Shown here one piece after another: positions 1 to 64,000 of a DNA stretch of 64,000 nucleotides. Both the position numbers and the translations under genes were made by a program. This stretch comes from Limosilactobacillus sp. (lineage in GTDB: Bacteria; Bacillota; Bacilli; Lactobacillales; Lactobacillaceae), in the NCBI RefSeq assembly GCF_022482365.1, contig NZ_JAKVPE010000001.1, positions 1,736,001 to 1,800,000 of the forward strand, given 5' to 3'. The first letter of the stretch is position 1, and each line of letters begins with the position of its first letter. The notes beneath the pieces are model-generated. The model made no database searches, was not told the DNA's origin, and saw only the letters and a program-made list of their open reading frames with translations.

Positions 1-747
1 TCCCCACAAGCGGTTATTTATAAGGCTCGAGATTTAATGAATGATGGCACCCTGATCCCAAAGTCGGTTGTAACTTTATATCAATGGATTAATGAGGGTG
101 TGCTTCGTACGTCCAATTTAGACCTCTTTGAAAAACCTAAACGTAAGCATCATCAAACTCATCCGCAAGCTAAAAGGTGCTTAGGGCCTAATATTGCTCA
201 ACGACCTCAAACTGCGGACCAACGGTCCGAAATTGGCCATTGGGAACTGGATACAGTTCAGGGACAGAAAAACGGTAATGACAGTGTTGTACTAGTAATG
301 ACTGATCGCCTTTCACGAGTTAATATCACGAGTAAAATTGCTGGTAAAACTGCGCATGCAGTAAATCAGTTCTTTATAAATTTGCGCCAGAAAATGGGCA
401 CAGATGCTTACTATCGCATTTTTAAGACAATAACCTCTGACAACGGTTCAGAATTTAGTGAGTTAACACAAGTTCACGATCATGTTTTCTATGCTGATCC
501 GTATTCCCCTTGGGAACGTGGATCCAATGAGATCAATAACCGGTTTCTCCGCAAGGAGATTACCAAAGGTGAAGCTATAAATAACTATAGTAGTGCTCAG
601 ATCATAGCGACTAATGATTGGATGAATCACTATCCACGAGCTATGTTTAATGGACATTCGTCAATGGATATCTATCGTAAGGCCTTCTACCAAGAGATAT
701 CACAGCTCCATCAACCAATAATCAATTGGTCAGTATTATTTATTTGA
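1..747 (+). CDS. IS30-family transposase, truncated by window edge
   Basis: The open frame runs from the first base of the window, so the true start lies upstream; the internal ATG at 37 is not the start. The visible 248 residues match the C-terminal two thirds of the 376-residue transposase at 56072-57202. They contain the DDE integrase core: GHWELDTVQG with the first Asp, TSDNGSEF with the second Asp, and the catalytic Glu region around WERGSNEINNRFLRKE. The product cuts and joins element ends during transposition. The copy looks intact in the visible part and may be active. The 3' end is followed directly by the element terminus. Confidence 0.93.
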   Translation, partial: SPQAVIYKARDLMNDGTLIPKSVVTLYQWINEGVLRTSNLDLFEKPKRKHHQTHPQAKRCLGPNIAQRPQTADQRSEIGHWELDTVQGQKNGNDSVVLVMTDRLSRVNITSKIAGKTAHAVNQFFINLRQKMGTDAYYRIFKTITSDNGSEFSELTQVHDHVFYADPYSPWERGSNEINNRFLRKEITKGEAINNYSSAQIIATNDWMNHYPRAMFNGHSSMDIYRKAFYQEISQLHQPIINWSVLFI

Positions 748-779
748 GTCCAGTGGCTAACTTATTCTTGAAATTTAGG
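1..779 (+). mobile_element. IS30-family insertion sequence, 5' part outside window
   Basis: This is the transposase 3' portion and terminal end of the same element found complete at 56040-57317 (opposite orientation). Sequence identity with that copy runs through AAATTTAGG at 771-779 and then stops, which defines the outer end. The terminal inverted-repeat core GTGGCTAAC lies just after the transposase stop. The other end is beyond the window. Confidence 0.9.
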
Positions 780-840
780 GTGAAAGTAATTTCATATTCA
801 TGCTCTGATAACGGTGTAAATTCAAATGCCTATCAACTAA

Positions 841-886
841 AAGAAGATTAGTGAGTTGGCAAGGGCTCACTAATCTTCTTTTTTTA
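841..886. terminator. Bidirectional rho-independent terminator
   Basis: A 15-bp perfect stem (841-855 with 866-880) is followed by a T run on the plus strand and preceded by A residues. It ends the LysR gene on the minus strand and insulates it from the IS element. Confidence 0.85.
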
Positions 887-904
887 TTGCTCTGTCGCAA
901 AATT

Positions 905-1774
905 CTACTTTAGGTAGTCAATAATCAGATCAACCACTTGCCGGTGCTTTTTGCCATAGACCAAGCCAAAGGGCGCGCTGAAGTCCCAGTCGACGGTCTG
1001 TGCCTTCAGCATGGGGTGGGCGGTTTGCCAATCTTCGGCAGAACAGAGGAGCCAGTTATTCTCGACGCAGGCATTCAGGACGGGGATATCAAAGCCGTGA
1101 ATGTCTTTAATCTTAATCGCGGGGTCCTTTTCCAAGAGATCCCGCACCTGGTCAAAACACGCAAATTCCCCGCGCGGCGAGAGGGCGATCGTCTGGCCCT
1201 TCAAATCTGCCATGGTGAGCCGATCCTTTTTGCTCAAGGGGTTCTGCACCGGCACGGAAATCCTTAGCGGCGTGACGTCCAGCTCGGTCGCTGCCAGGTT
1301 GAAAGCCTTCAATAGATTCAAGTCATAGACTGACGAAACGAGGTCGAATTCTTTGTTGATCCCGGCCAGAAACTCGTTAAAACTGCCCAGTGCGCAGGAA
1401 CAGGGGATGAATTGAAACGAGATGTTCGGGTGCTTTTGGCTAAGCTCCAGCCATAAATTATTGGTTCCTACTCCCGTGGCGAGCGGGCCCACCCCGATTT
1501 TGACGACCTGCTTTTCTTCCGCGAGGTTTTGGGCATGGCTGATCGACTGGGTATAGGCGGCCACGAGCTTTTTGACGTCCTGATAAAAGGACTTGCCGGC
1601 TGTGGTTAGCGAAACCCCGCTGTGGGTCCGGTCGAAGAGGGTGACGTGAATGTTTTTCTCTAGGGCATTGATCTGTTTAATAACGGCCGGCGCGGAAATG
1701 AAAAGCTGACTGGCGGCCTTGTTAAAGCTTTTATTTTCGGCCACCGCGATGAAAGTTGTTAGTTGATCGTTCAT
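905..1774 (-). CDS. LysR-family transcriptional regulator
   Basis: The 289-residue protein has the LysR layout: an N-terminal winged HTH (about residues 1-60, with SFNKAASQLF and the recognition helix SAPAVIKQINALE), then a periplasmic-binding-like effector domain to the C-terminus. The ATG at 1774 is preferred over the upstream GTG at 1783, because the GTG overlaps the ribosome site AAAGGG, which is correctly spaced for the ATG. It is transcribed divergently from the nitroreductase operon, the usual arrangement for a LysR activator and its target. A perfect palindrome in the intergenic region is the likely operator. The effector is unknown; a redox-active or aromatic compound would fit the neighbours, but that is inference. 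Confidence 0.9.
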   Translation of the reverse strand: MNDQLTTFIAVAENKSFNKAASQLFISAPAVIKQINALEKNIHVTLFDRTHSGVSLTTAGKSFYQDVKKLVAAYTQSISHAQNLAEEKQVVKIGVGPLATGVGTNNLWLELSQKHPNISFQFIPCSCALGSFNEFLAGINKEFDLVSSVYDLNLLKAFNLAATELDVTPLRISVPVQNPLSKKDRLTMADLKGQTIALSPRGEFACFDQVRDLLEKDPAIKIKDIHGFDIPVLNACVENNWLLCSAEDWQTAHPMLKAQTVDWDFSAPFGLVYGKKHRQVVDLIIDYLK

Positions 1775-1797
1775 TGATATCACCCTTTTAACCTTTA

Positions 1798-1813
1798 GTT
1801 ATTAGCTAATAAC
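1798..1813. promoter_or_regulatory. Palindromic operator candidate for the LysR regulator
   Basis: The sequence GTTATTAGCTAATAAC is a perfect 16-bp palindrome lying between the divergent LysR and nitroreductase genes, 24 bp from the LysR start. It has the T-N11-A character of LysR sites. Binding is inferred only from position and symmetry. Confidence 0.55.
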
Positions 1814-1899
1814 ATTTTAGTACTTCCGCTTCCCCCGCGCATGAACTATCATACTTACAGAAAGTAAGAAAGATATCAAAACAGAACGGAGGATTGGAA

Positions 1900-2535
1900 A
1901 TGGAATTTATTGATACTGTAAATAATCGTCACTCAGTTCGTGACTTCAAGTCACAGCCAGTTGCCAAAGAAGATCTTGAAAAAATTGTTGAAACTGCCGG
2001 GAAGGCACCCTCATGGGCGAACGTCCAGCCATGGAAGGTTGTGATTGCGACCGGGGAAAGCCTCGAGAAGATTCGGGCTTACCATGAATCAGGGCGGATG
2101 GAGCATTCTGAATTTCCAGCCCTCCACCGTGGCAGTATGGGGAAGCGGGGACAAGCAAACCTGAGGACCTGGTCCAGTGGGATCCGTCGTTTCCTAGGGG
2201 CTGATGGTGACGCCATGTACCGCGACTCGGAGAAGCTCTTCAATGCGCCCGCAGTTGCCTACCTGCTGCTGCCACGCAACATCAACCCGTGGACAACCTA
2301 TGACCTGGGGGCCTTTGGCCAGACCCTGATGCTGGCTGCTAAGGACTTGGGGATCGACTCGCTGCCGGCCGAGGAATTTGTCTTCAACCCGACTTACCTG
2401 CATCAGGTCTTAGGGGTTAGTGATGACTATGTTTTCGCCGTCGGAATCGGTCTTGGCTACCCGAAGGACGCGAAGATTAACCAATTCCGTTCAGAACGGA
2501 TGAGTTTGGATCAGTTTTTGACAATCAAGGATTAA
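1900..2535 (+). CDS. Nitroreductase-family FMN oxidoreductase
   Basis: The 211-residue protein begins with the nitroreductase signature (DTVNNRHSVRDFKSQPV), which includes the FMN-phosphate-binding Arg/His/Ser. APSWANVQPW around residues 37-46 is the FMN-contacting loop, and the C-terminal GIGLGYP is also typical. The family uses NAD(P)H to reduce nitro groups, quinones or flavins in the cytoplasm. ATG 1900 is chosen over a TTG at 1894 because GGAGG at 1888-1892 is spaced for the ATG. It is the first gene of an operon with the NAD(P)-binding protein 22 bp downstream. Substrate is not predictable from sequence. Confidence 0.9.
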   Translation: MEFIDTVNNRHSVRDFKSQPVAKEDLEKIVETAGKAPSWANVQPWKVVIATGESLEKIRAYHESGRMEHSEFPALHRGSMGKRGQANLRTWSSGIRRFLGADGDAMYRDSEKLFNAPAVAYLLLPRNINPWTTYDLGAFGQTLMLAAKDLGIDSLPAEEFVFNPTYLHQVLGVSDDYVFAVGIGLGYPKDAKINQFRSERMSLDQFLTIKD

Positions 2536-2557
2536 TTGAGGAAAGAGGGATCTTATT

Positions 2558-3229
2558 ATGAAGAACGTTTTAGTAATCGGTGCTAACAGTCGGATCGCTC
2601 AGTGGGCTGACAAGATGCTTTTGGATAATCAAGATGTCAATTTAACCATGTTCGTGCGGAACAAGGCCAAGCTGGCTCCAGAACTGGCAGATAAGAACGT
2701 GATTGTCGGGGATGCGACCAACAGTGCCGACCTCGAAGCAGCACTTCAGGGCCAAGACATTGTTTATGCAAGCTTAGCCGGCAACGTTGTCGATGAGGCG
2801 CAAAAGCTGGTGACGGCAATGGATAAGCTGGGCGTCAAGCGCTTGATCTGGACTTCTTCCTTGGGAATTTACGACGAAGTTCCCGGTAAGTTTGGCGAGC
2901 TGAACACGCGGGCATTGCCGGGTTATCTGCAAACCTACCGTCAGGCGGCGGATGTTGTTAGTGGCAGTGACCTGGACTACACCATTATTCGGCCGGCCTG
3001 GCTGACCGACAACGATGAGGTGGATTATGAAACCACCAGCTACAACCACGGTGAAGCATTCAAGGGGACCGAGATTTCCCGGAAGAGCATCGCTGCCTAC
3101 GTGGTTAGCCTGGTCAATGACCCAACAAAGGACGTTCGCGACTCAATCGGGGTGGACAAGCCCGGTTCCGATGGCGATCGTCCGCGCCGTGAAGTCATGG
3201 AGGCAAACGGCTTTGATCCGGAGATGTAA
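2558..3229 (+). CDS. NAD(P)-binding protein, NmrA/atypical SDR type
   Basis: The 223-residue Rossmann protein has an N-terminal beta-alpha-beta with a modified glycine motif (VIGANSRIA), an acidic stretch after strand 2 and the strand-4 region IVYASLAGN. TSSLGIYDEVPG and YTIIRPAWLTD are typical of atypical SDR proteins of the NmrA/YwnB group. No clear Tyr-x3-Lys catalytic pair is obvious, so it may be a reductase or a redox-sensing regulator. It follows the nitroreductase with only 22 bp between them and its own ribosome site (AAAGAGGG), so the two are probably co-transcribed under LysR control. Confidence 0.82.
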   Translation: MKNVLVIGANSRIAQWADKMLLDNQDVNLTMFVRNKAKLAPELADKNVIVGDATNSADLEAALQGQDIVYASLAGNVVDEAQKLVTAMDKLGVKRLIWTSSLGIYDEVPGKFGELNTRALPGYLQTYRQAADVVSGSDLDYTIIRPAWLTDNDEVDYETTSYNHGEAFKGTEISRKSIAAYVVSLVNDPTKDVRDSIGVDKPGSDGDRPRREVMEANGFDPEM

Positions 3230-3251
3230 GAAAAATCGAATATATCCCTCA

Positions 3252-3290
3252 AGGGCTTCATCCGCACGATTGATGTGCGGATGAAGCCCT
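3252..3290 (+). terminator. Hairpin terminator after the nitroreductase operon
   Basis: A 16-bp perfect stem (3252-3267 with 3275-3290) is followed by GTTTAG. The U tract is weak, but the stem is long and sits directly after the operon. Confidence 0.75.
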
Positions 3291-3351
3291 GTTTAGTCAG
3301 TTGTCTTCGGCCCAGGTGACCTTTGCGGTGAAAGAATAGTATCTGGTGGAC

Positions 3352-3386
3352 AAAAAAACCCTAGCACCCAAGCTAGAGCTTTTTTC
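3352..3386. terminator. Terminator for the decayed MarR/AKR operon
   Basis: CTAGC/GCTAG stem flanked by seven As at 3352-3358 and six Ts at 3380-3385, giving a short bidirectional terminator 17 bp beyond the minus-strand aldo-keto reductase remnant. Confidence 0.65.
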
Positions 3387-3402
3387 TATCCGTATGGTTA
3401 AA

Positions 3403-3711
3403 TTAGTCCACGTCGCCGGTGTCGCCGATCACTTCGGCCAGGTGGCGGGGATCATCATAGCCGTAGCCCGTGATCCAGACCTTGGTAGTTAAAAAGAGAT
3501 CCTTGCGTTTAACGCCGAGTTCGGCTTCGGCCTTTTTGATCCCCTGGCCGACCTCTTCTTCATTGAAATAGGCCTGGGCGGTGTCGATAAGACGGTAGCC
3601 GTTTTTGATTGCCTTAAAGACCAGGTCGGCGGTTTGTTCCTTACTGAGTTGGAAAACACCGTAGCCGACCAGCGGCATCTTGACGCCATTGTTCAGGGTA
3701 ACAGTCTCCAT
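3403..3711 (-). pseudogene. Aldo-keto reductase remnant with in-frame internal deletion
   Basis: The 102-residue frame starts like a full AKR: strand 1, GYGVFQ, the DTAQAYFNEEEVG block with the catalytic Asp and Tyr, and LTTKVW with the catalytic Lys. It then jumps after residue about 85 directly into an AKR-like C-terminal tail (DDPRHLAEVIGDTGDVD). Normal members are about 270-290 residues, so roughly 180 residues of barrel, including the catalytic His, are missing. The frame is preserved across the junction, so a short peptide could be made but not a working reductase. ATG 3711 follows the MarR stop by 4 bp with AAGGAAG as ribosome site. Confidence 0.85.
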
Positions 3712-3715
3712 CTGA

Positions 3716-4152
3716 TTACTTCCTTTCGATTAAATCATTCAGTTCCTTTTGCAAGCTCGCGTTCTGGCTGTCCATGACTTTGATTAATAGTTGCTGCTCG
3801 CTTGCGGAAAGACGATTGAAAACCTGGTTGTCGGCCTTCAGCACCGGTGCAACCCACTGCCGGACGAATACATGTCCGGCATCCGTCAGCTTGACCAGCT
3901 CCCTCGTTGGTGCGGGGAGTTAGTCAGCTCGACCAAGTTGCGGCGGACGAGCCGATTAACCGCGGAGTTGACCGTTTGGCGAGGATAACAGTGTTCGTCG
4001 GCGAAGGCGCTCTGCATCAGCGGCTGCTGGGTCTGACAAATTGAATACAGAATCCAAAATCCCATTTCAGAGATGCCAGCATTGGTGGCCACTTGCCGAT
4101 AGATGTTTTCCCGGGTGGCAAAGAGGTGGTTGTAGTTTTGCAGTTCTGACAT
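3716..4152 (-). pseudogene. MarR-family regulator broken by a frameshift
   Basis: The first 88 residues (start MSELQNYNHL, HTH around FADEHCYPRQTVNSAVNRLV) run to a premature stop at 3886. Shifting the frame near 3900-3907 restores a natural continuation: wing end LVKLTDAGHVFVRQWV followed by a C-terminal dimerisation helix, ending at 3716-3718. The junction reads GGGAGCTGG where family members have a Gly-Lys-Leu codon order, so loss of one A explains the shift. The full-length product would be about 145 residues, normal for MarR. It would have controlled the adjacent aldo-keto reductase, which is also broken. Confidence 0.85.
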
Positions 4153-4164
4153 CTTATTCTCCTT

Positions 4165-4180
4165 AATCCGATATCGGATT
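4165..4180. promoter_or_regulatory. MarR operator candidate
   Basis: AATCCGATATCGGATT is a perfect 16-bp palindrome 13 bp upstream of the MarR start codon, a typical place for autorepression by a MarR dimer. It has been kept although the regulator is frameshifted. Confidence 0.65.
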
Positions 4181-4366
4181 TACTTTAGTAAAACAAGCGG
4201 GTGAGAAAACGGCAAGTAAATCTGGATCTAAGGCAAGACTATTCAGCAAGCAAAGTGATCGGGAGAAATAAATTAATTTTCTAAACAGAACAATGGAATA
4301 TTGGGTGCAAGAAGAGTATATTAGACCATAATTAGAAAACAATTATAAGATGTGGAGATTTTCATA

Positions 4367-5461
4367 ATGAGCGAGAAGTTAAAAGTTGGTGTAATTGGTG
4401 CTACGGGGATGGTCGGGCAGCGTTTCGTTACGCTGCTGGCCAACCACCCCTGGTTTGAAGTGACGGTCGTTGCTGCCAGCAAGCACAGCGCGGGTAAAAC
4501 CTATGAGGAAGCCGTCAAGGATCGCTGGAAGATGGGCGCAACGCCGATCCCGGAGGCCGTCAAGAACCTGACGATTTTGGATGCCGAGGACGTCGATCAA
4601 GTTGCCTCCCAGGTTGACTTCGTCTTTTCCGCCGTCCACATGGACAAGGATGCCATCCGCAAGCTGGAGGACGAGTACGCTAAGCATGAGACGCCGGTCG
4701 TTTCTAACAACAGTGCCCACCGCTGGACGCCAGATGTGCCGATGGTGGTTCCTGAAATTAACCCGGACCACACGGATGTCATTAAGTACCAGCGCGCTCG
4801 CCTCGGCACGCAGCGGGGCTTTGTCGCCGTCAAGCCAAATTGTTCGATTCAGAGCTACACGCCAGCCATTGCCGCTTGGCAGCAGTTCGAACCAACCCAG
4901 GTTCTGGCATGTACCTACCAGGCAATCTCTGGAGCCGGCAAGACACTGGAGGGCGCCCCGGAAATCCAAGGCAACGTGATCCCGTACATTCCGGGTGAGG
5001 AAAAGAAGTCCGAGGACGAACCGTTGAAGATCTTCGGTCACGTTGACCCAGAACAAAAGGCAATCGTGACGGCCGAGTCTCCGGTGATCACCAGTCAGTG
5101 CCTGCGGGTGCCGGTCCTGTACGGGCACACGGTCGCAGCCTTCATTAACTTCAAGCAGAAGCCGACGAAGGAAGACCTGATCAAGGCACTGGAGGACTAC
5201 TCCGGTGAACCACAAAAGCTTGACCTGCCGAGTGCACCTAAGCAGTTTATCCAGTACCTCGACGACGATTTCCGTCCTCAGGTCCGCTACGACGTGAACT
5301 TTGAGCACGGGATGGGCATTTCCATCGGGCGGCTCCGTCCCGACAAGCTGTTTGATTGGAAGTTTGTCGGCCTGTCCCACAATACCGCGCGGGGAGCAGC
5401 CGGTGGGGCCATCGAATTTGCCGAACTGTTGAAGGCTCAGGGATACATCCAAGCGAAGTAA
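4367..5461 (+). CDS. asd: Aspartate-semialdehyde dehydrogenase (archaeal/fungal-type)
   Basis: The 364-residue enzyme reduces aspartyl-4-phosphate to aspartate semialdehyde with NADPH, feeding lysine/diaminopimelate, threonine and methionine synthesis. Residues 4-20 carry the dinucleotide motif VGVIGATGMVGQRF. The catalytic Cys is in KPNCSIQSY and the Gln in AISGAGKT follows; SNNSAHR near residue 115 is the phosphate-site loop. The overall pattern and length match the archaeal/fungal branch rather than the about 330-residue classical bacterial form. ATG 4367 is preferred over GTG 4352 because GTGGAG at 4352 serves as ribosome site. It is a single gene with its own terminator. No lysine riboswitch or T-box is evident in the 215 bp upstream. 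Confidence 0.92.
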   Translation: MSEKLKVGVIGATGMVGQRFVTLLANHPWFEVTVVAASKHSAGKTYEEAVKDRWKMGATPIPEAVKNLTILDAEDVDQVASQVDFVFSAVHMDKDAIRKLEDEYAKHETPVVSNNSAHRWTPDVPMVVPEINPDHTDVIKYQRARLGTQRGFVAVKPNCSIQSYTPAIAAWQQFEPTQVLACTYQAISGAGKTLEGAPEIQGNVIPYIPGEEKKSEDEPLKIFGHVDPEQKAIVTAESPVITSQCLRVPVLYGHTVAAFINFKQKPTKEDLIKALEDYSGEPQKLDLPSAPKQFIQYLDDDFRPQVRYDVNFEHGMGISIGRLRPDKLFDWKFVGLSHNTARGAAGGAIEFAELLKAQGYIQAK

Positions 5462-5470
5462 TAGGTAGGA

Positions 5471-5509
5471 AGCCAGCGGTGCATGGGAGTGCGCTTTGCT
5501 GGCTTTTTG
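5471..5509 (+). terminator. Terminator after asd
   Basis: AGCCAGC at 5471-5477 pairs with GCTGGCT at 5498-5504, followed by five Ts. Confidence 0.8.
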
Positions 5510-5603
5510 CATGCTGGTAACGTTGGTGGGAGCTTAAGGGAAAATTAAATAGCCATTTTTGGAAAAAAAGACTATAATGACAGTATAGAAAGAAGGCATA
5601 ATC

Positions 5604-5813
5604 ATGGAAATTGATGAAGATGCTCTTAAGAACTTCCAGAACTCGAAGTTTAACTTTGTTGACGCAGATGGCAACGATGTTGACTACAGCAACTTGTCTG
5701 AAGACGGCACGTACACGTTACGGGACGGCGACGCAATTGTTGAAGACAACATGAAGGCCGAGAATGTTGTTAACACGATTAACAACGAGTATGGCAAGAC
5801 TGTGAATGTCTGA
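5604..5813 (+). CDS. Small acidic protein, unknown function
   Basis: A 69-residue soluble protein with AGAAGG ribosome site and ATG at 5604. It is strongly acidic (Asp and Glu make up about a quarter of residues, with only a few Lys/Arg), and has no signal peptide, Cys or membrane segment. It is monocistronic, with a strong terminator directly after it, and lies upstream of rRNA operon 1. I do not recognise a family. Confidence 0.7.
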   Translation: MEIDEDALKNFQNSKFNFVDADGNDVDYSNLSEDGTYTLRDGDAIVEDNMKAENVVNTINNEYGKTVNV

Positions 5814-5841
5814 TTTAATGCCATATATGCTAACTTCTATG

Positions 5842-5877
5842 GATCTTCCCGAACATCCAAGCAGGGAAGATCTTTTT
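5842..5877 (+). terminator. Terminator after the small acidic protein
   Basis: GATCTTCCC (5842-5850) pairs with GGGAAGATC (5864-5872), followed by TTTTT. Confidence 0.88.
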
Positions 5878-5900
5878 CTATACTTTGACTAAATTTTCCC

Positions 5901-5929
5901 TTGTAAAAAGCCGGGAAAACGATTATAGT
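5901..5929 (+). promoter_or_regulatory. rRNA operon 1 promoter P1
   Basis: TTGTAA at 5901 and TATAGT at 5924 are separated by 17 bp, about 520 bp upstream of 16S. The equivalent site is conserved upstream of operon 2 (15732-15760), with the shared TATAGTATTTAACTGTTGTG. Confidence 0.7.
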
Positions 5930-6239
5930 ATTTAACTGTTGTGTTTTTACTGTGAAAACACGATAATCACTGTCATTAATCAAAACCACTTCACAATGTT
6001 GTGGTAGTCAATTCTTGAAAGCTAGTTTTGATGACTACATGAAAAAACAATCATTAAAGCCAACCTTGACGATGAGAATAGACGTGATTACAATAGATGG
6101 TGCTGCCTTAAGAGAAGCATTAATCAATTTTGAAAAAGTGAAATTGGTTATTGACTTCTGATGGCGGAATTGATATTATGAATAAGCTGACTTCTTCGGC
6201 AAGACCAATTACTTGCTTGATGATTAATCAAAAAAGTTC

Positions 6240-6269
6240 TTGACTTACTGATAAGTTAGATGATATAAT
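6240..6269 (+). promoter_or_regulatory. rRNA operon 1 promoter P2
   Basis: TTGACT at 6240 and TATAAT at 6264, spacer 18 bp, about 180 bp upstream of 16S. The same box is conserved before operon 2. The leader that follows contains AAAACTGAACAAAGTTTC (6315-6332), complementary to 8054-8071 after 16S, forming the processing stalk. Confidence 0.75.
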
Positions 6270-6445
6270 ATTAACGCTGATTAGCTACTTGCCAATCAGC
6301 GCGGTAGACCTTTGAAAACTGAACAAAGTTTCGACAAATCAAATGTGTAGGGTCTTCAATTACTTCGGTGATTTGAAGCAAAACATTTGCGAAGTCAATT
6401 CGCTTAATAACTTTTAATTTGAGAGCTATCTCAAATTCTTATATT

Positions 6446-11154
<4,709 letters not shown>

Positions 11155-11231
11155 AGAAGAGCGGTTAGGTTTATTGAAGGGAATAGATATTGTTTAGTTT
11201 TGAGAGCATAAGCTCTCACCCGAGAGGGTAG

Positions 11232-11349
11232 TGTGGTGATGATGGCTTGAAGGATACACCTGTTCCCATGCCGAACACAGCAGTTAAGCTTCAATACGCC
11301 GAAAGTAGTTGGGGGATCGCTCCCTGCGAGGATAGGACGTTGCCACGCT
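11232..11349 (+). rRNA. rrf: 5S ribosomal RNA, operon 1
   Basis: About 118 nt from TGTGGTGATGATGGC to GTTGCCACGCT, with the conserved loop CATGCCGAACACAG. No tRNA genes follow. Confidence 0.95.
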
Positions 11350-11361
11350 AAAGGGCCTCAT

Positions 11362-11392
11362 GAGTCTGCATTTCCAGTGCAGGCTCTTTTTT
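11362..11392 (+). terminator. rRNA operon 1 terminator
   Basis: GAGTCTGCA pairs with TGCAGGCTC (one G-T pair), followed by TTTTTT. Confidence 0.88.
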
Positions 11393-11516
11393 GTATAATC
11401 TTTTACAAGAAGTGTTTTTCAATAATCTCTTGCGTTGAATAAAACGCGTACTTTACCAGGCTAAATGCCTTGCGATTTGAATCCACATCGGCCTAACTAG
11501 TTACCGGAGAAGAGAA

Positions 11517-11930
11517 ATGAAGAAAGTCAGACTAATTGAAGCAATCATTTTCGTTGTGGGCTGGAATAGCATCTTTCTTGCCGGGGCAGATTTTCCACCG
11601 CCTAAAGGCTTTGCTTGGTTAGTGATAACAACGATAGTTCTCGCTATACTTCAAGATTGGTACTTGAAAAGCTTATTTTCCTGGATTAATAAACCACATG
11701 CACTTCTTGATAATGAAATTTTATTTGGTATTGCTGGACTGCTAGTGGCACTCTGTTTTGCTTTCCCGCAGCTAGCTCATTGGCCTGGTTATGAGTATTT
11801 GTGGCTTTGGATTTTAATAATTGTCCTTGTTGCAGTGACCTATGGAGCAGTCTTCTTTCTGGTTAATCGTTGGCTCGCCAAACGATATTTGAAGGGTGGA
11901 AACGAGGGAAAGCATCGTAACAGGCCGTAA
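11517..11930 (+). CDS. Small multi-pass membrane protein, unknown function
   Basis: A 137-residue hydrophobic protein with about four predicted membrane helices (residues about 7-24, 32-48, 68-86, 95-115) and a basic C-terminal tail (KRYLKGGNEGKHRNRP). GAGAAGAG precedes ATG 11517. It is alone between rRNA operon 1 and the MFS gene, and its base composition is more AT-rich than the MFS gene beside it. I recognise no family. Confidence 0.7.
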   Translation: MKKVRLIEAIIFVVGWNSIFLAGADFPPPKGFAWLVITTIVLAILQDWYLKSLFSWINKPHALLDNEILFGIAGLLVALCFAFPQLAHWPGYEYLWLWILIIVLVAVTYGAVFFLVNRWLAKRYLKGGNEGKHRNRP

Positions 11931-12137
11931 TTTTGCCAACCTGGCTGAGCTTTGGCAGACGTTCGCGGGACATCAAAACGCATGCCGGGAGCTTAATCGG
12001 TCACGACGCTTAATTTTATTAACTTAATAACCTAATAAATCAAGCGAAAATAAAAATCACTTACGAAAATTAATTCAATCTGGTAAAGTAACCAATTGTG
12101 TCTAAGAGAGAATTAATTGGAGGAGTGATTTTTTATT

Positions 12138-13547
12138 ATGAATATTCAAGCGCGCCGGCATGTCCGCCATCCCAAACTGGCGATGGTCAGCATGCTCCTG
12201 GGGGCCTTCGTGGGAATGCTCAGTGAAACCTCGCTGAACATCGCCCTGCCTAAACTGATGGCGTCCCTCAACGTCAACACCGCGACCATCCAGTGGCTGG
12301 TGACCGGCTACATGCTGGTCATCGGGATCATTCTGCCGCTGTCGAGCCTGATCTCGAAGTGGTTCACCACCCGTCAGATCATCATCTTCGCCCTCAGTGA
12401 CTTCATCGTCGGGGCGATCATTTCGGCGCTAGCGGGCAACTTCCCCGTCCTTTTGATTGGCCGGATGATTCAAGGGATCGGGACCGGCTTGATTCTGCCG
12501 CTGATGTTTGCCGTGGTCCTGCAGATCTTCCCGCCGCAGAAGATCGGGGCCGTCATGGGAGTCTGCGCCCTGGTGATCATGTTCGCCCCGGCGATCGGTC
12601 CCACGCTGACTGGGCTGATCCTGGCCCAGCTTTCCTGGCACTGGATCTTTTGGCTGTTCGTGCCGTTCCTGCTGATTGCCCTCTTGTTTGCAATTAGCTC
12701 CCTGGAAAATGTCGGTCGGATCACTCGGCCCCACGTCGACGTCCTTTCAATCATCGAATCCGCGGTTGGCTGCTCCGGCCTGGTCGTTGGCGCCAGCCTC
12801 TCCAGTCGCGATGGTTGGCTCTCGGTGCCCGTTCTGGCTGCCTTGATTATCGGTCTGATTGTTCTGGGCCTGTATGTTTACCGGCAATTGCACCTGGAAA
12901 CACCAATCTTGAACCTGCGTGTTTTCAAGAATCGTTCCTTCGCGATCGGTTCAACCCTGGTAATGCTGGACTTTGGGATCATCCTGTCCGCCATGTACCT
13001 GCTGCCGATGTACATCCAAAACGGACTGTTGCTGCCAGTTGCCCTAACCGGGATCATCATGCTACCGGGTGGGGTGATCAACGCGCTGACTTCCGCCGTG
13101 GCTGGTCGACTGTACGACAGCATCGGCGCTAAAAAGCCGGCAATGCTGGGCTTTGCAATTGCCCTCGTCGGTGCGATCATGCTGGCCTGCACCAGTACCC
13201 ATTCGTCGGTCGCCTACGTGATTGGCGCCCACGTGATCTTGATGATCGGCTGCCCGCTGGCGATGTCGCCATCCCAGACCAGCGCCCTTAACTCGCTTTC
13301 GGGCATGGAGTCGGCTGACGGCAGCACCATTCTCAACACCATGCAGCAAATTGTCGGCGCCCTGGCAACGGCCCTGGCGACCAGCTTTCTGGAGTTGGGC
13401 CGCCACTATGCCAGTGGATCCGCTGCTGTCCGTTTCACGACGGGAGCACACTGGGGCTTTTACTTTACGATTGTCCTCGTGGTTGTTGCTTTGCTGTTGA
13501 CCTTCCAGATGACGGCCAAGCCCCACAGCAGCGATTTGCAAGAATAA
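12138..13547 (+). CDS. MFS multidrug exporter, DHA2 (EmrB/QacA) type
   Basis: A 469-residue polytopic membrane protein with 13-14 hydrophobic segments. Motif A is degenerate near residues 70-80. GRMIQGIGTGLILP is the conserved TM4 region, and GPTLTGLIL in TM5 is motif C, typical of proton-driven drug antiporters. DHA2 members export drugs, dyes or bile-type compounds using the proton gradient; the substrate cannot be read from sequence. GGAGGA lies 13 bp upstream of ATG 12138, slightly far. It is monocistronic and shares a terminator with the convergent hydrolase. The 207 bp upstream are AT-rich with no obvious operator. Confidence 0.9.
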   Translation: MNIQARRHVRHPKLAMVSMLLGAFVGMLSETSLNIALPKLMASLNVNTATIQWLVTGYMLVIGIILPLSSLISKWFTTRQIIIFALSDFIVGAIISALAGNFPVLLIGRMIQGIGTGLILPLMFAVVLQIFPPQKIGAVMGVCALVIMFAPAIGPTLTGLILAQLSWHWIFWLFVPFLLIALLFAISSLENVGRITRPHVDVLSIIESAVGCSGLVVGASLSSRDGWLSVPVLAALIIGLIVLGLYVYRQLHLETPILNLRVFKNRSFAIGSTLVMLDFGIILSAMYLLPMYIQNGLLLPVALTGIIMLPGGVINALTSAVAGRLYDSIGAKKPAMLGFAIALVGAIMLACTSTHSSVAYVIGAHVILMIGCPLAMSPSQTSALNSLSGMESADGSTILNTMQQIVGALATALATSFLELGRHYASGSAAVRFTTGAHWGFYFTIVLVVVALLLTFQMTAKPHSSDLQE

Positions 13548-13553
13548 AAAATG

Positions 13554-13594
13554 GAGTAGGATTGAACTCGTTTTCGGGCAATCCTACTCTTATT
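13554..13594. terminator. Shared terminator of MFS exporter and convergent hydrolase
   Basis: GAGTAGGATTG pairs perfectly with CAATCCTACTC (13579-13589), followed by a T-rich tract; the upstream A run allows minus-strand termination. Confidence 0.85.
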
Positions 13595-13595
13595 T

Positions 13596-14138
13596 TTATT
13601 TAGCAAGCCGTTGCAGTTCCTTCAACGCCAGTGGAAATTGGGTGAAGCCGTCGCTGGTGAGAAAATGCCCGCCCGTTTCCTGGACGATCAGCTTGGCGTG
13701 GATGTGGTGGGCAACCTGAATGCTGTTCTTGTACGGGGCGATCGGATCATTCTTGGCGGCGATCACCGTTGCCTTGCTGACTTTGGGCGCGATTTGTCCG
13801 TAGTCGGGTGCCGGCTGCATGAAAACATCCAGTTCCGGATAGGTTGGCAGGCCTTGGTCGAAGGCCCCGACCAAGAGGAGGCGGGCATCCTTGATCTGGT
13901 GGCGTTCAATAAAGCGGAGCGCGGTGATGCAGCCGAGACTGTGGGCCACCAGGATCAGTCCGTCGGTCGGCTTGATCTGATCGTCAACCGCCGCATTCCA
14001 AGCGTCCCGCTGTGGGTTGAACGGTTCCGGCAGCCAGAGCCGGTCGAGTTGGATTGTGGGTGCCGCTGCCTGTTCTAACCAGGGGAACCAGTCGTCGTCA
14101 CGGGTTGAGGTGCCGTGGATGAGGTAAGCTTTTGTCAT
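13596..14138 (-). CDS. RBBP9/YdeN-type serine hydrolase
   Basis: A 180-residue single-domain alpha/beta hydrolase. AYLIHGTSTRDDDWFPWLE is the oxyanion-hole region, VAHSLGC holds the nucleophile Ser (about residue 67), AKNDPIAP the acidic member and TGGHF the His, so the triad is complete. These small cytoplasmic esterases have poorly known substrates. It is convergent with the MFS exporter and divergent from the GNAT gene. ATG 14138 is preceded by GAAGGGAAA. Confidence 0.88.
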   Translation of the reverse strand: MTKAYLIHGTSTRDDDWFPWLEQAAAPTIQLDRLWLPEPFNPQRDAWNAAVDDQIKPTDGLILVAHSLGCITALRFIERHQIKDARLLLVGAFDQGLPTYPELDVFMQPAPDYGQIAPKVSKATVIAAKNDPIAPYKNSIQVAHHIHAKLIVQETGGHFLTSDGFTQFPLALKELQRLAK

Positions 14139-14238
14139 GATTTTCCCTTCTTTCGTTAGTTTAATTATGGCGCAAGGCTACCAGAATGCCAACCGATGCG
14201 ACTATAATGGGGATAATAAAATACGAAAGAGTGGTATG

Positions 14239-14829
14239 ATGTCAGAAGTTTCATTGCGGGTTGCCCGCCTGACCGACGCGGCGGCAATCCGACAGATTTA
14301 CAGTTACTATGTTCAGAACACGGCAATTACCTGCGAGGTGACGGTGCCGACGGTTGAGGAGATCACCGGACGGATGAAGAAGACCCTGCAGCACTATCCT
14401 TACCTGGTTGCCGAGCTTGACGGTCAGGTGGTTGGCTTTGCCTACATCGGCCCGGCCAATCCGCGTGAGGCCTACCAATGGACGGTTGAGACCTCAATTT
14501 ATGTGGACCGGGAGTGCCGTGGCCACCGGATCGGCACCCGCCTGTACGACGCGCTGGAGGAACTCTGCCGGCGGATGCACTTCGTCAACATGACGGCTCA
14601 TATCGTCTATCCGCACGACGACCAGCCCGACCAGTACCTGACCCTCGCCAGCCCAAAGTTCCATGAGTACTACGGCTACAAGCTGGCGGGCCGCTTTGAT
14701 CGCAACGTCTACAAGTTCGATAAGTGGTACGACATGATCTGGATGGAGAAGAGCATCGCGGATCACACGCAGGCACCGACAGCACCACTCGACTTCGCGG
14801 ACGTGGCGGATGACTTCTTTGCAAAATAA
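14239..14829 (+). CDS. GNAT N-acetyltransferase, phosphinothricin acetyltransferase-like
   Basis: A 196-residue protein of the GNAT fold. VARLTDAAAIRQIYSYYV is the N-terminal strand-helix, VGFAYIGP is strand 4, and RGHRIGTRLYDAL is the acetyl-CoA pyrophosphate loop (R-G-x-x-I-G). The order and YVQNTAITCEVTVPT resemble the Pat/YncA subgroup, which acetylates methionine sulfone/sulfoximine-type amines. The C-terminal 30 residues extend beyond the usual domain. The longer frame to 14137 has no ribosome site, while GAAAGAG precedes ATG 14236/14239; the choice between these two is uncertain. Confidence 0.83.
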   Translation: MSEVSLRVARLTDAAAIRQIYSYYVQNTAITCEVTVPTVEEITGRMKKTLQHYPYLVAELDGQVVGFAYIGPANPREAYQWTVETSIYVDRECRGHRIGTRLYDALEELCRRMHFVNMTAHIVYPHDDQPDQYLTLASPKFHEYYGYKLAGRFDRNVYKFDKWYDMIWMEKSIADHTQAPTAPLDFADVADDFFAK

Positions 14830-14834
14830 AAGGC

Positions 14835-14955
14835 GGTGGGACAGAACTCGCTAGCGAGTTCGTCTTCCCACCCCCGCGAGGCTGGCTAGGCGTTCCGGGC
14901 GTTGATTTATCAACGTTCGGAATCCAGCCAGCTACCGCGCTGTAGCATTTACAGC
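14835..14955. repeat. Compact three-hairpin intergenic element
   Basis: Three consecutive inverted repeats fill the gap between the GNAT gene and the tRNA terminator. The first is GGTGGGA/TCCCACC enclosing the perfect palindrome AACTCGCTAGCGAGTT (14835-14872). The second is a long imperfect stem (14881-14932) with GCTGGCT/AGCCAGC ends. The third is GCTGTA/TACAGC (14939-14955). There is no T run, so it is not a plain terminator. It could be a miniature repeat element or a structured 3' UTR. Confidence 0.6.
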
Positions 14956-14969
14956 TATATAAAAGCAAA

Positions 14970-14993
14970 GAGGCTGGGTTAATTCCCAGCCTC
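14970..14993 (-). terminator. Terminator of tRNA-Ala
   Basis: GAGGCTGGG pairs perfectly with CCCAGCCTC; on the minus strand it is followed by TTTGCTTTT. Confidence 0.85.
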
Positions 14994-14999
14994 CAATTA

Positions 15000-15072
15000 T
15001 GGACCATGCGAGATTCGAACTCGCGACCTCCTGCATGCGAAGCAGACATTCTCCCAACTGAACTAATGGCCC
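15000..15072 (-). tRNA. tRNA-Ala (anticodon CGC)
   Basis: The 73-nt cloverleaf has acceptor stem GGGCCAT/ATGGTCC with the G3-U70 wobble that identifies alanine tRNAs, anticodon loop TTCGCAT (anticodon CGC), and T arm with GTTCGAATC. The discriminator base is A; CCA is not encoded. It is a single-gene transcript with its own promoter and terminator. Confidence 0.95.
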
Positions 15073-15084
15073 GTTACGGATCCT

Positions 15085-15114
15085 ATTATAGCAGGTTAAT
15101 TGAAAATGAGTTAA
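15085..15114 (-). promoter_or_regulatory. tRNA-Ala promoter
   Basis: Minus-strand TATAAT (15090-15085) lies 12 bp before the tRNA, with TTAACT 18 bp upstream of it. Confidence 0.65.
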
Positions 15115-15142
15115 TATTAATTCCGTAAAGGGGGATGAAAAG

Positions 15143-15667
15143 ATGAGCAATGAGCAGATTAAGGTTGCCGACCAGGACGATCTCAACGCCCTGGCTGACC
15201 TCTATAAGGCGATTTGCGACCACCAGCCACTGGATCAGTACGGCGCTGATTGGACCTGGGGTGAGTACCCGAGCGTCGATGGCTTGCGACAGATGATTGA
15301 TGATGCCCAGGTACTGGTCGCCTACCAGGACGGCCAGGCAATTGGTGCCGGGGTCCTGACGACCGGGGAGGATTATCCCCAGGTTGACTGGCCAACCCCG
15401 GCGGACAACGACGAGATTGGCGTGCTGCACCTCTTTGGCGTTCGCCCAAAGTATCGGGGAACCGGCATTGCCTCCAAGCTGTTGCAGGCGATTTTGCAGC
15501 AAGCAAAGACTGTTGGCAAGCGGGTCATTCACCTGGATGTGTTGGATGGCAACCTGCCGTCTGAAAAGCTATATGTAAAAAACGGCTTTCGAGTAGTCCA
15601 GTCGCTGACGCTTCATTATGATGACATCGGCGATCAGGATGCCAAAGTTTTGGAATACCAGTTGTAA
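15143..15667 (+). CDS. GNAT-family N-acetyltransferase
   Basis: The 174-residue protein contains a GNAT domain. VAYQDGQAIGAGVLT is strands 2-3, VLHLFGVRPKYRGTGIASKLL is strand 4 with the acetyl-CoA loop (R-G-T-G-I-A), and LDVLDGNLPSEKLYVKNGF is the C-terminal helix with the KLYxKxGF block. Such enzymes acetylate amines on small molecules or proteins; the substrate is unknown. AAAGGGGGA is a strong ribosome site before ATG 15143. It is divergent from tRNA-Ala, and the two promoters share about 70 bp. Confidence 0.88.
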   Translation: MSNEQIKVADQDDLNALADLYKAICDHQPLDQYGADWTWGEYPSVDGLRQMIDDAQVLVAYQDGQAIGAGVLTTGEDYPQVDWPTPADNDEIGVLHLFGVRPKYRGTGIASKLLQAILQQAKTVGKRVIHLDVLDGNLPSEKLYVKNGFRVVQSLTLHYDDIGDQDAKVLEYQL

Positions 15668-15673
15668 GAGGGG

Positions 15674-15710
15674 ATCAAGCACCGGAAACGGCGCCTGATT
15701 CTTTTATTTT
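15674..15710 (+). terminator. Terminator after the GNAT gene
   Basis: Imperfect hairpin ATCAAGCACCG/CGGCGCCTGAT followed by a T-rich tract. Confidence 0.6.
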
Positions 15711-15731
15711 GGCCGAATTAACAATTTAGCC

Positions 15732-15760
15732 TTGCAAATCAGAAGAAAAGCTCCTATAGT
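15732..15760 (+). promoter_or_regulatory. rRNA operon 2 promoter P1
   Basis: TTGCAA and TATAGT, spacer 17 bp, at the position equivalent to operon 1 P1. The downstream leader is only partly conserved between the two operons until about 15970, then almost identical. Confidence 0.7.
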
Positions 15761-16063
15761 ATTTAACTGTTGTGTTTCTACTAACGCAACTAAGTTTTAG
15801 CTAGACCAAAGTTGACCACTACTGACTGTCAAGGATAATTACTTGATAGCTGGTTTGGAAAACTACATGAAAAAACAATCATGTTTATTCTTGATTATTT
15901 AATACGGACTAGTTATAATAGACAACGCTGCTTGAGGATTACAGCGATTTGTTTTAAGAAATTAAAATTGATTGTTGACTTCTGATGGCGGAATTGATAT
16001 TATAAATAAGCTGACTTCTTCGGCAAGGCCAATTACTTGCTTGATGATTAATCAAAAAAGTTC

Positions 16064-16093
16064 TTGACTTACTGATAAGTTAGATGCTATAAT
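16064..16093 (+). promoter_or_regulatory. rRNA operon 2 promoter P2
   Basis: TTGACT and TATAAT, spacer 18 bp, about 180 bp before 16S, conserved with operon 1. Confidence 0.75.
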
Positions 16094-16269
16094 GGTGATG
16101 CTGATTAGCTACTTGTCAATCAGCACGGTAGACCTTTGAAAACTGAACAAAGTTTCGACGAATCAAATGTGTAGGGTCTTCAATCACTTTGGTGATTTGA
16201 AGCAAAACATTTGCGAAGTCAATTCGCTTAATAACTTTTAATTTGAGAGCTATCTCAAATTCTTATATT

Positions 16270-20979
<4,710 letters not shown>

Positions 20980-21055
20980 AGAAGAGCGGTTAGGTTTATT
21001 GAAGAAATGGATATTGTTTAGTTTTGAGAGCACAAGCTCTCACCCGAGAGGGTAG

Positions 21056-21173
21056 TGTGGTGATGATGGCTTGAAGGATACACCTGTTCCCATGCCGAAC
21101 ACAGCAGTTAAGCTTCAACACGCCGAAAGTAGTTGGGGGATCGCTCCCTGCGAGGATAGGACGTTGCCACGCT
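21056..21173 (+). rRNA. rrf: 5S ribosomal RNA, operon 2
   Basis: About 118 nt, one visible change from the operon 1 copy (TCAACACGCC instead of TCAATACGCC). No tRNA cluster follows. Confidence 0.95.
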
Positions 21174-21183
21174 AACTAGTAAA

Positions 21184-21216
21184 GGAGCAGCAATTTCGGT
21201 TGTTGCTTCTTTTTTG
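21184..21216 (+). terminator. rRNA operon 2 terminator
   Basis: GGAGCAGCAA pairs with TTGTTGCTTC, then a run of Ts. The sequence is unrelated to the operon 1 terminator. Confidence 0.85.
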
Positions 21217-21280
21217 TTTTAAATCTGTATTAAATCGTCCCCGACAAGCGTAAACTAAAATTACGAAGGAGGGACTTGGG

Positions 21281-22111
21281 ATGGAAAAGGCAGTCAATTT
21301 TGATTACTCAGCGCAGCCGGACAGCTTGCTTAGTATTACCTCGGTGGGACGTTCAGACACCATGGCAGGTCACCAGTACGGTCCGGCAGTCCGTCCCTAC
21401 TACCTGTTTCACTATATTTTGTCCGGTTCGGGGACCTTTCGCGTTAATGGAATTCGGTATCACCTTCACGCCGGTCAGGGATTCTTCATCGCCCCGAACT
21501 GTCAGACCGATTACGAGGCGGATGATGTCACTCCGTGGTCCTACATCTGGCTGGGCTTTACCGGTGCCTATGCCCAGGAAGTGATTAATCAGCTGGCGAT
21601 ATCTGCGGAAAATCCCGTCTACAGCAATTCCCACTACTATGAGCTTGCCAACTGCGTCAATCAGATTATCCAACACCGGCCCGTCACGGTTGCCAATAAT
21701 CTCCTGGCTAATAGCTACTTGCTTCGCTTCCTCAGCCTGATCGCCGATTCGACCATCGTTTCGAGGCAACAGACCCAGCAGAAGAATTCCTACGTAGACC
21801 GGGCGATCGACTACCTGGCTAACCACATTGCGACGGCCTCGGCCGATCAACTGGCCCGGGCAGTGAACCTCGATCGGAGCTACCTCACCACGTTGTTTAA
21901 GCAGGTGACCGATCTGACGCCCGGCCAGTACATTCGTAACTTTCGGATCACCAAGGCCCGCCACCTGCTGGAATCGACGACCCTGCCCGTGGAAAAGATT
22001 GCCACACTCTGTGGTTACACCCATGCTAATTCGTTTGCGCGGATTTTTAAGCAGACGTACGGTTTGTCGCCGCGGGCCTACCGGAAACAAGTGGAAAAAG
22101 AATTGAAATAA
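21281..22111 (+). CDS. AraC-family transcriptional regulator with cupin sensor
   Basis: The 276-residue protein has an N-terminal AraC-type cupin domain (residues about 15-155; HYILSGSGTFRVNG and HAGQGFFIAP), which usually binds a sugar or small ligand. A C-terminal double HTH follows (residues about 175-275; LARAVNLDRSYLTTLFKQVT and the signature IATLCGYTHANSFARIFKQT). This layout matches sugar-responsive activators such as MsmR/RafR. GGAGGGA precedes ATG 21281. No sugar genes are adjacent; the gene ends at the first copy of the 48-bp terminator repeat, so its target may be elsewhere or lost. Confidence 0.9.
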   Translation: MEKAVNFDYSAQPDSLLSITSVGRSDTMAGHQYGPAVRPYYLFHYILSGSGTFRVNGIRYHLHAGQGFFIAPNCQTDYEADDVTPWSYIWLGFTGAYAQEVINQLAISAENPVYSNSHYYELANCVNQIIQHRPVTVANNLLANSYLLRFLSLIADSTIVSRQQTQQKNSYVDRAIDYLANHIATASADQLARAVNLDRSYLTTLFKQVTDLTPGQYIRNFRITKARHLLESTTLPVEKIATLCGYTHANSFARIFKQTYGLSPRAYRKQVEKELK

Positions 22112-22112
22112 T

Positions 22113-22160
22113 AAAAGCGTTTAGTGAATCAATCGCAGGTTCACTAAACGCTTTTTGCTA
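22113..22160. repeat. 48-bp terminator repeat, copy 1
   Basis: A hairpin terminator with AAAAGCGTTTAGTGAA/TTCACTAAACGCTTTT arms and an 11-bp loop, active in both directions. It is identical over 48 bp to 23732-23779. This copy ends the AraC gene and also faces the minus-strand TetR gene. Confidence 0.9.
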
Positions 22161-22175
22161 CGATGAATGATCGTA

Positions 22176-22769
22176 TCAGATGAATTTCATGGAGACTTGA
22201 TCTGGCTTTTCTGAATGCTCGGCAATTACCGTAGCAAGCCCGTCTACGAGGACACGTCTCACAAGGGCAACAGCCGAGTCGGCGTCAAAATGCTTTCCCT
22301 TACTGTACCAGGAGACGTAGAATGACAAACCCGACATGATAGCAAAATCAAAAACATATTCCATATCCTGATCAGTTGGTGGAATGGCGAATACTTTAAA
22401 ATAATAGGGCTTTAATGCTTCTTTGATTTTGACGGCGAAATGCGGATCGCCATTTTCACTCAGAAGATACCACAAAATTTCGCCGCTCTCTTCATTGATG
22501 CGGGTAAAAGAGTGGATAAACGCTGCCGTTAGACTTTCGGTTGAGCTTAATGTGAAAATTTTAGTAAGTGAAGCAATCAGCCGATCTTCCGTTTGATCTC
22601 TAAGGTCGTAGATATCCGAGTAATATTCATAAAAAGTGCTACGGTGATAACCCGCACAGGAACAGATATCTTTGACCGAGATGCGGGTAAATTCTTTTTC
22701 CCGGCAAAGCTTAAAAAGAGCAGTGGTAAAGTTTCCCTTTGTAATCCTGCGTTTCTCTTGTTGTTTCAT
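22176..22769 (-). CDS. TetR/AcrR-family regulator
   Basis: A 197-residue protein. The N-terminal HTH (residues about 10-56) has ISVKDICSCAGYHRSTFYEY, the TetR recognition helix with the usual T-F-Y-x-Y/H-F ending. The rest is an all-helical ligand domain of unknown specificity. It is divergent from the unknown gene at 22914, with two inverted repeats between them, so it probably represses itself and that gene. Base composition is more AT-rich than the flanking AraC and YczE-like genes, in line with acquisition as a unit. Confidence 0.9.
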   Translation of the reverse strand: MKQQEKRRITKGNFTTALFKLCREKEFTRISVKDICSCAGYHRSTFYEYYSDIYDLRDQTEDRLIASLTKIFTLSSTESLTAAFIHSFTRINEESGEILWYLLSENGDPHFAVKIKEALKPYYFKVFAIPPTDQDMEYVFDFAIMSGLSFYVSWYSKGKHFDADSAVALVRRVLVDGLATVIAEHSEKPDQVSMKFI

Positions 22770-22788
22770 GATGGCCTCCTAAAATCCG

Positions 22789-22861
22789 ACAGTCTTGCGA
22801 CGACTGTACGTTGTTTCTCCATATGGCAGGCTTTATATTGTAATTGTACGACAGGTTGTCG
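22789..22861. promoter_or_regulatory. TetR operator candidates
   Basis: The divergent intergenic region holds ACAGTC-N7-GACTGT (22789-22807) and CGACAGGTTGTCG (22849-22861), related inverted repeats sharing GACAG/CTGTC-type half-sites. Spacing on both sides of the promoter region fits repressor binding. This is inferred from symmetry only. Confidence 0.5.
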
Positions 22862-22913
22862 GAAGTTTTGCAACATTAATTCAAAAATTATCATCTAAAT
22901 GGAGGGTTTAATC

Positions 22914-23687
22914 ATGTTCAATTGTAAAGCAGTTATTAACGATCAGACCTACACGCCGGAACTTCTCGAATGGATTTTTTATCAACGAACAATTTATACA
23001 CTTCACGAAATGAAACGCTTGGGGGCAGAAATCAAGGACGGCAATCGGATCCTCTCTGACAGCGACATCAATTTCCTTGGAATGAAGGATGCCAAGAGAA
23101 TTTCCATTGCTGTTCGGCAAGAACTTGGCATTGAAGGCGTTAAAAAATTGTATGCCGATGCGCTTAAAAACTCTGATGCATTTTGGAAAAATATTCATAG
23201 TCAGAGTGGCAAAGCAACAGCGGCTAAAGAGGCTTATACCTATCTGAAAATTGAGGGAATTACAATGCAGGACATGCAAAAAGTCGTCCGTGCTTCAGGT
23301 AGTGAAGGGGATACCATCGGCTACGTTTCACATCCAGAACATTTCTTTGTTACGGCGGATGCCGAGGGGAACAGAGGAATGGAAACAATGGGGATGTATG
23401 GGGAACCCGTGGATGAGATTGTCGTTTTTGATCAGTCCCTGGATATTCCCAAGGGAAAAGATCCTGAATATCCACTGGCAATGACAAGCTATACGAAACT
23501 GGCCTCAGATGGCACGCCAACCGGCATTCGGATCTTGAACCAGTTTAAACCGGCCGACAATGGACTCGAATTAAAACTCAGCATCTTCTTCCCAGAGAAG
23601 ACCCCGGACGAAATGGTCTTTGGGCACGAGGTTCATCTCGCAATCGAGTTTTACGAAATGGCCAAGCAAGTGTATGCTACTAAGTAA
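22914..23687 (+). CDS. Unknown 257-residue soluble protein
   Basis: No family is recognised. The ATG at 22914 is preferred because the upstream in-frame ATG at 22899 overlaps the ribosome site GGAGGG. The N-terminal half is helical and charged; the middle has VSHPEHFFVTADAEGNRG and VDEIVVFDQSLDIPKGKDPEYP; the C-terminal half looks beta-rich (GIRILNQFKPADNGLELKLSIFFPE, read as two adjacent segments). No signal peptide or membrane helix. It is divergent from a TetR gene, so probably induced by that regulator's ligand. Together the two genes form a module bracketed by the 48-bp repeats. Confidence 0.8.
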   Translation: MFNCKAVINDQTYTPELLEWIFYQRTIYTLHEMKRLGAEIKDGNRILSDSDINFLGMKDAKRISIAVRQELGIEGVKKLYADALKNSDAFWKNIHSQSGKATAAKEAYTYLKIEGITMQDMQKVVRASGSEGDTIGYVSHPEHFFVTADAEGNRGMETMGMYGEPVDEIVVFDQSLDIPKGKDPEYPLAMTSYTKLASDGTPTGIRILNQFKPADNGLELKLSIFFPEKTPDEMVFGHEVHLAIEFYEMAKQVYATK

Positions 23688-23731
23688 ATTTGCCGGTAAG
23701 AGAGGGAGTACATTGTAACGGTGCTTAGTAA

Positions 23732-23779
23732 AAAAGCGTTTAGTGAATCAATCGCAGGTTCACTAAACGCTTTTTGCTA
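23732..23779. repeat. 48-bp terminator repeat, copy 2
   Basis: Identical to 22113-22160. Its last three bases form the stop codon of the minus-strand YczE-like gene, so this copy is the original neighbour of that gene. The distance between copies is 1619 bp. Confidence 0.9.
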
Positions 23780-24400
23780 TGCCACGGCACGCTGGCCGCC
23801 TGCCAAGAGCGGTTCGGCGACGTGGGTGCGGAACCACTGGGTGAGCGGCCCCATGAAGAGGGCGGTGACGATCGTGCCCACCCCGAGGGTCACGTTGAAG
23901 AGAAAACCAACCAGGACGCAGAGGCTGTCGCTGATGATCCGGCAGTACTTGAACGGCAGGAGCTTGTACTGGTAAGCGGCGATCAGGGCAATCGCGTCGT
24001 AGGCCGAAACGCCCAGGTCGGCGGTGAAGTAGAGCGCCGCTGCCAGACAGGCGAAGACGATGGCGACTACCATCAGCGTTGCACGGAAGACAAGCCCCGG
24101 ATGCGGTGCCAGGATGTCGAGCAGGTGGTGCATTCCGTCGGCCGCCACCCCGGTGAAGAAGAGGTTAATGACCGTTGCCACGCCGATGTAGTGGCGGCGC
24201 AGGACGAAGACCAGCACCAGCAGGAGTCCGGTAAGGATTAGGTAAAAAGTTGAATAAGTAGAGCTGAAGATATTGGCGATCCCGGTGACGAAACAGGTGA
24301 AGGGATCCACGCCAAGGTCAGCCTTTTGCAGGGCACCGACGCAAAAGCCACAGAGAACAACGCCACAAAAAGCCATGATGATTCTTCGTACTTGGTACAT
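23777..24400 (-). CDS. YczE/YitT-like integral membrane protein
   Basis: A 207-residue protein with about five hydrophobic helices. The pair of D/S-LGVxxxD/T motifs (KADLGVDPFTCF near residue 27 and TADLGVSAYDAI near residue 127) is characteristic of the YczE/COG2364 family, an internally duplicated membrane protein family of unknown transport function. GGAGG precedes ATG 24400. A paralogue lies at 59070-59693, there coupled to a terpene-cyclase-like protein. The stop codon overlaps the 48-bp terminator repeat. Confidence 0.85.
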   Translation of the reverse strand: MYQVRRIIMAFCGVVLCGFCVGALQKADLGVDPFTCFVTGIANIFSSTYSTFYLILTGLLLVLVFVLRRHYIGVATVINLFFTGVAADGMHHLLDILAPHPGLVFRATLMVVAIVFACLAAALYFTADLGVSAYDAIALIAAYQYKLLPFKYCRIISDSLCVLVGFLFNVTLGVGTIVTALFMGPLTQWFRTHVAEPLLAGGQRAVA

Positions 24401-24716
24401 TTCCTACCTCCGATCTTAACCACTTGAGCAAAATATGAAAATAACAGCGGCAATCTTAACTGCTGTCATTTCCCAAACCAGAGCCTATTGTAGCGCTTTC
24501 ATCATTGAAAGAGAATAACTAAATGTTGGAGGAAATGCACATTTTGTGGACCAAAACCAATCTCTTTTTAGGGATGAGGTATAATCGCCTAGAGAAGCAC
24601 AATTAACGAAAAGGTTCAATGTCAAACACTTGCCGTTAACTGATTTTGTGTGATAATAGTTGTAAATATTAATGCTTTAATGGTCTAAACTATCGCAAAA
24701 GGGAGAATTGGTAATT
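24401..24716. other. AT-rich intergenic region with surface-protein promoter
   Basis: Between the divergent YczE-like and surface-protein genes. The best promoter toward the surface protein is TTGCCG (24630-24635) and GATAAT (24652-24657), spacer 16 bp, leaving a leader of about 55 nt. A TATAAT-like box near 24580 lacks a convincing -35. No coding frame or terminator is seen. Confidence 0.5.
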
Positions 24717-27700
24717 ATGGTTGGAAAGAATAATCAACAAAATAGGTTACAACATAGCGCGGACCGGGTGCCGCACTATGGATTGCGGAAACTGTCGATC
24801 GGCGTTACTTCGGTACTGCTATCAACGATGATATACCTGGGGGGGGTACAAACTGCCCAGGCGGACGCTGATACGCCGCCCCAGTCTAATGAAACTGAGG
24901 TGAGTTCGGCTGGAAATGAATTGCAGGGTAGCCAGGCAACGCTGAAGACGAGTACGAGCCAGGCTGGTCAGACTACTCAAGGTGAATCAGCGGCTTCCAG
25001 TGCTTCACAATCTAGTTCTAGTGCACAGCCCGCACCCCAAGCCCTTCCAGCTCCGACGACTCCCATTGAAGTTCCGGCAAATCAGGACGCAAATACTAAT
25101 AAGCAAGAAGTCGGTCAGGGACAATCCCAAACTGTAAGTCTGAACGATGGTGATCAGGCCAGTATCACGATTAGCAACGACCAGCTCGACGAGGCTAAGA
25201 GCAGTTCGAGCTTGAAATTCATTTCGAATAACTTCCAAGATGATGACGTCTACCAGATTTATATCCCAAAGGGTGGGATTGAAGTTGGCAGTAATGACGT
25301 GGCTAAACTGGGATCCTATTTGGGAACAACGACTTTTACTGAGGATCAGAATTACTACATCATCACGGATCGCTTTACTACTACTGGCAGCGTCAAACAA
25401 ACAATCACCCTCAGTTTGTCGTCTGTTCCTGGACTTACGGAGGCCGGTTCTTACGAAAAGGTCATCAATCACGGTTACGTTACTAAAAACGGCAGCAAAA
25501 TTGGGAATTTTGATATTCAGGCCATTGGTCGGCCGTTCACCTTGGAGGAAGATAACGGTTCAACCATTGAAAACGTCTGGAATAAGAAGAGCGGGGTCGA
25601 CCTGGTGACCAAACTTGTCCCGGGGACCGTCAACATGATGGGGTCCAAGGACAACCTGACCCACATGACCGTGGTTTATAACAACCTGCCCGATTATTAC
25701 CAGCCAACCAAGGTTGACCTGAAGGAAGGCGACAGGATCATCGAGAGCATTGCTGTCACTAGCGGCATGGTCTCGGGTAAGACGCTGACGATTGACATCC
25801 CGGTGGACAGTAATTCCCAGCTGCGTTCACTGCTGAACGCCAGGGAACTGCAACTGATTCTGACGGGGGTTTACAACGTGCCCGACAGCGCCTTTGCCAA
25901 CGGGGTTTACAACACCACCCTGCAGCAGCCTGCCGTCACCCTGACCGACCAAAACAACTATTCGCTGACTCAGACGGCGGCGCCGGTTAACCTAAAAATC
26001 TTTGAATCCACGGATAATACCCAGATTGGTCAGCTGGTTGGGGTTAATCAATCATACGAAGCCGACTACACGAACAAGACTGACGACGTCCCAGAGAATA
26101 CAGTGGACGTTGATACTACGCACAAAAATGGAGGCTCTGGCTTTTATGCCACGGTCACCCCGATTTCCAACCGGCAGGCAACCAACGTCGTCATTTCTGT
26201 ACAAATCCCTAACGGGGTCAATGCGCATTCCGTTCAGCTCTCCAGCAACAATAAAGGGCTTGCGGATTTGGATTTGAGTTACGGGGTTCAAATCACTTAC
26301 ACCGATGGTACGACGGCCTTGATCAAGGAGATTCCTAATAACGGGATCATTCAGGGAGCAGCCAACAAATCCATCCGGTCCTTATCAGTCCGGTTCGCGA
26401 CCTACGATTATGAAGATCAGCTGAGCTTCCAATTGAAGCAGGGGTCCAATTTCACCCTGGCTTCCAGCTACGCGAACGGCAACCCAGTTGCCAGCGGCGA
26501 CCTGCTGGTCTTGAAGGCCAGCGTGTCGGCCGATCAGGCACCGGTGGCCTCGTTTAACACGACTTATGACCGTCTCACCTTGTTCAAAAGCAATAAACAG
26601 GGTGTGTTAATGGCTTCGGACAGTTCTCAGAACTCTGTTGATCCGGGGGTCGTTAGCGCCGGCAGCATTGGCTATGAAATCACCGATTCCGGGTATGGCA
26701 AACCGCAGCTGGACCAGCCAATTATGTACATCGAAGTCCCGGACAACGCCATCCTGGACCCAAACAAGGCTATCCAAGTCGGCGAAGCTGGAAATGCGAT
26801 GCCATGGGGCAATGGTCACACTTCATTAACTCCAAAAAGCACCACGACCTTGAATATTAATGGCCACACCTTTTTGAAGATCGACCTGTCAAACTATGCT
26901 CATTTGGAAAATGGATTTTCGGTCAAGGTCTACTACAGCAACGGGATCGACTACCTGACCTCGGTAAAGCACACGCCATTCCTGGTGGTCGCCAAGAATG
27001 GGGATCAAGTTGAATCCGTCAATGATAATTCCAATAACGCAGCGGACCACCGCCCGACCAGCAATAATTTCGAAGCCAGCGATAAGGATACCTTTGAGGC
27101 CCTGGTCAGCCAAGAACACATCGATGTTCAAAAGGCAATGTATCATGGCAGCAGCGAAACCGGCCTTGGATATAATGCGCAGTGGAAGATCAACGTGGCA
27201 GCCGGGACCGTACCGGCAACTATGACCCAAGGAAATACGAATACTACTTCCGTAAGTACTTCAACCCAGGATATCAGTGGCAATGACCCGACCCATTTTA
27301 CGATCTTCGGTTCACTGATCAACGGAGATTCAGACGCTAAAATTGAGCACGCCACTCAGGTCATTAATCTGCCAAGCACAGAGGACGGCAAGAGTGGATT
27401 CACCCCAGCGTTGACCGGCCCAGTTTCTGTGACCGACCCGAATACGAACACGGACCTCTCCAATCAAGTGACGGTCACTTACTACACGGACCGCGCCGAC
27501 TTAGATCAAGGCGCAAACAGCCTAGCCGGTAGGACGGGCCTGACGGCTGACCAAGTAACCGATTGGAGCAAAATCAAGGCCATCAAGATCGTCTTTAATT
27601 CGGAAATTAATAAACAGTTGACAGCCCGGGTGACCATGAAGATGATTGACAATCAGATTTATGATCATGTTGGCAAGTCTATCTATGCTTCAGAACTTGT

Positions 27701-30700
27701 CTATAGCTCTGGTGACGATCTACGGCAAATCGCCATTCACCCGGGTGACAAATCCTCGGCTAAGCTGACAGTTGTCGGGAAATCAACAGTCAAAACTATC
27801 GTTCACTATCAGGATGATAACGGGACTGACCATTATGTTGAATTGTCAGATAAGGCCGTGACCTATAACGATGACGGCAGCGCAACGATGAAGCGGACGG
27901 ACTTCGTGACTAAGGACAGCGATTTGACCAACAGCGATCACATGCTGCTGCCGGAACACATGGTTCTGGACTATGACCACCCAACGATTAAAAATTCGAA
28001 TGCCAGCTACGCCGCTGGTTATACCAACGGAACGGCCGCCTTCGACCAGACGGTGGCGTATGACTTTGACGGGGATGCAGTGGTCTTCGAAGGCAAAGTC
28101 GCGCAAAAGGTTACTGGAGAACATCAAGTTACTAGAACTGTTCACTATGTTTATGCTGATGGTTCTAAAGCGCACAACGATGCTGTGCAGACGTCAAAGA
28201 AGTTTGAAAGCACTGGCTACAAAAATCCATTCACCGGTAAAGTTGCCTGGTCCGAGACAGTGGCAACGGATACTCTGCCTGAGGTGACGAGTCCAACTAT
28301 TGACGGCTATACACCAGATAAAACTTCGGTTGCCGCGGTGACCGTTGATTCGTCGACTGATGATTTGGTCGAAACGGTGACCTACTCGCCAGCTGACGAA
28401 ACAGCTAAAGTTGAGTACATTGATGATTCCGATAATTGCAAGGTTCTTGAAACAAAATCGCTAGCCGGTAAATATGGGGCAGATTCTGGCTACAACACTA
28501 AGAAAACCATTGCTAAGTATGAAAACTTAGGCTATGACTTGGTTTCCGACCCGACTAAGGGGCAGAACGTGGTCTTCACCAGCAGTCAGGATCCCATCAA
28601 GGTTCACCTGAAATTTGTTGGACATGCAGTCATCGTTAAATTTATTGATGATGATACCGGCGAACAAATCGACAGTACTTATAGCTCATCGGGCCGCGTT
28701 GGTGCGGAGCTTTCAGATGATCAGCTTAAAGTCCCGGTGAATGAAGAATTAGCGGAGTTGACGCAAAATTGGTATGACTCTAATGGTAATAAGCACAAAG
28801 ATGGAAAGTATGCTCGCTACCAATTGGTCAGCAACGGCTTCACCGCTTTTGACGGAAAAATTGGCAATCAGGACCTGAATTATGTAATTCACGTCAAAGA
28901 GAATGTCGTTCAGGAAAAGCTTGATATTCCAATTGCCCTCCCGCCAATTGTGCAGGTGGATCCCGCATACGCCGATCAGCTAGCACAGGCTTACACTGAC
29001 GGGACATATTCTGATACGAGCAATGCCGATCACCAAACCCTGGTCGATCATGCTCACCTGATCTACGGGACATTAGTGCCGAATGCAGATGGTAAGGTTG
29101 ATACCTTATCTCCGCACAATACCAATGGTGGCAGCATTCAATTCAATTTGGATGGAACTCCTTATACTTATGAAGGAGAGGATGCCGACTCCTTGATGGG
29201 TTCAATCCAGGGCCTGCAAAAAGCCAACCACTTGGACGCAACCATCACCTTTGATCTCAACATTGCCAAAAACTACAATGGTGACGAGAACCAAGGTGTT
29301 TCCAACTTAAAGATTGCTTTTGGTGATTATCACGGCTTTGATACAAAAGGCTATCATGACCTGAAAATGCTGGTTCAGGATCCCCAAAGCGGCCAATACA
29401 AGTGGATTTCATTAAATGATCCAACGGTGTTACAAGCTGAGATGAGTGCCGAAGATTATGTGAAGAGCGTTATCGACCAAAGTAATGGTTCTTCTGGCCT
29501 AACTATTGATGGCATTCAGGTTACGCCTTCATCATCTAGTATCTATGTTTACTATTCACCAAATTATGAATCAGGGTATAGCTCCATGATTCCGGCAACG
29601 ACGATCGCAACCAAGCAATACGAGCAATATCAACAAGATTACACGACGGCATATATGCCACAAAATTCGTCCTACGTCATTACCTACATCACAATGACTC
29701 CTGACACGGAACAGGCCACGATCGAGTACATTGATGACACGACTGGCCAGACTTTGGCAACTGAGCAAACTAGCGGCGACTATAATTCGGTAATTAATTT
29801 CCCAACTAAACCAACTGATAAGATCAGCGCCTACGAAGGACAAGGCTACGAGCTGGTTTCCAATGACTTCACAGATGGCACTAAATACGGCTTAAAGAAT
29901 AATTTCGAAGTCCATCTGAAACATGGCACGCATGTCGACTACGATTTTAAGACGGTTACGGAAACGATCCATTACAAGTATGATAATGGCACGACGGCTA
30001 AACCGGATAAGGTACAGAGCTTCACCTTTAGTCGCAGCAAGACGACTGACTTAGTAACCAAAAAATCTAAATGGAGTGCTTGGTCAGAAAATGGTCGGCA
30101 CACGTTTGCCGAAGTGATTAGCCCAACGATTGATGGCTATACTCCTGATTACAGCAGTATCGAAAGTGTTACTGTTGATCCTGATAGTCAGAATATCGAA
30201 AAGACGGTTATTTATACTGCCGACAAACAAAACGCCAAGATTACCTACATTGATGATACGACTGGTCAGATCTTAAACACGGATACTGCTACTGGCAAGT
30301 CTGGCGATGAGATTAGTTTCAATATTGATCCAGCAACGCGGATCAATAATTACAAGAGTCAAGGTTATATTCTTGTTTCTAACAGCTTCACTGCCGGCGC
30401 TAAGTATGATTCTGATAATGCCAAGAACGTCTTCGTAGTTCACCTGAAGCATGGCACAAAGTCTGCAACGCAAGACGTAACGATCAAGCAGACGATTCAC
30501 TATATCTACGCTGATGGTACCAAGGCCGCTGATGATAATGTTCAAAGCGTTAAGTTTACCCGAACCGGGACAACTGACCTGGTAACGGGCAAGACGACTT
30601 GGAATCCGACGTCACCACAGAAGTTCAAAGACGTCACTAGTCCGACGATCAACGGCTATACTGCTGATCAGACGAGCGTCAAAGGAGCCACTGTTAATGC

Positions 30701-31157
30701 TGGCGATGCTGACGTTGTTAAGACGGTCATTTACACGCCGAATGGTTCGACGCAACCGACACAGCCAACGACAGCACCGAGCGAGCCAAGCAATCCGACG
30801 CAACCAACAACGGCGCCGAGTGAGCCAAGTAATCCGACACAGCCAACAACGGCGCCAAGTGAGCCAAGCAGTCCGACGCAGCCAACGACAGCGCCGAGTG
30901 AGCCAAGCAATCCTACCCAGCCGACTACCCCGGCAACACATGATGAGTCAGGACACCCTACCAAAGAAATCATTTCGTCAGGGAATCACGATTCAGTGAG
31001 TGGAAAACGGACAACGACAGGTTCGAGTGCAAAGCAAACCCAGCAGAACAAGTTACCGCAAACGGGCAATGATCGCTCCGAAGCCGCAATTGGCGGTTTG
31101 ATGCTAGTCGGCTTGACGAGTATGTTTGGCTTGGCTAAGCGGAAGAAACGTGACTAA
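24717..31157 (+). CDS. Large YSIRK/LPQTG mucus-binding surface protein
   Basis: The 2146-residue adhesin is exported and sortase-anchored. A YSIRK-type signal (YGLRKLSIGVTSVLLS, residues about 21-36; cleavage near AQA-D at about 50) is followed by a Ser/Thr/Gln-rich stretch to about 140. A large unique region runs to about 1025, with MucBP/Mub-B2-type repeats from about 1135 to 2008. MucBP copies start with [VAT]xYIDDTTGQ-like segments, and B2 copies contain HYxYADGTKA with SPTIxGYTPD. A non-repeat domain (about 1402-1662) interrupts the series. A Pro/Thr linker, LPQTG at 2113-2117, a hydrophobic helix and RKKRD complete the anchor. Start: ATG 24717 rather than TTG 24708, which overlaps GGGAG. 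Likely role: binding of mucin or other glycans; the ligand is not predictable. Confidence 0.93.
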   Translation: MVGKNNQQNRLQHSADRVPHYGLRKLSIGVTSVLLSTMIYLGGVQTAQADADTPPQSNETEVSSAGNELQGSQATLKTSTSQAGQTTQGESAASSASQSSSSAQPAPQALPAPTTPIEVPANQDANTNKQEVGQGQSQTVSLNDGDQASITISNDQLDEAKSSSSLKFISNNFQDDDVYQIYIPKGGIEVGSNDVAKLGSYLGTTTFTEDQNYYIITDRFTTTGSVKQTITLSLSSVPGLTEAGSYEKVINHGYVTKNGSKIGNFDIQAIGRPFTLEEDNGSTIENVWNKKSGVDLVTKLVPGTVNMMGSKDNLTHMTVVYNNLPDYYQPTKVDLKEGDRIIESIAVTSGMVSGKTLTIDIPVDSNSQLRSLLNARELQLILTGVYNVPDSAFANGVYNTTLQQPAVTLTDQNNYSLTQTAAPVNLKIFESTDNTQIGQLVGVNQSYEADYTNKTDDVPENTVDVDTTHKNGGSGFYATVTPISNRQATNVVISVQIPNGVNAHSVQLSSNNKGLADLDLSYGVQITYTDGTTALIKEIPNNGIIQGAANKSIRSLSVRFATYDYEDQLSFQLKQGSNFTLASSYANGNPVASGDLLVLKASVSADQAPVASFNTTYDRLTLFKSNKQGVLMASDSSQNSVDPGVVSAGSIGYEITDSGYGKPQLDQPIMYIEVPDNAILDPNKAIQVGEAGNAMPWGNGHTSLTPKSTTTLNINGHTFLKIDLSNYAHLENGFSVKVYYSNGIDYLTSVKHTPFLVVAKNGDQVESVNDNSNNAADHRPTSNNFEASDKDTFEALVSQEHIDVQKAMYHGSSETGLGYNAQWKINVAAGTVPATMTQGNTNTTSVSTSTQDISGNDPTHFTIFGSLINGDSDAKIEHATQVINLPSTEDGKSGFTPALTGPVSVTDPNTNTDLSNQVTVTYYTDRADLDQGANSLAGRTGLTADQVTDWSKIKAIKIVFNSEINKQLTARVTMKMIDNQIYDHVGKSIYASELVYSSGDDLRQIAIHPGDKSSAKLTVVGKSTVKTIVHYQDDNGTDHYVELSDKAVTYNDDGSATMKRTDFVTKDSDLTNSDHMLLPEHMVLDYDHPTIKNSNASYAAGYTNGTAAFDQTVAYDFDGDAVVFEGKVAQKVTGEHQVTRTVHYVYADGSKAHNDAVQTSKKFESTGYKNPFTGKVAWSETVATDTLPEVTSPTIDGYTPDKTSVAAVTVDSSTDDLVETVTYSPADETAKVEYIDDSDNCKVLETKSLAGKYGADSGYNTKKTIAKYENLGYDLVSDPTKGQNVVFTSSQDPIKVHLKFVGHAVIVKFIDDDTGEQIDSTYSSSGRVGAELSDDQLKVPVNEELAELTQNWYDSNGNKHKDGKYARYQLVSNGFTAFDGKIGNQDLNYVIHVKENVVQEKLDIPIALPPIVQVDPAYADQLAQAYTDGTYSDTSNADHQTLVDHAHLIYGTLVPNADGKVDTLSPHNTNGGSIQFNLDGTPYTYEGEDADSLMGSIQGLQKANHLDATITFDLNIAKNYNGDENQGVSNLKIAFGDYHGFDTKGYHDLKMLVQDPQSGQYKWISLNDPTVLQAEMSAEDYVKSVIDQSNGSSGLTIDGIQVTPSSSSIYVYYSPNYESGYSSMIPATTIATKQYEQYQQDYTTAYMPQNSSYVITYITMTPDTEQATIEYIDDTTGQTLATEQTSGDYNSVINFPTKPTDKISAYEGQGYELVSNDFTDGTKYGLKNNFEVHLKHGTHVDYDFKTVTETIHYKYDNGTTAKPDKVQSFTFSRSKTTDLVTKKSKWSAWSENGRHTFAEVISPTIDGYTPDYSSIESVTVDPDSQNIEKTVIYTADKQNAKITYIDDTTGQILNTDTATGKSGDEISFNIDPATRINNYKSQGYILVSNSFTAGAKYDSDNAKNVFVVHLKHGTKSATQDVTIKQTIHYIYADGTKAADDNVQSVKFTRTGTTDLVTGKTTWNPTSPQKFKDVTSPTINGYTADQTSVKGATVNAGDADVVKTVIYTPNGSTQPTQPTTAPSEPSNPTQPTTAPSEPSNPTQPTTAPSEPSSPTQPTTAPSEPSNPTQPTTPATHDESGHPTKEIISSGNHDSVSGKRTTTGSSAKQTQQNKLPQTGNDRSEAAIGGLMLVGLTSMFGLAKRKKRD
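30755..30928 (+). repeat. Pro/Thr wall-spanning repeats (39-bp units)
   Basis: About four tandem 39-bp units encode PTQPTTAPSEPSN-type 13-residue repeats, one with SS for SN. Extended Pro-rich linkers of this kind span the cell wall before the LPQTG anchor. Such arrays often vary in copy number. Confidence 0.85.
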
Positions 31158-31205
31158 GGGTTTAAGTGATTTTTCCGGTAACGGATGATCAGAACTATGT
31201 AAAAT

Positions 31206-31250
31206 AAAGTCCTCCACTAGCACTACTTGAGTGTTAGTGGAGGACTTTTT
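31206..31250. terminator. Terminator after the large surface protein
   Basis: A near-perfect stem of about 18 bp (AAAGTCCTCCACTAGCACT with AGTGTTAGTGGAGGACTTT) followed by Ts. It also serves the convergent minus-strand operon. Confidence 0.88.
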
Positions 31251-31273
31251 GTCGTGTCGAAAATTTTCTTGGA

Positions 31274-31885
31274 TTATTCCTGAATTCGAGGCCACCGGGC
31301 GAGGAGAACAATGTAAGCAATGTCAAATACCGAACACAAGGCACCGCAGACGATGACGTAGATGTTGATTTCTTGGAGAACCCCCATCAAAATGGTTGGC
31401 GCCAGGGTGCCCAGCCATTTGGCAACCGCAATGGTCATGCTTTGCCCCCTTTTGCCGTCACGCTTGAAGAGCATCGCGATAAAGAGAAGCGACATCACTA
31501 GATTCTGCAAGAAGGCGGAATAACGGGAGCCATAGCGCAGGCCGAACTGCCAGTAGAAGGCCAGCTGGACTAACAGGCAGGTTGCAAAAACGGTGATGCT
31601 GATCGGGACGAAGAATCGCTGACTATTGGCGGAAAATTCCTTGCGCCCGAACTTGAAATAAGTATAGACAATCAGCAGATCACAGACAAACCAGACAAGG
31701 TTCGCAATTGTTTGTGCCGAAAAGGACTGAAGGTCGACGAAGGAATAGATCCCTTCCCAGGCAATGTTTAAAGCGAGGGCGAAGAGGGGCATGCTATAGG
31801 TCTTGTCCTTAAATCCCAGGCGAATGCATTCAATGTAGACAATCGTCCATGCGATTCCGCTGACAAGGGTTAAAAAGAGGGTCAT
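31274..31885 (-). CDS. Small membrane protein resembling Pyr4-type terpene cyclases
   Basis: The 203-residue integral membrane protein has about seven helices. MPLFALALNIAWE (residues 32-44), CD at 68-69 and VFD ending at 188 are conserved with the paralogue at 58430-59086. A glutamate in an N-x-A-W-E motif after the second helix and an aspartate near the C-terminus are what is known to be essential in fungal transmembrane terpene cyclases (Pyr4, PaxB, AtmB), which have the same size and topology. The match is motif-level inference; it could act on another lipid or isoprenoid. It is the second gene of an operon, 17 bp after the CrtC-like gene, with GGAGG before ATG 31885. Confidence 0.7.
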   Translation of the reverse strand: MTLFLTLVSGIAWTIVYIECIRLGFKDKTYSMPLFALALNIAWEGIYSFVDLQSFSAQTIANLVWFVCDLLIVYTYFKFGRKEFSANSQRFFVPISITVFATCLLVQLAFYWQFGLRYGSRYSAFLQNLVMSLLFIAMLFKRDGKRGQSMTIAVAKWLGTLAPTILMGVLQEINIYVIVCGALCSVFDIAYIVLLARWPRIQE

Positions 31886-31902
31886 CGTCTCAGCCTCCCG
31901 TT

Positions 31903-32907
31903 CTATTCGTTGGCCTTATGCGGGAATACAACCTCGTGCAGCGAATGGGTTTCGTCGACTTCCTCCTGACCGTGGCGCTTAACGGTTAAAGTTTCGTTGC
32001 CGACGTAGCGATAAGCGGATTCTCCACCGGTTGGCAACTCGTTTAGGTCCTTCATGACAAAGTGATCGACTTTGATGTCCAGGTCCAACTTGATTTCCGG
32101 CGTCTTAGCATGGATCACCAGCCGCTGGGCAAAGGACAAGCCGAGCGTTGGCTCCTTGACCGTGTCCAGCAGCTCGAAGCTGACTTCGCCCTTGCGATGG
32201 TGCTCGTCACCGGGCTCCAGGTAAAGATGATCCCGATCCTCGACCAGGAGGGTAATTGCCGGTGCCACATTCGGGTTGGCTGGAATCATGATCCCGTAGT
32301 CAACTGCCAGTTCGGCCGTGTGGACCTTTCCCCAGTGCCAGTGGTCAAGCATGTCCCCGTTGTCCATATTCATCCAGTTGTGATCGTGGTAGCCGGTCCC
32401 CTTAACCATGATTGTTTCCTGGTTCTTAACCAGCTTTCCTTCCACCCGGGCCGCCGGTTGGGCCACCACCCAGGCCTTTTCGTCCCCGGTCTGCGGGTTA
32501 TACATTAGGCGCCCTTCCTTGCCCGCTTGCCAGCCCGGTACCTGAGGATAGAAACGCAGATCCACTTCGTAACCGTTAGCGCGGGCCCGGACCTCATAGT
32601 GGTCACCGCAGTCCCGGCACCATTCCTGGTTGGCAAAGTTGGCAGCACACTTTTCACGACTGAAGGCGGCGTCCTCTTCGGTGTATTCGTTGATGAACGA
32701 ATGGTTGTGTCCGTTCTTTTCGTAGAGGTCGAAGCGCACGGACGGCTTGCGAGGGTACAGGCGGGTGTCGTTGACCGAGTACATCAGGACCAGCCGATCG
32801 CCGTTGTCGAGGTCGGCGTCGAAGTACCACCATTCGGCCTCCTTGTTGCGTTCCTTGATTGGATAATTAATGTGAAGCTTGTCGTATTCTGCTTGGTAGT
32901 TTTTCAT
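31903..32907 (-). CDS. CrtC/AttH-like lipocalin-fold protein (hydratase or cyclase-like)
   Basis: The 334-residue protein has two features of the CrtC/AttH family: EWWYFDADLDNG (residues 25-36), the E-W-W-Y entry to the first lipocalin barrel, and GTGYHDHNW with DHWHWG (170-193), the His/Asp/Trp-rich second motif. Known members include carotenoid 1,2-hydratase and fungal Diels-Alderases, which act on isoprenoid or polyene substrates. There is no signal peptide, so it is probably cytoplasmic. First gene of an operon with the membrane cyclase-like protein, divergent from a TetR gene. GAAGGGAAG precedes ATG 32907. The actual reaction is unknown. Confidence 0.75.
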   Translation of the reverse strand: MKNYQAEYDKLHINYPIKERNKEAEWWYFDADLDNGDRLVLMYSVNDTRLYPRKPSVRFDLYEKNGHNHSFINEYTEEDAAFSREKCAANFANQEWCRDCGDHYEVRARANGYEVDLRFYPQVPGWQAGKEGRLMYNPQTGDEKAWVVAQPAARVEGKLVKNQETIMVKGTGYHDHNWMNMDNGDMLDHWHWGKVHTAELAVDYGIMIPANPNVAPAITLLVEDRDHLYLEPGDEHHRKGEVSFELLDTVKEPTLGLSFAQRLVIHAKTPEIKLDLDIKVDHFVMKDLNELPTGGESAYRYVGNETLTVKRHGQEEVDETHSLHEVVFPHKANE

Positions 32908-33015
32908 GTTCTGATCTTCCCTTCAATAATGTTTTTGTTGATAATTGAAGTATACGGATCCGCACGAAATTTTATAAGATACAATCAAACGCGTTTTGTT
33001 ACATGGAGGAAAAAG

Positions 33016-33540
33016 ATGGCAGAATACTCACTCAAGGCGTCGGCGCTCATCACCGATGCCCTATTTGAACTCCTCAAGAAGAACTCCTTTGAAAAGATCA
33101 GCATCACGGAACTTACCCAAAAGGCCGGGGTCGCGCGCCTGTCCTACTACCGGAATTTTAAAAGCAAAGAAGATATCGTTGAGAAATTCTTTGACCACGA
33201 ATTCAAGAACTTCATGGCTGAACTCGCCAAGCAGGACCAATCCCAGGTCAGCTTGCAAAGCATCATGATCCTGAGCTTTTCCTATTGGCAAAAAAAGCAC
33301 CAGCAAATCAGGATGCTGGTGCGTGATGGTCAAATTGATTTGATTTATCTGTCGTTTCAAAAGAACATGCAGCTTATTTTGCAACGGTACCAGGAACAGT
33401 TTTCCCTGACCCAGCGCCAGGCGGAGTTCGTGGAGGGTGGCATCATGATTGTCCTCCTGGAATGGATCCAGGATGGCTGCCAGGAGACGCCCGAAGAGAT
33501 CGCCGCTGACGTCGGCCGGCGCTTCCTGTTCAACATTTAG
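33016..33540 (+). CDS. TetR/AcrR-family regulator of the CrtC-like operon
   Basis: A 174-residue protein. The HTH (residues about 8-55) contains KISITELTQKAGVARLSYYR and FKSKEDIV, a TetR pattern with S-Y-Y in place of T-F-Y. A long upstream extension of the frame (to 32527) is only the antisense of the neighbouring gene; ATG 33016 has GGAGGA seven bases upstream. It is divergent from the CrtC-like operon across 108 bp containing the CGGATCCG palindrome near 32956, so it probably represses both directions. The stop overlaps that of the convergent EamA gene by 4 bp. Confidence 0.9.
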   Translation: MAEYSLKASALITDALFELLKKNSFEKISITELTQKAGVARLSYYRNFKSKEDIVEKFFDHEFKNFMAELAKQDQSQVSLQSIMILSFSYWQKKHQQIRMLVRDGQIDLIYLSFQKNMQLILQRYQEQFSLTQRQAEFVEGGIMIVLLEWIQDGCQETPEEIAADVGRRFLFNI

Positions 33541-34460
33541 CCGTGACTGGAAGAGCGGTGGAACAGTCCCAGCAGCTTTTGCATCGGAATCGCCTGAAGA
33601 AAAGTGGTGAAGAGGATCAAAAGCGAACCAACCACGGCTGCCAGGGTCAGTCGGGTGCCAAGCAGGGTCACGGCCAGCAGGGTGGCGATCAGGGGCTCAA
33701 AGGCACTGAGAATTCCGGTGACCGATGGTGAGATGTAGCGGATGCTCTGTAAAAACATCGTGTAGGAGAACATCGTCCCACCGACGATGATGTAGGCCAC
33801 CAGCCACCAGTCGCCCGCGGTCAGGTGCGGCAGGGGCATCGTCACCAGCCACGGCAGGAGGACGATCCCGCTGATCAGCATCGCCAGCCCGCAGACGGCT
33901 AGGGCATCGTAGCGTTGCAACAGTGGTCGGGGCAAGAGAGTGTAGAGCGCCGCGGCTCCCGCGCACCAGAGCCCCCAAAAGAGGGCGATCGGTGTCAGCG
34001 TTAGCGTGTTGAGATGGCCGCCCGTCACCAGGTAGAAGGTCCCGATCAGGGCGATGACGATCGAGATGCAGTCGATGCGCCGCGGCCACTGTCGTTGGGA
34101 GATGGACAGCCAGAGGATGATCAGCACCGGCTGCAGGTACTGGATCACCGTGGCGGTCGGCGCGTTGCTGTACTTGACCGCCAGAAAGTAGGTCAGCTGC
34201 GAGTTCATCATGCCGAAGAGGGCGAAGGCAAGCAGGTAGGCCAGGTTGCGCCGCTGGTGGGTGAGGGCCCGGACCTGGTGCGGGACCTTAATCGCACTGA
34301 TGAGCGTCAGCAGAATTCCGGCGGCGATCAGGCGGACGGCCACCAGCCAGGTCGTCGAAATATTGGTGGTCGAAAAAAGGTACTGGGCGGCGGCCCCGGA
34401 GCCACCCCAGAGTGAGGCCCCGCCCGCGGCGAGCAGGATTCCCTTGGTTTGCTTGTTCAA
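33537..34460 (-). CDS. EamA/DMT-superfamily transporter
   Basis: A 307-residue inner-membrane protein with ten hydrophobic helices in two EamA repeats (residues about 5-140 and 150-290). The first starts GILLAAGGASLWGGSGAAAQ, and APTATVIQYLQPVLI and SPSVTGILSAFEPLIATLLA are the repeat-ending helices typical of this exporter family. Members export amino acids or other metabolites; substrate unknown. GGGGGAATTAG precedes ATG 34460. It ends against the TetR gene with no terminator visible. Confidence 0.9.
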   Translation of the reverse strand: MNKQTKGILLAAGGASLWGGSGAAAQYLFSTTNISTTWLVAVRLIAAGILLTLISAIKVPHQVRALTHQRRNLAYLLAFALFGMMNSQLTYFLAVKYSNAPTATVIQYLQPVLIILWLSISQRQWPRRIDCISIVIALIGTFYLVTGGHLNTLTLTPIALFWGLWCAGAAALYTLLPRPLLQRYDALAVCGLAMLISGIVLLPWLVTMPLPHLTAGDWWLVAYIIVGGTMFSYTMFLQSIRYISPSVTGILSAFEPLIATLLAVTLLGTRLTLAAVVGSLLILFTTFLQAIPMQKLLGLFHRSSSHG

Positions 34461-34617
34461 TCTAATTCCCCCCGTTTACGTAGTTAGTCCAATGTAACAC
34501 GGATTGACCGTCCTGCAAACCGCTGGGCAGATTTTCCTAGCAAAGTAAAGGGAAAGCATTTAAAATGATTAAGGATGTTTTGGCGACTCGGATTTTAAAT
34601 TAAAGAAGGCAAGAACT

Positions 34618-35571
34618 ATGCAAACAGTTAAAATTGGCGGTACCAATTGGGTGGCTTCGAACGTGGCCCTGGGGATCATGCGGATGGGCACCCTGCCCGT
34701 TCCGCAGGCGGTCGAAGCTCTGCAAATGGCCCACGAGGTCGGAATCAACTTCATCGATTCGGCGGATATTTACGGCAACGATCCCGTGCTCGGTCGGGGA
34801 TCTTCCGAGATTCATTTCGGCCAGGCCTTCAAGAAGAGTGGCTTGAGTCGGGATGATTTCTACATCCAGTCCAAGGGCGGCCTCTTTGCCAACAGCGACA
34901 ACAAGATCACCCGCTACGACTCGTCCAAGACGCATCTCATTCAGGCCGTCGACGGGATCCTCCAGCGGATGGGAATCGACTACCTGGATTCCTTCTTGAT
35001 CCACCGGCCCGACCCGCTGATGGACCCGGCGGAAGTCGCGGCGGCTTTTGATGAGCTCCAGGCGGCGGGGAAGGTTCGCCACTTCGGCGTCTCCAACTTC
35101 AACCCCCAGCAGATCGCGCTACTGCAGTCGGCCACCGATCAGCGGCTGTTGGTCGACCAGGTCCAGTTCAGTATTGCCCACACGGGGATGATCGACTTTG
35201 GCCTCCACACCAACATGACCGACGCCCGCTCGATCAACCACGACGGCGGCCTGCTCGAGTACGCCCGGCGCAAGCACATGACGATCCAGACCTGGTCACC
35301 GTTCCAGTATGGGACCTTTGCCGGCACCTTCATCAACAATGACAAGTTTGCCGACCTCAACGACCTACTGGCCAAGCTGGCGGATAAGTACCATGCCAGC
35401 AAGAACGCCATCGCGGTGGCCTGGATTCTACGGCACCCGGCCCAGATGCAGGTCCTACTCGGCACGATGAACACGGCCCACATTGCCGACAGCGCGGCCG
35501 GTTCCGACATCCGGTTGACCAAGCAGGAATGGTACGACATCTACTTCGCGGCCGGCAACGACCTGCCATGA
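34618..35571 (+). CDS. Aldo-keto reductase, YdhF-like
   Basis: The 317-residue TIM-barrel NADPH oxidoreductase carries the complete catalytic tetrad: Asp and Tyr in FIDSADIYG (residues about 45-53), Lys in IQSKGG, and His in FLIHRPDP. SNFNPQQIALLQS and TWSPFQYG are family-typical, and the C-terminal LLGTMNTAHI binds cofactor. It probably reduces small carbonyls in the cytoplasm. In contrast to the broken AKR at 3403, it is intact. Its stop codon overlaps the start of the PAP2 gene (ATGA), implying translational coupling. Confidence 0.92.
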   Translation: MQTVKIGGTNWVASNVALGIMRMGTLPVPQAVEALQMAHEVGINFIDSADIYGNDPVLGRGSSEIHFGQAFKKSGLSRDDFYIQSKGGLFANSDNKITRYDSSKTHLIQAVDGILQRMGIDYLDSFLIHRPDPLMDPAEVAAAFDELQAAGKVRHFGVSNFNPQQIALLQSATDQRLLVDQVQFSIAHTGMIDFGLHTNMTDARSINHDGGLLEYARRKHMTIQTWSPFQYGTFAGTFINNDKFADLNDLLAKLADKYHASKNAIAVAWILRHPAQMQVLLGTMNTAHIADSAAGSDIRLTKQEWYDIYFAAGNDLP

Positions 35572-36092
35572 TCAGGCATGACTACGTGGCCTTCTATCAG
35601 CGACTGACCGCGCCGTTCGTCCGCCATCCCGGCTGGATCCGCCTGCTGCGGTTTTTCAACCACCTAATCGAGGTTGTGATGTACGGCTGCTACATTGCCC
35701 TGCTTGCCGGTCTGATCTGGCTGGGGAGCCGGGTGAGCTGGGATGCAGCTTTCCATCGGGTGTTGCCCTTTGTTCTCGTGCCGGGGATCAGCTTCATCCT
35801 GCTCTCGCTGGTACGGGACTGGCTGAACAGCCCCCGGCCCTACGAGGAATGGGCGATCGATCCCCTGATTCCCCGAACCAAGAAGGGGGACTCGATGCCG
35901 AGCCGCCACGTCTTTTCGGCGGTCACGATTGCCATGTGCGTGCTGCGGCTCAGCTGGCTCTGGGGGGCACTGTTCCTTGTCCTGGCGGCCGCATTGGCCC
36001 TGATCCGGGTGATCGGCGGGGTTCACTACCCGCGCGACGTCATCGTGGGTGCTCTCTGTGGCCTGGTAGCCGGTAGCTTATTGTTTATTTAA
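35568..36092 (+). CDS. PAP2-family membrane phosphatase
   Basis: A 174-residue membrane protein with about five helices and the three PAP2 motifs: RDWLNSPRP (KxxxxxxRP-type), SMPSRH (PSGH-type, with Arg replacing Gly) and RVIGGVHYPRDV (SRxxxxxHxxxD-type). Such enzymes dephosphorylate lipid pyrophosphates or phosphatidic acid-type lipids at the membrane; in bacteria, recycling of undecaprenyl pyrophosphate is one role. The start is ATG 35568 within the AKR stop; the longer frame is not needed. Confidence 0.9.
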   Translation: MIRHDYVAFYQRLTAPFVRHPGWIRLLRFFNHLIEVVMYGCYIALLAGLIWLGSRVSWDAAFHRVLPFVLVPGISFILLSLVRDWLNSPRPYEEWAIDPLIPRTKKGDSMPSRHVFSAVTIAMCVLRLSWLWGALFLVLAAALALIRVIGGVHYPRDVIVGALCGLVAGSLLFI

Positions 36093-36099
36093 AAATCCC

Positions 36100-36128
36100 G
36101 GCCCGTTTGTGCACGCAAGCGGGCCTTC
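36100..36128 (+). terminator. Terminator after the PAP2 gene
   Basis: GGCCCGTTTG pairs with the complementary CAAGCGGGCC arm, followed by TTCATTATT. Confidence 0.7.
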
Positions 36129-36146
36129 ATTATTGGGGAGGAAAAA

Positions 36147-38996
36147 ATGGATCCGTTAGAAAATGCAATCTTAAACGGGCTCTACGACCAGCGCTACCGC
36201 GGCCACGAGCTGCTTTCGCCGGGGCTGTTGACCAACCGGGACCAGGACAAGATCTGGTTGACTTTGCGGCGCGAACTGCTCACCTGCCGGAGTTTTACCT
36301 GGGCGGTGGCCTTCATCACGGCCGACATGCTGGTGCCATTTAAGGTCGTGATGGCCGACCTGGCCGCCAAGGGAGTGCGGGGAACGCTGCTTACCGGTGA
36401 CTACCTTGGCTTCAACTCGCCCCGGGTCTTCGAAGAGCTGCTGAAGATCCCCAACCTGACCGTCAAAATCGCAACGGGACGGGGCTTTCACGCCAAGGGC
36501 TACCTCTTCGATCACGGCGATTACCAGACGGTGGTGATCGGCAGCGCCAACTTCACCCGTGCGGCACTGTTGGCCAACACCGAGTGGGCGCTGAGGATCA
36601 GCACCCGCGACCAGGCAGCCCTGGCCGAGCAGCTGAAGGAACAATTGGCGGCACTGGAGCGGGACAGCCGGGAGCTCGATCAGGAATGGCTGGCCGACTA
36701 CGCGCAGCGCTGGCGGCCGCCGGTTCGGGCCGCCGCTCAACCCGCGTCAGCCGCCACGGCCAAGATCGAGCCAAATCCAATGCAGGCCGCGGCCCTCAAG
36801 GAGCTAAACGCCCTCGTAAAATCTGGCGCCCATCACGGATTGGTTGTTTCGGCTACCGGGACGGGGAAAACCTACCTCGGCGCGCTGGCGGTCCGTGACT
36901 TCCGGCCGCACCGCTTCCTCTATCTGGTCCACCGTGAACAGATCGCCCGTAAGTCACTGGCCAGCTTTCGACGGGTAATCGGCGGCCCGGCGACGGACTT
37001 CGGGATGCTGACGGGGGACCGCCATGATACCGGGGCCAAGTACCTCTTCGCCACCGTTCAGACGATGAGCCAGCCGGCGGTGCTGGAGCGCTTTGCCCCG
37101 GACGAGTTCGACTACATCCTGATCGATGAGGTTCACCGGGTGGCCGCGCCGTCCTACCAGCGGATCATGGAACACTTCCGGCCACAATTCTGGCTGGGGA
37201 TGACGGCCACACCCGACCGCCCCGACCAGCAGAGCGTCTACGCCAATTTCGACTACCACCTGGCCTATGAGATCCGCCTGCAGGATGCCCTGGAGGCGGG
37301 GATGCTGGCGCCGTTCCACTACGTCGGTGTCCAGGACTACACGGTCGGTGACACGACGATCGATGAGACCACCCAGCTGCGGCGGCTGGTGGCCCCGGAA
37401 CGGGTGCACTATGTCTTACGGCAGCTGGACTACTATGGCTACTGCGGCCGGCAGCCACGGGGGTTAGTCTTCTGTTCTCGCCAGGACGAGGCCCACGAAC
37501 TGGCGGCCCAGTTCAGCGCCCAGGGTCATCCGGCTGTCGCCTTGACCAACCAGAATTCAGTCGCGCGGCGCCACCAAGCGGTCCAGGACCTGGAAGCCGG
37601 AAAAGTGGAGTACATCGTCACCGTCGACCTCTTCAACGAGGGGGTCGATATCCCGTCCTTAAACCAGGTCGTGATGCTGCGCAATACCCAGTCGGCGATC
37701 GTCTTCCTCCAGCAGCTCGGCCGGGGCCTGCGCAAGTACCCGGGCAAGGACTACCTGACCGTCCTGGACTTCATCGGCAACTACAAAAACAACTATTTGA
37801 TTCCACTGGCACTTAATCACGACACCAGCCGCAGTCTTGACCGGGCCCGGGCCGAGACCCGCCTGCCCGGAATTGTCGGCCTCTCGACAATTAACTTCAC
37901 CCGGGTGGCCACCGCACAGATCCTGCATTCTCTGGGGCAAACCAAGCTCGATTCGATGACCAGCCTGCGCCAATCCTACCAGGAGCTGAAGAACAAGCTG
38001 GGCCGGGTACCCTACCTGCGCGACTTTCAGCGCTTCGGCTCAACCTCGCCACTGGTCTTCGCGGCTAATTCGCGGCTAGCCCACTACGGCAACTTCCTGA
38101 CCCGGATGGGGGAGCGAGTGACCTTGAGCAAGGGGGAGAGTGCGGTCCTTTCCTTTGTGACCAAGGAGTTGCTGAACGGCAAGCGACCCCACGAACTGTT
38201 GCTGCTGCGGGAACTGGTGGACCACGCCACGTGTTCGCGGGAGCGTTGCCGGGAACTGTTGAAAAGGGCGGGGGCCAGCGCCGATCCGGCCACGCTGCGG
38301 TCCGTGCTGGCAATCCTCTCGCTGGATTTCTTCGACGTGAAGGCCGGCAAGCAGACGAAAAAGGCCCGTTACGGTGGGCAGCCGCTGGTCATTCAGACGG
38401 ATAACGGTTATCGGTTAAGTCCGCAGTTGACGGCGGCCCTGCAGGACAATTCCCAATTCGCTAAGCTCTTTACGGATGCCGTTGCCACCGGCCTGGTGAT
38501 CAGTCACGGCTACGACCCGGCGCGCCAATTCACCTTGTACCGGCAATACAGCCGACTGGACGTCTGCCGCTTGCTGAATTGGCCGCTGGACGTCAGTGCG
38601 CCGATGTACGGCTACCGGGTGGCCGGGGACGTCTGCCCGATCTTCATCACCTATCACAAGGACGACGGGGAAAAACGCAACGCCGTCTATGATAACCAGC
38701 TGCGCAACGGCCAGTCACTGCGCTGGTACACCCGGAGCCCGCGCCACTTGAGCTCACCAGAGGTGCAGGAGCTGCTGGCCGGCGTCGACGAGGGCCAGCC
38801 CAAGGTGCAGCTCCACCTCTTCGTCAAGCGTTCGGACGCGGCCGGCAAGCAGTTCTACTACCTGGGCCCGGCTAAGATTCAGCCCGGCACGGTTAAAGAA
38901 GAGCAGCTGGGGCCGAAGAAAAAAGCCGCGGTGGGGATGGACCTGCTATTGGACCGGCCCCTGGCGCCGCGGATGTATGAATTGTTATTTGATTAA
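36147..38996 (+). CDS. PLD-nuclease/DEAD-like helicase with DUF3427-type C-terminus
   Basis: A 949-residue three-part protein. Residues about 30-190 form a phospholipase-D-like nuclease half: HAKGYLFD (HxK at 115/117) followed by IGSANFTRAALL. Residues about 215-570 form an SF2 helicase: Walker A SATGTGKT (about 235-242), DEVH box in LIDEVHRV, GMTATPDR as motif III, and QQLGRGLRK as motif VI. The C-terminal about 370 residues match the DUF3427 class fused to such helicases. It should bind and cleave or remodel DNA; the architecture suggests repair or defence, but the role is unknown. GGGGAGG precedes ATG 36147. It is monocistronic. Confidence 0.88.
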   Translation: MDPLENAILNGLYDQRYRGHELLSPGLLTNRDQDKIWLTLRRELLTCRSFTWAVAFITADMLVPFKVVMADLAAKGVRGTLLTGDYLGFNSPRVFEELLKIPNLTVKIATGRGFHAKGYLFDHGDYQTVVIGSANFTRAALLANTEWALRISTRDQAALAEQLKEQLAALERDSRELDQEWLADYAQRWRPPVRAAAQPASAATAKIEPNPMQAAALKELNALVKSGAHHGLVVSATGTGKTYLGALAVRDFRPHRFLYLVHREQIARKSLASFRRVIGGPATDFGMLTGDRHDTGAKYLFATVQTMSQPAVLERFAPDEFDYILIDEVHRVAAPSYQRIMEHFRPQFWLGMTATPDRPDQQSVYANFDYHLAYEIRLQDALEAGMLAPFHYVGVQDYTVGDTTIDETTQLRRLVAPERVHYVLRQLDYYGYCGRQPRGLVFCSRQDEAHELAAQFSAQGHPAVALTNQNSVARRHQAVQDLEAGKVEYIVTVDLFNEGVDIPSLNQVVMLRNTQSAIVFLQQLGRGLRKYPGKDYLTVLDFIGNYKNNYLIPLALNHDTSRSLDRARAETRLPGIVGLSTINFTRVATAQILHSLGQTKLDSMTSLRQSYQELKNKLGRVPYLRDFQRFGSTSPLVFAANSRLAHYGNFLTRMGERVTLSKGESAVLSFVTKELLNGKRPHELLLLRELVDHATCSRERCRELLKRAGASADPATLRSVLAILSLDFFDVKAGKQTKKARYGGQPLVIQTDNGYRLSPQLTAALQDNSQFAKLFTDAVATGLVISHGYDPARQFTLYRQYSRLDVCRLLNWPLDVSAPMYGYRVAGDVCPIFITYHKDDGEKRNAVYDNQLRNGQSLRWYTRSPRHLSSPEVQELLAGVDEGQPKVQLHLFVKRSDAAGKQFYYLGPAKIQPGTVKEEQLGPKKKAAVGMDLLLDRPLAPRMYELLFD

Positions 38997-38998
38997 TC

Positions 38999-39032
38999 AA
39001 ATCACCTGATGAGAGATCGTCAGGTGATTTTT
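38999..39032 (+). terminator. Terminator after the PLD-helicase gene
   Basis: AAATCACCTGA pairs with TCAGGTGATTT, followed by Ts. Confidence 0.85.
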
Positions 39033-39065
39033 ACTTGCATTTTGATATGGTTGCCTATATACTTA

Positions 39066-39095
39066 GTTACATAAGTAATTAACCAAATAAGTAAC
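39066..39095. promoter_or_regulatory. GntR (YtrA-type) operator candidate
   Basis: GTTAC at 39066 and GTAAC at 39091 form an inverted pair, with an additional AAGTAAT in between, in the promoter region just upstream of the GntR gene. Similar spaced inverted repeats are bound by YtrA-subfamily repressors. Confidence 0.5.
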
Positions 39096-39117
39096 CAAGC
39101 GAAGAGAAGGTGATCCT

Positions 39118-39501
39118 TTGCAATTCAAGTTTGACGAATCGGCACCGCTCTACCAACAGCTGGCCGCACAGCTGGAAGAGATGATCTTCACCGGGGCCTT
39201 TGAGGAGGACAGCCAGGTGCCGTCAACGACCCAGCTTTCTCAGCAGCTGCACATCAATCCAGCCACCGTTTTGAAAGGGATGAACATGCTGGTGGATGCG
39301 GGTTTGCTGGAAAAACGACGGGGCATCGGGATGTTTGTCCGCCCGGGGGCCCGCCAGAAAATCATGGAGCAGCGCAAGGACAATTTCTACAACGACTACG
39401 TCAAAAAACTCCTGGTCGAGGCCGCCAAGCTCGGCATCACCACGGAGCACCTGATTGAACTGATCGAACGGGGGGAACACGATGGAACAATTAAGCATTA
39501 A
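39118..39501 (+). CDS. GntR-family regulator, YtrA subfamily
   Basis: A 127-residue protein. The winged HTH (residues about 8-75) has PLYQQLAAQLEEMIFTGAF, STTQLSQQLHINPATVLKGM and the wing RRGIGMFV; only a short helical tail follows, which defines the YtrA group. These repress ABC-transporter operons that include their own gene. The start codon is TTG 39118, with AGAGAAGG six bases upstream; no ATG is available. It overlaps the ATPase gene by 20 bp. Confidence 0.9.
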   Translation: MQFKFDESAPLYQQLAAQLEEMIFTGAFEEDSQVPSTTQLSQQLHINPATVLKGMNMLVDAGLLEKRRGIGMFVRPGARQKIMEQRKDNFYNDYVKKLLVEAAKLGITTEHLIELIERGEHDGTIKH

Positions 39502-40354
39502 GCACGTCACGAAGCGTTTCGGACATCGGGAGGTCCTGGACGACGTTTCGTTTACTCTGGCGCCGGCCAAGATCTACGGCCTGCTGGGGAGCAACGGGGC
39601 CGGGAAGTCGACCCTGCTCAACATTATCACCAACCGGATTTTTCCGACCAGCGGCACGGTTGAGCTGGGCAAGGAGAACATCAACAACAATGATGACGCT
39701 CTGGGCAAGATCTTCCTGATGAGCGAGGCCAACCTTTACCCGAAGCGGACCAGCGTGCGGCGGATGTTCGACCTGGCCAACGGCGCCTATGGGCATTTCA
39801 ACTACCAGACGGCGGAACGCCAGTTAAAGCTGTTCGGTCTCGATGAATCGGCCCACCTCAACAACCTGTCGACCGGGGAACAGACGATTGCCAAGATGAT
39901 CCTGGCCCTCAACGTGGCGGTTGACTACGTCTTGCTGGATGAACCGGTGCTCGGCCTGGATGCCAGCCACCGGGAGCTTTTCTACCAGGAACTCCTGAAG
40001 AGCTACCAGGCCCAGCCGCGGACCTTCGTGCTCTCGACTCACTTGATCGAGGAGGTTCAGCAGCTGGTGGAACACGTCATCGTCATTGACCAGCACAAGG
40101 TTATCGCGGATTCGGACGTCCAGGAGATGCTGGACCGGGCACACAGCGTCAGCGGCCCGGCCAAGCTGGTTGACCAGTACACCGCCGGCCTGCGGGTCCT
40201 GAAGGTCGAAGACATGGGGAAACTGCGGACCGCTTACGTCTACGATGACCTCGACGACGACCGGATCCTGCCCGACCAGGTTCAGCTTGGCCACTACGAC
40301 CTGCAGCACTTATTTATCTACTTAACGAACGGAGGGGAAAACAACCATGATTAG
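39482..40354 (+). CDS. ABC transporter ATP-binding protein
   Basis: A 290-residue ATPase. Walker A LLGSNGAGKSTLL (about residues 34-46), signature LSTGEQTIAKM, Walker B YVLLDEPVLGLD and the His switch STHLIEEV are all intact. It drives export or membrane-stress transport together with the adjacent permease; YtrA-linked transporters often respond to cell-envelope antibiotics. The start lies inside the GntR gene and the end overlaps the permease by 8 bp, so the three genes form one translationally coupled operon. Confidence 0.92.
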   Translation: MEQLSIKHVTKRFGHREVLDDVSFTLAPAKIYGLLGSNGAGKSTLLNIITNRIFPTSGTVELGKENINNNDDALGKIFLMSEANLYPKRTSVRRMFDLANGAYGHFNYQTAERQLKLFGLDESAHLNNLSTGEQTIAKMILALNVAVDYVLLDEPVLGLDASHRELFYQELLKSYQAQPRTFVLSTHLIEEVQQLVEHVIVIDQHKVIADSDVQEMLDRAHSVSGPAKLVDQYTAGLRVLKVEDMGKLRTAYVYDDLDDDRILPDQVQLGHYDLQHLFIYLTNGGENNHD

Positions 40355-41054
40355 CACGAAGAAGGAAATGGTCACGACCAACGTCCTGCACCAGCTGGGT
40401 ATTACGGCCCTGACCGCCGCGGCCTGGGTGGTCGGCGTTGAGCTGGTTTTTGATTTACTGGCATTGATTTTTAACCATAATCTGCAATCATTCTTGGTCA
40501 GCCTGCAGGGAATTCCGACCACCCTGGCGAATATTCTGCCGATCGTTCTGGCCATCTACTTTCTGGTGACGCCCTACATCGACTTTAAGTGGGCGATTCA
40601 AAATGGTGTTTCACGGCGAACAATGTGGCAGGGACGCCTCTTAGCTTTAATGCTTTCAACCATTTTGATTGACCTGATCGACGAGCTCTTGGCCCTTACC
40701 TACCGGCCAATGGGCAGCTGGAGCGCGCTGCTGATTCACCTGCTGGGCCTGCTGACAACGGTGCTGACCTTCCAGGCAATCGGCAATGGCTTTGGCCTCC
40801 TCAATCGGAAGTGGAAGGTAATTGTCGGAATCGGCATACCGATAGTGATAATTATTCTGTTGATGATGCTGATGTCAGCCGTCGATGGCGTAACTCTCGA
40901 CTACAGCAACGGCCACTTTATCGGTTCACTGGGCTGGCTCTTCAACCTTCTCGATTCGTCGGCAACCCCGTGGATTCTCTGGATGATTTACCTGGCCGTC
41001 GTCCTCTTCTTGACCAAGTTCTTTAACGACCGCATGCAGCTGCGGCGGGATTAA
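40347..41054 (+). CDS. ABC transporter permease
   Basis: A 235-residue integral membrane protein with six hydrophobic helices (residues about 18-38, 55-75, 95-115, 127-147, 155-180, 210-228). It is the partner of the preceding ATPase. GGAGGGG precedes ATG 40347. No sequence feature identifies the substrate; operon context suggests an envelope-related exporter. Confidence 0.85.
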   Translation: MISTKKEMVTTNVLHQLGITALTAAAWVVGVELVFDLLALIFNHNLQSFLVSLQGIPTTLANILPIVLAIYFLVTPYIDFKWAIQNGVSRRTMWQGRLLALMLSTILIDLIDELLALTYRPMGSWSALLIHLLGLLTTVLTFQAIGNGFGLLNRKWKVIVGIGIPIVIIILLMMLMSAVDGVTLDYSNGHFIGSLGWLFNLLDSSATPWILWMIYLAVVLFLTKFFNDRMQLRRD

Positions 41055-41396
41055 AATTAAAAAATGGTTCAGAGCGAAAAAATCGTTCTGAACTTTTTTG
41101 TTGCCCTAAAAGCAGCGCATTTTATTTCGTCTTTAATTACGGGCCTAATTGGAAATGGTCAAAAGATTATTGATCTATAGATAAGTGGTGAACAATAATA
41201 TAAAAAGACACTGATTTGGAAAATGTTCATTTAGAAAGCTCCGCTAATTAGGTTAATCTTACTATGGCAGTTTTTGCTCTTATTATCCGCAATTTTTTTG
41301 CTTTTACCGTGATTTATTCATGAACAGTAGTTATAATGTTAACTGACATAAGCAAGCAATTTATCGATTGCTAAATAAACAGGAGGGGCTTTCTCT
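41055..41396. other. Terminator and AT-rich promoter region of second surface protein
   Basis: The ABC operon terminator is GTTCAGAGCG/CGTTCTGAAC plus Ts (41067-41099). The remaining about 300 bp are AT-rich without a coding frame. A TATAAT at 41332-41337 lies 60 bp before the surface-protein start, but no good -35 is spaced to it. Confidence 0.6.
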
Positions 41397-44300
41397 ATGT
41401 TATCTAAGAATAACCATTTGATGAAGCAACGATTGATTAGTAATGCAGCTACGCACCAGCGGTTTGGTTTGCGCAAGTTATCCATCGGGGTGGCCTCGGT
41501 CTTGCTGTCCACCACCTTCTTTTTAGGTACTGCTCATGCTGACGCCATGGGAGCTACAGTTACCCAAGCTGGCAACACGGCAATGCCGAGCGAGAATGTC
41601 ACCAGTTCTAGTGCTTCTAATTTACAAAACAGTAATACTATTACTCTCGGCTCCGGAAGTCCTGCTGACTCAACATCAGCTTCGACTAGTAATGATTCTG
41701 GTGCTAGTTCGTCAAATAACGAAAGCACGTTATCTTCAGAAGTAAATTCTGCGGCTTCTGAGAGCAGTAGTCAGAATACTCCTGCAGCTACTGTCGCTAA
41801 CTCTAAGCGTGTCGCTGCTGCCCCGGCAAGCGAGACTCCAGCTGAGCAAGCTTCGGCAACTATCGTTTACCGGGAAGGCAGCAAAGAAGTCGGAACTGAA
41901 AGTACTATCTCAGGAACTGTTGGCCAAACAGTAGATTTGACCCTCAACGTTCCGTCTGGTTACTCACTAGTGCCTGGTGTCACTGTGCCGTCCACTTATA
42001 CCTTCACCAATGCCAGTGAACAATACATCTACATTCCGGTAGTCGCACCTGATCACCGAGTCGTTCACGCTGATGAAACTAAATCACTCAATTTCACCTT
42101 CAACTACGAAAAGGTCAAGGTTAACTACGGCGCTAATGGTCTACCGACTGGCGTAAGTGATGACGGCCGGCTGGGAACCAACAACGATTCCCTCAAATTC
42201 ACCTACACCTATACCGGTGATGTTCTGGATGCGAGCGACAACACTATTATCCAACAAGGACTATGGGAATTTACGAGTGTTGATAACCAGCTGGCTAATG
42301 ACCCCCGCGGCAATGATGGTTCTAATGGGGGAACATTCCTGCAAGGCTCGACCATGTACCTTTTCCCAACGGGTAAAGAAGGTGTTCCTAGTTACTCAAA
42401 TCACTATAATGGCTGGCTGATTGGGCCTAATATTTCTGATGAGGAGCTGAGCCATTACTATTTGATTATTTCGAATGATTCTGCTTCACCTTATTCTTTG
42501 GTTTTTGATAATCCCCAGTTAGCTCAATATATTAATATAATCGGTTACCTTGGTTTCCAGCTTCAATTGCTTGGCAGCGATTATGATAATGTCGAAAAAT
42601 TACCTGACACCATCGGTTTGACTTTAAAATATCTGGAAAATCCCAGCGTGGTCGCTATTGGCACCGATGGCCAGCGAATCACCACTCTATCACCGCTGCA
42701 ACTAGCTGGCTACAATGGCAGCACCGGGGATATCCATTCTCCTCAGGTCATGATATATGATCATGGTTATAGCGACATTTATGGTTTCGCGGACACCTCT
42801 CAATGGGCCGGTTATCACCGCTACACGGGCAGTGATGCGTCACATATCATTGAGCAGTTTGGGGACAACAATGGCTTCAAGGATAGTGGCTACACCGCTA
42901 GTGGCGCCAGCTTTGATTCCGATAGCTCAACGATCGCCAAATATGACGAAGGCATCTCTTATGGTAACGGCTTTACCTTAGCTGATGGCACGCAACTCTT
43001 GGGCCCCGTTTACGTCGTGATGGTAACTGATCCTCAGTCAGTCACCTACCGTTTCGTTGATACTGATAACAACAATGCCCAAGTTGGTTCAGATCATACT
43101 TACGAAGGCAAAACAGATCAACCGATTACACTCAGCCCTAGTCTTAGTATTCCTGAGGGCTATGAGCTCGCTGATGGCCAAACGTTGCCGACTTCATACA
43201 CCTTTAAGGCCACCAACCAGCCGATCGTCATTCGGCTGAAGCACCAGCGTAAGGATACCAGCGACACGGATCCACAGACTACGAAGACGGTCACCCGGAC
43301 AATCATCATTAATAACCCGGTTGACGGAACCAGCAGTCAAGTGCAAACCGTCACCCTTCACCGGACGGCAAGCTACGATGTCGTGACTGGCCAAACCAGC
43401 TATGGCGTTTGGTCAGTCGGTGAATGGGCTGCCGTTGCCGTACCAGTTGTTGCTGGTTACACGGCCAGCCAAGCTGAAGTTCCAGCCGTGACGGTTACCG
43501 GTTCAACAGCGGATGCAACCGTGGTGATCAATTACACCGGGGATGAGCAGACTAATGTCTATCGGTTCGTCGATACGGACAATAATAATCAACAGGTTGG
43601 CTCTGACGTCACGATTAGCGGTAAAACTGGCCAAACAGTTGCCCTCAACATTAGTATTCCTGAAGGCTACGAGCTCGCTGATGGCCAAACGCTGCCGACT
43701 TCATACACCTTTAAGGCCACTAATCAGCCAATTGTCATTCGTCTGAAGCACCAGCGCCAGGATACAAGTGACACGGACTCTCAAGCTACGAAGACGGTCA
43801 CCCGGACAATCATTATTAATAACCCGGTTGCCGGAACCAGTCGGCAAGCCCAAACCGTTACCCTTCACCGGACGGCAAGCTATGATGCCGTTACTGGGCA
43901 AACCACTTACGGAGACTGGTCCACTGGCGAATGGGCTGCCGTTGCTGTACCAGTCGTTGCCGGTTACACGGCCAGTCAAGCCGAAGTACCGCAAGCAACA
44001 GTTACGGGTTCAACAACGGATACAACCGTGGTGGTTAATTACACTGCAAATGACCAGACCAACGTTTACCGTTTCGTCGATACGGATAACAATGATCAGC
44101 AAGTTGGTTCTGACGTTATGATTAGCGGTAGAACTGGTCAAACGATTGCCCTTAACATTAGTGTTCCTGAAGGTTATGAGCTCGCCGATGGCCAAACCCT
44201 GCCAACTTCGTACACCTTTGAAGCCACTAACCAGCCGATCGTTATTCGCCTGAAGCACCAGCGTCGGGATACCAGCGCTACGGATCCACAGGCTACGAAG

Positions 44301-45035
44301 ACGGTTACCCGGACAATCATCATTAATAACCCGGTTGACGGGACCAGCAGTCAAGTGCAAACCGTCACCCTTCACCGGACGGCAAGCTACGATGTCGTGA
44401 CTGGCCAAACCAGCTATGGCGTTTGGTCAGTCGGTGAATGGGCTGCCGTTGCCGTCCCAGTCGTTGCCGGTTACACGGCTAGTCAAACCGAAGTACCGCA
44501 AGTAACGGTTAATGGCTCCACAACGGATACGACCGTGGTGGTTAACTACACCGGCGATGACCAGACGAATGTCTACCGCTTCGTTGATGCGGACACCAAC
44601 CAACAGATTGGTTCTGACTTCACGATCAGTGGTAAGACTGGCCAAACGATTGCCCTCAACATCAGTATTCCGGACGGCTATGAGCTCGCCGATGGCCAGA
44701 CCCTGCCGACCTCATATACCTTTAAGGCCAACAACGAACCGATCATCATTCGCCTTAAGAGCCAACAACAGAATGCTAGTGGCGCGGATTCGCAAGCAAA
44801 GCGGCCGGACACTGGTTCAAACCAATCCAGCAACAGTCAAACGGGGACAAACGCTAGTCCTGTTGTTAACAATGTCCAATCACAATCCGCTGCTGGTTCA
44901 AAGCAGTCCCAGCAAACGTCGGCTAGTCAATTACCGCAAACTGGTAATGACCATTCCGAAGCCGCAGCTGCCGGCTTGATGTTAGTTGGACTGACAAGTA
45001 TGTTTGGCTTGGCCAAGCGGAAGAAGCGTAACTAA
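41397..45035 (+). CDS. YSIRK/LPQTG surface protein with mucin-binding repeats
   Basis: The 1212-residue sortase-anchored adhesin has a signal peptide with FGLRKLSIGVASVLLS (residues about 23-38, cleavage near HADA about 49). A Ser-rich stretch runs to about 165 and a unique N-terminal region to about 545. Three complete 169-171-residue repeats and a partial fourth start at residues about 551, 722, 891 and 1060. Each repeat has a MucBP half (YRFVDTDNNxQQVGS, GYELADGQTLPTSYTF) and a half with TVTRTIIINNPV and GEWAAVAVPVVAGYTASQ. A Gln/Ser linker and LPQTG at 1179-1183 with RKKRN tail follow. AGGAGGGG precedes ATG 41397. Likely binds mucus glycoproteins. Confidence 0.93.
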   Translation: MLSKNNHLMKQRLISNAATHQRFGLRKLSIGVASVLLSTTFFLGTAHADAMGATVTQAGNTAMPSENVTSSSASNLQNSNTITLGSGSPADSTSASTSNDSGASSSNNESTLSSEVNSAASESSSQNTPAATVANSKRVAAAPASETPAEQASATIVYREGSKEVGTESTISGTVGQTVDLTLNVPSGYSLVPGVTVPSTYTFTNASEQYIYIPVVAPDHRVVHADETKSLNFTFNYEKVKVNYGANGLPTGVSDDGRLGTNNDSLKFTYTYTGDVLDASDNTIIQQGLWEFTSVDNQLANDPRGNDGSNGGTFLQGSTMYLFPTGKEGVPSYSNHYNGWLIGPNISDEELSHYYLIISNDSASPYSLVFDNPQLAQYINIIGYLGFQLQLLGSDYDNVEKLPDTIGLTLKYLENPSVVAIGTDGQRITTLSPLQLAGYNGSTGDIHSPQVMIYDHGYSDIYGFADTSQWAGYHRYTGSDASHIIEQFGDNNGFKDSGYTASGASFDSDSSTIAKYDEGISYGNGFTLADGTQLLGPVYVVMVTDPQSVTYRFVDTDNNNAQVGSDHTYEGKTDQPITLSPSLSIPEGYELADGQTLPTSYTFKATNQPIVIRLKHQRKDTSDTDPQTTKTVTRTIIINNPVDGTSSQVQTVTLHRTASYDVVTGQTSYGVWSVGEWAAVAVPVVAGYTASQAEVPAVTVTGSTADATVVINYTGDEQTNVYRFVDTDNNNQQVGSDVTISGKTGQTVALNISIPEGYELADGQTLPTSYTFKATNQPIVIRLKHQRQDTSDTDSQATKTVTRTIIINNPVAGTSRQAQTVTLHRTASYDAVTGQTTYGDWSTGEWAAVAVPVVAGYTASQAEVPQATVTGSTTDTTVVVNYTANDQTNVYRFVDTDNNDQQVGSDVMISGRTGQTIALNISVPEGYELADGQTLPTSYTFEATNQPIVIRLKHQRRDTSATDPQATKTVTRTIIINNPVDGTSSQVQTVTLHRTASYDVVTGQTSYGVWSVGEWAAVAVPVVAGYTASQTEVPQVTVNGSTTDTTVVVNYTGDDQTNVYRFVDADTNQQIGSDFTISGKTGQTIALNISIPDGYELADGQTLPTSYTFKANNEPIIIRLKSQQQNASGADSQAKRPDTGSNQSSNSQTGTNASPVVNNVQSQSAAGSKQSQQTSASQLPQTGNDHSEAAAAGLMLVGLTSMFGLAKRKKRN
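43047..44760 (+). repeat. Tandem 507-513-bp repeats inside surface protein gene
   Basis: Units begin at 43047, 43560, 44067 and 44574; the last is truncated after its MucBP half. Units are very similar at the DNA level (for instance the GAAGACGGTCACCCGGACA block recurs), so copy number can change by recombination or be mis-assembled from short reads. Confidence 0.9.
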
Positions 45036-45101
45036 GGGCAAAAAGCTATAGTTTGATTGCTCCTTTCGTTAGATGATCAGTACTCAACATTTTAAAGCCC
45101 C

Positions 45102-45156
45102 AAAAAAGAAGAACCATTCAGGATTTCATTTGAAACTCTGAATGGTTCTTCTTTTT
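45102..45156. terminator. Bidirectional terminator, surface protein and P-type ATPase
   Basis: A 16-bp perfect stem (45106-45121 with 45138-45153), A run before and T run after, between two convergent genes. Confidence 0.88.
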
Positions 45157-45174
45157 GTTACCTTCTACTCACTT

Positions 45175-46983
45175 TTAATCATGTAACTGCCGTGCCTTCA
45201 GCGCCCAGAGGATCGAGACGGTGTCGATCACTTCCTGGAGCATGGCGCCAACGAAGGCCGGGATGATCCCGGTCGTCGCAATCAGCATCAAGAGAGTACA
45301 GATGGCAATCCCGATCAAGACGGCCTGACGGGCAATCTTCAGGGTGTCCTCGGAAATTGCCACCGCCTTGGCAACCTTGTAGAGATCGTCCTTTAGGATC
45401 ACGACCGCGGCTGATTCGCTGGCCGCCGAAGAACCGTGGGCCCCCATGGCAATCCCGACGTCGGCGGTAACCAGGGATGGCGCGTCGTTGACCCCATCGC
45501 CGACCATGAAGTCGGGGTGAAGATCCTGCGGCACGCTCTTCAAGGCGGCAATCTTGTCCTTTGGCAGGAGATCGGCCCGGACGTCGGTAATCCCGACCTG
45601 CTTGGCGACCCGCTCGGCGATTGCCCGCTGGTCCCCGGTCAGCATCATCAGGTTGGTGACGCCGAGCTCCTTGAGCTTGGTCATCGTCTTGGCGGCTTCT
45701 GGCCGGATGTGGTCGGTGAAGGTGACCGCCCCGTAGTAGTGGCCGTCAAGGCTGACGTAGATGGCGGTCGTCTTCAGCAGAGGCTGCCCGCTGTCGGGCG
45801 CGGCGAACTTGAGCTTGCCGACCTTGACCACCTGAGTATCGATCTTGGCGGCAACCCCCATCCCAGTAGTTTCGGTCAGGTCACTGACGTCCAGGAGCTT
45901 GGTTCCCGCGTCCTTGGCGTAGGCAATCATGGACCGGGCCAGGATGTGGGACGAGTCCTGTTCGGCGCTGGCCGCGATCTGCAGGAGCTTGTCCTTGTCA
46001 GCACCGGCAGCCGGGAGAACCTCATCGACGGTCAGTTGCCCGTTGGTGATCGTCCCGGTCTTATCGAAGGCGCCCGTCTTGGCAGCGGCCAGCTTCTCAA
46101 GCACGCTCCCGGTCTTCACGACGATCCCGTTCCGCGAGGCCCGGCTCATCCCCGAAACCATGGCAACGGGCGCCGCCAGGATCAACGGACACGGCGAGGC
46201 AACCACGAGCACCTCGGCGAAGCGCCGCGGGTCGCCGGAGAGCCACCAGGCGGTCACCGAAATCACGATGGCGAGGATGGTGAAGGGCACCGCGTACCGG
46301 TCGGCTAGCCGAACAAAGTGGGCCGGGGTGCTCTCGGCCTCCTTGACCAGTTTCACCAGCTGCTGGTACTGGCTGTCCTTGGCCAGCTTGGTGACGGTGA
46401 TCGTGACCGCGTTGTCACCGTTGACCGACCCGGACATCACCGTGTCGCCGATTTCCTTGTCGACCGGCTTGGATTCCCCGGTCAGGGAGGCTTCGTTGAA
46501 GGATCCGCTCCCCTTGATGATTTGTCCATCGACCGGGACCAGCTCCCCGGGTTTGACCAGGACCTTTTGCCCGACCTTGACCAGATCGACCTCAACGTCA
46601 TTGGTGCCGGTCGCGGTCAGCAGGTGGGCGGTTTGCGGCGAGTTGTCGAGTAGGGACTTGAGCTCCGAGTTGGCCTTGCGGGCGGCGTAGTCCTCGAGGG
46701 CATCCCCGCCGATCAGCATGACCAGGATCACCATGGCGGCCCAGTACTCGCTGATCGAAAGGGTGGCGACCACCGCCATGATGGCGAGCAGGTCGACCCC
46801 GTACTTGCCGGAACGCAGGGTTTTGATCATCCCGATGAACATGTTGATGGCCATGATCGCCCCCACGATCGTGACCAGTCCCTGGGCCCAGAGTGGCTGG
46901 TGAAGAGCGTACTGCAGGATTAGGGCCACCGTGGCGATTGCCAGGATGATGGCCAGCTTTTGCTTATTCGATAAACGTTTCAT
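45175..46983 (-). CDS. Heavy-metal P1B-type ATPase, SPC motif, no N-terminal metal domain
   Basis: The 602-residue metal exporter has helices at the N-terminus and none of the CxxC metal-binding domains. Actuator TGES is in SLTGESKPV, the membrane metal site is ASPCPLILAAP, the phosphorylation site is DKTGTIT, and the ATP site is GDGVNDAP. SPC rather than CPC, and only six to seven helices, point to the P1B-4 group (Co/Fe/Zn/Cd-type efflux). The HP motif reads SHILARS, with Ile instead of the usual Pro after His. Single gene; GGGAGGGG precedes ATG 46983. The metal is not certain from sequence. Confidence 0.9.
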   Translation of the reverse strand: MKRLSNKQKLAIILAIATVALILQYALHQPLWAQGLVTIVGAIMAINMFIGMIKTLRSGKYGVDLLAIMAVVATLSISEYWAAMVILVMLIGGDALEDYAARKANSELKSLLDNSPQTAHLLTATGTNDVEVDLVKVGQKVLVKPGELVPVDGQIIKGSGSFNEASLTGESKPVDKEIGDTVMSGSVNGDNAVTITVTKLAKDSQYQQLVKLVKEAESTPAHFVRLADRYAVPFTILAIVISVTAWWLSGDPRRFAEVLVVASPCPLILAAPVAMVSGMSRASRNGIVVKTGSVLEKLAAAKTGAFDKTGTITNGQLTVDEVLPAAGADKDKLLQIAASAEQDSSHILARSMIAYAKDAGTKLLDVSDLTETTGMGVAAKIDTQVVKVGKLKFAAPDSGQPLLKTTAIYVSLDGHYYGAVTFTDHIRPEAAKTMTKLKELGVTNLMMLTGDQRAIAERVAKQVGITDVRADLLPKDKIAALKSVPQDLHPDFMVGDGVNDAPSLVTADVGIAMGAHGSSAASESAAVVILKDDLYKVAKAVAISEDTLKIARQAVLIGIAICTLLMLIATTGIIPAFVGAMLQEVIDTVSILWALKARQLHD

Positions 46984-47092
46984 AATTTAACACCCCTCCC
47001 AAAGTATTACTATCTTAATTATAGAATAAGTGCCGGATTAACGCAGCTTTTTAAGACAAATTGGTGGAAGAGTGTAAATAGATGATTGACGA

Positions 47093-47224
47093 CTAGCGCC
47101 GGTTATTGAAGTAAAAGGCCAGGGCGATCAGAAGAAGCAGGACGATAATGGCCAGCCGTGGATTGGCCTTGAACAATTCGTGGAAGGCGTGAACCTGACC
47201 GATGCCGAGGGGTAAAGCGAACAT
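47093..47224 (-). CDS. 43-residue membrane microprotein
   Basis: An ATG at 47224 has an excellent ribosome site (AAAGGAGG, eight bases upstream). The peptide has a soluble start (MFALPLGIGQVHAFHELF), one membrane helix (LAIIVLLLLIALAFYF) and a basic end (NNRR). It lies alone between the metal ATPase and ldhD, minus strand. The ribosome site and clean single-helix design argue that it is translated. Function unknown; possible small regulator of a membrane protein such as the ATPase. Confidence 0.65.
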   Translation of the reverse strand: MFALPLGIGQVHAFHELFKANPRLAIIVLLLLIALAFYFNNRR

Positions 47225-47301
47225 AAGAAAGCCTCCTTTAAGTCTTTGGGGTCAATTATGACGGTTGGTGGCGCGGGGATCAAGCAAGAACAACTCTTTA
47301 A

Positions 47302-48430
<1,129 letters not shown>

Positions 48431-48436
48431 TAAGAT

Positions 48437-48565
48437 TGGAAGTGGAAAATAACCACTAAAGTGGGGCGTATGGCTAACCTAGGGCGGGAGTCGGCGCTGA
48501 AGGCGTCGGCTTTCGTCCGTAGTTAGACACTAGCCCCACGGTTATTTTCCACGTTATCTTTTTCA
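48437..48565 (+). ncRNA. Long-hairpin structured RNA candidate upstream of msrB
   Basis: GTGGAAAATAACC at its 5' end pairs perfectly with GGTTATTTTCCAC near its 3' end. Within that, GTGGGGC pairs with GCCCCAC, CTAAC with GTTAG, and CGGCGC with GCGTCG, separated by bulges. The result is a single rod about 130 nt long ending before CTTTTT. The rod with internal bubbles recalls 6S RNA but is shorter than usual. It could instead be a leader controlling msrB. I cannot assign it to a known RNA family. Confidence 0.55.
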
Positions 48566-48572
48566 ATAACTT

Positions 48573-48622
48573 GGGGCGCAGTTTCGGCTGGGCCCCTTTT
48601 GCAATTAAAGGGGGAATCGAGA
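48573..48622 (+). promoter_or_regulatory. msrB: Alternative hairpins at the msrB ribosome site
   Basis: GGGGC (48573-48577) can pair with GCCCC (48592-48596), followed by TTTT. Alternatively CCCCTTT (48593-48599) can pair with AAAGGGG (48607-48613), which is the msrB ribosome site. The two pairings exclude each other, a layout seen in translational switches. Confidence 0.45.
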
Positions 48623-49048
48623 ATGGAAAAGCAAGAAGAACTGCGCAGGCGCCTGACGCCGGAGCAATACGCCGTCACCCAGGAGGCGGCGACCGAGCGG
48701 CCCTTTACCGGTAAGTACGACCAGTTCGACCGGCCGGGAATTTACGTCGACGTGGTCAGCGGGGAGCCGTTGTTTTCCTCGCTGGATAAGTACGATGCCG
48801 GCTGCGGCTGGCCGTCCTTTACCAAGCCGATCGCCAAGCTGACGGAAAAACGGGACCAGTCCCTGGGAATGGAACGCACCGAGGTTCGCAGTCAGCAAGC
48901 CAACTCCCATTTGGGCCATGTCTTCACCGATGGTCCAACCGACCGGGGCGGGCTGCGCTACTGCATCAATTCAGCGGCCCTGCGCTTTGTCCCACTGGCC
49001 GACCTGGAGAAGGAAGGTTACGGGCAGTACCGTGCATTATTTGAATAA
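48623..49048 (+). CDS. msrB: Peptide-methionine (R)-S-oxide reductase
   Basis: The 141-residue enzyme reduces the R form of oxidised methionine in proteins. GCGWPSF (about residue 57), [13 protein letters not shown] and [11 protein letters not shown] with the catalytic Cys define MsrB. The CxxC zinc-binding pairs of many MsrB proteins are absent; [15 protein letters not shown] stands where the first pair would be, so this is the zinc-free type. ATG 48623 has AAAGGGGG upstream, preferred over the in-frame TTG at 48599. The methionine transport operon lies close by on the other strand. Confidence 0.93.
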
Positions 49049-49052
49049 AGAA

Positions 49053-49094
49053 AAAGCAAAGGCCCCAGCTCGTTTGAGTTGGGGCCTTTGCTTA
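49053..49094 (+). terminator. msrB terminator
   Basis: AAAGCAAAGGCCCCAGCTC pairs with GAGTTGGGGCCTTTGCTT, a stem of about 18 bp with one G-T pair. Confidence 0.85.
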
Positions 49095-49118
49095 TAAATG
49101 AATAATTGCTTGGATTAG

Positions 49119-49220
49119 TTATTCTTGGGGTTTACCACCTATAAACATCCCGGCAGCAGAAGCCAAAATAATTCCAATGAAACTTACAACAGCGATCATG
49201 TTACTAAGAGCTGACATCAT
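49119..49220 (-). CDS. 33-residue membrane microprotein
   Basis: From ATG 49220 (or the adjacent ATG 49217), with AAGGAAGGG upstream, a peptide starts MMSALSNMIA, has one hydrophobic helix (VVSFIGIILASAAGMFIGG) and ends KPQE. Small hydrophobic peptides like this can be toxins or regulators of membrane complexes; no antitoxin RNA is obvious. It is too short for routine gene finders. Confidence 0.55.
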   Translation of the reverse strand: MMSALSNMIAVVSFIGIILASAAGMFIGGKPQE

Positions 49221-49567
49221 GGTAAACACCCTTCCTTTTCTAAATAAGCTCTGATATCTTTCAACACCCATATTATAGCAAGTTTCTGCCATTACGCTGA
49301 TAATAATTGGGTAATTTTTTGCTAAGCAAAACCGGCGACAATGCTTATTAAACGCTTAGGAATAGTTAATAATCTGGTAGTGTGTTCCCATTAGGGTGGT
49401 AGGGTCCAAATTGTCCAAAAAGTGGATAGTGAACGAAAAATGATTCGCCAAAATGAATCTTCACCTTTTCTTAAACAAATGTGAATGAACCCGCCGGATT
49501 ATCAACTTATTGCCAAAAGAAAACGCTGAGGAAAATTCTCAGCGTTTGGAAGGGAGTTAATAATCTT
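49221..49567. other. AT-rich gap with terminator of the methionine operon
   Basis: About 300 bp of AT-rich sequence without a coding frame I trust. At 49521-49547 AAACGCTGAG/CTCAGCGTTT forms a hairpin followed on the minus strand by TTCTTTT, the terminator of the metQNI-M20 operon. Confidence 0.7.
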
Positions 49568-50710
49568 CTAATCGAAGAAATCATGGACGATTTGTTTGTA
49601 GGTTTTAATGGTAGAAAGAAAACTGGAGATGGTGGTGTACTCGTCCTTTTGGTGGGCACGCTCCCACTTATCGCAGCCGAGCACCACCACCGGAAGGTCC
49701 GGCCGGTGCAAGGTGAAGACGCTGGCGTCCGTGGCCCCGTTGATGATGTCGAGCTTGATCTCCTTATCAAAGTTCGTCTGGGCGGCACTTAGGATGCCCT
49801 GCACGAACTTGCTCTTGGGATCGGTCGCCACCGGCCGAAAGCTCATTAGGATTGTTAATTCGAGGTGGTAAGGAGTGGTCTGGTTGATGTGGGCGATTGT
49901 CTGCTTGAGCCGCGCGATGACCTTGTCGTTGTCAAAGACCGCCGTGGGCCGGATGTTGCCCTGCAGGATGGCCCGGTCCGGAATCGTGTTGACCTGGTCA
50001 CCGCCCTTGATGACGGTGACGCTGTGCTGGAGCTTTCCCAAGTAAGGGTCGTCCTGCACGTCGTCGAAGAGCTGGTTTTCGGCCTGGATGAAGGCAACCA
50101 AACCGCTGATGGCGTTGATCCCGTCGGCGGGGCGGGAACTGTGGACGGACTTGCCGAGGCTGGTGACCTGGTAGTTCATGCTGCCGGAGTGGGCAAAGAT
50201 GACGTTGCCGCTGGTTGGTTCACCAACGACGAGGGCGTCAATGTCCTTTGCCGCGCCCGCGTGTTCGAGGCGGTTGGCCCCTGGCGTCCCGTATTCCTCA
50301 CCGGCCGTGGCAATGAAGCGCAGCGTGCCGGCTGGCAGCTGACCTTCCTCCTTTAACTCGATCAAGGTGAGGGCCTGGGCGGCCAGGCCGCTCTTCATGT
50401 CGGCGGCTCCACGTCCGTAAAGACGGTCGCCGTCGATTTCGGCACCAAACGGGTCGTGCTGCCAGCTTTCGGGATCGCTGACGGCGACCGTGTCCTGGTG
50501 CCCGGTCAGGGCGAGTACTCGTGGATCGCTGCCTTGACCGATCTGGGCGGTCAGGTTGGCCCGGTGATCGCCGAACTCGTCGACGGTCGCTTCAATGCCG
50601 TGGGCCGCAAGCAGCTTTTGCAGGTAGCGGGCGACCGCCACCTCGTTGCCATTGACGGAATGGATCTTGATCAGGTCCTGCAGAATCTTTACCTTTTCAC
50701 TATCTTCCAT
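49568..50710 (-). CDS. M20-family metallopeptidase/deacylase (ArgE/DapE type)
   Basis: A 380-residue zinc hydrolase. LALTGHQDTV holds the first ligand His and catalytic Asp, GRGAADMKSG the bridging Asp, ATAGEEYG the Glu pair, GEPTS a further ligand and CDKWERAHQKDEY the last His. A central lid/dimer domain (about 180-290) has NTIPDRAILQGNIRPT. The fold suits DapE, ArgE or aminoacylase activity. As last gene of the methionine-transport operon it may release methionine from an N-acyl or peptide form after uptake, which is inference. ATG 50710 is used because the upstream TTG overlaps its ribosome site AAGGAG. Confidence 0.88.
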   Translation of the reverse strand: MEDSEKVKILQDLIKIHSVNGNEVAVARYLQKLLAAHGIEATVDEFGDHRANLTAQIGQGSDPRVLALTGHQDTVAVSDPESWQHDPFGAEIDGDRLYGRGAADMKSGLAAQALTLIELKEEGQLPAGTLRFIATAGEEYGTPGANRLEHAGAAKDIDALVVGEPTSGNVIFAHSGSMNYQVTSLGKSVHSSRPADGINAISGLVAFIQAENQLFDDVQDDPYLGKLQHSVTVIKGGDQVNTIPDRAILQGNIRPTAVFDNDKVIARLKQTIAHINQTTPYHLELTILMSFRPVATDPKSKFVQGILSAAQTNFDKEIKLDIINGATDASVFTLHRPDLPVVVLGCDKWERAHQKDEYTTISSFLSTIKTYKQIVHDFFD

Positions 50711-50749
50711 AAGAACGACTACTCCTTCCAATCAAACAATTAGCGCAAA

Positions 50750-51439
50750 TTAACGATCCTGGTGGTTGAACTTCTTGGCGAGCAGGTCACCGACGATCTG
50801 GATGATCAGGACGAACAAGAGGACCAGCAGGGTGGCCACCAGGGTGACGTCGTTGTTGAAACGATCGTAACCGTAAGAGATGGCAGTGTTCCCCAGGCCA
50901 CCGGCACCGATCGCCCCGGCCATGGCGGTCAGGCCGACCAGGCTGATCAGGGTAACGGTTGAAACCCGAATGATTTCGGACCGCCCTTCACGCAGGTAGA
51001 CGTCGTGGATGATGTCCCAGTTGGTTGCCCCGATGGCCTGGGCGGCTTCGATCTTACCGTGATCAACGCTTTCCAGGGCCACCTGAATCTGCCGGGCGTA
51101 GAAGCCAAAGGCCCCGACCGTCAGTGGCACCAGGGCCGCGGTCGTCCCGATCTGGGTACCGACCAGCAGCTGGGTGAACGGTGCGATGAAGGCCAGCAGG
51201 ATGATAAATGGGATGGCCCGGAAGATGGAAACAAGCTTGTCGCAGATGTTGAACCAGACCTTGTTTTCCAGGATGCCACCGGGTTCGGTAACGACGAGGG
51301 CGACTCCGAAGAAGAGTCCGAGTAGGCCGGCAAAGATGGCGGGCCAGAAAGTCATGTACAGTGTTTGGAGAATCGACGTGCCCCAGCCGTTATCGCCGGA
51401 CCAGCCGAGTTCCACTACGTTAGGAAAAATACTACTCAT
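50750..51439 (-). CDS. metI: Methionine ABC transporter permease MetI
   Basis: A 229-residue permease with about five to six membrane helices. The binding-protein-dependent transport signature is the segment around [17 protein letters not shown] (EAA motif), which contacts Met[22 protein letters not shown] is the conserved C-terminal region of MetI. The start ATG 51439 lies within the last codons of metN (ATGAGTAG), with AGGAGG upstream, so translation is coupled. A longer start at 51460 is unlikely. Confidence 0.92.
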
Positions 51440-52496
51440 TCCAAATCCTCCTATCATCAATCTTGGTTACGGTAACGTTACTATCGTGCAGGAACTTAAC
51501 GGCGTCCTTGCGCTGCTGATCGTCCCCCTTGACGACGACGAACAGGGTCCCAACCGGTTGGCCGGAGAGAACTTCGACGTTCCCGTAGAGAATACTTGCT
51601 TCGACGTTGAGCCGCTTGTAGAGCTCAACGATGATTGACTGGGTGACGTTATTGCCGTTGTAGACCAGCTGGAAGAGCTCTTCGTTGTCGGCCAGGTGGT
51701 CGAGGTTGAAGGCCTTCAGGGTATCGACGGCGGCCAGGGAGCCACCGACGAACTGCCGGGTCAATTCCTGCTTTGGCCGCAGGAAGACGTCCTGGAGGGC
51801 ACCCTTTTCAATGATCTTGCCGTGTTCCATGACGGCGATCTTGTTGGCAACCCGCTTGACAGCGTCCATTTCGTGGGTGATGAGGACGACGGTCAGGCCA
51901 CGCTCCTGGTTAAGCCGCTTCAAGAGGTCCAGGATCTGGTTGGTGTTTTGTGGGTCGAGGGCCGAGGTCGCTTCGTCGGAGATCAGGATCTTCGGGTCGT
52001 TGGCCAGCGCCCGGGCGATTGAGACCCGCTGCTGTTCACCACCGGAGAGCTGGACCGGGTAGAATTCGGCCTTATCCTTTAAGCCGACCAGGTCGAGCAG
52101 TTCGAGCGCCTTCTTTTCCTGGGCGTCGTCGTCCAGGTCACTGTGCTTTAGGGCGAAGAGGACGTTTTCGATCACCGAGGTTTCGTTTAGGAGGTTGAAG
52201 TGCTGGAAAATCATTCCGATGTTCCGGCGCTTAGTCTGGAGCTCCTTGCCGGAAACCCGTTGCTGGTGGTCACTGAAGAAGGTGTCGCCATCGACGGTCA
52301 CCGTCCCAGCGGTCGGCTTTTGGAGGAGGTTGATCGTCCGGACCAGGGTTGATTTCCCGGCACCGGAGTAACCGACGATCCCGTAAATGTCGCCGGGCTG
52401 GATCTGCAGGTTGACGTCCTGGACGGCACGGACAACCTTTTTGCCCTGCTTAAAGGTCACATCAATATCTTGTAAGTTAATGATTGGTTCTGCCAT
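51432..52496 (-). CDS. metN: Methionine ABC transporter ATP-binding protein MetN
   Basis: A 354-residue ATPase energising methionine uptake. Walker [11 protein letters not shown] (about 38-47), signature [15 protein letters not shown], Walker [14 protein letters not shown] and His switch ITHEMD are intact. The C-terminal about 80 residues form a NIL-type regulatory domain, in which methionine binding inhibits transport in known MetN proteins. GGAGGGA precedes ATG 52496. It is the second gene of the T-box operon. Confidence 0.95.
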
Positions 52497-52513
52497 GCAA
52501 ATCCCTCCGCTTA

Positions 52514-53368
52514 TTACTTATTGAAGTTCAGGTTCCAGGCTGGAATTTCGGCACTGCCGTAGTGCTTCTTCAGGAATTGCTTCGTCTTTTCAGTCTGGTA
52601 AGCCTTGACAACGTCCTTGTACAGTTCGTTGTTCTTGTCGCTCTTCTTGACGGCGATGACGTTGACCCATTGCTTAGCGTCCTTGTTGATTGGTTCAACG
52701 AAGATGGCGGACTTGTAATTAATGCCAGCGGCTTGGGCGTAGTTGGTGTTAACAACGGCGGCGTCAACGTTGCTTAAGGAACGTGCGGTTTGGTCAGCAG
52801 CCAGTTCCTTGATCTTGATGTTCTTCGGGTTGCTTGCGATTGAGTTAGCAGTGGCGAGCTTGGTGCCCTTCTTCAGGGTGAACAGGCCGGCGTTCTTCAG
52901 AACAGTGAGGGCCCGGGATTCGTTGGTAGCGTCGTTTGGAACGGCGATTGTGGCACCGTTTGGCAGATCCTTGATGCTCTTGTACTTCTTGGAGTAAACC
53001 CGGATTGGCGTGATGAAGGTGTCACCTAAGGAAACGATGTTGGTCTTGTGAGCCTGGTTCCAGTTCTTTAAGAACAGCTTGTGTTGGAAGGCGTTCAGGT
53101 CAACGTCACCGTTTTGCAGGGCCTTGTTTGGCTGGTTGTAGTCGGTGAATTCCTTGGTCTTGATCGTCACGTTGTACTTATTCTTGGCGGTCTTGGCAAC
53201 GGACTTCCAGAGGTTCTCGTCGTTCTTGTCCCCGGACATAATCCCGACGGTCACCGTCCGCTTGGCCTGTTGATGGGGCCGAACAAAACTAAAGTAACCA
53301 AAGACGATCACTAAGACAGCGACGATGGTCCAAATAATTGCATTTCTCTTCTTTCGATTCTTCCGCAT
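52514..53368 (-). CDS. metQ: MetQ/NlpA-family methionine-binding protein
   Basis: The 284-residue substrate-binding protein belongs to the NlpA group: [38 protein letters not shown] (two adjacent segments), [17 protein letters not shown] and [14 protein letters not shown] match. The N-terminus is RKNRKK followed by a hydrophobic helix, but there is no Cys and so no lipobox. It is therefore probably held by an uncleaved N-terminal helix rather than a lipid anchor. First gene of the operon after the T-box; SD AAGGGAG before ATG 53368. Confidence 0.92.
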
Positions 53369-53440
53369 AGTAAAAACTCCCTTTCTTGTTGTTATGCATT
53401 TGTTAGTTTCAATTAATCGTCACGATCGAATGCTTAGAAT

Positions 53441-53725
53441 AAAAAAAGCACTCGTCCCTAATTCAAAGGACGAGTGCTCGCGTTACCACCTTTATTCGCC
53501 GTACCGTCACCGGTACAGCCTCAGCAGGTTACTCTAATTAAATCATTAGAATTACCTAGCACGAATAACGTGTGCTAACCCGTTACCGACTAACTATCGC
53601 CGGTACCATTCCAAGCCCATCTTCGGCAGTTAGACCTGCTTCCTTCCACCACCCGGAAGCTCTCTTAAAGGCTTGGCTGCTTACTCTGCTTTTCGATATG
53701 TTTGTTTCGATTAATTGATTATGGG
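53441..53725 (-). promoter_or_regulatory. T-box leader, methionine-type (AUG specifier)
   Basis: Minus-strand leader of the metQNI operon. The T-box sequence AGGTGGTAACGCGAG is present just before the terminator GCACTCGTCC/GGGACGAGTGC with seven Us. Stem I is closed by CCAAGCC/GGCTTGG, and its 3' side carries GAAGATGGGC, with ATG (53620-53618) at the specifier position, reading tRNA-Met. Uncharged tRNA-Met would favour the antiterminator and switch on uptake. Confidence 0.9.
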
Positions 53726-53728
53726 TTC

Positions 53729-53756
53729 ATTATAATGGAAATCTAATCTTTGTCAA
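53729..53756 (-). promoter_or_regulatory. Promoter of the metQNI operon
   Basis: Minus-strand TTGACA (53756-53751) and TATAAT (53734-53729), both consensus, spacer 16 bp. Confidence 0.85.
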
Positions 53757-53821
53757 CAACTTTTAAGAGAAAATTCTAAGAAAATTAATTTGCCCGCTAA
53801 ATCGACCTGTCGGAAGAGCAG

Positions 53822-53849
53822 TTGAAATTGGCCAAATTAGCGCTATGAT
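53822..53849 (+). promoter_or_regulatory. manA promoter
   Basis: TTGAAA and TATGAT with a 16-bp spacer, about 45 bp before the manA start. Confidence 0.6.
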
Positions 53850-53897
53850 AGGAAATGTTAAAATGATGAGTGCTTCATGCAAAGGAATGTGATATTA

Positions 53898-54863
53898 ATG
53901 GTAGAACCGTTATTCTTAAAGCCCGTTTTTCATGAAAAAATCTGGGGTGGCCGTCGCCTGGCAACCGACTTTGGCTACGACCTTCCCGCGGGAACGATCG
54001 GCGAATGTTGGGCCATCTCTGGCCACCCGCACGGTCCTAACGAGATTGAAAATGGTGAATTCAAGGGGCAATTGCTGCCGGACGTCTACGCCCAGCACCC
54101 CGCAGTCTTCGGCAATCCCAAGTCCAAGGTTTTTCCCTTATTGACCAAGATTCTGGACGCGGAGGCGAGCCTGTCCGTGCAGGTGCACCCGGACAACGCC
54201 TACGCCGAGGAGCACGAGCATGAACTGGGCAAGACCGAATGCTGGTACATCATCCACGCCGACGAGGGCGCCTACCTAACCTATGGCCACACCGCCAAGA
54301 CCAGGGAAGAGCTCAAGGAGATGATTGACAAGCGCGAGTGGGGCAAGCTCTTCGCTAAGAAGCCGGTCAAAACCGGTGACTTTGTCTACGTCCCGAGTGG
54401 CACCATCCACGCGCTGAACAAGGGGATCATGGCACTGGAGACCCAGCAGAGCTCGGACACGACCTACCGGATCTACGATTACGACCGGGTGGACAAGAAG
54501 ACCGGCAAGAAGCGGGCCCTTCACCTCAAGCAGTCGATCGGCGTGACGACGGTGCCGTTTAAGGAACCGGCCCTCCACAGCACCACGGAAAAGGTCGGTG
54601 ATTCCACGGTTACCACGCTGATCACCCAGCCCGACTCGCCATTCTTCAGCGTCTACAAGTGGGAGGTCAACGGCAAGCTGACGCGGCGCCACGAACACGG
54701 TCCGTACACCCTGATGTCAATCATTGACGGCGAGGGGACCCTAACCGCTGCCGGCAAGACCTACGACCTGAAGAAGGGGACCCACCTCCTGATGCCAGCC
54801 ACGATTGATGAATGGACGCTGGACGGTAAGATGTTGATTATCGCCTCGGAATCGGTTGAATAA
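53898..54863 (+). CDS. manA: Mannose-6-phosphate isomerase, class I
   Basis: The 321-residue zinc enzyme interconverts mannose-6-P and fructose-6-P, linking mannose use and mannosyl precursors to glycolysis. FHEKIWGGRRL at the N-terminus, SVQVHPDNAYAEEHE with zinc ligands, GKTECWYI and VPSGTIHALNKG are diagnostic. The C-terminal cupin half ends with the usual GTHLLMPATIDEW. ATG 53898 is chosen over 53877 because family members start at PLFLKP and AAAGGA lies between the two. Monocistronic. Confidence 0.95.
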   Translation: MVEPLFLKPVFHEKIWGGRRLATDFGYDLPAGTIGECWAISGHPHGPNEIENGEFKGQLLPDVYAQHPAVFGNPKSKVFPLLTKILDAEASLSVQVHPDNAYAEEHEHELGKTECWYIIHADEGAYLTYGHTAKTREELKEMIDKREWGKLFAKKPVKTGDFVYVPSGTIHALNKGIMALETQQSSDTTYRIYDYDRVDKKTGKKRALHLKQSIGVTTVPFKEPALHSTTEKVGDSTVTTLITQPDSPFFSVYKWEVNGKLTRRHEHGPYTLMSIIDGEGTLTAAGKTYDLKKGTHLLMPATIDEWTLDGKMLIIASESVE

Positions 54864-54956
54864 GGCTATTCTTATGCAGGGCCCGGCGCTAATTTAGTGG
54901 TGTCGGGTCCCTGTTTAATTTGGTAAAATGGGGGAAACTTTTGGGAGGTGGACGCA

Positions 54957-55991
54957 GTGACGAGTTCCTTAACCATTGCACTGGCGTTTTTTCTGGTTTG
55001 TGCCGGCAGCTTTGCGGCGGTTCTGTACCACGATAAGCGAACCCTCTGGACGGGTGCCTTAGCCGTCCTGACGGTGATCAGTCTGGGAGTGCTCCTGTTA
55101 GTCGGTGCAATGATCATCTTCAACGTGACGGGTGCCGACCACAAAGTGTTGCTCGGCATCCTGGTGGCGATCGCCCTGCTGATCCTGATTGCGACCCTGT
55201 TGTTTATGGTGACGGTGGTCGTGATGTTTCTCGCCGAGGGGGTCAGGATTCTGACCAAGGAAGGCTGGCAGGTGCGCAATATGCTGTCACTGGCCACCGG
55301 GATCCTACTGGTGGGCTACCTGGTGGTCTGGCCGTTTATCGGCCGGCTGGCCCGGCAGAGCTTCACGACCTACCTGTACGAGTACGTCAGCCTGGTGGCC
55401 CTCTACCTGCTGTTTTTGGTTTCGATGTACGCCCTGACCGCGATCCTCAACCTTTATAATCCCGGGAAGCACCAGCTGGACTACCTGGTGGTGCTGGGCG
55501 CCGGGCTGATCGGTGAACGGGTCTCGCCCGTGCTGGCGGCCCGGATCGATCGGGCAATCGGCCTGCTAGCGCAACACCCGCACGCCAGGCTGGTGATGTC
55601 GGGTGGCCAGGGACCGGACGAGGTCATCCCCGAGGCCGTCGCGATGAAAAACTACGCGGTGGCCCACGGCGTCCCGGCGGAGCGGATCATCCTGGAGGAT
55701 CAGTCAAGGACGACCTACGAGAACATCAAGTTTTCCTACCGGTTGATAAAACCCGGCGCCCAGGTCGCGTTGGTGACGAACTCCTTCCACGTTTACCGGG
55801 CCCTGCTGATTGCCAAACGGCAGGGCTTCAAGTGCATTGGCTACGGGGCCAAGACCAGGTGGTACTTCACCCTCAACGCCTTCGTTCGGGAATTTGCGGC
55901 CTACCTGAAGATCACCTACCGGATGCAGTTGACGGTGGCGGTGGGGATTGCCGCCCTGGTGATTTTCGATGCCCTGGCCCAGCGTTTCTGA
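54957..55991 (+). CDS. YdcF-family (DUF218) membrane protein
   Basis: A 344-residue protein with about five N-terminal membrane helices (residues about 5-165) followed by a soluble DUF218 domain (about 180-320). Domain motifs are YLVVLGAGLIGERVSPVLAAR, VMSGGQGPDEVIPEA, ILEDQSRTTYENI and ALVTNSFHVYRA. DUF218 proteins (YdcF, SanA, ElyC) are tied to cell-envelope assembly, but the reaction is unknown. Start GTG 54957 with GGGAGG eight bases upstream; a GTG at 54948 overlaps that site. Confidence 0.88.
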   Translation: MTSSLTIALAFFLVCAGSFAAVLYHDKRTLWTGALAVLTVISLGVLLLVGAMIIFNVTGADHKVLLGILVAIALLILIATLLFMVTVVVMFLAEGVRILTKEGWQVRNMLSLATGILLVGYLVVWPFIGRLARQSFTTYLYEYVSLVALYLLFLVSMYALTAILNLYNPGKHQLDYLVVLGAGLIGERVSPVLAARIDRAIGLLAQHPHARLVMSGGQGPDEVIPEAVAMKNYAVAHGVPAERIILEDQSRTTYENIKFSYRLIKPGAQVALVTNSFHVYRALLIAKRQGFKCIGYGAKTRWYFTLNAFVREFAAYLKITYRMQLTVAVGIAALVIFDALAQRF

Positions 55992-56024
55992 AGTTTGATC
56001 ATTTTATAAAAAGTTGCGAATTTG

Positions 56025-56039
56025 CTCCCTAATTTAAGA
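56025..56039. repeat. 15-bp direct repeat at the left edge of the IS30 copy
   Basis: CTCCCTAATTTAAGA lies directly against the element end and is repeated exactly at 57318-57332 on the other side. It is either an unusually long target duplication or a pre-existing repeat. Confidence 0.75.
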
Positions 56040-56071
56040 CCTAAATTTCAAGAATAAGTTAGCCACTGGAC

Positions 56072-57202
56072 TCAAATAAATAATACTGACCAATTGATTA
56101 TTGGTTGATGGAGCTGTGATATCTCTTGGTAGAAGGCCTTACGATAGATATCCATTGACGAATGTCCATTAAACATAGCTCGTGGATAGTGATTCATCCA
56201 ATCATTAGTCGCTATGATCTGAGCACTACTATAGTTATTTATAGCTTCACCTTTGGTAATCTCCTTGCGGAGAAACCGGTTATTGATCTCATTGGATCCA
56301 CGTTCCCAAGGGGAATACGGATCAGCATAGAAAACATGATCGTGAACTTGTGTTAACTCACTAAATTCTGAACCGTTGTCAGAGGTTATTGTCTTAAAAA
56401 TGCGATAGTAAGCATCTGTGCCCATTTTCTGGCGCAAATTTATAAAGAACTGATTTACTGCATGCGCAGTTTTACCAGCAATTTTACTCGTGATATTAAC
56501 TCGTGAAAGGCGATCAGTCATTACTAGTACAACACTGTCATTACCGTTTTTCTGTCCCTGAACTGTATCCAGTTCCCAATGGCCAATTTCGGACCGTTGG
56601 TCCGCAGTTTGAGGTCGTTGAGCAATATTAGGCCCTAAGCACCTTTTAGCTTGCGGATGAGTTTGATGATGCTTACGTTTAGGTTTTTCAAAGAGGTCTA
56701 AATTGGACGTACGAAGCACACCCTCATTAATCCATTGATATAAAGTTACAACCGACTTTGGGATCAGGGTGCCATCATTCATTAAATCTCGAGCCTTATA
56801 AATAACCGCTTGTGGGGAGTAATGGTGGTCGTCAAACTCACCAAGCATTAGCTGATCAGCTAATCGTAAAAATTGCTTTGAAGAATAATATAAGCGACGA
56901 CGACCAGAATGGCGGTGATGTTCAAGATATGTGGCCTGACCAGCTTCATAACTATAGATGTAGTAAGAATATTCGTAAATCTTACCATTAGATTTTTGAC
57001 GACGAAGTTGGCGGACCGTACCACGGTTGAGCTCGTTATTAATTGTTTGATGATTAACTCCTAATTGGCGACCAATTGCGCGATTGGAAAGTCCTTGCGA
57101 CTTTAAAGTCGCAATCATCACACGTTCTTCTTTAGTAAGATGAGCATTCTTTTTATGAGTAGTCAATAAAATAGTAGACATGGTATCATTTAAGTGCGTC
57201 AT
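56072..57202 (-). CDS. IS30-family transposase
   Basis: The 376-residue protein has an N-terminal HTH (about residues 22-60; LTKEERVMIATLKSQGLSNR begins it, with INNELNRGT), a second DNA-binding region, and a C-terminal DDE domain: ELDTVQG, TSDNGSEF and the WERGSNEINNRFLRK glutamate region. The start ATG 57202 follows AAAGGATG. The start lies in the loop of an inverted repeat (57182-57196 with 57234-57249), which may limit translation from read-through transcripts. An alternative ATG at 57181 follows the stem. Confidence 0.95.
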   Translation of the reverse strand: MTHLNDTMSTILLTTHKKNAHLTKEERVMIATLKSQGLSNRAIGRQLGVNHQTINNELNRGTVRQLRRQKSNGKIYEYSYYIYSYEAGQATYLEHHRHSGRRRLYYSSKQFLRLADQLMLGEFDDHHYSPQAVIYKARDLMNDGTLIPKSVVTLYQWINEGVLRTSNLDLFEKPKRKHHQTHPQAKRCLGPNIAQRPQTADQRSEIGHWELDTVQGQKNGNDSVVLVMTDRLSRVNITSKIAGKTAHAVNQFFINLRQKMGTDAYYRIFKTITSDNGSEFSELTQVHDHVFYADPYSPWERGSNEINNRFLRKEITKGEAINNYSSAQIIATNDWMNHYPRAMFNGHSSMDIYRKAFYQEISQLHQPIINWSVLFI

Positions 57203-57270
57203 TTGACGGACATCCTTTCATATAGGTTTGGTTCACTTAATATGATACCTGATGTCACGCCGAATGGCGT
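57182..57270. promoter_or_regulatory. Hairpin and outward terminator at the transposase 5' end
   Basis: GGTATCATTTAAGTG (57182) is the near-perfect inverse of CACTTAATATGATACC (57234), enclosing the transposase ribosome site. Just outside, ACGCC/GGCGT with six Ts (57257-57276) forms a plus-strand terminator directed toward the amidase gene. Confidence 0.6.
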
Positions 57271-57317
57271 TTTTTATTTACCACCAACTGGGTGGCTAAC
57301 TTCATTCTATAATCTAC

Positions 57318-57332
57318 CTCCCTAATTTAAGA
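57318..57332. repeat. 15-bp direct repeat at the right edge of the IS30 copy
   Basis: Exact copy of 56025-56039, abutting the element. It lies about 20 bp upstream of the amidase start. Confidence 0.75.
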
Positions 57333-57353
57333 AAATCTTTGTAAAATAGAAAC

Positions 57354-58310
57354 ATGCAAAACTATCAAAGTCGATCAGAAAGACACCTAAAACATTCAAA
57401 TAATTTTAATCGCTACTGGCTGCTGGCGATCGTCGTCCTGGTGCTGATTGCCCTGGTGGCCTTTTTCCGCCGGCCCTACCGGCAGTCAAAATCGCTGTCC
57501 TACACGGTTAACCAAACGGCGACCGTCAAGGAAGACGCCAATCTCTATAAATCACTCTCGGCGCGCGTACGGACAAGCCGCGCGAATAACGCCTCTGGAA
57601 CCGTGAAAAAGTACTATCTACTGACCCGGGATAAGAAGCAGGTGACCTATGCCAAAGTAAAGCTCGGTGGCAAGACCTACTACGTCAATGCCAAAAACCT
57701 GAACCTGACGATGACTAATCCGGTCAACCGCTACGTGGCCCAGCTGGGTTACCCGCACGCCAAGATTACCAAGCGGATTTATCACAAGTTCAACCATAAA
57801 TCCTACGCGACCGCTAGCGGGAAGCCCCGCGGCGTGGTCGTCCACGATACGGGAACCGACTATTCGACACTCAACGGGGAAGCCTCTTACATGGAGGAAA
57901 ATTATAAGACGGAGGAGGTCTTCGTCCACACCTTCGTCGACAGCAACGAGATTCGTAACATTGCCAGCCTTAAGTACATGGCGGAGGGGGCCGGGCCCAA
58001 GGCCAATCCCTACTTTGTCCAGTTTGAAATGATCCGGGAGACCTCCGCCCGCGGCTTTGCCAAGCAGCTGGCCAATGCCGCCTACTACACGGCCTACATT
58101 CTGAAGAAGTATGATCTGCCGGTAACGAAGGGGACGAAGAGCGGCTCGGGGACGGTTTGGACCCACAACATGGTTTCCAACTACCTCGGGGGAACCGATC
58201 ACGTCGACCCGAACGCATACTGGCGTCGGGATGCTAGACGCTACTTTGGCACCACCTACACGATTGATGACTTCATCAAGCTCGTTCAGGCCTACTACAA
58301 CCAAATCTAA
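57354..58310 (+). CDS. Membrane-anchored N-acetylmuramoyl-L-alanine amidase
   Basis: A 318-residue cell-wall hydrolase. Residues about 22-41 form an uncleaved N-terminal membrane anchor (WLLAIVVLVLIALVAFF). An SH3-like wall-binding module is at about 50-120 (KYYLLTRDKKQVTYAKVKLG). The catalytic amidase-2 domain runs from about 125 to 300, with zinc ligands in VVVHDTGT and VWTHNMVSNYLGGTDHVDP. It cleaves the amide bond between MurNAc and the stem peptide. The start ATG 57354 has no strong ribosome site and the IS element abuts its promoter, so expression may be altered. Confidence 0.88.
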   Translation: MQNYQSRSERHLKHSNNFNRYWLLAIVVLVLIALVAFFRRPYRQSKSLSYTVNQTATVKEDANLYKSLSARVRTSRANNASGTVKKYYLLTRDKKQVTYAKVKLGGKTYYVNAKNLNLTMTNPVNRYVAQLGYPHAKITKRIYHKFNHKSYATASGKPRGVVVHDTGTDYSTLNGEASYMEENYKTEEVFVHTFVDSNEIRNIASLKYMAEGAGPKANPYFVQFEMIRETSARGFAKQLANAAYYTAYILKKYDLPVTKGTKSGSGTVWTHNMVSNYLGGTDHVDPNAYWRRDARRYFGTTYTIDDFIKLVQAYYNQI

Positions 58311-58323
58311 TAAAATGCGTAAC

Positions 58324-58366
58324 AAAAAGAGCAATCTGTCAATTAATTTGCGGATTGCTCTTTTTT
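58324..58366 (+). terminator. Amidase terminator
   Basis: AAAAAGAGCAATC pairs with GATTGCTCTTTTT. Confidence 0.85.
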
Positions 58367-58429
58367 GCTTCTTGATGTTTAATGCCAGGGCCGTATAGTC
58401 GAAATAGACGCTATCAAGGGGGAATGCAA

Positions 58430-59086
58430 ATGCTTGGAACAGTTTTAGTCGGCATCAGCGGAGTCGCGTGGACGGTGGTCTACATTGAGTTGATTCGCCG
58501 GGGCTTTCGTGAGCGGGCGTGCGGGATGCCGCTCTTCGCTCTGGCGTTAAACCTGGCCTGGGAATGGCTCTACGGCCTGGACGGGTTCTTCGGCAGCCGT
58601 TCCTTTATCCCGGCCCAGTCAATCGCCAACATCGCCTGGGCGCTCTGCGACGTCGCGGTTCTGGCCACCTGGCTGAAGTTTGGCCGGCAGTATTTGCCGA
58701 AGTGGGGCCAGCACTTTTTTGTCCCCTATACCTGTTTGGCGCTGGGCTTTGGTTTTGCCCTGCAACTGGCCTTTTATTTCAACTGCGGCACCATGGAGCG
58801 GGCGTCGATCTACTCGGCCTTTGCCCAAAACGCGGCGATGTCGGCGATGTTTATCGACCAGCTGCTGCGCCGTCCCGATATCAAGGCGCAGTCGCAGAGC
58901 ATTGCCATTGCCAAGTGGTTGGGGACGCTCGCCCCGACGATTTATGGGCAGCTCAACGGTAATTCCCTGGGAAACTATATTTTAATCACGGGGATTGTCT
59001 GCTGCGTCTTTGACCTGCTTTACATTGCCCTATTGAGGCAGCGACAAAGAACCTTGGGGAGGTGGGCAGATGAAGAAAAAGCTTGA
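58430..59086 (+). CDS. Second Pyr4-like small membrane protein (paralogue)
   Basis: A 218-residue protein with about seven helices, paralogous along its full length to the 31274-31885 product. Shared blocks are AWTxVYIExIRxGF, MPLFALALNLAWE (Glu at 45), QSIANIAW-x-CD, FFVP, QLAFY, AKWLGTLAPTI and CxVFDxxYI. The Glu of the N-x-A-W-E motif and the late Asp correspond to essential residues in fungal transmembrane terpene cyclases; the functional link is inference. ATG 58430 is preferred because AAGGGGG is too close to ATG 58424. The last 17 bp overlap the YczE-like gene, so the two are co-translated. Confidence 0.72.
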   Translation: MLGTVLVGISGVAWTVVYIELIRRGFRERACGMPLFALALNLAWEWLYGLDGFFGSRSFIPAQSIANIAWALCDVAVLATWLKFGRQYLPKWGQHFFVPYTCLALGFGFALQLAFYFNCGTMERASIYSAFAQNAAMSAMFIDQLLRRPDIKAQSQSIAIAKWLGTLAPTIYGQLNGNSLGNYILITGIVCCVFDLLYIALLRQRQRTLGRWADEEKA

Positions 59087-59693
59087 GAGTCGGCGCTTGA
59101 TCGGCTATTTGATCGGGATGAACCTGCTCTGCGTCGGCATCAACCTCAATACCCGGTCCGGGCTGGGGGTAGCCGCCTTTAGTACCCTGCCGTACTCGCT
59201 GTGCCGGATCTTTCCCCATTTAACATTTGGTCAGACCAACATCATCGTCTACCTACTGATCGTGATTCTCCAGTTCATCATTGAGCGCCGCTTTAGCTGG
59301 GCACTGGTGGCGGAGATCCCGTTCTCGTTTGTCTTCGGAATGTTCGTCGACCTCTACAACGCAATTCTGCCCACGGTCGGCCACGAGATCATTCTGCGGT
59401 CACTGATTTTGCTGCTGGGCAACACTTGCAGCGCGGTTGGCGTCTTTCTGATGGTTGAGGGGGATTTGGTGGTGGCCCCGGTCGACGGGATCGTGGTCAG
59501 CATCTCCAAGGTCTCGAAAAGGGCCTATTCCCTCTGCAAAAACTGTTTTGACCTTTCGATGGTCTGCATCACCGTCGGCGTCTGCCTGGTCTGCCGGAGC
59601 CCCTTTTACGGCATCGGCGTGGGAACGATCTTTTCCGCACTATACGTGGGGCGGATGATCCGGCTGTGCGAACGGGTTGCGACGAAAGATTAA
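59070..59693 (+). CDS. YczE/YitT-like membrane protein (paralogue)
   Basis: A 207-residue membrane protein with five helices. TRSGLGVAAFSTLPYSLCR near residue 28 and VEGDLVVAPVDGIVVSIS near 128 are the duplicated family motifs; relative of the protein at 23777-24400. GGAGG precedes ATG 59070, within the end of the Pyr4-like gene. It might move a substrate or product of that partner, but no function is known. The stop overlaps that of the convergent TetR gene by 3 bp. Confidence 0.85.
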   Translation: MKKKLESRRLIGYLIGMNLLCVGINLNTRSGLGVAAFSTLPYSLCRIFPHLTFGQTNIIVYLLIVILQFIIERRFSWALVAEIPFSFVFGMFVDLYNAILPTVGHEIILRSLILLLGNTCSAVGVFLMVEGDLVVAPVDGIVVSISKVSKRAYSLCKNCFDLSMVCITVGVCLVCRSPFYGIGVGTIFSALYVGRMIRLCERVATKD

Positions 59694-60238
59694 CGGGTGC
59701 CGGTCAAAAACTGGTCGCAGAGCTGGTAGAGGCGCTTTTGAATCTCGGCCTTGCTCATTTGGGGATGGTGCAGCCACCAACGGATGCACTGGTTGAGCGC
59801 ACCGGTCAGGAACTGGACGGCCAGCTCGTCGCGCATCCCCGGTGGCAAAATCGCTCGGACCTGCTTGTCGCCCGACTTACCTGGGTGCTCACTCAGGGTC
59901 AAGATTACCCCGGTGGCCGCGGGACTGCTGTCGAGCGCCAATAAGAGCGCGCGGTGGTTTTCGACGAAGGCCAGACCGCTATCGACCAGAGCGTGGTAAT
60001 AGGCGACGGGTGAAGCGCCTTGCGGGACGGTTTCATTGATGATTTCGGCGCGGATGGTGGTAATCATGAAGGCCAGGAAATCATACTTGTCGGCGAAGTG
60101 CTTATAGAAGGTGGCCCGCCTGGTTTGGGCGCGCGTGCAGAGCTCGGCCACCGTGATCTTCTCGAAGGGCTTCTCGGTCAGCAGCTGCTGGCAGGCGGCG
60201 ATTAGTGCCCGGTAAATTTTTCGTGTTCGCAGGTCCAT
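59690..60238 (-). CDS. TetR/AcrR-family regulator
   Basis: A 182-residue protein. The HTH (residues about 8-55) has KITVAELCTRAQTRRATFYKHF, the full TetR recognition pattern. The C-terminal helical domain (FLTGALNQCIRWWLHHPQMS) resembles the TetR_C type found in dihydroxyacetone-kinase-type and related lactobacillar regulators. It is convergent with the Pyr4-like/YczE-like operon and may control it or its own gene. Its promoter has a direct repeat TAGTTAAAA overlapping -35/-10. Confidence 0.9.
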   Translation of the reverse strand: MDLRTRKIYRALIAACQQLLTEKPFEKITVAELCTRAQTRRATFYKHFADKYDFLAFMITTIRAEIINETVPQGASPVAYYHALVDSGLAFVENHRALLLALDSSPAATGVILTLSEHPGKSGDKQVRAILPPGMRDELAVQFLTGALNQCIRWWLHHPQMSKAEIQKRLYQLCDQFLTGTR

Positions 60239-60268
60239 TTGTCTTCCTCCAAATTAATTATTGGTTTT

Positions 60269-60297
60269 ACCATAGTTAAAAACGTAACAACTGTCAA
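60269..60297 (-). promoter_or_regulatory. TetR gene promoter
   Basis: Minus-strand TTGACA (60297-60292) and TATGGT (60274-60269) with a 17-bp spacer, overlapped by TAGTTAAAA repeats. Confidence 0.75.
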
Positions 60298-60306
60298 TGA
60301 ATAGTT

Positions 60307-60343
60307 AAAACGGCACCCGACCGCTAGTAGTCGGGTGCCGTTT
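60307..60343 (-). terminator. Terminator after the HXXEE protein gene
   Basis: AAAACGGCACCCGAC pairs with GTCGGGTGCCGTTT; on the minus strand it is followed by a short T run. Confidence 0.85.
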
Positions 60344-60346
60344 CAG

Positions 60347-60991
60347 TTATTCTTTATAAACATTTTTCAGCCACTTGAGCGATTGCTGAACGCTGTCCTG
60401 GCCGAAGCTGTACTGTTTCAGCTGGCCTAGTTTCTTGTAGATTGGCGACTTGAAGGCCATCCAGTAGTTGAAAACAATCCAAACGATGGCCAGCACGTAG
60501 TCGACCCAGTTGAAGTAGTACTGGTGGTTGCCGATGAAGTAGCAGATCGAGATTGGCGTCAGGCCGAAGAAGGCGGTCAGAAGGCCCGGGTTGTACCAAA
60601 ACTTCATCTTGATTGGGAAGAAGAAGGTGTGCATTGCAAATTCGAGGAAGGCGAAGAGCATTACGGCCAGCGTCAGCCAGCGGTATTGCGGCAGCAACAG
60701 GGCCAGCAGGTAGACGGCCACGGCGAAGTACTCGTTGCCCCAGGCCGTGGTGGCAAGGTTGAGGTCCCAGCTCTTGGGATCGGTGTTGGTGATGTGAAGC
60801 TCCAGGTATTCGCCCATAAAGGGAAAACCGCCGGGGTAGCCCATTTCTTCGTAGAAGTGCAGGTGGATCATGGCCATTGCCCCGAGGACCATCTTGGCGC
60901 GGAAGTCCAAGGGAGCGATTAAAGCAATCACAAAGATGAGGCCGGCGATCAGGACGCTGATCTTGTACCAATTTTTCAGGTAGTAGTTCAT
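60347..60991 (-). CDS. HXXEE-domain membrane protein
   Basis: A 214-residue membrane protein with about six helices. HLHFYEEMGYPGGF (about residues 44-57) contains the H-x-x-E-E motif that names this family; a second His-rich helix (EFAMHTFFFPIKMKFWYNPG) and NHQYYFNWVDYVLA follow. The conserved acidic and His residues within helices suggest a membrane metalloenzyme, but the family has no proven function. ATG 60991 has AAGGAGG; the longer frame to 61069 is unlikely. It is divergent from a TetR gene. Confidence 0.82.
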   Translation of the reverse strand: MNYYLKNWYKISVLIAGLIFVIALIAPLDFRAKMVLGAMAMIHLHFYEEMGYPGGFPFMGEYLELHITNTDPKSWDLNLATTAWGNEYFAVAVYLLALLLPQYRWLTLAVMLFAFLEFAMHTFFFPIKMKFWYNPGLLTAFFGLTPISICYFIGNHQYYFNWVDYVLAIVWIVFNYWMAFKSPIYKKLGQLKQYSFGQDSVQQSLKWLKNVYKE

Positions 60992-61089
60992 GAATTTCTC
61001 CTCCTTAAATGTCATGGTTGTGACTTTTATGATGCTATCGTATACTGGGAGGAAAGCAGGCGCAATCAATTAGAGACGAGGTGGCACGA

Positions 61090-61644
61090 ATGAACGAAAA
61101 CGTGACAGTTAAGCACGTCCGACAGCGGCAGATCGAACAGACCCAGGCGGACTTTACCGAGGCCCTGTACCGGCTATTGAAGAAGGAAAAGCTCGCCAAG
61201 ATCAACATTGCCCAGCTGTGCACGACGGCGGGCTATGCGCGGCGAACCTTCTACCGCCACTACTCGTCCGTTGCGGATCTCCTCTTGCAGGAGGTGGATC
61301 GACAAACCCTGGCGTTGATGGCCCAGCTCAAAAACGCCAATGACTTTGAGGCGGTAGTCCAGTGTTTCTTTACCTACTGGGCCCAGCACACGGCGCTGCT
61401 GACGATTCTGCGCCAAAACGACAGCTTCCACCTGCTGATCAATTCGTGGACCCACCACCTGGAGGACAGCGAGCTTTCCCAAAGCGACGTTAAGGACAAT
61501 CTTTACGCCCAGTTCTTCGGGGTGGGTGGGATGTTTCAGATGCTGTATCTCTGGAGCTGGCGCGATTTTCAAGAAACGCCAGCGCAGATGCAGTTGATTG
61601 CCGACCAGATTACCGACCACCTGAAGAAGAACAGCTTTCACTAG
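61090..61644 (+). CDS. TetR/AcrR-family regulator
   Basis: A 184-residue protein. The HTH (residues about 12-60) has KINIAQLCTTAGYARRTFYR and HYSSVADLL, the TetR pattern. It is divergent from the HXXEE membrane protein across about 100 bp and is its probable repressor. ATG 61090 is chosen with GAGG upstream; the GTG at 61081 overlaps that site. Confidence 0.9.
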   Translation: MNENVTVKHVRQRQIEQTQADFTEALYRLLKKEKLAKINIAQLCTTAGYARRTFYRHYSSVADLLLQEVDRQTLALMAQLKNANDFEAVVQCFFTYWAQHTALLTILRQNDSFHLLINSWTHHLEDSELSQSDVKDNLYAQFFGVGGMFQMLYLWSWRDFQETPAQMQLIADQITDHLKKNSFH

Positions 61645-61683
61645 GAATTGATATAATTGAGGAAAACGATAGGAGGACGCGCA

Positions 61684-62133
61684 ATGAAAATCGCTGAACA
61701 AGACAAGCTCAACCCGACCGAAAGTGAGACGCTCCTTGGTATTTGGGAGCGCTCGGTCAAGGCCACCCACGACTTTTTGAGCCCGGCTGAGGTGGCGGCA
61801 ATCAAGGAATACGTTCCCCAGGCCTTTGCCGGGGTGGAACACCTCATCATCGCCAAGGACGATGCCGGCCAGGCGGTGGGCTTTATGGGCATCAACGACA
61901 GGAAGGTCGAGATGCTCTTCATCGACGCCAACCAGCGGGGCCGGGGCGTCGGACGCCGGCTGCTGGAATTTGGGATCCAGCACTACGGGATCGACGAGCT
62001 GGCGGTCAATGAACAGAACCCGCAGGCCCGCGGCTTTTACGAGCACATGGGTTTTACCGTCGTTAAGCGGTCCCCGTTGGACGACCAGGGGAACCCGTAC
62101 CCGATTTTGGAAATGAAGAGGAAAAACAACTAA
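61684..62133 (+). CDS. GNAT-family N-acetyltransferase
   Basis: A 149-residue protein. LLGIWERSVKATHDFLS is the N-terminal helix pair, VEMLFIDANQRGRGVGRRLLEF is strand 4 with the acetyl-CoA loop (R-G-R-G-V-G), and LAVNEQNPQARGFYEHMGF is the C-terminal block. It resembles the YafP/YjaB group of small acetyltransferases; substrate unknown. AGGAGG precedes ATG 61684. Confidence 0.9.
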   Translation: MKIAEQDKLNPTESETLLGIWERSVKATHDFLSPAEVAAIKEYVPQAFAGVEHLIIAKDDAGQAVGFMGINDRKVEMLFIDANQRGRGVGRRLLEFGIQHYGIDELAVNEQNPQARGFYEHMGFTVVKRSPLDDQGNPYPILEMKRKNN

Positions 62134-62139
62134 ACTCAT

Positions 62140-62182
62140 AAAAGCACCAGCAAATCGGTGAGAAGATTTGCTGGTGCTTTTG
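62140..62182 (+). terminator. Terminator after the GNAT gene
   Basis: A 17-bp perfect stem, AAAAGCACCAGCAAATC with GATTTGCTGGTGCTTTT. Confidence 0.9.
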
Positions 62183-62255
62183 CATTTTTGATTGAAATTT
62201 TGCAATCGTCCTTCTATTATTTACAGTGTGTAAATAATGATGAGGGGACAAAAAG

Positions 62256-63584
62256 ATGAGTACTTATTTCAAACAGCACAACCAATTGCTGCTCAACGTT
62301 GGCGGCTTTGCGATTAATTTAATGCCATTCTTGCTGTACCTAATGCTGGTTTCTCGGCACGGGGACGTGGTGTCTGACGCCTTACCATTCGCGCTCTTCT
62401 ATGCTTTTCGTCGGACGGCCCTCTTTGCCGTCCGGGGCGCGCACGACTCTGACAACCTGCTGGGGTGGATTGGCCTTATTGCAGCGCTTAGTGGCTTTGC
62501 GATTGGAATGTTTGGTGAACTCAGTCCCATTTGGTGGGACCTTTCCGCGGCGGGTGCCGGGATCGGGGCGGCCTTTTTCCCGTCAGTCCAAAAACAGTTT
62601 CGCCTGACCCATCGCCAGTCACCAGCGGACCAGCAAAAGGGTAATGCCTGGGTCATGTTGCTTTCCTTGATCGGGCTGATTGCACTGCTGGCCCTGACGG
62701 AACGCCGCTGGCCGGCCCTGTCCTTTGCGGCTTTGCTCCTCTTTGCCCTGGTCGGGTTGATTGGCTTTTACTACGACCCGTTGCGCCATCCGGGGAAGAC
62801 ACGTTTAACCATCAGTGTCCCCAACCTGGTGTTGGCGGTCCTACTGTTTTGTTCCGTTTTCCTAGTGCGGATCGGGCGCAGCCTTGGTACCGGCCAGCCA
62901 GCAATGTGGGGGATCGGCCTGCTGGCGCTGATCGTCGTCGCAATTATCGCGGCTGCACTTTCTAACCGGCCCCACCCGACGGCGACGCCCTGGCCGCTAA
63001 AGCTGCGGCTGATGCTGTTTGGCCTCTGCGCCGATTTTTGCGCGATCTTCAGTGCGGTCTACATCGGCGTCACTTACGGGATCAAGACCTATGCCTGGAT
63101 GGCGGTCGCCTACCTGCTGGCCTTTATCATCGGTGGGCGGCTGGTGCGAGTGCTCTGTGCTCGTCTACCCTTTTCCACGCTGACGACCGAGCTGTTGGGG
63201 ATCGTCGCGGGGCTTTTACTGACCTTCAATTTCTATACCTACTTTGTCGGCATCTTCCTGATCCGGGCCTTTGCTTCCGTCCAAAATCAGGAGGCAATTC
63301 GAGAGTACGACCAGCAGAGCGCGGCCAACAATTCGTACATGGTTTCCTACCGGCTGATGTCCATCGCCGGGTTGACCACCCAGCTGATTCTCTGGCTAAG
63401 CCTGCTGGTGGCGACTCATTTAACCGGCTTTTCCGCAATCCTTGCCGACTTTACCTTTCATCAGCCAACCACCCGTTTTGCCCGGCCACTGCTGATTACC
63501 CAGGTGGTCCTGGCGGTTTGGATGCTGCTCTTTATTTTCTGGATTTACCGTGCCAACCAACCGAAGGAGGAAAACGATGACTAA
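62256..63584 (+). CDS. Twelve-helix MFS-like membrane protein, unknown
   Basis: A 442-residue polytopic protein with about 12 hydrophobic helices in two halves joined by a charged stretch near residue 240. SRHGDVVSDALPFALFYAFRRT and an RGAHDSDN loop are unusual, and the classic MFS motif A is not obvious. It is probably a transporter, possibly a distant MFS relative. AGGGGAC precedes ATG 62256. It overlaps the following TetR gene by 8 bp, so the regulator is made together with it. Confidence 0.7.
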   Translation: MSTYFKQHNQLLLNVGGFAINLMPFLLYLMLVSRHGDVVSDALPFALFYAFRRTALFAVRGAHDSDNLLGWIGLIAALSGFAIGMFGELSPIWWDLSAAGAGIGAAFFPSVQKQFRLTHRQSPADQQKGNAWVMLLSLIGLIALLALTERRWPALSFAALLLFALVGLIGFYYDPLRHPGKTRLTISVPNLVLAVLLFCSVFLVRIGRSLGTGQPAMWGIGLLALIVVAIIAAALSNRPHPTATPWPLKLRLMLFGLCADFCAIFSAVYIGVTYGIKTYAWMAVAYLLAFIIGGRLVRVLCARLPFSTLTTELLGIVAGLLLTFNFYTYFVGIFLIRAFASVQNQEAIREYDQQSAANNSYMVSYRLMSIAGLTTQLILWLSLLVATHLTGFSAILADFTFHQPTTRFARPLLITQVVLAVWMLLFIFWIYRANQPKEENDD

Positions 63585-64000
63585 ACTCAACCGCCAGCTG
63601 ATCATTCAGACCGGCAAAGAACTAATCAGGACTGACCAGCAGCCGACCTTTTCCACGATTGGCCGCTGCCTTGGAGTCCACTCCCAGGCGCTTTACCCAT
63701 ACTTTCAAAACCAGGCTGCCCTTAAGGCCGCGATTGTTAATGATCTCCTGGGACAGCTGATCTCCTTCTGCAAAAAGCAAGCAGAGGATACGGGGCTTCG
63801 TGTCCAGCTGTTGGCGGTACGCAGCCAGGCACTGGCTCATCCCCGCCTGACCCGGTTTGTCCTCAACCAGCTGCAAAACGCACCGGTGATGGTTGCCCAG
63901 GACAGGCTGAAAGAGCTGCGGGAATTGCTGCACGACCTGCTTGCGACAACCTACCGACATTCCCAGGTTCGCTTGCTGGCCAGTCGGACCCTGCGCAGTC
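63577..64000 (+). CDS. TetR/AcrR-like regulator, 3' end beyond window
   Basis: From ATG 63577 (inside the end of the membrane-protein gene, GGAGG upstream) the frame stays open to the window edge, 141 residues. The N-terminus (TKLNRQLIIQTGKELIRTDQ, TFSTIGRCLGVHSQALYPYF) is a TetR-type HTH with Q-A-L-Y-P-Y-F replacing the usual T-F-Y-x-H-F. It is followed by a helical domain. Probably controls the co-transcribed membrane protein. Confidence 0.82.
   Translation, partial: MTKLNRQLIIQTGKELIRTDQQPTFSTIGRCLGVHSQALYPYFQNQAALKAAIVNDLLGQLISFCKKQAEDTGLRVQLLAVRSQALAHPRLTRFVLNQLQNAPVMVAQDRLKELRELLHDLLATTYRHSQVRLLASRTLRS

What the first reader, a model, noticed from the sequence alone, without database searches (positions are those of the whole stretch)
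31274..33540. Operon pairing a CrtC-like lipocalin enzyme with a Pyr4-like membrane cyclase, under TetR control
Seen: two minus-strand genes 17 bp apart encode a protein with E-W-W-Y and H-D-H-N-W motifs and a seven-helix protein with N-I-A-W-E and a late V-F-D, divergent from a TetR gene. Known: CrtC/AttH proteins hydrate carotenoids or catalyse cyclisations, and Pyr4/PaxB-type membrane cyclases need a Glu and an Asp at these positions. Inference: a small isoprenoid- or lipid-modifying pathway in a lactobacillus. The pairing would be new to me in gut lactobacilli.
Basis: partly seen in the sequence, partly recalled or inferred. Interest (0 to 1): 0.75.

Follow-up and report, generated by a model that had tools for sequence, protein, structure and literature searches.

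The report
Terpene-cyclase-like operon in lactobacilli
A Limosilactobacillus carries a small, probably switchable operon whose two proteins look like a membrane terpene cyclase and a carotenoid-hydratase-type lipocalin, although the bacterium lacks the key enzyme for making carotenoids, so the operon may instead alter terpene-like molecules met from outside.

Summary
The minus-strand genes 31274-31885 and 31903-32907 lie 17 bp apart, divergent from a TetR gene (33016-33540). The 203-aa protein belongs to the Pyr4-type transmembrane terpene cyclases (PF25129, 105.5 bits, cutoff 27). It keeps eight of the nine residues whose mutation impaired the bacterial cyclase DmtA1. Its confident model (pLDDT 91.7) has the seven-helix SWEET/KDEL-receptor fold. 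The 334-aa protein belongs to the CrtC lipocalin superfamily (34 bits, cutoff 22.5) but fails the carotenoid-hydratase model (14 of 400 bits). The genome has no squalene/phytoene synthase and no P450.

The pairing is rare but recurrent. Close relatives of both genes sit together in L. kribbianus and in a Lactobacillus MAG, where a flavin-reductase-like gene lies between them; a looser pairing occurs on a Streptomyces plasmid. Most other Pyr4-like loci examined have no CrtC-like gene. Across Lactobacillaceae, CrtC-like genes co-occur with an unnamed ~257-aa family that also lies in this window beside its own TetR-like gene.

Best reading (0.4): a ligand-induced, oxygen-independent toolkit that cyclises, hydrates or reduces C=C bonds of exogenous terpenoid or prenylated compounds. 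Substrate unknown. New variant of a known kind.

The parts
31274..31885 (-). Pyr4-like transmembrane terpene cyclase homologue (203 aa), second gene of the operon
   Evidence: PF25129 105.5 bits vs cutoff 27; W13,Y17,N40,W43,E44,D69,D188,Y191 match DmtA1 W29,Y33,N56,W59,E60,D94,D214,Y217, DmtA1 E133 is not kept; model pLDDT 91.7
31903..32907 (-). CrtC/AttH-like lipocalin protein (334 aa), first gene of the operon
   Evidence: PF07143 34 bits vs cutoff 22.5; H176/W178 in 32 of 32 aligned relatives
32908..33015 (.). divergent intergenic region, likely promoters and TetR operator; long blocks conserved in L. kribbianus and the L004 MAG
   Evidence: alignment; no operator proven; promoter-like sites at chance level
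33016..33540 (+). TetR-family regulator (174 aa), divergent
   Evidence: TetR_N 30.5 bits (cutoff 24) and TetR_C_8 31.3 bits (cutoff 26.1)
31206..31250 (.). strong hairpin with T-rich tail on both strands between operon end and adhesin end, probable bidirectional terminator
   Evidence: fold -31.6 (+ strand) and -27.3 (- strand) kcal/mol, z -9.3 and -8.1; not listed by the pattern scan, which covered the place
58382..59086 (+). second Pyr4-like homologue (218-234 aa by start codon, 47% identical to the first)
   Evidence: PF25129 73 bits; BLAST 46.8%; same W-Y-N-W-E spacing and D/Y residues
59070..59693 (+). YczE-like membrane protein (DUF6198) overlapping the second Pyr4-like gene by 17 bp
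   Evidence: PF19700 75.1 bits vs cutoff 27; YczE equivalog 45.3 of 205 bits
59690..60238 (-). TetR-family regulator converging on the second module
   Evidence: TetR_N 32.3 bits vs cutoff 24
60347..61069 (-). HXXEE-family membrane protein; relatives lie within three ORFs of Pyr4-like genes in L022 and L036
   Evidence: PF13787 43.6 bits vs cutoff 25; cluster 19
61081..61644 (+). TetR-like regulator divergent from the HXXEE gene
   Evidence: TetR_N 18.3 bits, below cutoff 24
22899..23687 (+). member of an unnamed ~257-aa family (cluster 4) that travels with CrtC-like genes
   Evidence: profile A6 E 7e-73; no Pfam family
22176..22769 (-). TetR-like regulator divergent from the cluster-4 gene
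   Evidence: TetR_C_8 23.5 bits and TetR_N 17.5 bits, both below their cutoffs

Best explanation
The operon is a TetR-switched, oxygen-independent toolkit for terpenoid or prenylated compounds that enter the cell from outside. An inducing ligand releases TetR. The CrtC-like lipocalin binds the hydrophobic substrate and may add water to an isolated C=C. The Pyr4-like membrane protein protonates a terminal alkene directly (E44, with D69 and D188) and cyclises the prenyl chain. In a related operon a flavin-reductase-like enzyme would saturate further double bonds. Shown: gene order, family memberships, conserved residues, predicted fold of the membrane protein, TetR neighbourhood, recurrence. Inferred: induction, substrate class, and every reaction.
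For: Pyr4-type family membership. Eight of nine DmtA1 functional residues present, among them D69, placed opposite D94 by spacing; the DmtA1 paper ties D94 to direct olefin rather than epoxide protonation. No P450 in the one-contig genome, so olefin protonation fits. No SQS_PSY, so no carotenoid or squalene of its own for a CrtC. A TetR-cluster gene lies within three ORFs of the Pyr4-like gene in 21 of 25 entries and of the CrtC-like gene in 20 of 29. L004 operon with a FAD_binding_2+FMN_bind protein between the two genes, and a FAD_binding_2 protein beside CrtC in L072. Patchy distribution, own genome included: Pyr4-like in 3 of 50 genus, 10 of 397 family and 1 of 348 phylum genomes.
Against: No substrate, product or induction data. 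DmtA1 E133, which that paper also found needed, faces Q107 or L108 here, so the link to olefin protonation is incomplete. P0002 is only 19-24% identical to the other Lactobacillaceae CrtC-like proteins aligned, and its Asp268 equivalent is not found. Most Pyr4-like loci lack a CrtC neighbour: 0 of 11 Bacillota MAG loci in the 3.4-12.6 kb held, and 7 of 11 other Pyr4-bearing Lactobacillaceae genomes have no CrtC match at all. The fold is shared with transporters and receptors. MenA-type prenyltransferase and polyprenyl synthase genes exist, so a prenyl-quinone made by the cell is not excluded as substrate.
Confidence: 0.4

Rival explanations
1. The two proteins act on an isoprenoid made by the cell, such as (demethyl)menaquinone or another polyprenyl lipid: the Pyr4-like protein cyclises a prenyl quinol to a chroman-like ring and the lipocalin binds it.
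For: The genome encodes a MenA-type DHNA prenyltransferase (443 bits, subfamily cutoff 289) beside a polyprenyl diphosphate synthase; a PAP2 phosphatase gene lies near the operon at 35529-36092.
Against: MenA lies about 0.3 Mb away; Pyr4-like genes are patchy (10 of 397) and usually next to TetR genes, unlike a core lipid pathway.
Confidence: 0.2
2. The membrane protein is a PQ-loop/SWEET-type exporter or importer and the lipocalin a cytosolic carrier; the operon is a TetR-controlled efflux or uptake unit with no chemistry.
Against: The DmtA1 residue set is kept in 25-26 of 26 relatives at eight positions; Pfam at E<=1 finds only the terpene cyclase family, no SWEET/PQ-loop family.
Confidence: 0.17
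3. The CrtC-like and Pyr4-like proteins are a membrane-lipid or fatty-acid modification pair (e.g. hydration of unsaturated acyl chains) unrelated to terpenoids.
For: The AttH/CrtC/Svf1 lipocalin group is linked to lipid metabolism by the AttH structure paper (PMC2954199, only the listing seen); sub-threshold Svf1 hit.
Against: Pyr4-type cyclases named in the 2026 paper act on prenyl chains (PMC13307353).
Confidence: 0.13
4. A remnant of a secondary-metabolite cluster, now decaying, with no coherent present function.
For: Sporadic distribution; decayed relatives (internal stop in G097, Pyr4-like split between frames in G061, CrtC fragment in G300).
Against: dN/dS of 0.055-0.155 against L. kribbianus and the same 17-bp spacing.
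Confidence: 0.1

Closest known systems
Pyr4-type transmembrane terpene cyclases; bacterial examples DmtA1, XiaH, TylF, GroF, ZigF
   Same: PF25129 membership, seven helices, DmtA1 residues W29,Y33,N56,W59,E60,D94,D214,Y217 present
   Different: DmtA1 E133 not kept. No prenyltransferase or epoxidase in the operon; next to TetR. The JACS 2026 survey kept 264 of 1107 bacterial candidates as having terpenoid genes nearby; this one would not have passed that filter by its neighbours
Carotenoid 1,2-hydratase CrtC (PF07143) and AttH-like lipocalins
   Same: PF07143 over cutoff; His239/Trp241 equivalents H176/W178; AttH 2ich matched by profile A4 at E 0.017
   Different: Equivalog model 14.1 of 400 bits; no Asp268 equivalent found by sequence; no squalene/phytoene synthase in the genome
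SWEET / PQ-loop / KDEL receptor fold
   Different: No sequence-family match in Pfam at E<=1; carries terpene-cyclase residues
Flavoprotein reductases of the fumarate-reductase/flavocytochrome c type (partner in L004 only)
   Same: FAD_binding_2 and FMN_bind domains over cutoff
   Different: Below every NCBIfam cutoff among the 25 of 79 families shown; absent from the window's own operon

Membership tests
Pyr4-type transmembrane terpene cyclase | Family profile over curated cutoff | tested here: met
   PF25129 105.5 bits vs 27
Pyr4-type transmembrane terpene cyclase | Catalytic Glu in N-x-x-W-E and late Asp, with Trp/Tyr/Asn partners | tested here: met
   W13,Y17,N40,W43,E44 at DmtA1's spacing; D188-Y191 at DmtA1's spacing; 25 or 26 of 26 relatives
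DmtA1-like olefin-protonating subgroup | Extra acids D94 and E133 of DmtA1-3 | tested here: inconclusive
   D69 kept in 26 of 26 and placed opposite D94 by the 119/120 spacing to D188; E133 faces Q107 (Q in 19 of 26, E in 1) or L108 by counting
Pyr4-type transmembrane terpene cyclase | Compact seven-helix membrane protein | tested here: met
   AF2 pLDDT 91.7, helices 2-26, 34-53, 57-83, 92-141 (counted as two), 150-171, 175-196
Pyr4-type transmembrane terpene cyclase | Cyclisation of a prenyl chain | not testable with these tools
   needs an enzyme assay
Meroterpenoid biosynthetic gene cluster | Linked prenyltransferase and epoxidase | tested here: not met
   Next genes on the TetR side are EamA, aldo-keto reductase and PAP2, on the other side a mucin-binding surface protein; the only UbiA is MenA-like and 0.3 Mb away; no P450; FAD_binding_3 gives three short or marginal matches of 21.8-24.1 bits against a cutoff of 22
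Carotenoid 1,2-hydratase CrtC | PF07143 lipocalin domain | tested here: met
   34 bits vs 22.5
Carotenoid 1,2-hydratase CrtC | NCBIfam equivalog NF045922 | tested here: not met
   14.1 bits vs 400
Carotenoid 1,2-hydratase CrtC | His239 and Trp241 | tested here: met
   H176 and W178, same spacing, 32 of 32
Carotenoid 1,2-hydratase CrtC | Tyr266 and Asp268 | tested here: inconclusive
   Counting from Trp241 gives D203 and G205; the alignment column rich in Asp (19 of 32) is one further and holds I206. No true CrtC row was in the alignment and the structure job failed
Carotenoid 1,2-hydratase CrtC | Carotenoid substrate made by the cell | tested here: not met
   No PF00494 in the one-contig genome; the control rang in 7 of 14 genomes
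SWEET/PQ-loop/KDELR fold | Whole-length structural alignment to solved members | tested here: met
SWEET/PQ-loop transporter | Transport activity | not testable with these tools
   needs an assay
TetR-family regulator | TetR_N HTH over cutoff | tested here: met
   30.5 bits vs 24

The most novel reading that the evidence does not exclude
Pyr4-type terpene cyclases are SWEET/KDEL-receptor-fold proteins turned into enzymes, and their unlinked bacterial majority, exemplified here, are not natural-product makers but ligand-induced, oxygen-independent modifiers of external terpenoids in anaerobes and lactobacilli, working with CrtC-like lipocalins, flavin reductases and a still unnamed protein family.
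Probability: 0.3. Interest if true: 0.8.

Novelty: new variant of a known kind. Interest (0 to 1): 0.55.

Why it matters
Pyr4-type cyclases are known from fungal and actinobacterial natural-product clusters, and most bacterial homologues counted in a 2026 survey did not pass its filter for nearby terpenoid genes (PMC13307353). A two-gene operon beside a TetR gene in a Limosilactobacillus is a simple place to find out what such orphans do. If they transform dietary or host terpenoids, that would be new chemistry for these bacteria. The SWEET/KDEL-receptor fold of the cyclase homologue would also connect an enzyme family to a transporter and receptor superfamily.

Tried and rejected
Carotenoid pathway: rejected (no PF00494; equivalog far below cutoff). 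Defence system: PADLOC gave nothing for four proteins. Solved structures by sequence: none for P0001 at E<=5; for its profile A1 only proton-gated channel entries at E 0.044-0.048. For P0002, AttH at E 0.13 and small-GTPase entries at 0.35-0.55; profile A2 gave 7a0q (a CrtC-domain protein) at E 2.9e-5 and AttH at 0.0088; without the Streptomyces row, profile A4 gave only AttH at 0.017 within E<=0.1. A paper naming 7a0q was not found. TetR operator: inverted arms 32921-32930/32941-32950 in the window, but the left arm is not kept in L004, so not claimed. Cluster 4: Pfam at E<=10 for seven members gave only sub-cutoff hits to two of them (Botulinum_HA-17 13 bits, InvH 12.5 bits), none at E<=0.01 for an eighth, no NCBIfam for one, no credible PDB match (best E 0.11). 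Its invariant H141, E156, H242 and E246 remind me of the zinc ligands of PhlG/phloretin hydrolase, a recalled lead, not tested; the paper search was read as a listing only. A Pfam scan of further neighbours added little.

Literature: ten searches of open PMC papers. None listed a paper joining Pyr4 with lactobacilli or with the SWEET/KDELR/PQ-loop fold (one search was swamped by the word sweet). Subscription papers are not held, so 'not in print' is not claimed. Passages only were read of PMC11109268 and PMC10882540.

Rows dropped: from A1, L016 (the match breaks off after residue 172), L027 (internal stop), L030/L032 (two frames); three of the six plasmid hits (H4-H6) were not fetched. From A2, six rows of the list (L042, L055, L057, L058, L059, L074: partial, weak or overlapping). 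The below-cutoff Pyr4 match of G393 counts in the 10 of 397 and was dropped only in the strict test. L003 and L021 are one locus and both count among the 25. The overlap filter hid the CrtC ORFs of the window and of L003/L021, which tblastn recovered, so these are not among the 29. The cluster-4 profile was built from genes found beside CrtC-like or Pyr4-like genes, so its co-occurrence with them starts from a biased sample.
Full report
1. What is there. The window lies at 1736001-1800000 of a one-contig 2.34-Mb genome. A named Limosilactobacillus kribbianus contig carries the same operon at 94-97% protein identity, and its length (15783) is that of contig C46 of G023, a genome of the same genus, so the host is taken to be a Limosilactobacillus; its species is not known. 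The genes at 31274-31885 (203 aa) and 31903-32907 (334 aa) run on the minus strand with a 17-bp gap, and a TetR gene (33016-33540) runs away from them. A strong hairpin with T-rich tails on both strands ends the operon. Selection acts on all three genes: dN/dS against L. kribbianus is 0.155, 0.055 and 0.075.

2. The membrane protein. It scores 105.5 bits against Pfam PF25129, Pyr4-like transmembrane terpene cyclases (cutoff 27), and nothing else in Pfam at E<=1. Mutagenesis of the bacterial cyclase DmtA1 (PMC6173783; passages read) showed loss or impairment at nine residues: W29, Y33, N56, W59, E60, D94, E133, D214 and Y217. The window protein has W13, Y17, N40, W43, E44, D69, D188 and Y191 for eight of them. 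The spacings are 4, 23, 3 and 1 in the first block as in DmtA1, then 25 (34 in DmtA1), 119 (120), and 3 (3). Across 26 relatives the counts are W 26, Y 26, N 25, W 26, E 26, D69 26, D188 25, Y191 25. The ninth, E133, faces Q107 or L108 by counting and is not kept. D69 as the equivalent of D94 is my inference from the 119/120 spacing. The paper found D94 and E133 conserved only within DmtA1-3, says D94 is absent from XiaE/XiaH, which act through an epoxide, and links D94 to direct protonation of an alkene; D69 together with a genome without a P450 fits that, the missing E133 does not.

4. The lipocalin protein. It passes PF07143 (34 bits, cutoff 22.5) but reaches only 14.1 of 400 bits on the carotenoid-hydratase equivalog. 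Of the four residues essential in CrtC (PMC4717167; abstract and passages read), His239/Trp241 match H176/W178 in 32 of 32 aligned proteins. Tyr266 and Asp268 could not be placed: counting gives D203 and G205, and the Asp-rich column (Asp 19, Tyr 6, Glu 4, Ile 3 of 32) holds Ile206 in the window protein and its two close relatives. No structure could be made. The genome has no squalene/phytoene synthase, so a carotenoid made by the cell is unlikely. It does have a MenA-type prenyltransferase next to a polyprenyl diphosphate synthase, about 0.3 Mb away.

5. Recurrence. Among all loci held here, close relatives of the 334-aa protein were found only in L. kribbianus (96%) and in L004, a Lactobacillus MAG (81%); no scan of all genomes was made with this protein, only 301 Lactobacillaceae and the plasmids. 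In both, the Pyr4-like gene (94%, 83%) and the TetR gene (97%, 80%) are present. In L004 a 568-aa FAD_binding_2+FMN_bind flavoprotein lies between the two genes. On a Streptomyces plasmid the 53.8%-identical Pyr4-like protein overlaps a TetR gene, and a CrtC-like gene followed by a TetR gene lies 4.1 kb downstream, beyond a sigma-factor and a xylosidase gene. In Lactobacillaceae, PF25129 occurs in 10 of 397 genomes, 9 of them over the family cutoff, and the CrtC profile in 27 of 397; both occur in 4, expected 0.68 (Fisher p 0.0027; p 0.016 with 3 genomes after dropping the below-cutoff G393 and the G300 CrtC fragment; relatedness not corrected). In those four genomes the nearest matches lie 18, 3004, 4488 and 16161 bases apart, the last not remarkable by itself (chance bound 0.09). 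The Pyr4-like gene of G097 has an internal stop and the CrtC of G300 is a 36-codon fragment. Against the pairing: none of 11 Bacillota MAG loci outside Lactobacillaceae (L005-L015, 3.4-12.6 kb held) has a P0002 match, and 7 of 11 other Pyr4-bearing Lactobacillaceae genomes have no CrtC match. Outside the family, a draw of 348 Bacillota genomes had no PF25129 match but the window's own.

6. The wider set. A TetR-cluster gene lies within three ORFs of the Pyr4-like gene in 21 of 25 entries and of the CrtC-like gene in 20 of 29 (one locus counted twice among the 25). Of the 11 MAG loci L005-L015, 9 show one. CrtC-like genes also travel with a family of about 257 aa that Pfam and NCBIfam do not name: 19 of 27 CrtC genomes have it, expected 3.2, p 7e-14, relatedness not corrected and the profile built from such neighbours. 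One member lies in this window at 22899-23687, divergent from a TetR-like gene. Pyr4-like and this family share 4 genomes, expected 1.18, p 0.02. The window further holds a second Pyr4-like gene with a YczE-like partner and a TetR gene (58382-60238) and an HXXEE membrane protein divergent from a TetR-like gene (60347-61644). HXXEE genes also lie within three ORFs of Pyr4-like genes in L022, the sister species, and L036. The 39-kb stretch thus looks like an archipelago of separately switched small modules; that is a reading, not a test.

7. Mechanism. The shared theme is chemistry on C=C bonds without oxygen: cyclisation by protonation, hydration by protonation, and reduction by flavin. Given the TetR neighbourhood, patchy distribution, lack of prenyltransferase and epoxidase in the operon and lack of carotenoid synthesis, modification of external terpenoid or prenylated molecules is the best reading (0.4). 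Quinone modification, pure transport, fatty-lipid modification and decay are rivals, with the tests given.

8. Known or new. A 2026 survey (PMC13307353; parts 1 and 2 of 3 of the text read) found 1107 bacterial Pyr4-like sequences, of which 264 were kept as having terpenoid genes nearby. Bacterial members are thus known. The CrtC-like partner, the TetR neighbourhood, the flavin-reductase context in L004 and the SWEET/KDELR fold are what this case adds; the open-paper searches run here listed nothing joining them, which is not proof of absence.

Noticed in passing
window 58382-60238: Second Pyr4-like gene overlapping a YczE-like membrane protein gene, with a convergent TetR gene; the same set occurs in G023 (L022).
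   Followed up: partly
window 22176-23687: TetR-like gene divergent from a member of an unnamed ~257-aa family with invariant His/Glu residues, co-occurring with CrtC-like genes in Lactobacillaceae.
   Followed up: partly
window 23777-24400 and 59070-59693: Two 207-aa membrane proteins that look alike by eye; the second is DUF6198/YczE-like, the first has no credible Pfam match.
   Followed up: no
window 24708-31157: 2149-aa surface protein with YSIRK signal, mucin-binding MucBP_2/Muc_B2 repeats and LPXTG anchor, directly next to the operon end.
   Followed up: partly
window 56072-57202: Transposase, IS30-like by eye (HTH_38 over cutoff, rve just below), shortly before the second Pyr4-like module.
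   Followed up: partly
G000 C1:451298-453179 (L076): Second CrtC-like gene of the genome directly followed by a member of the unnamed ~257-aa family, 40 bp between the profile matches.
   Followed up: partly
L068:9811-10737 and L075:6649-7668: Membrane proteins of 308 and 339 aa beside CrtC-like genes, no Pfam match (L068 tested); by eye somewhat like CruF-type carotenoid proteins.
   Followed up: no
L037 (G097 C9): Dense cluster of an interrupted Pyr4-like gene, two members of the unnamed family, three CrtC-like genes and four TetR-cluster genes next to a phage-type integrase gene.
   Followed up: partly
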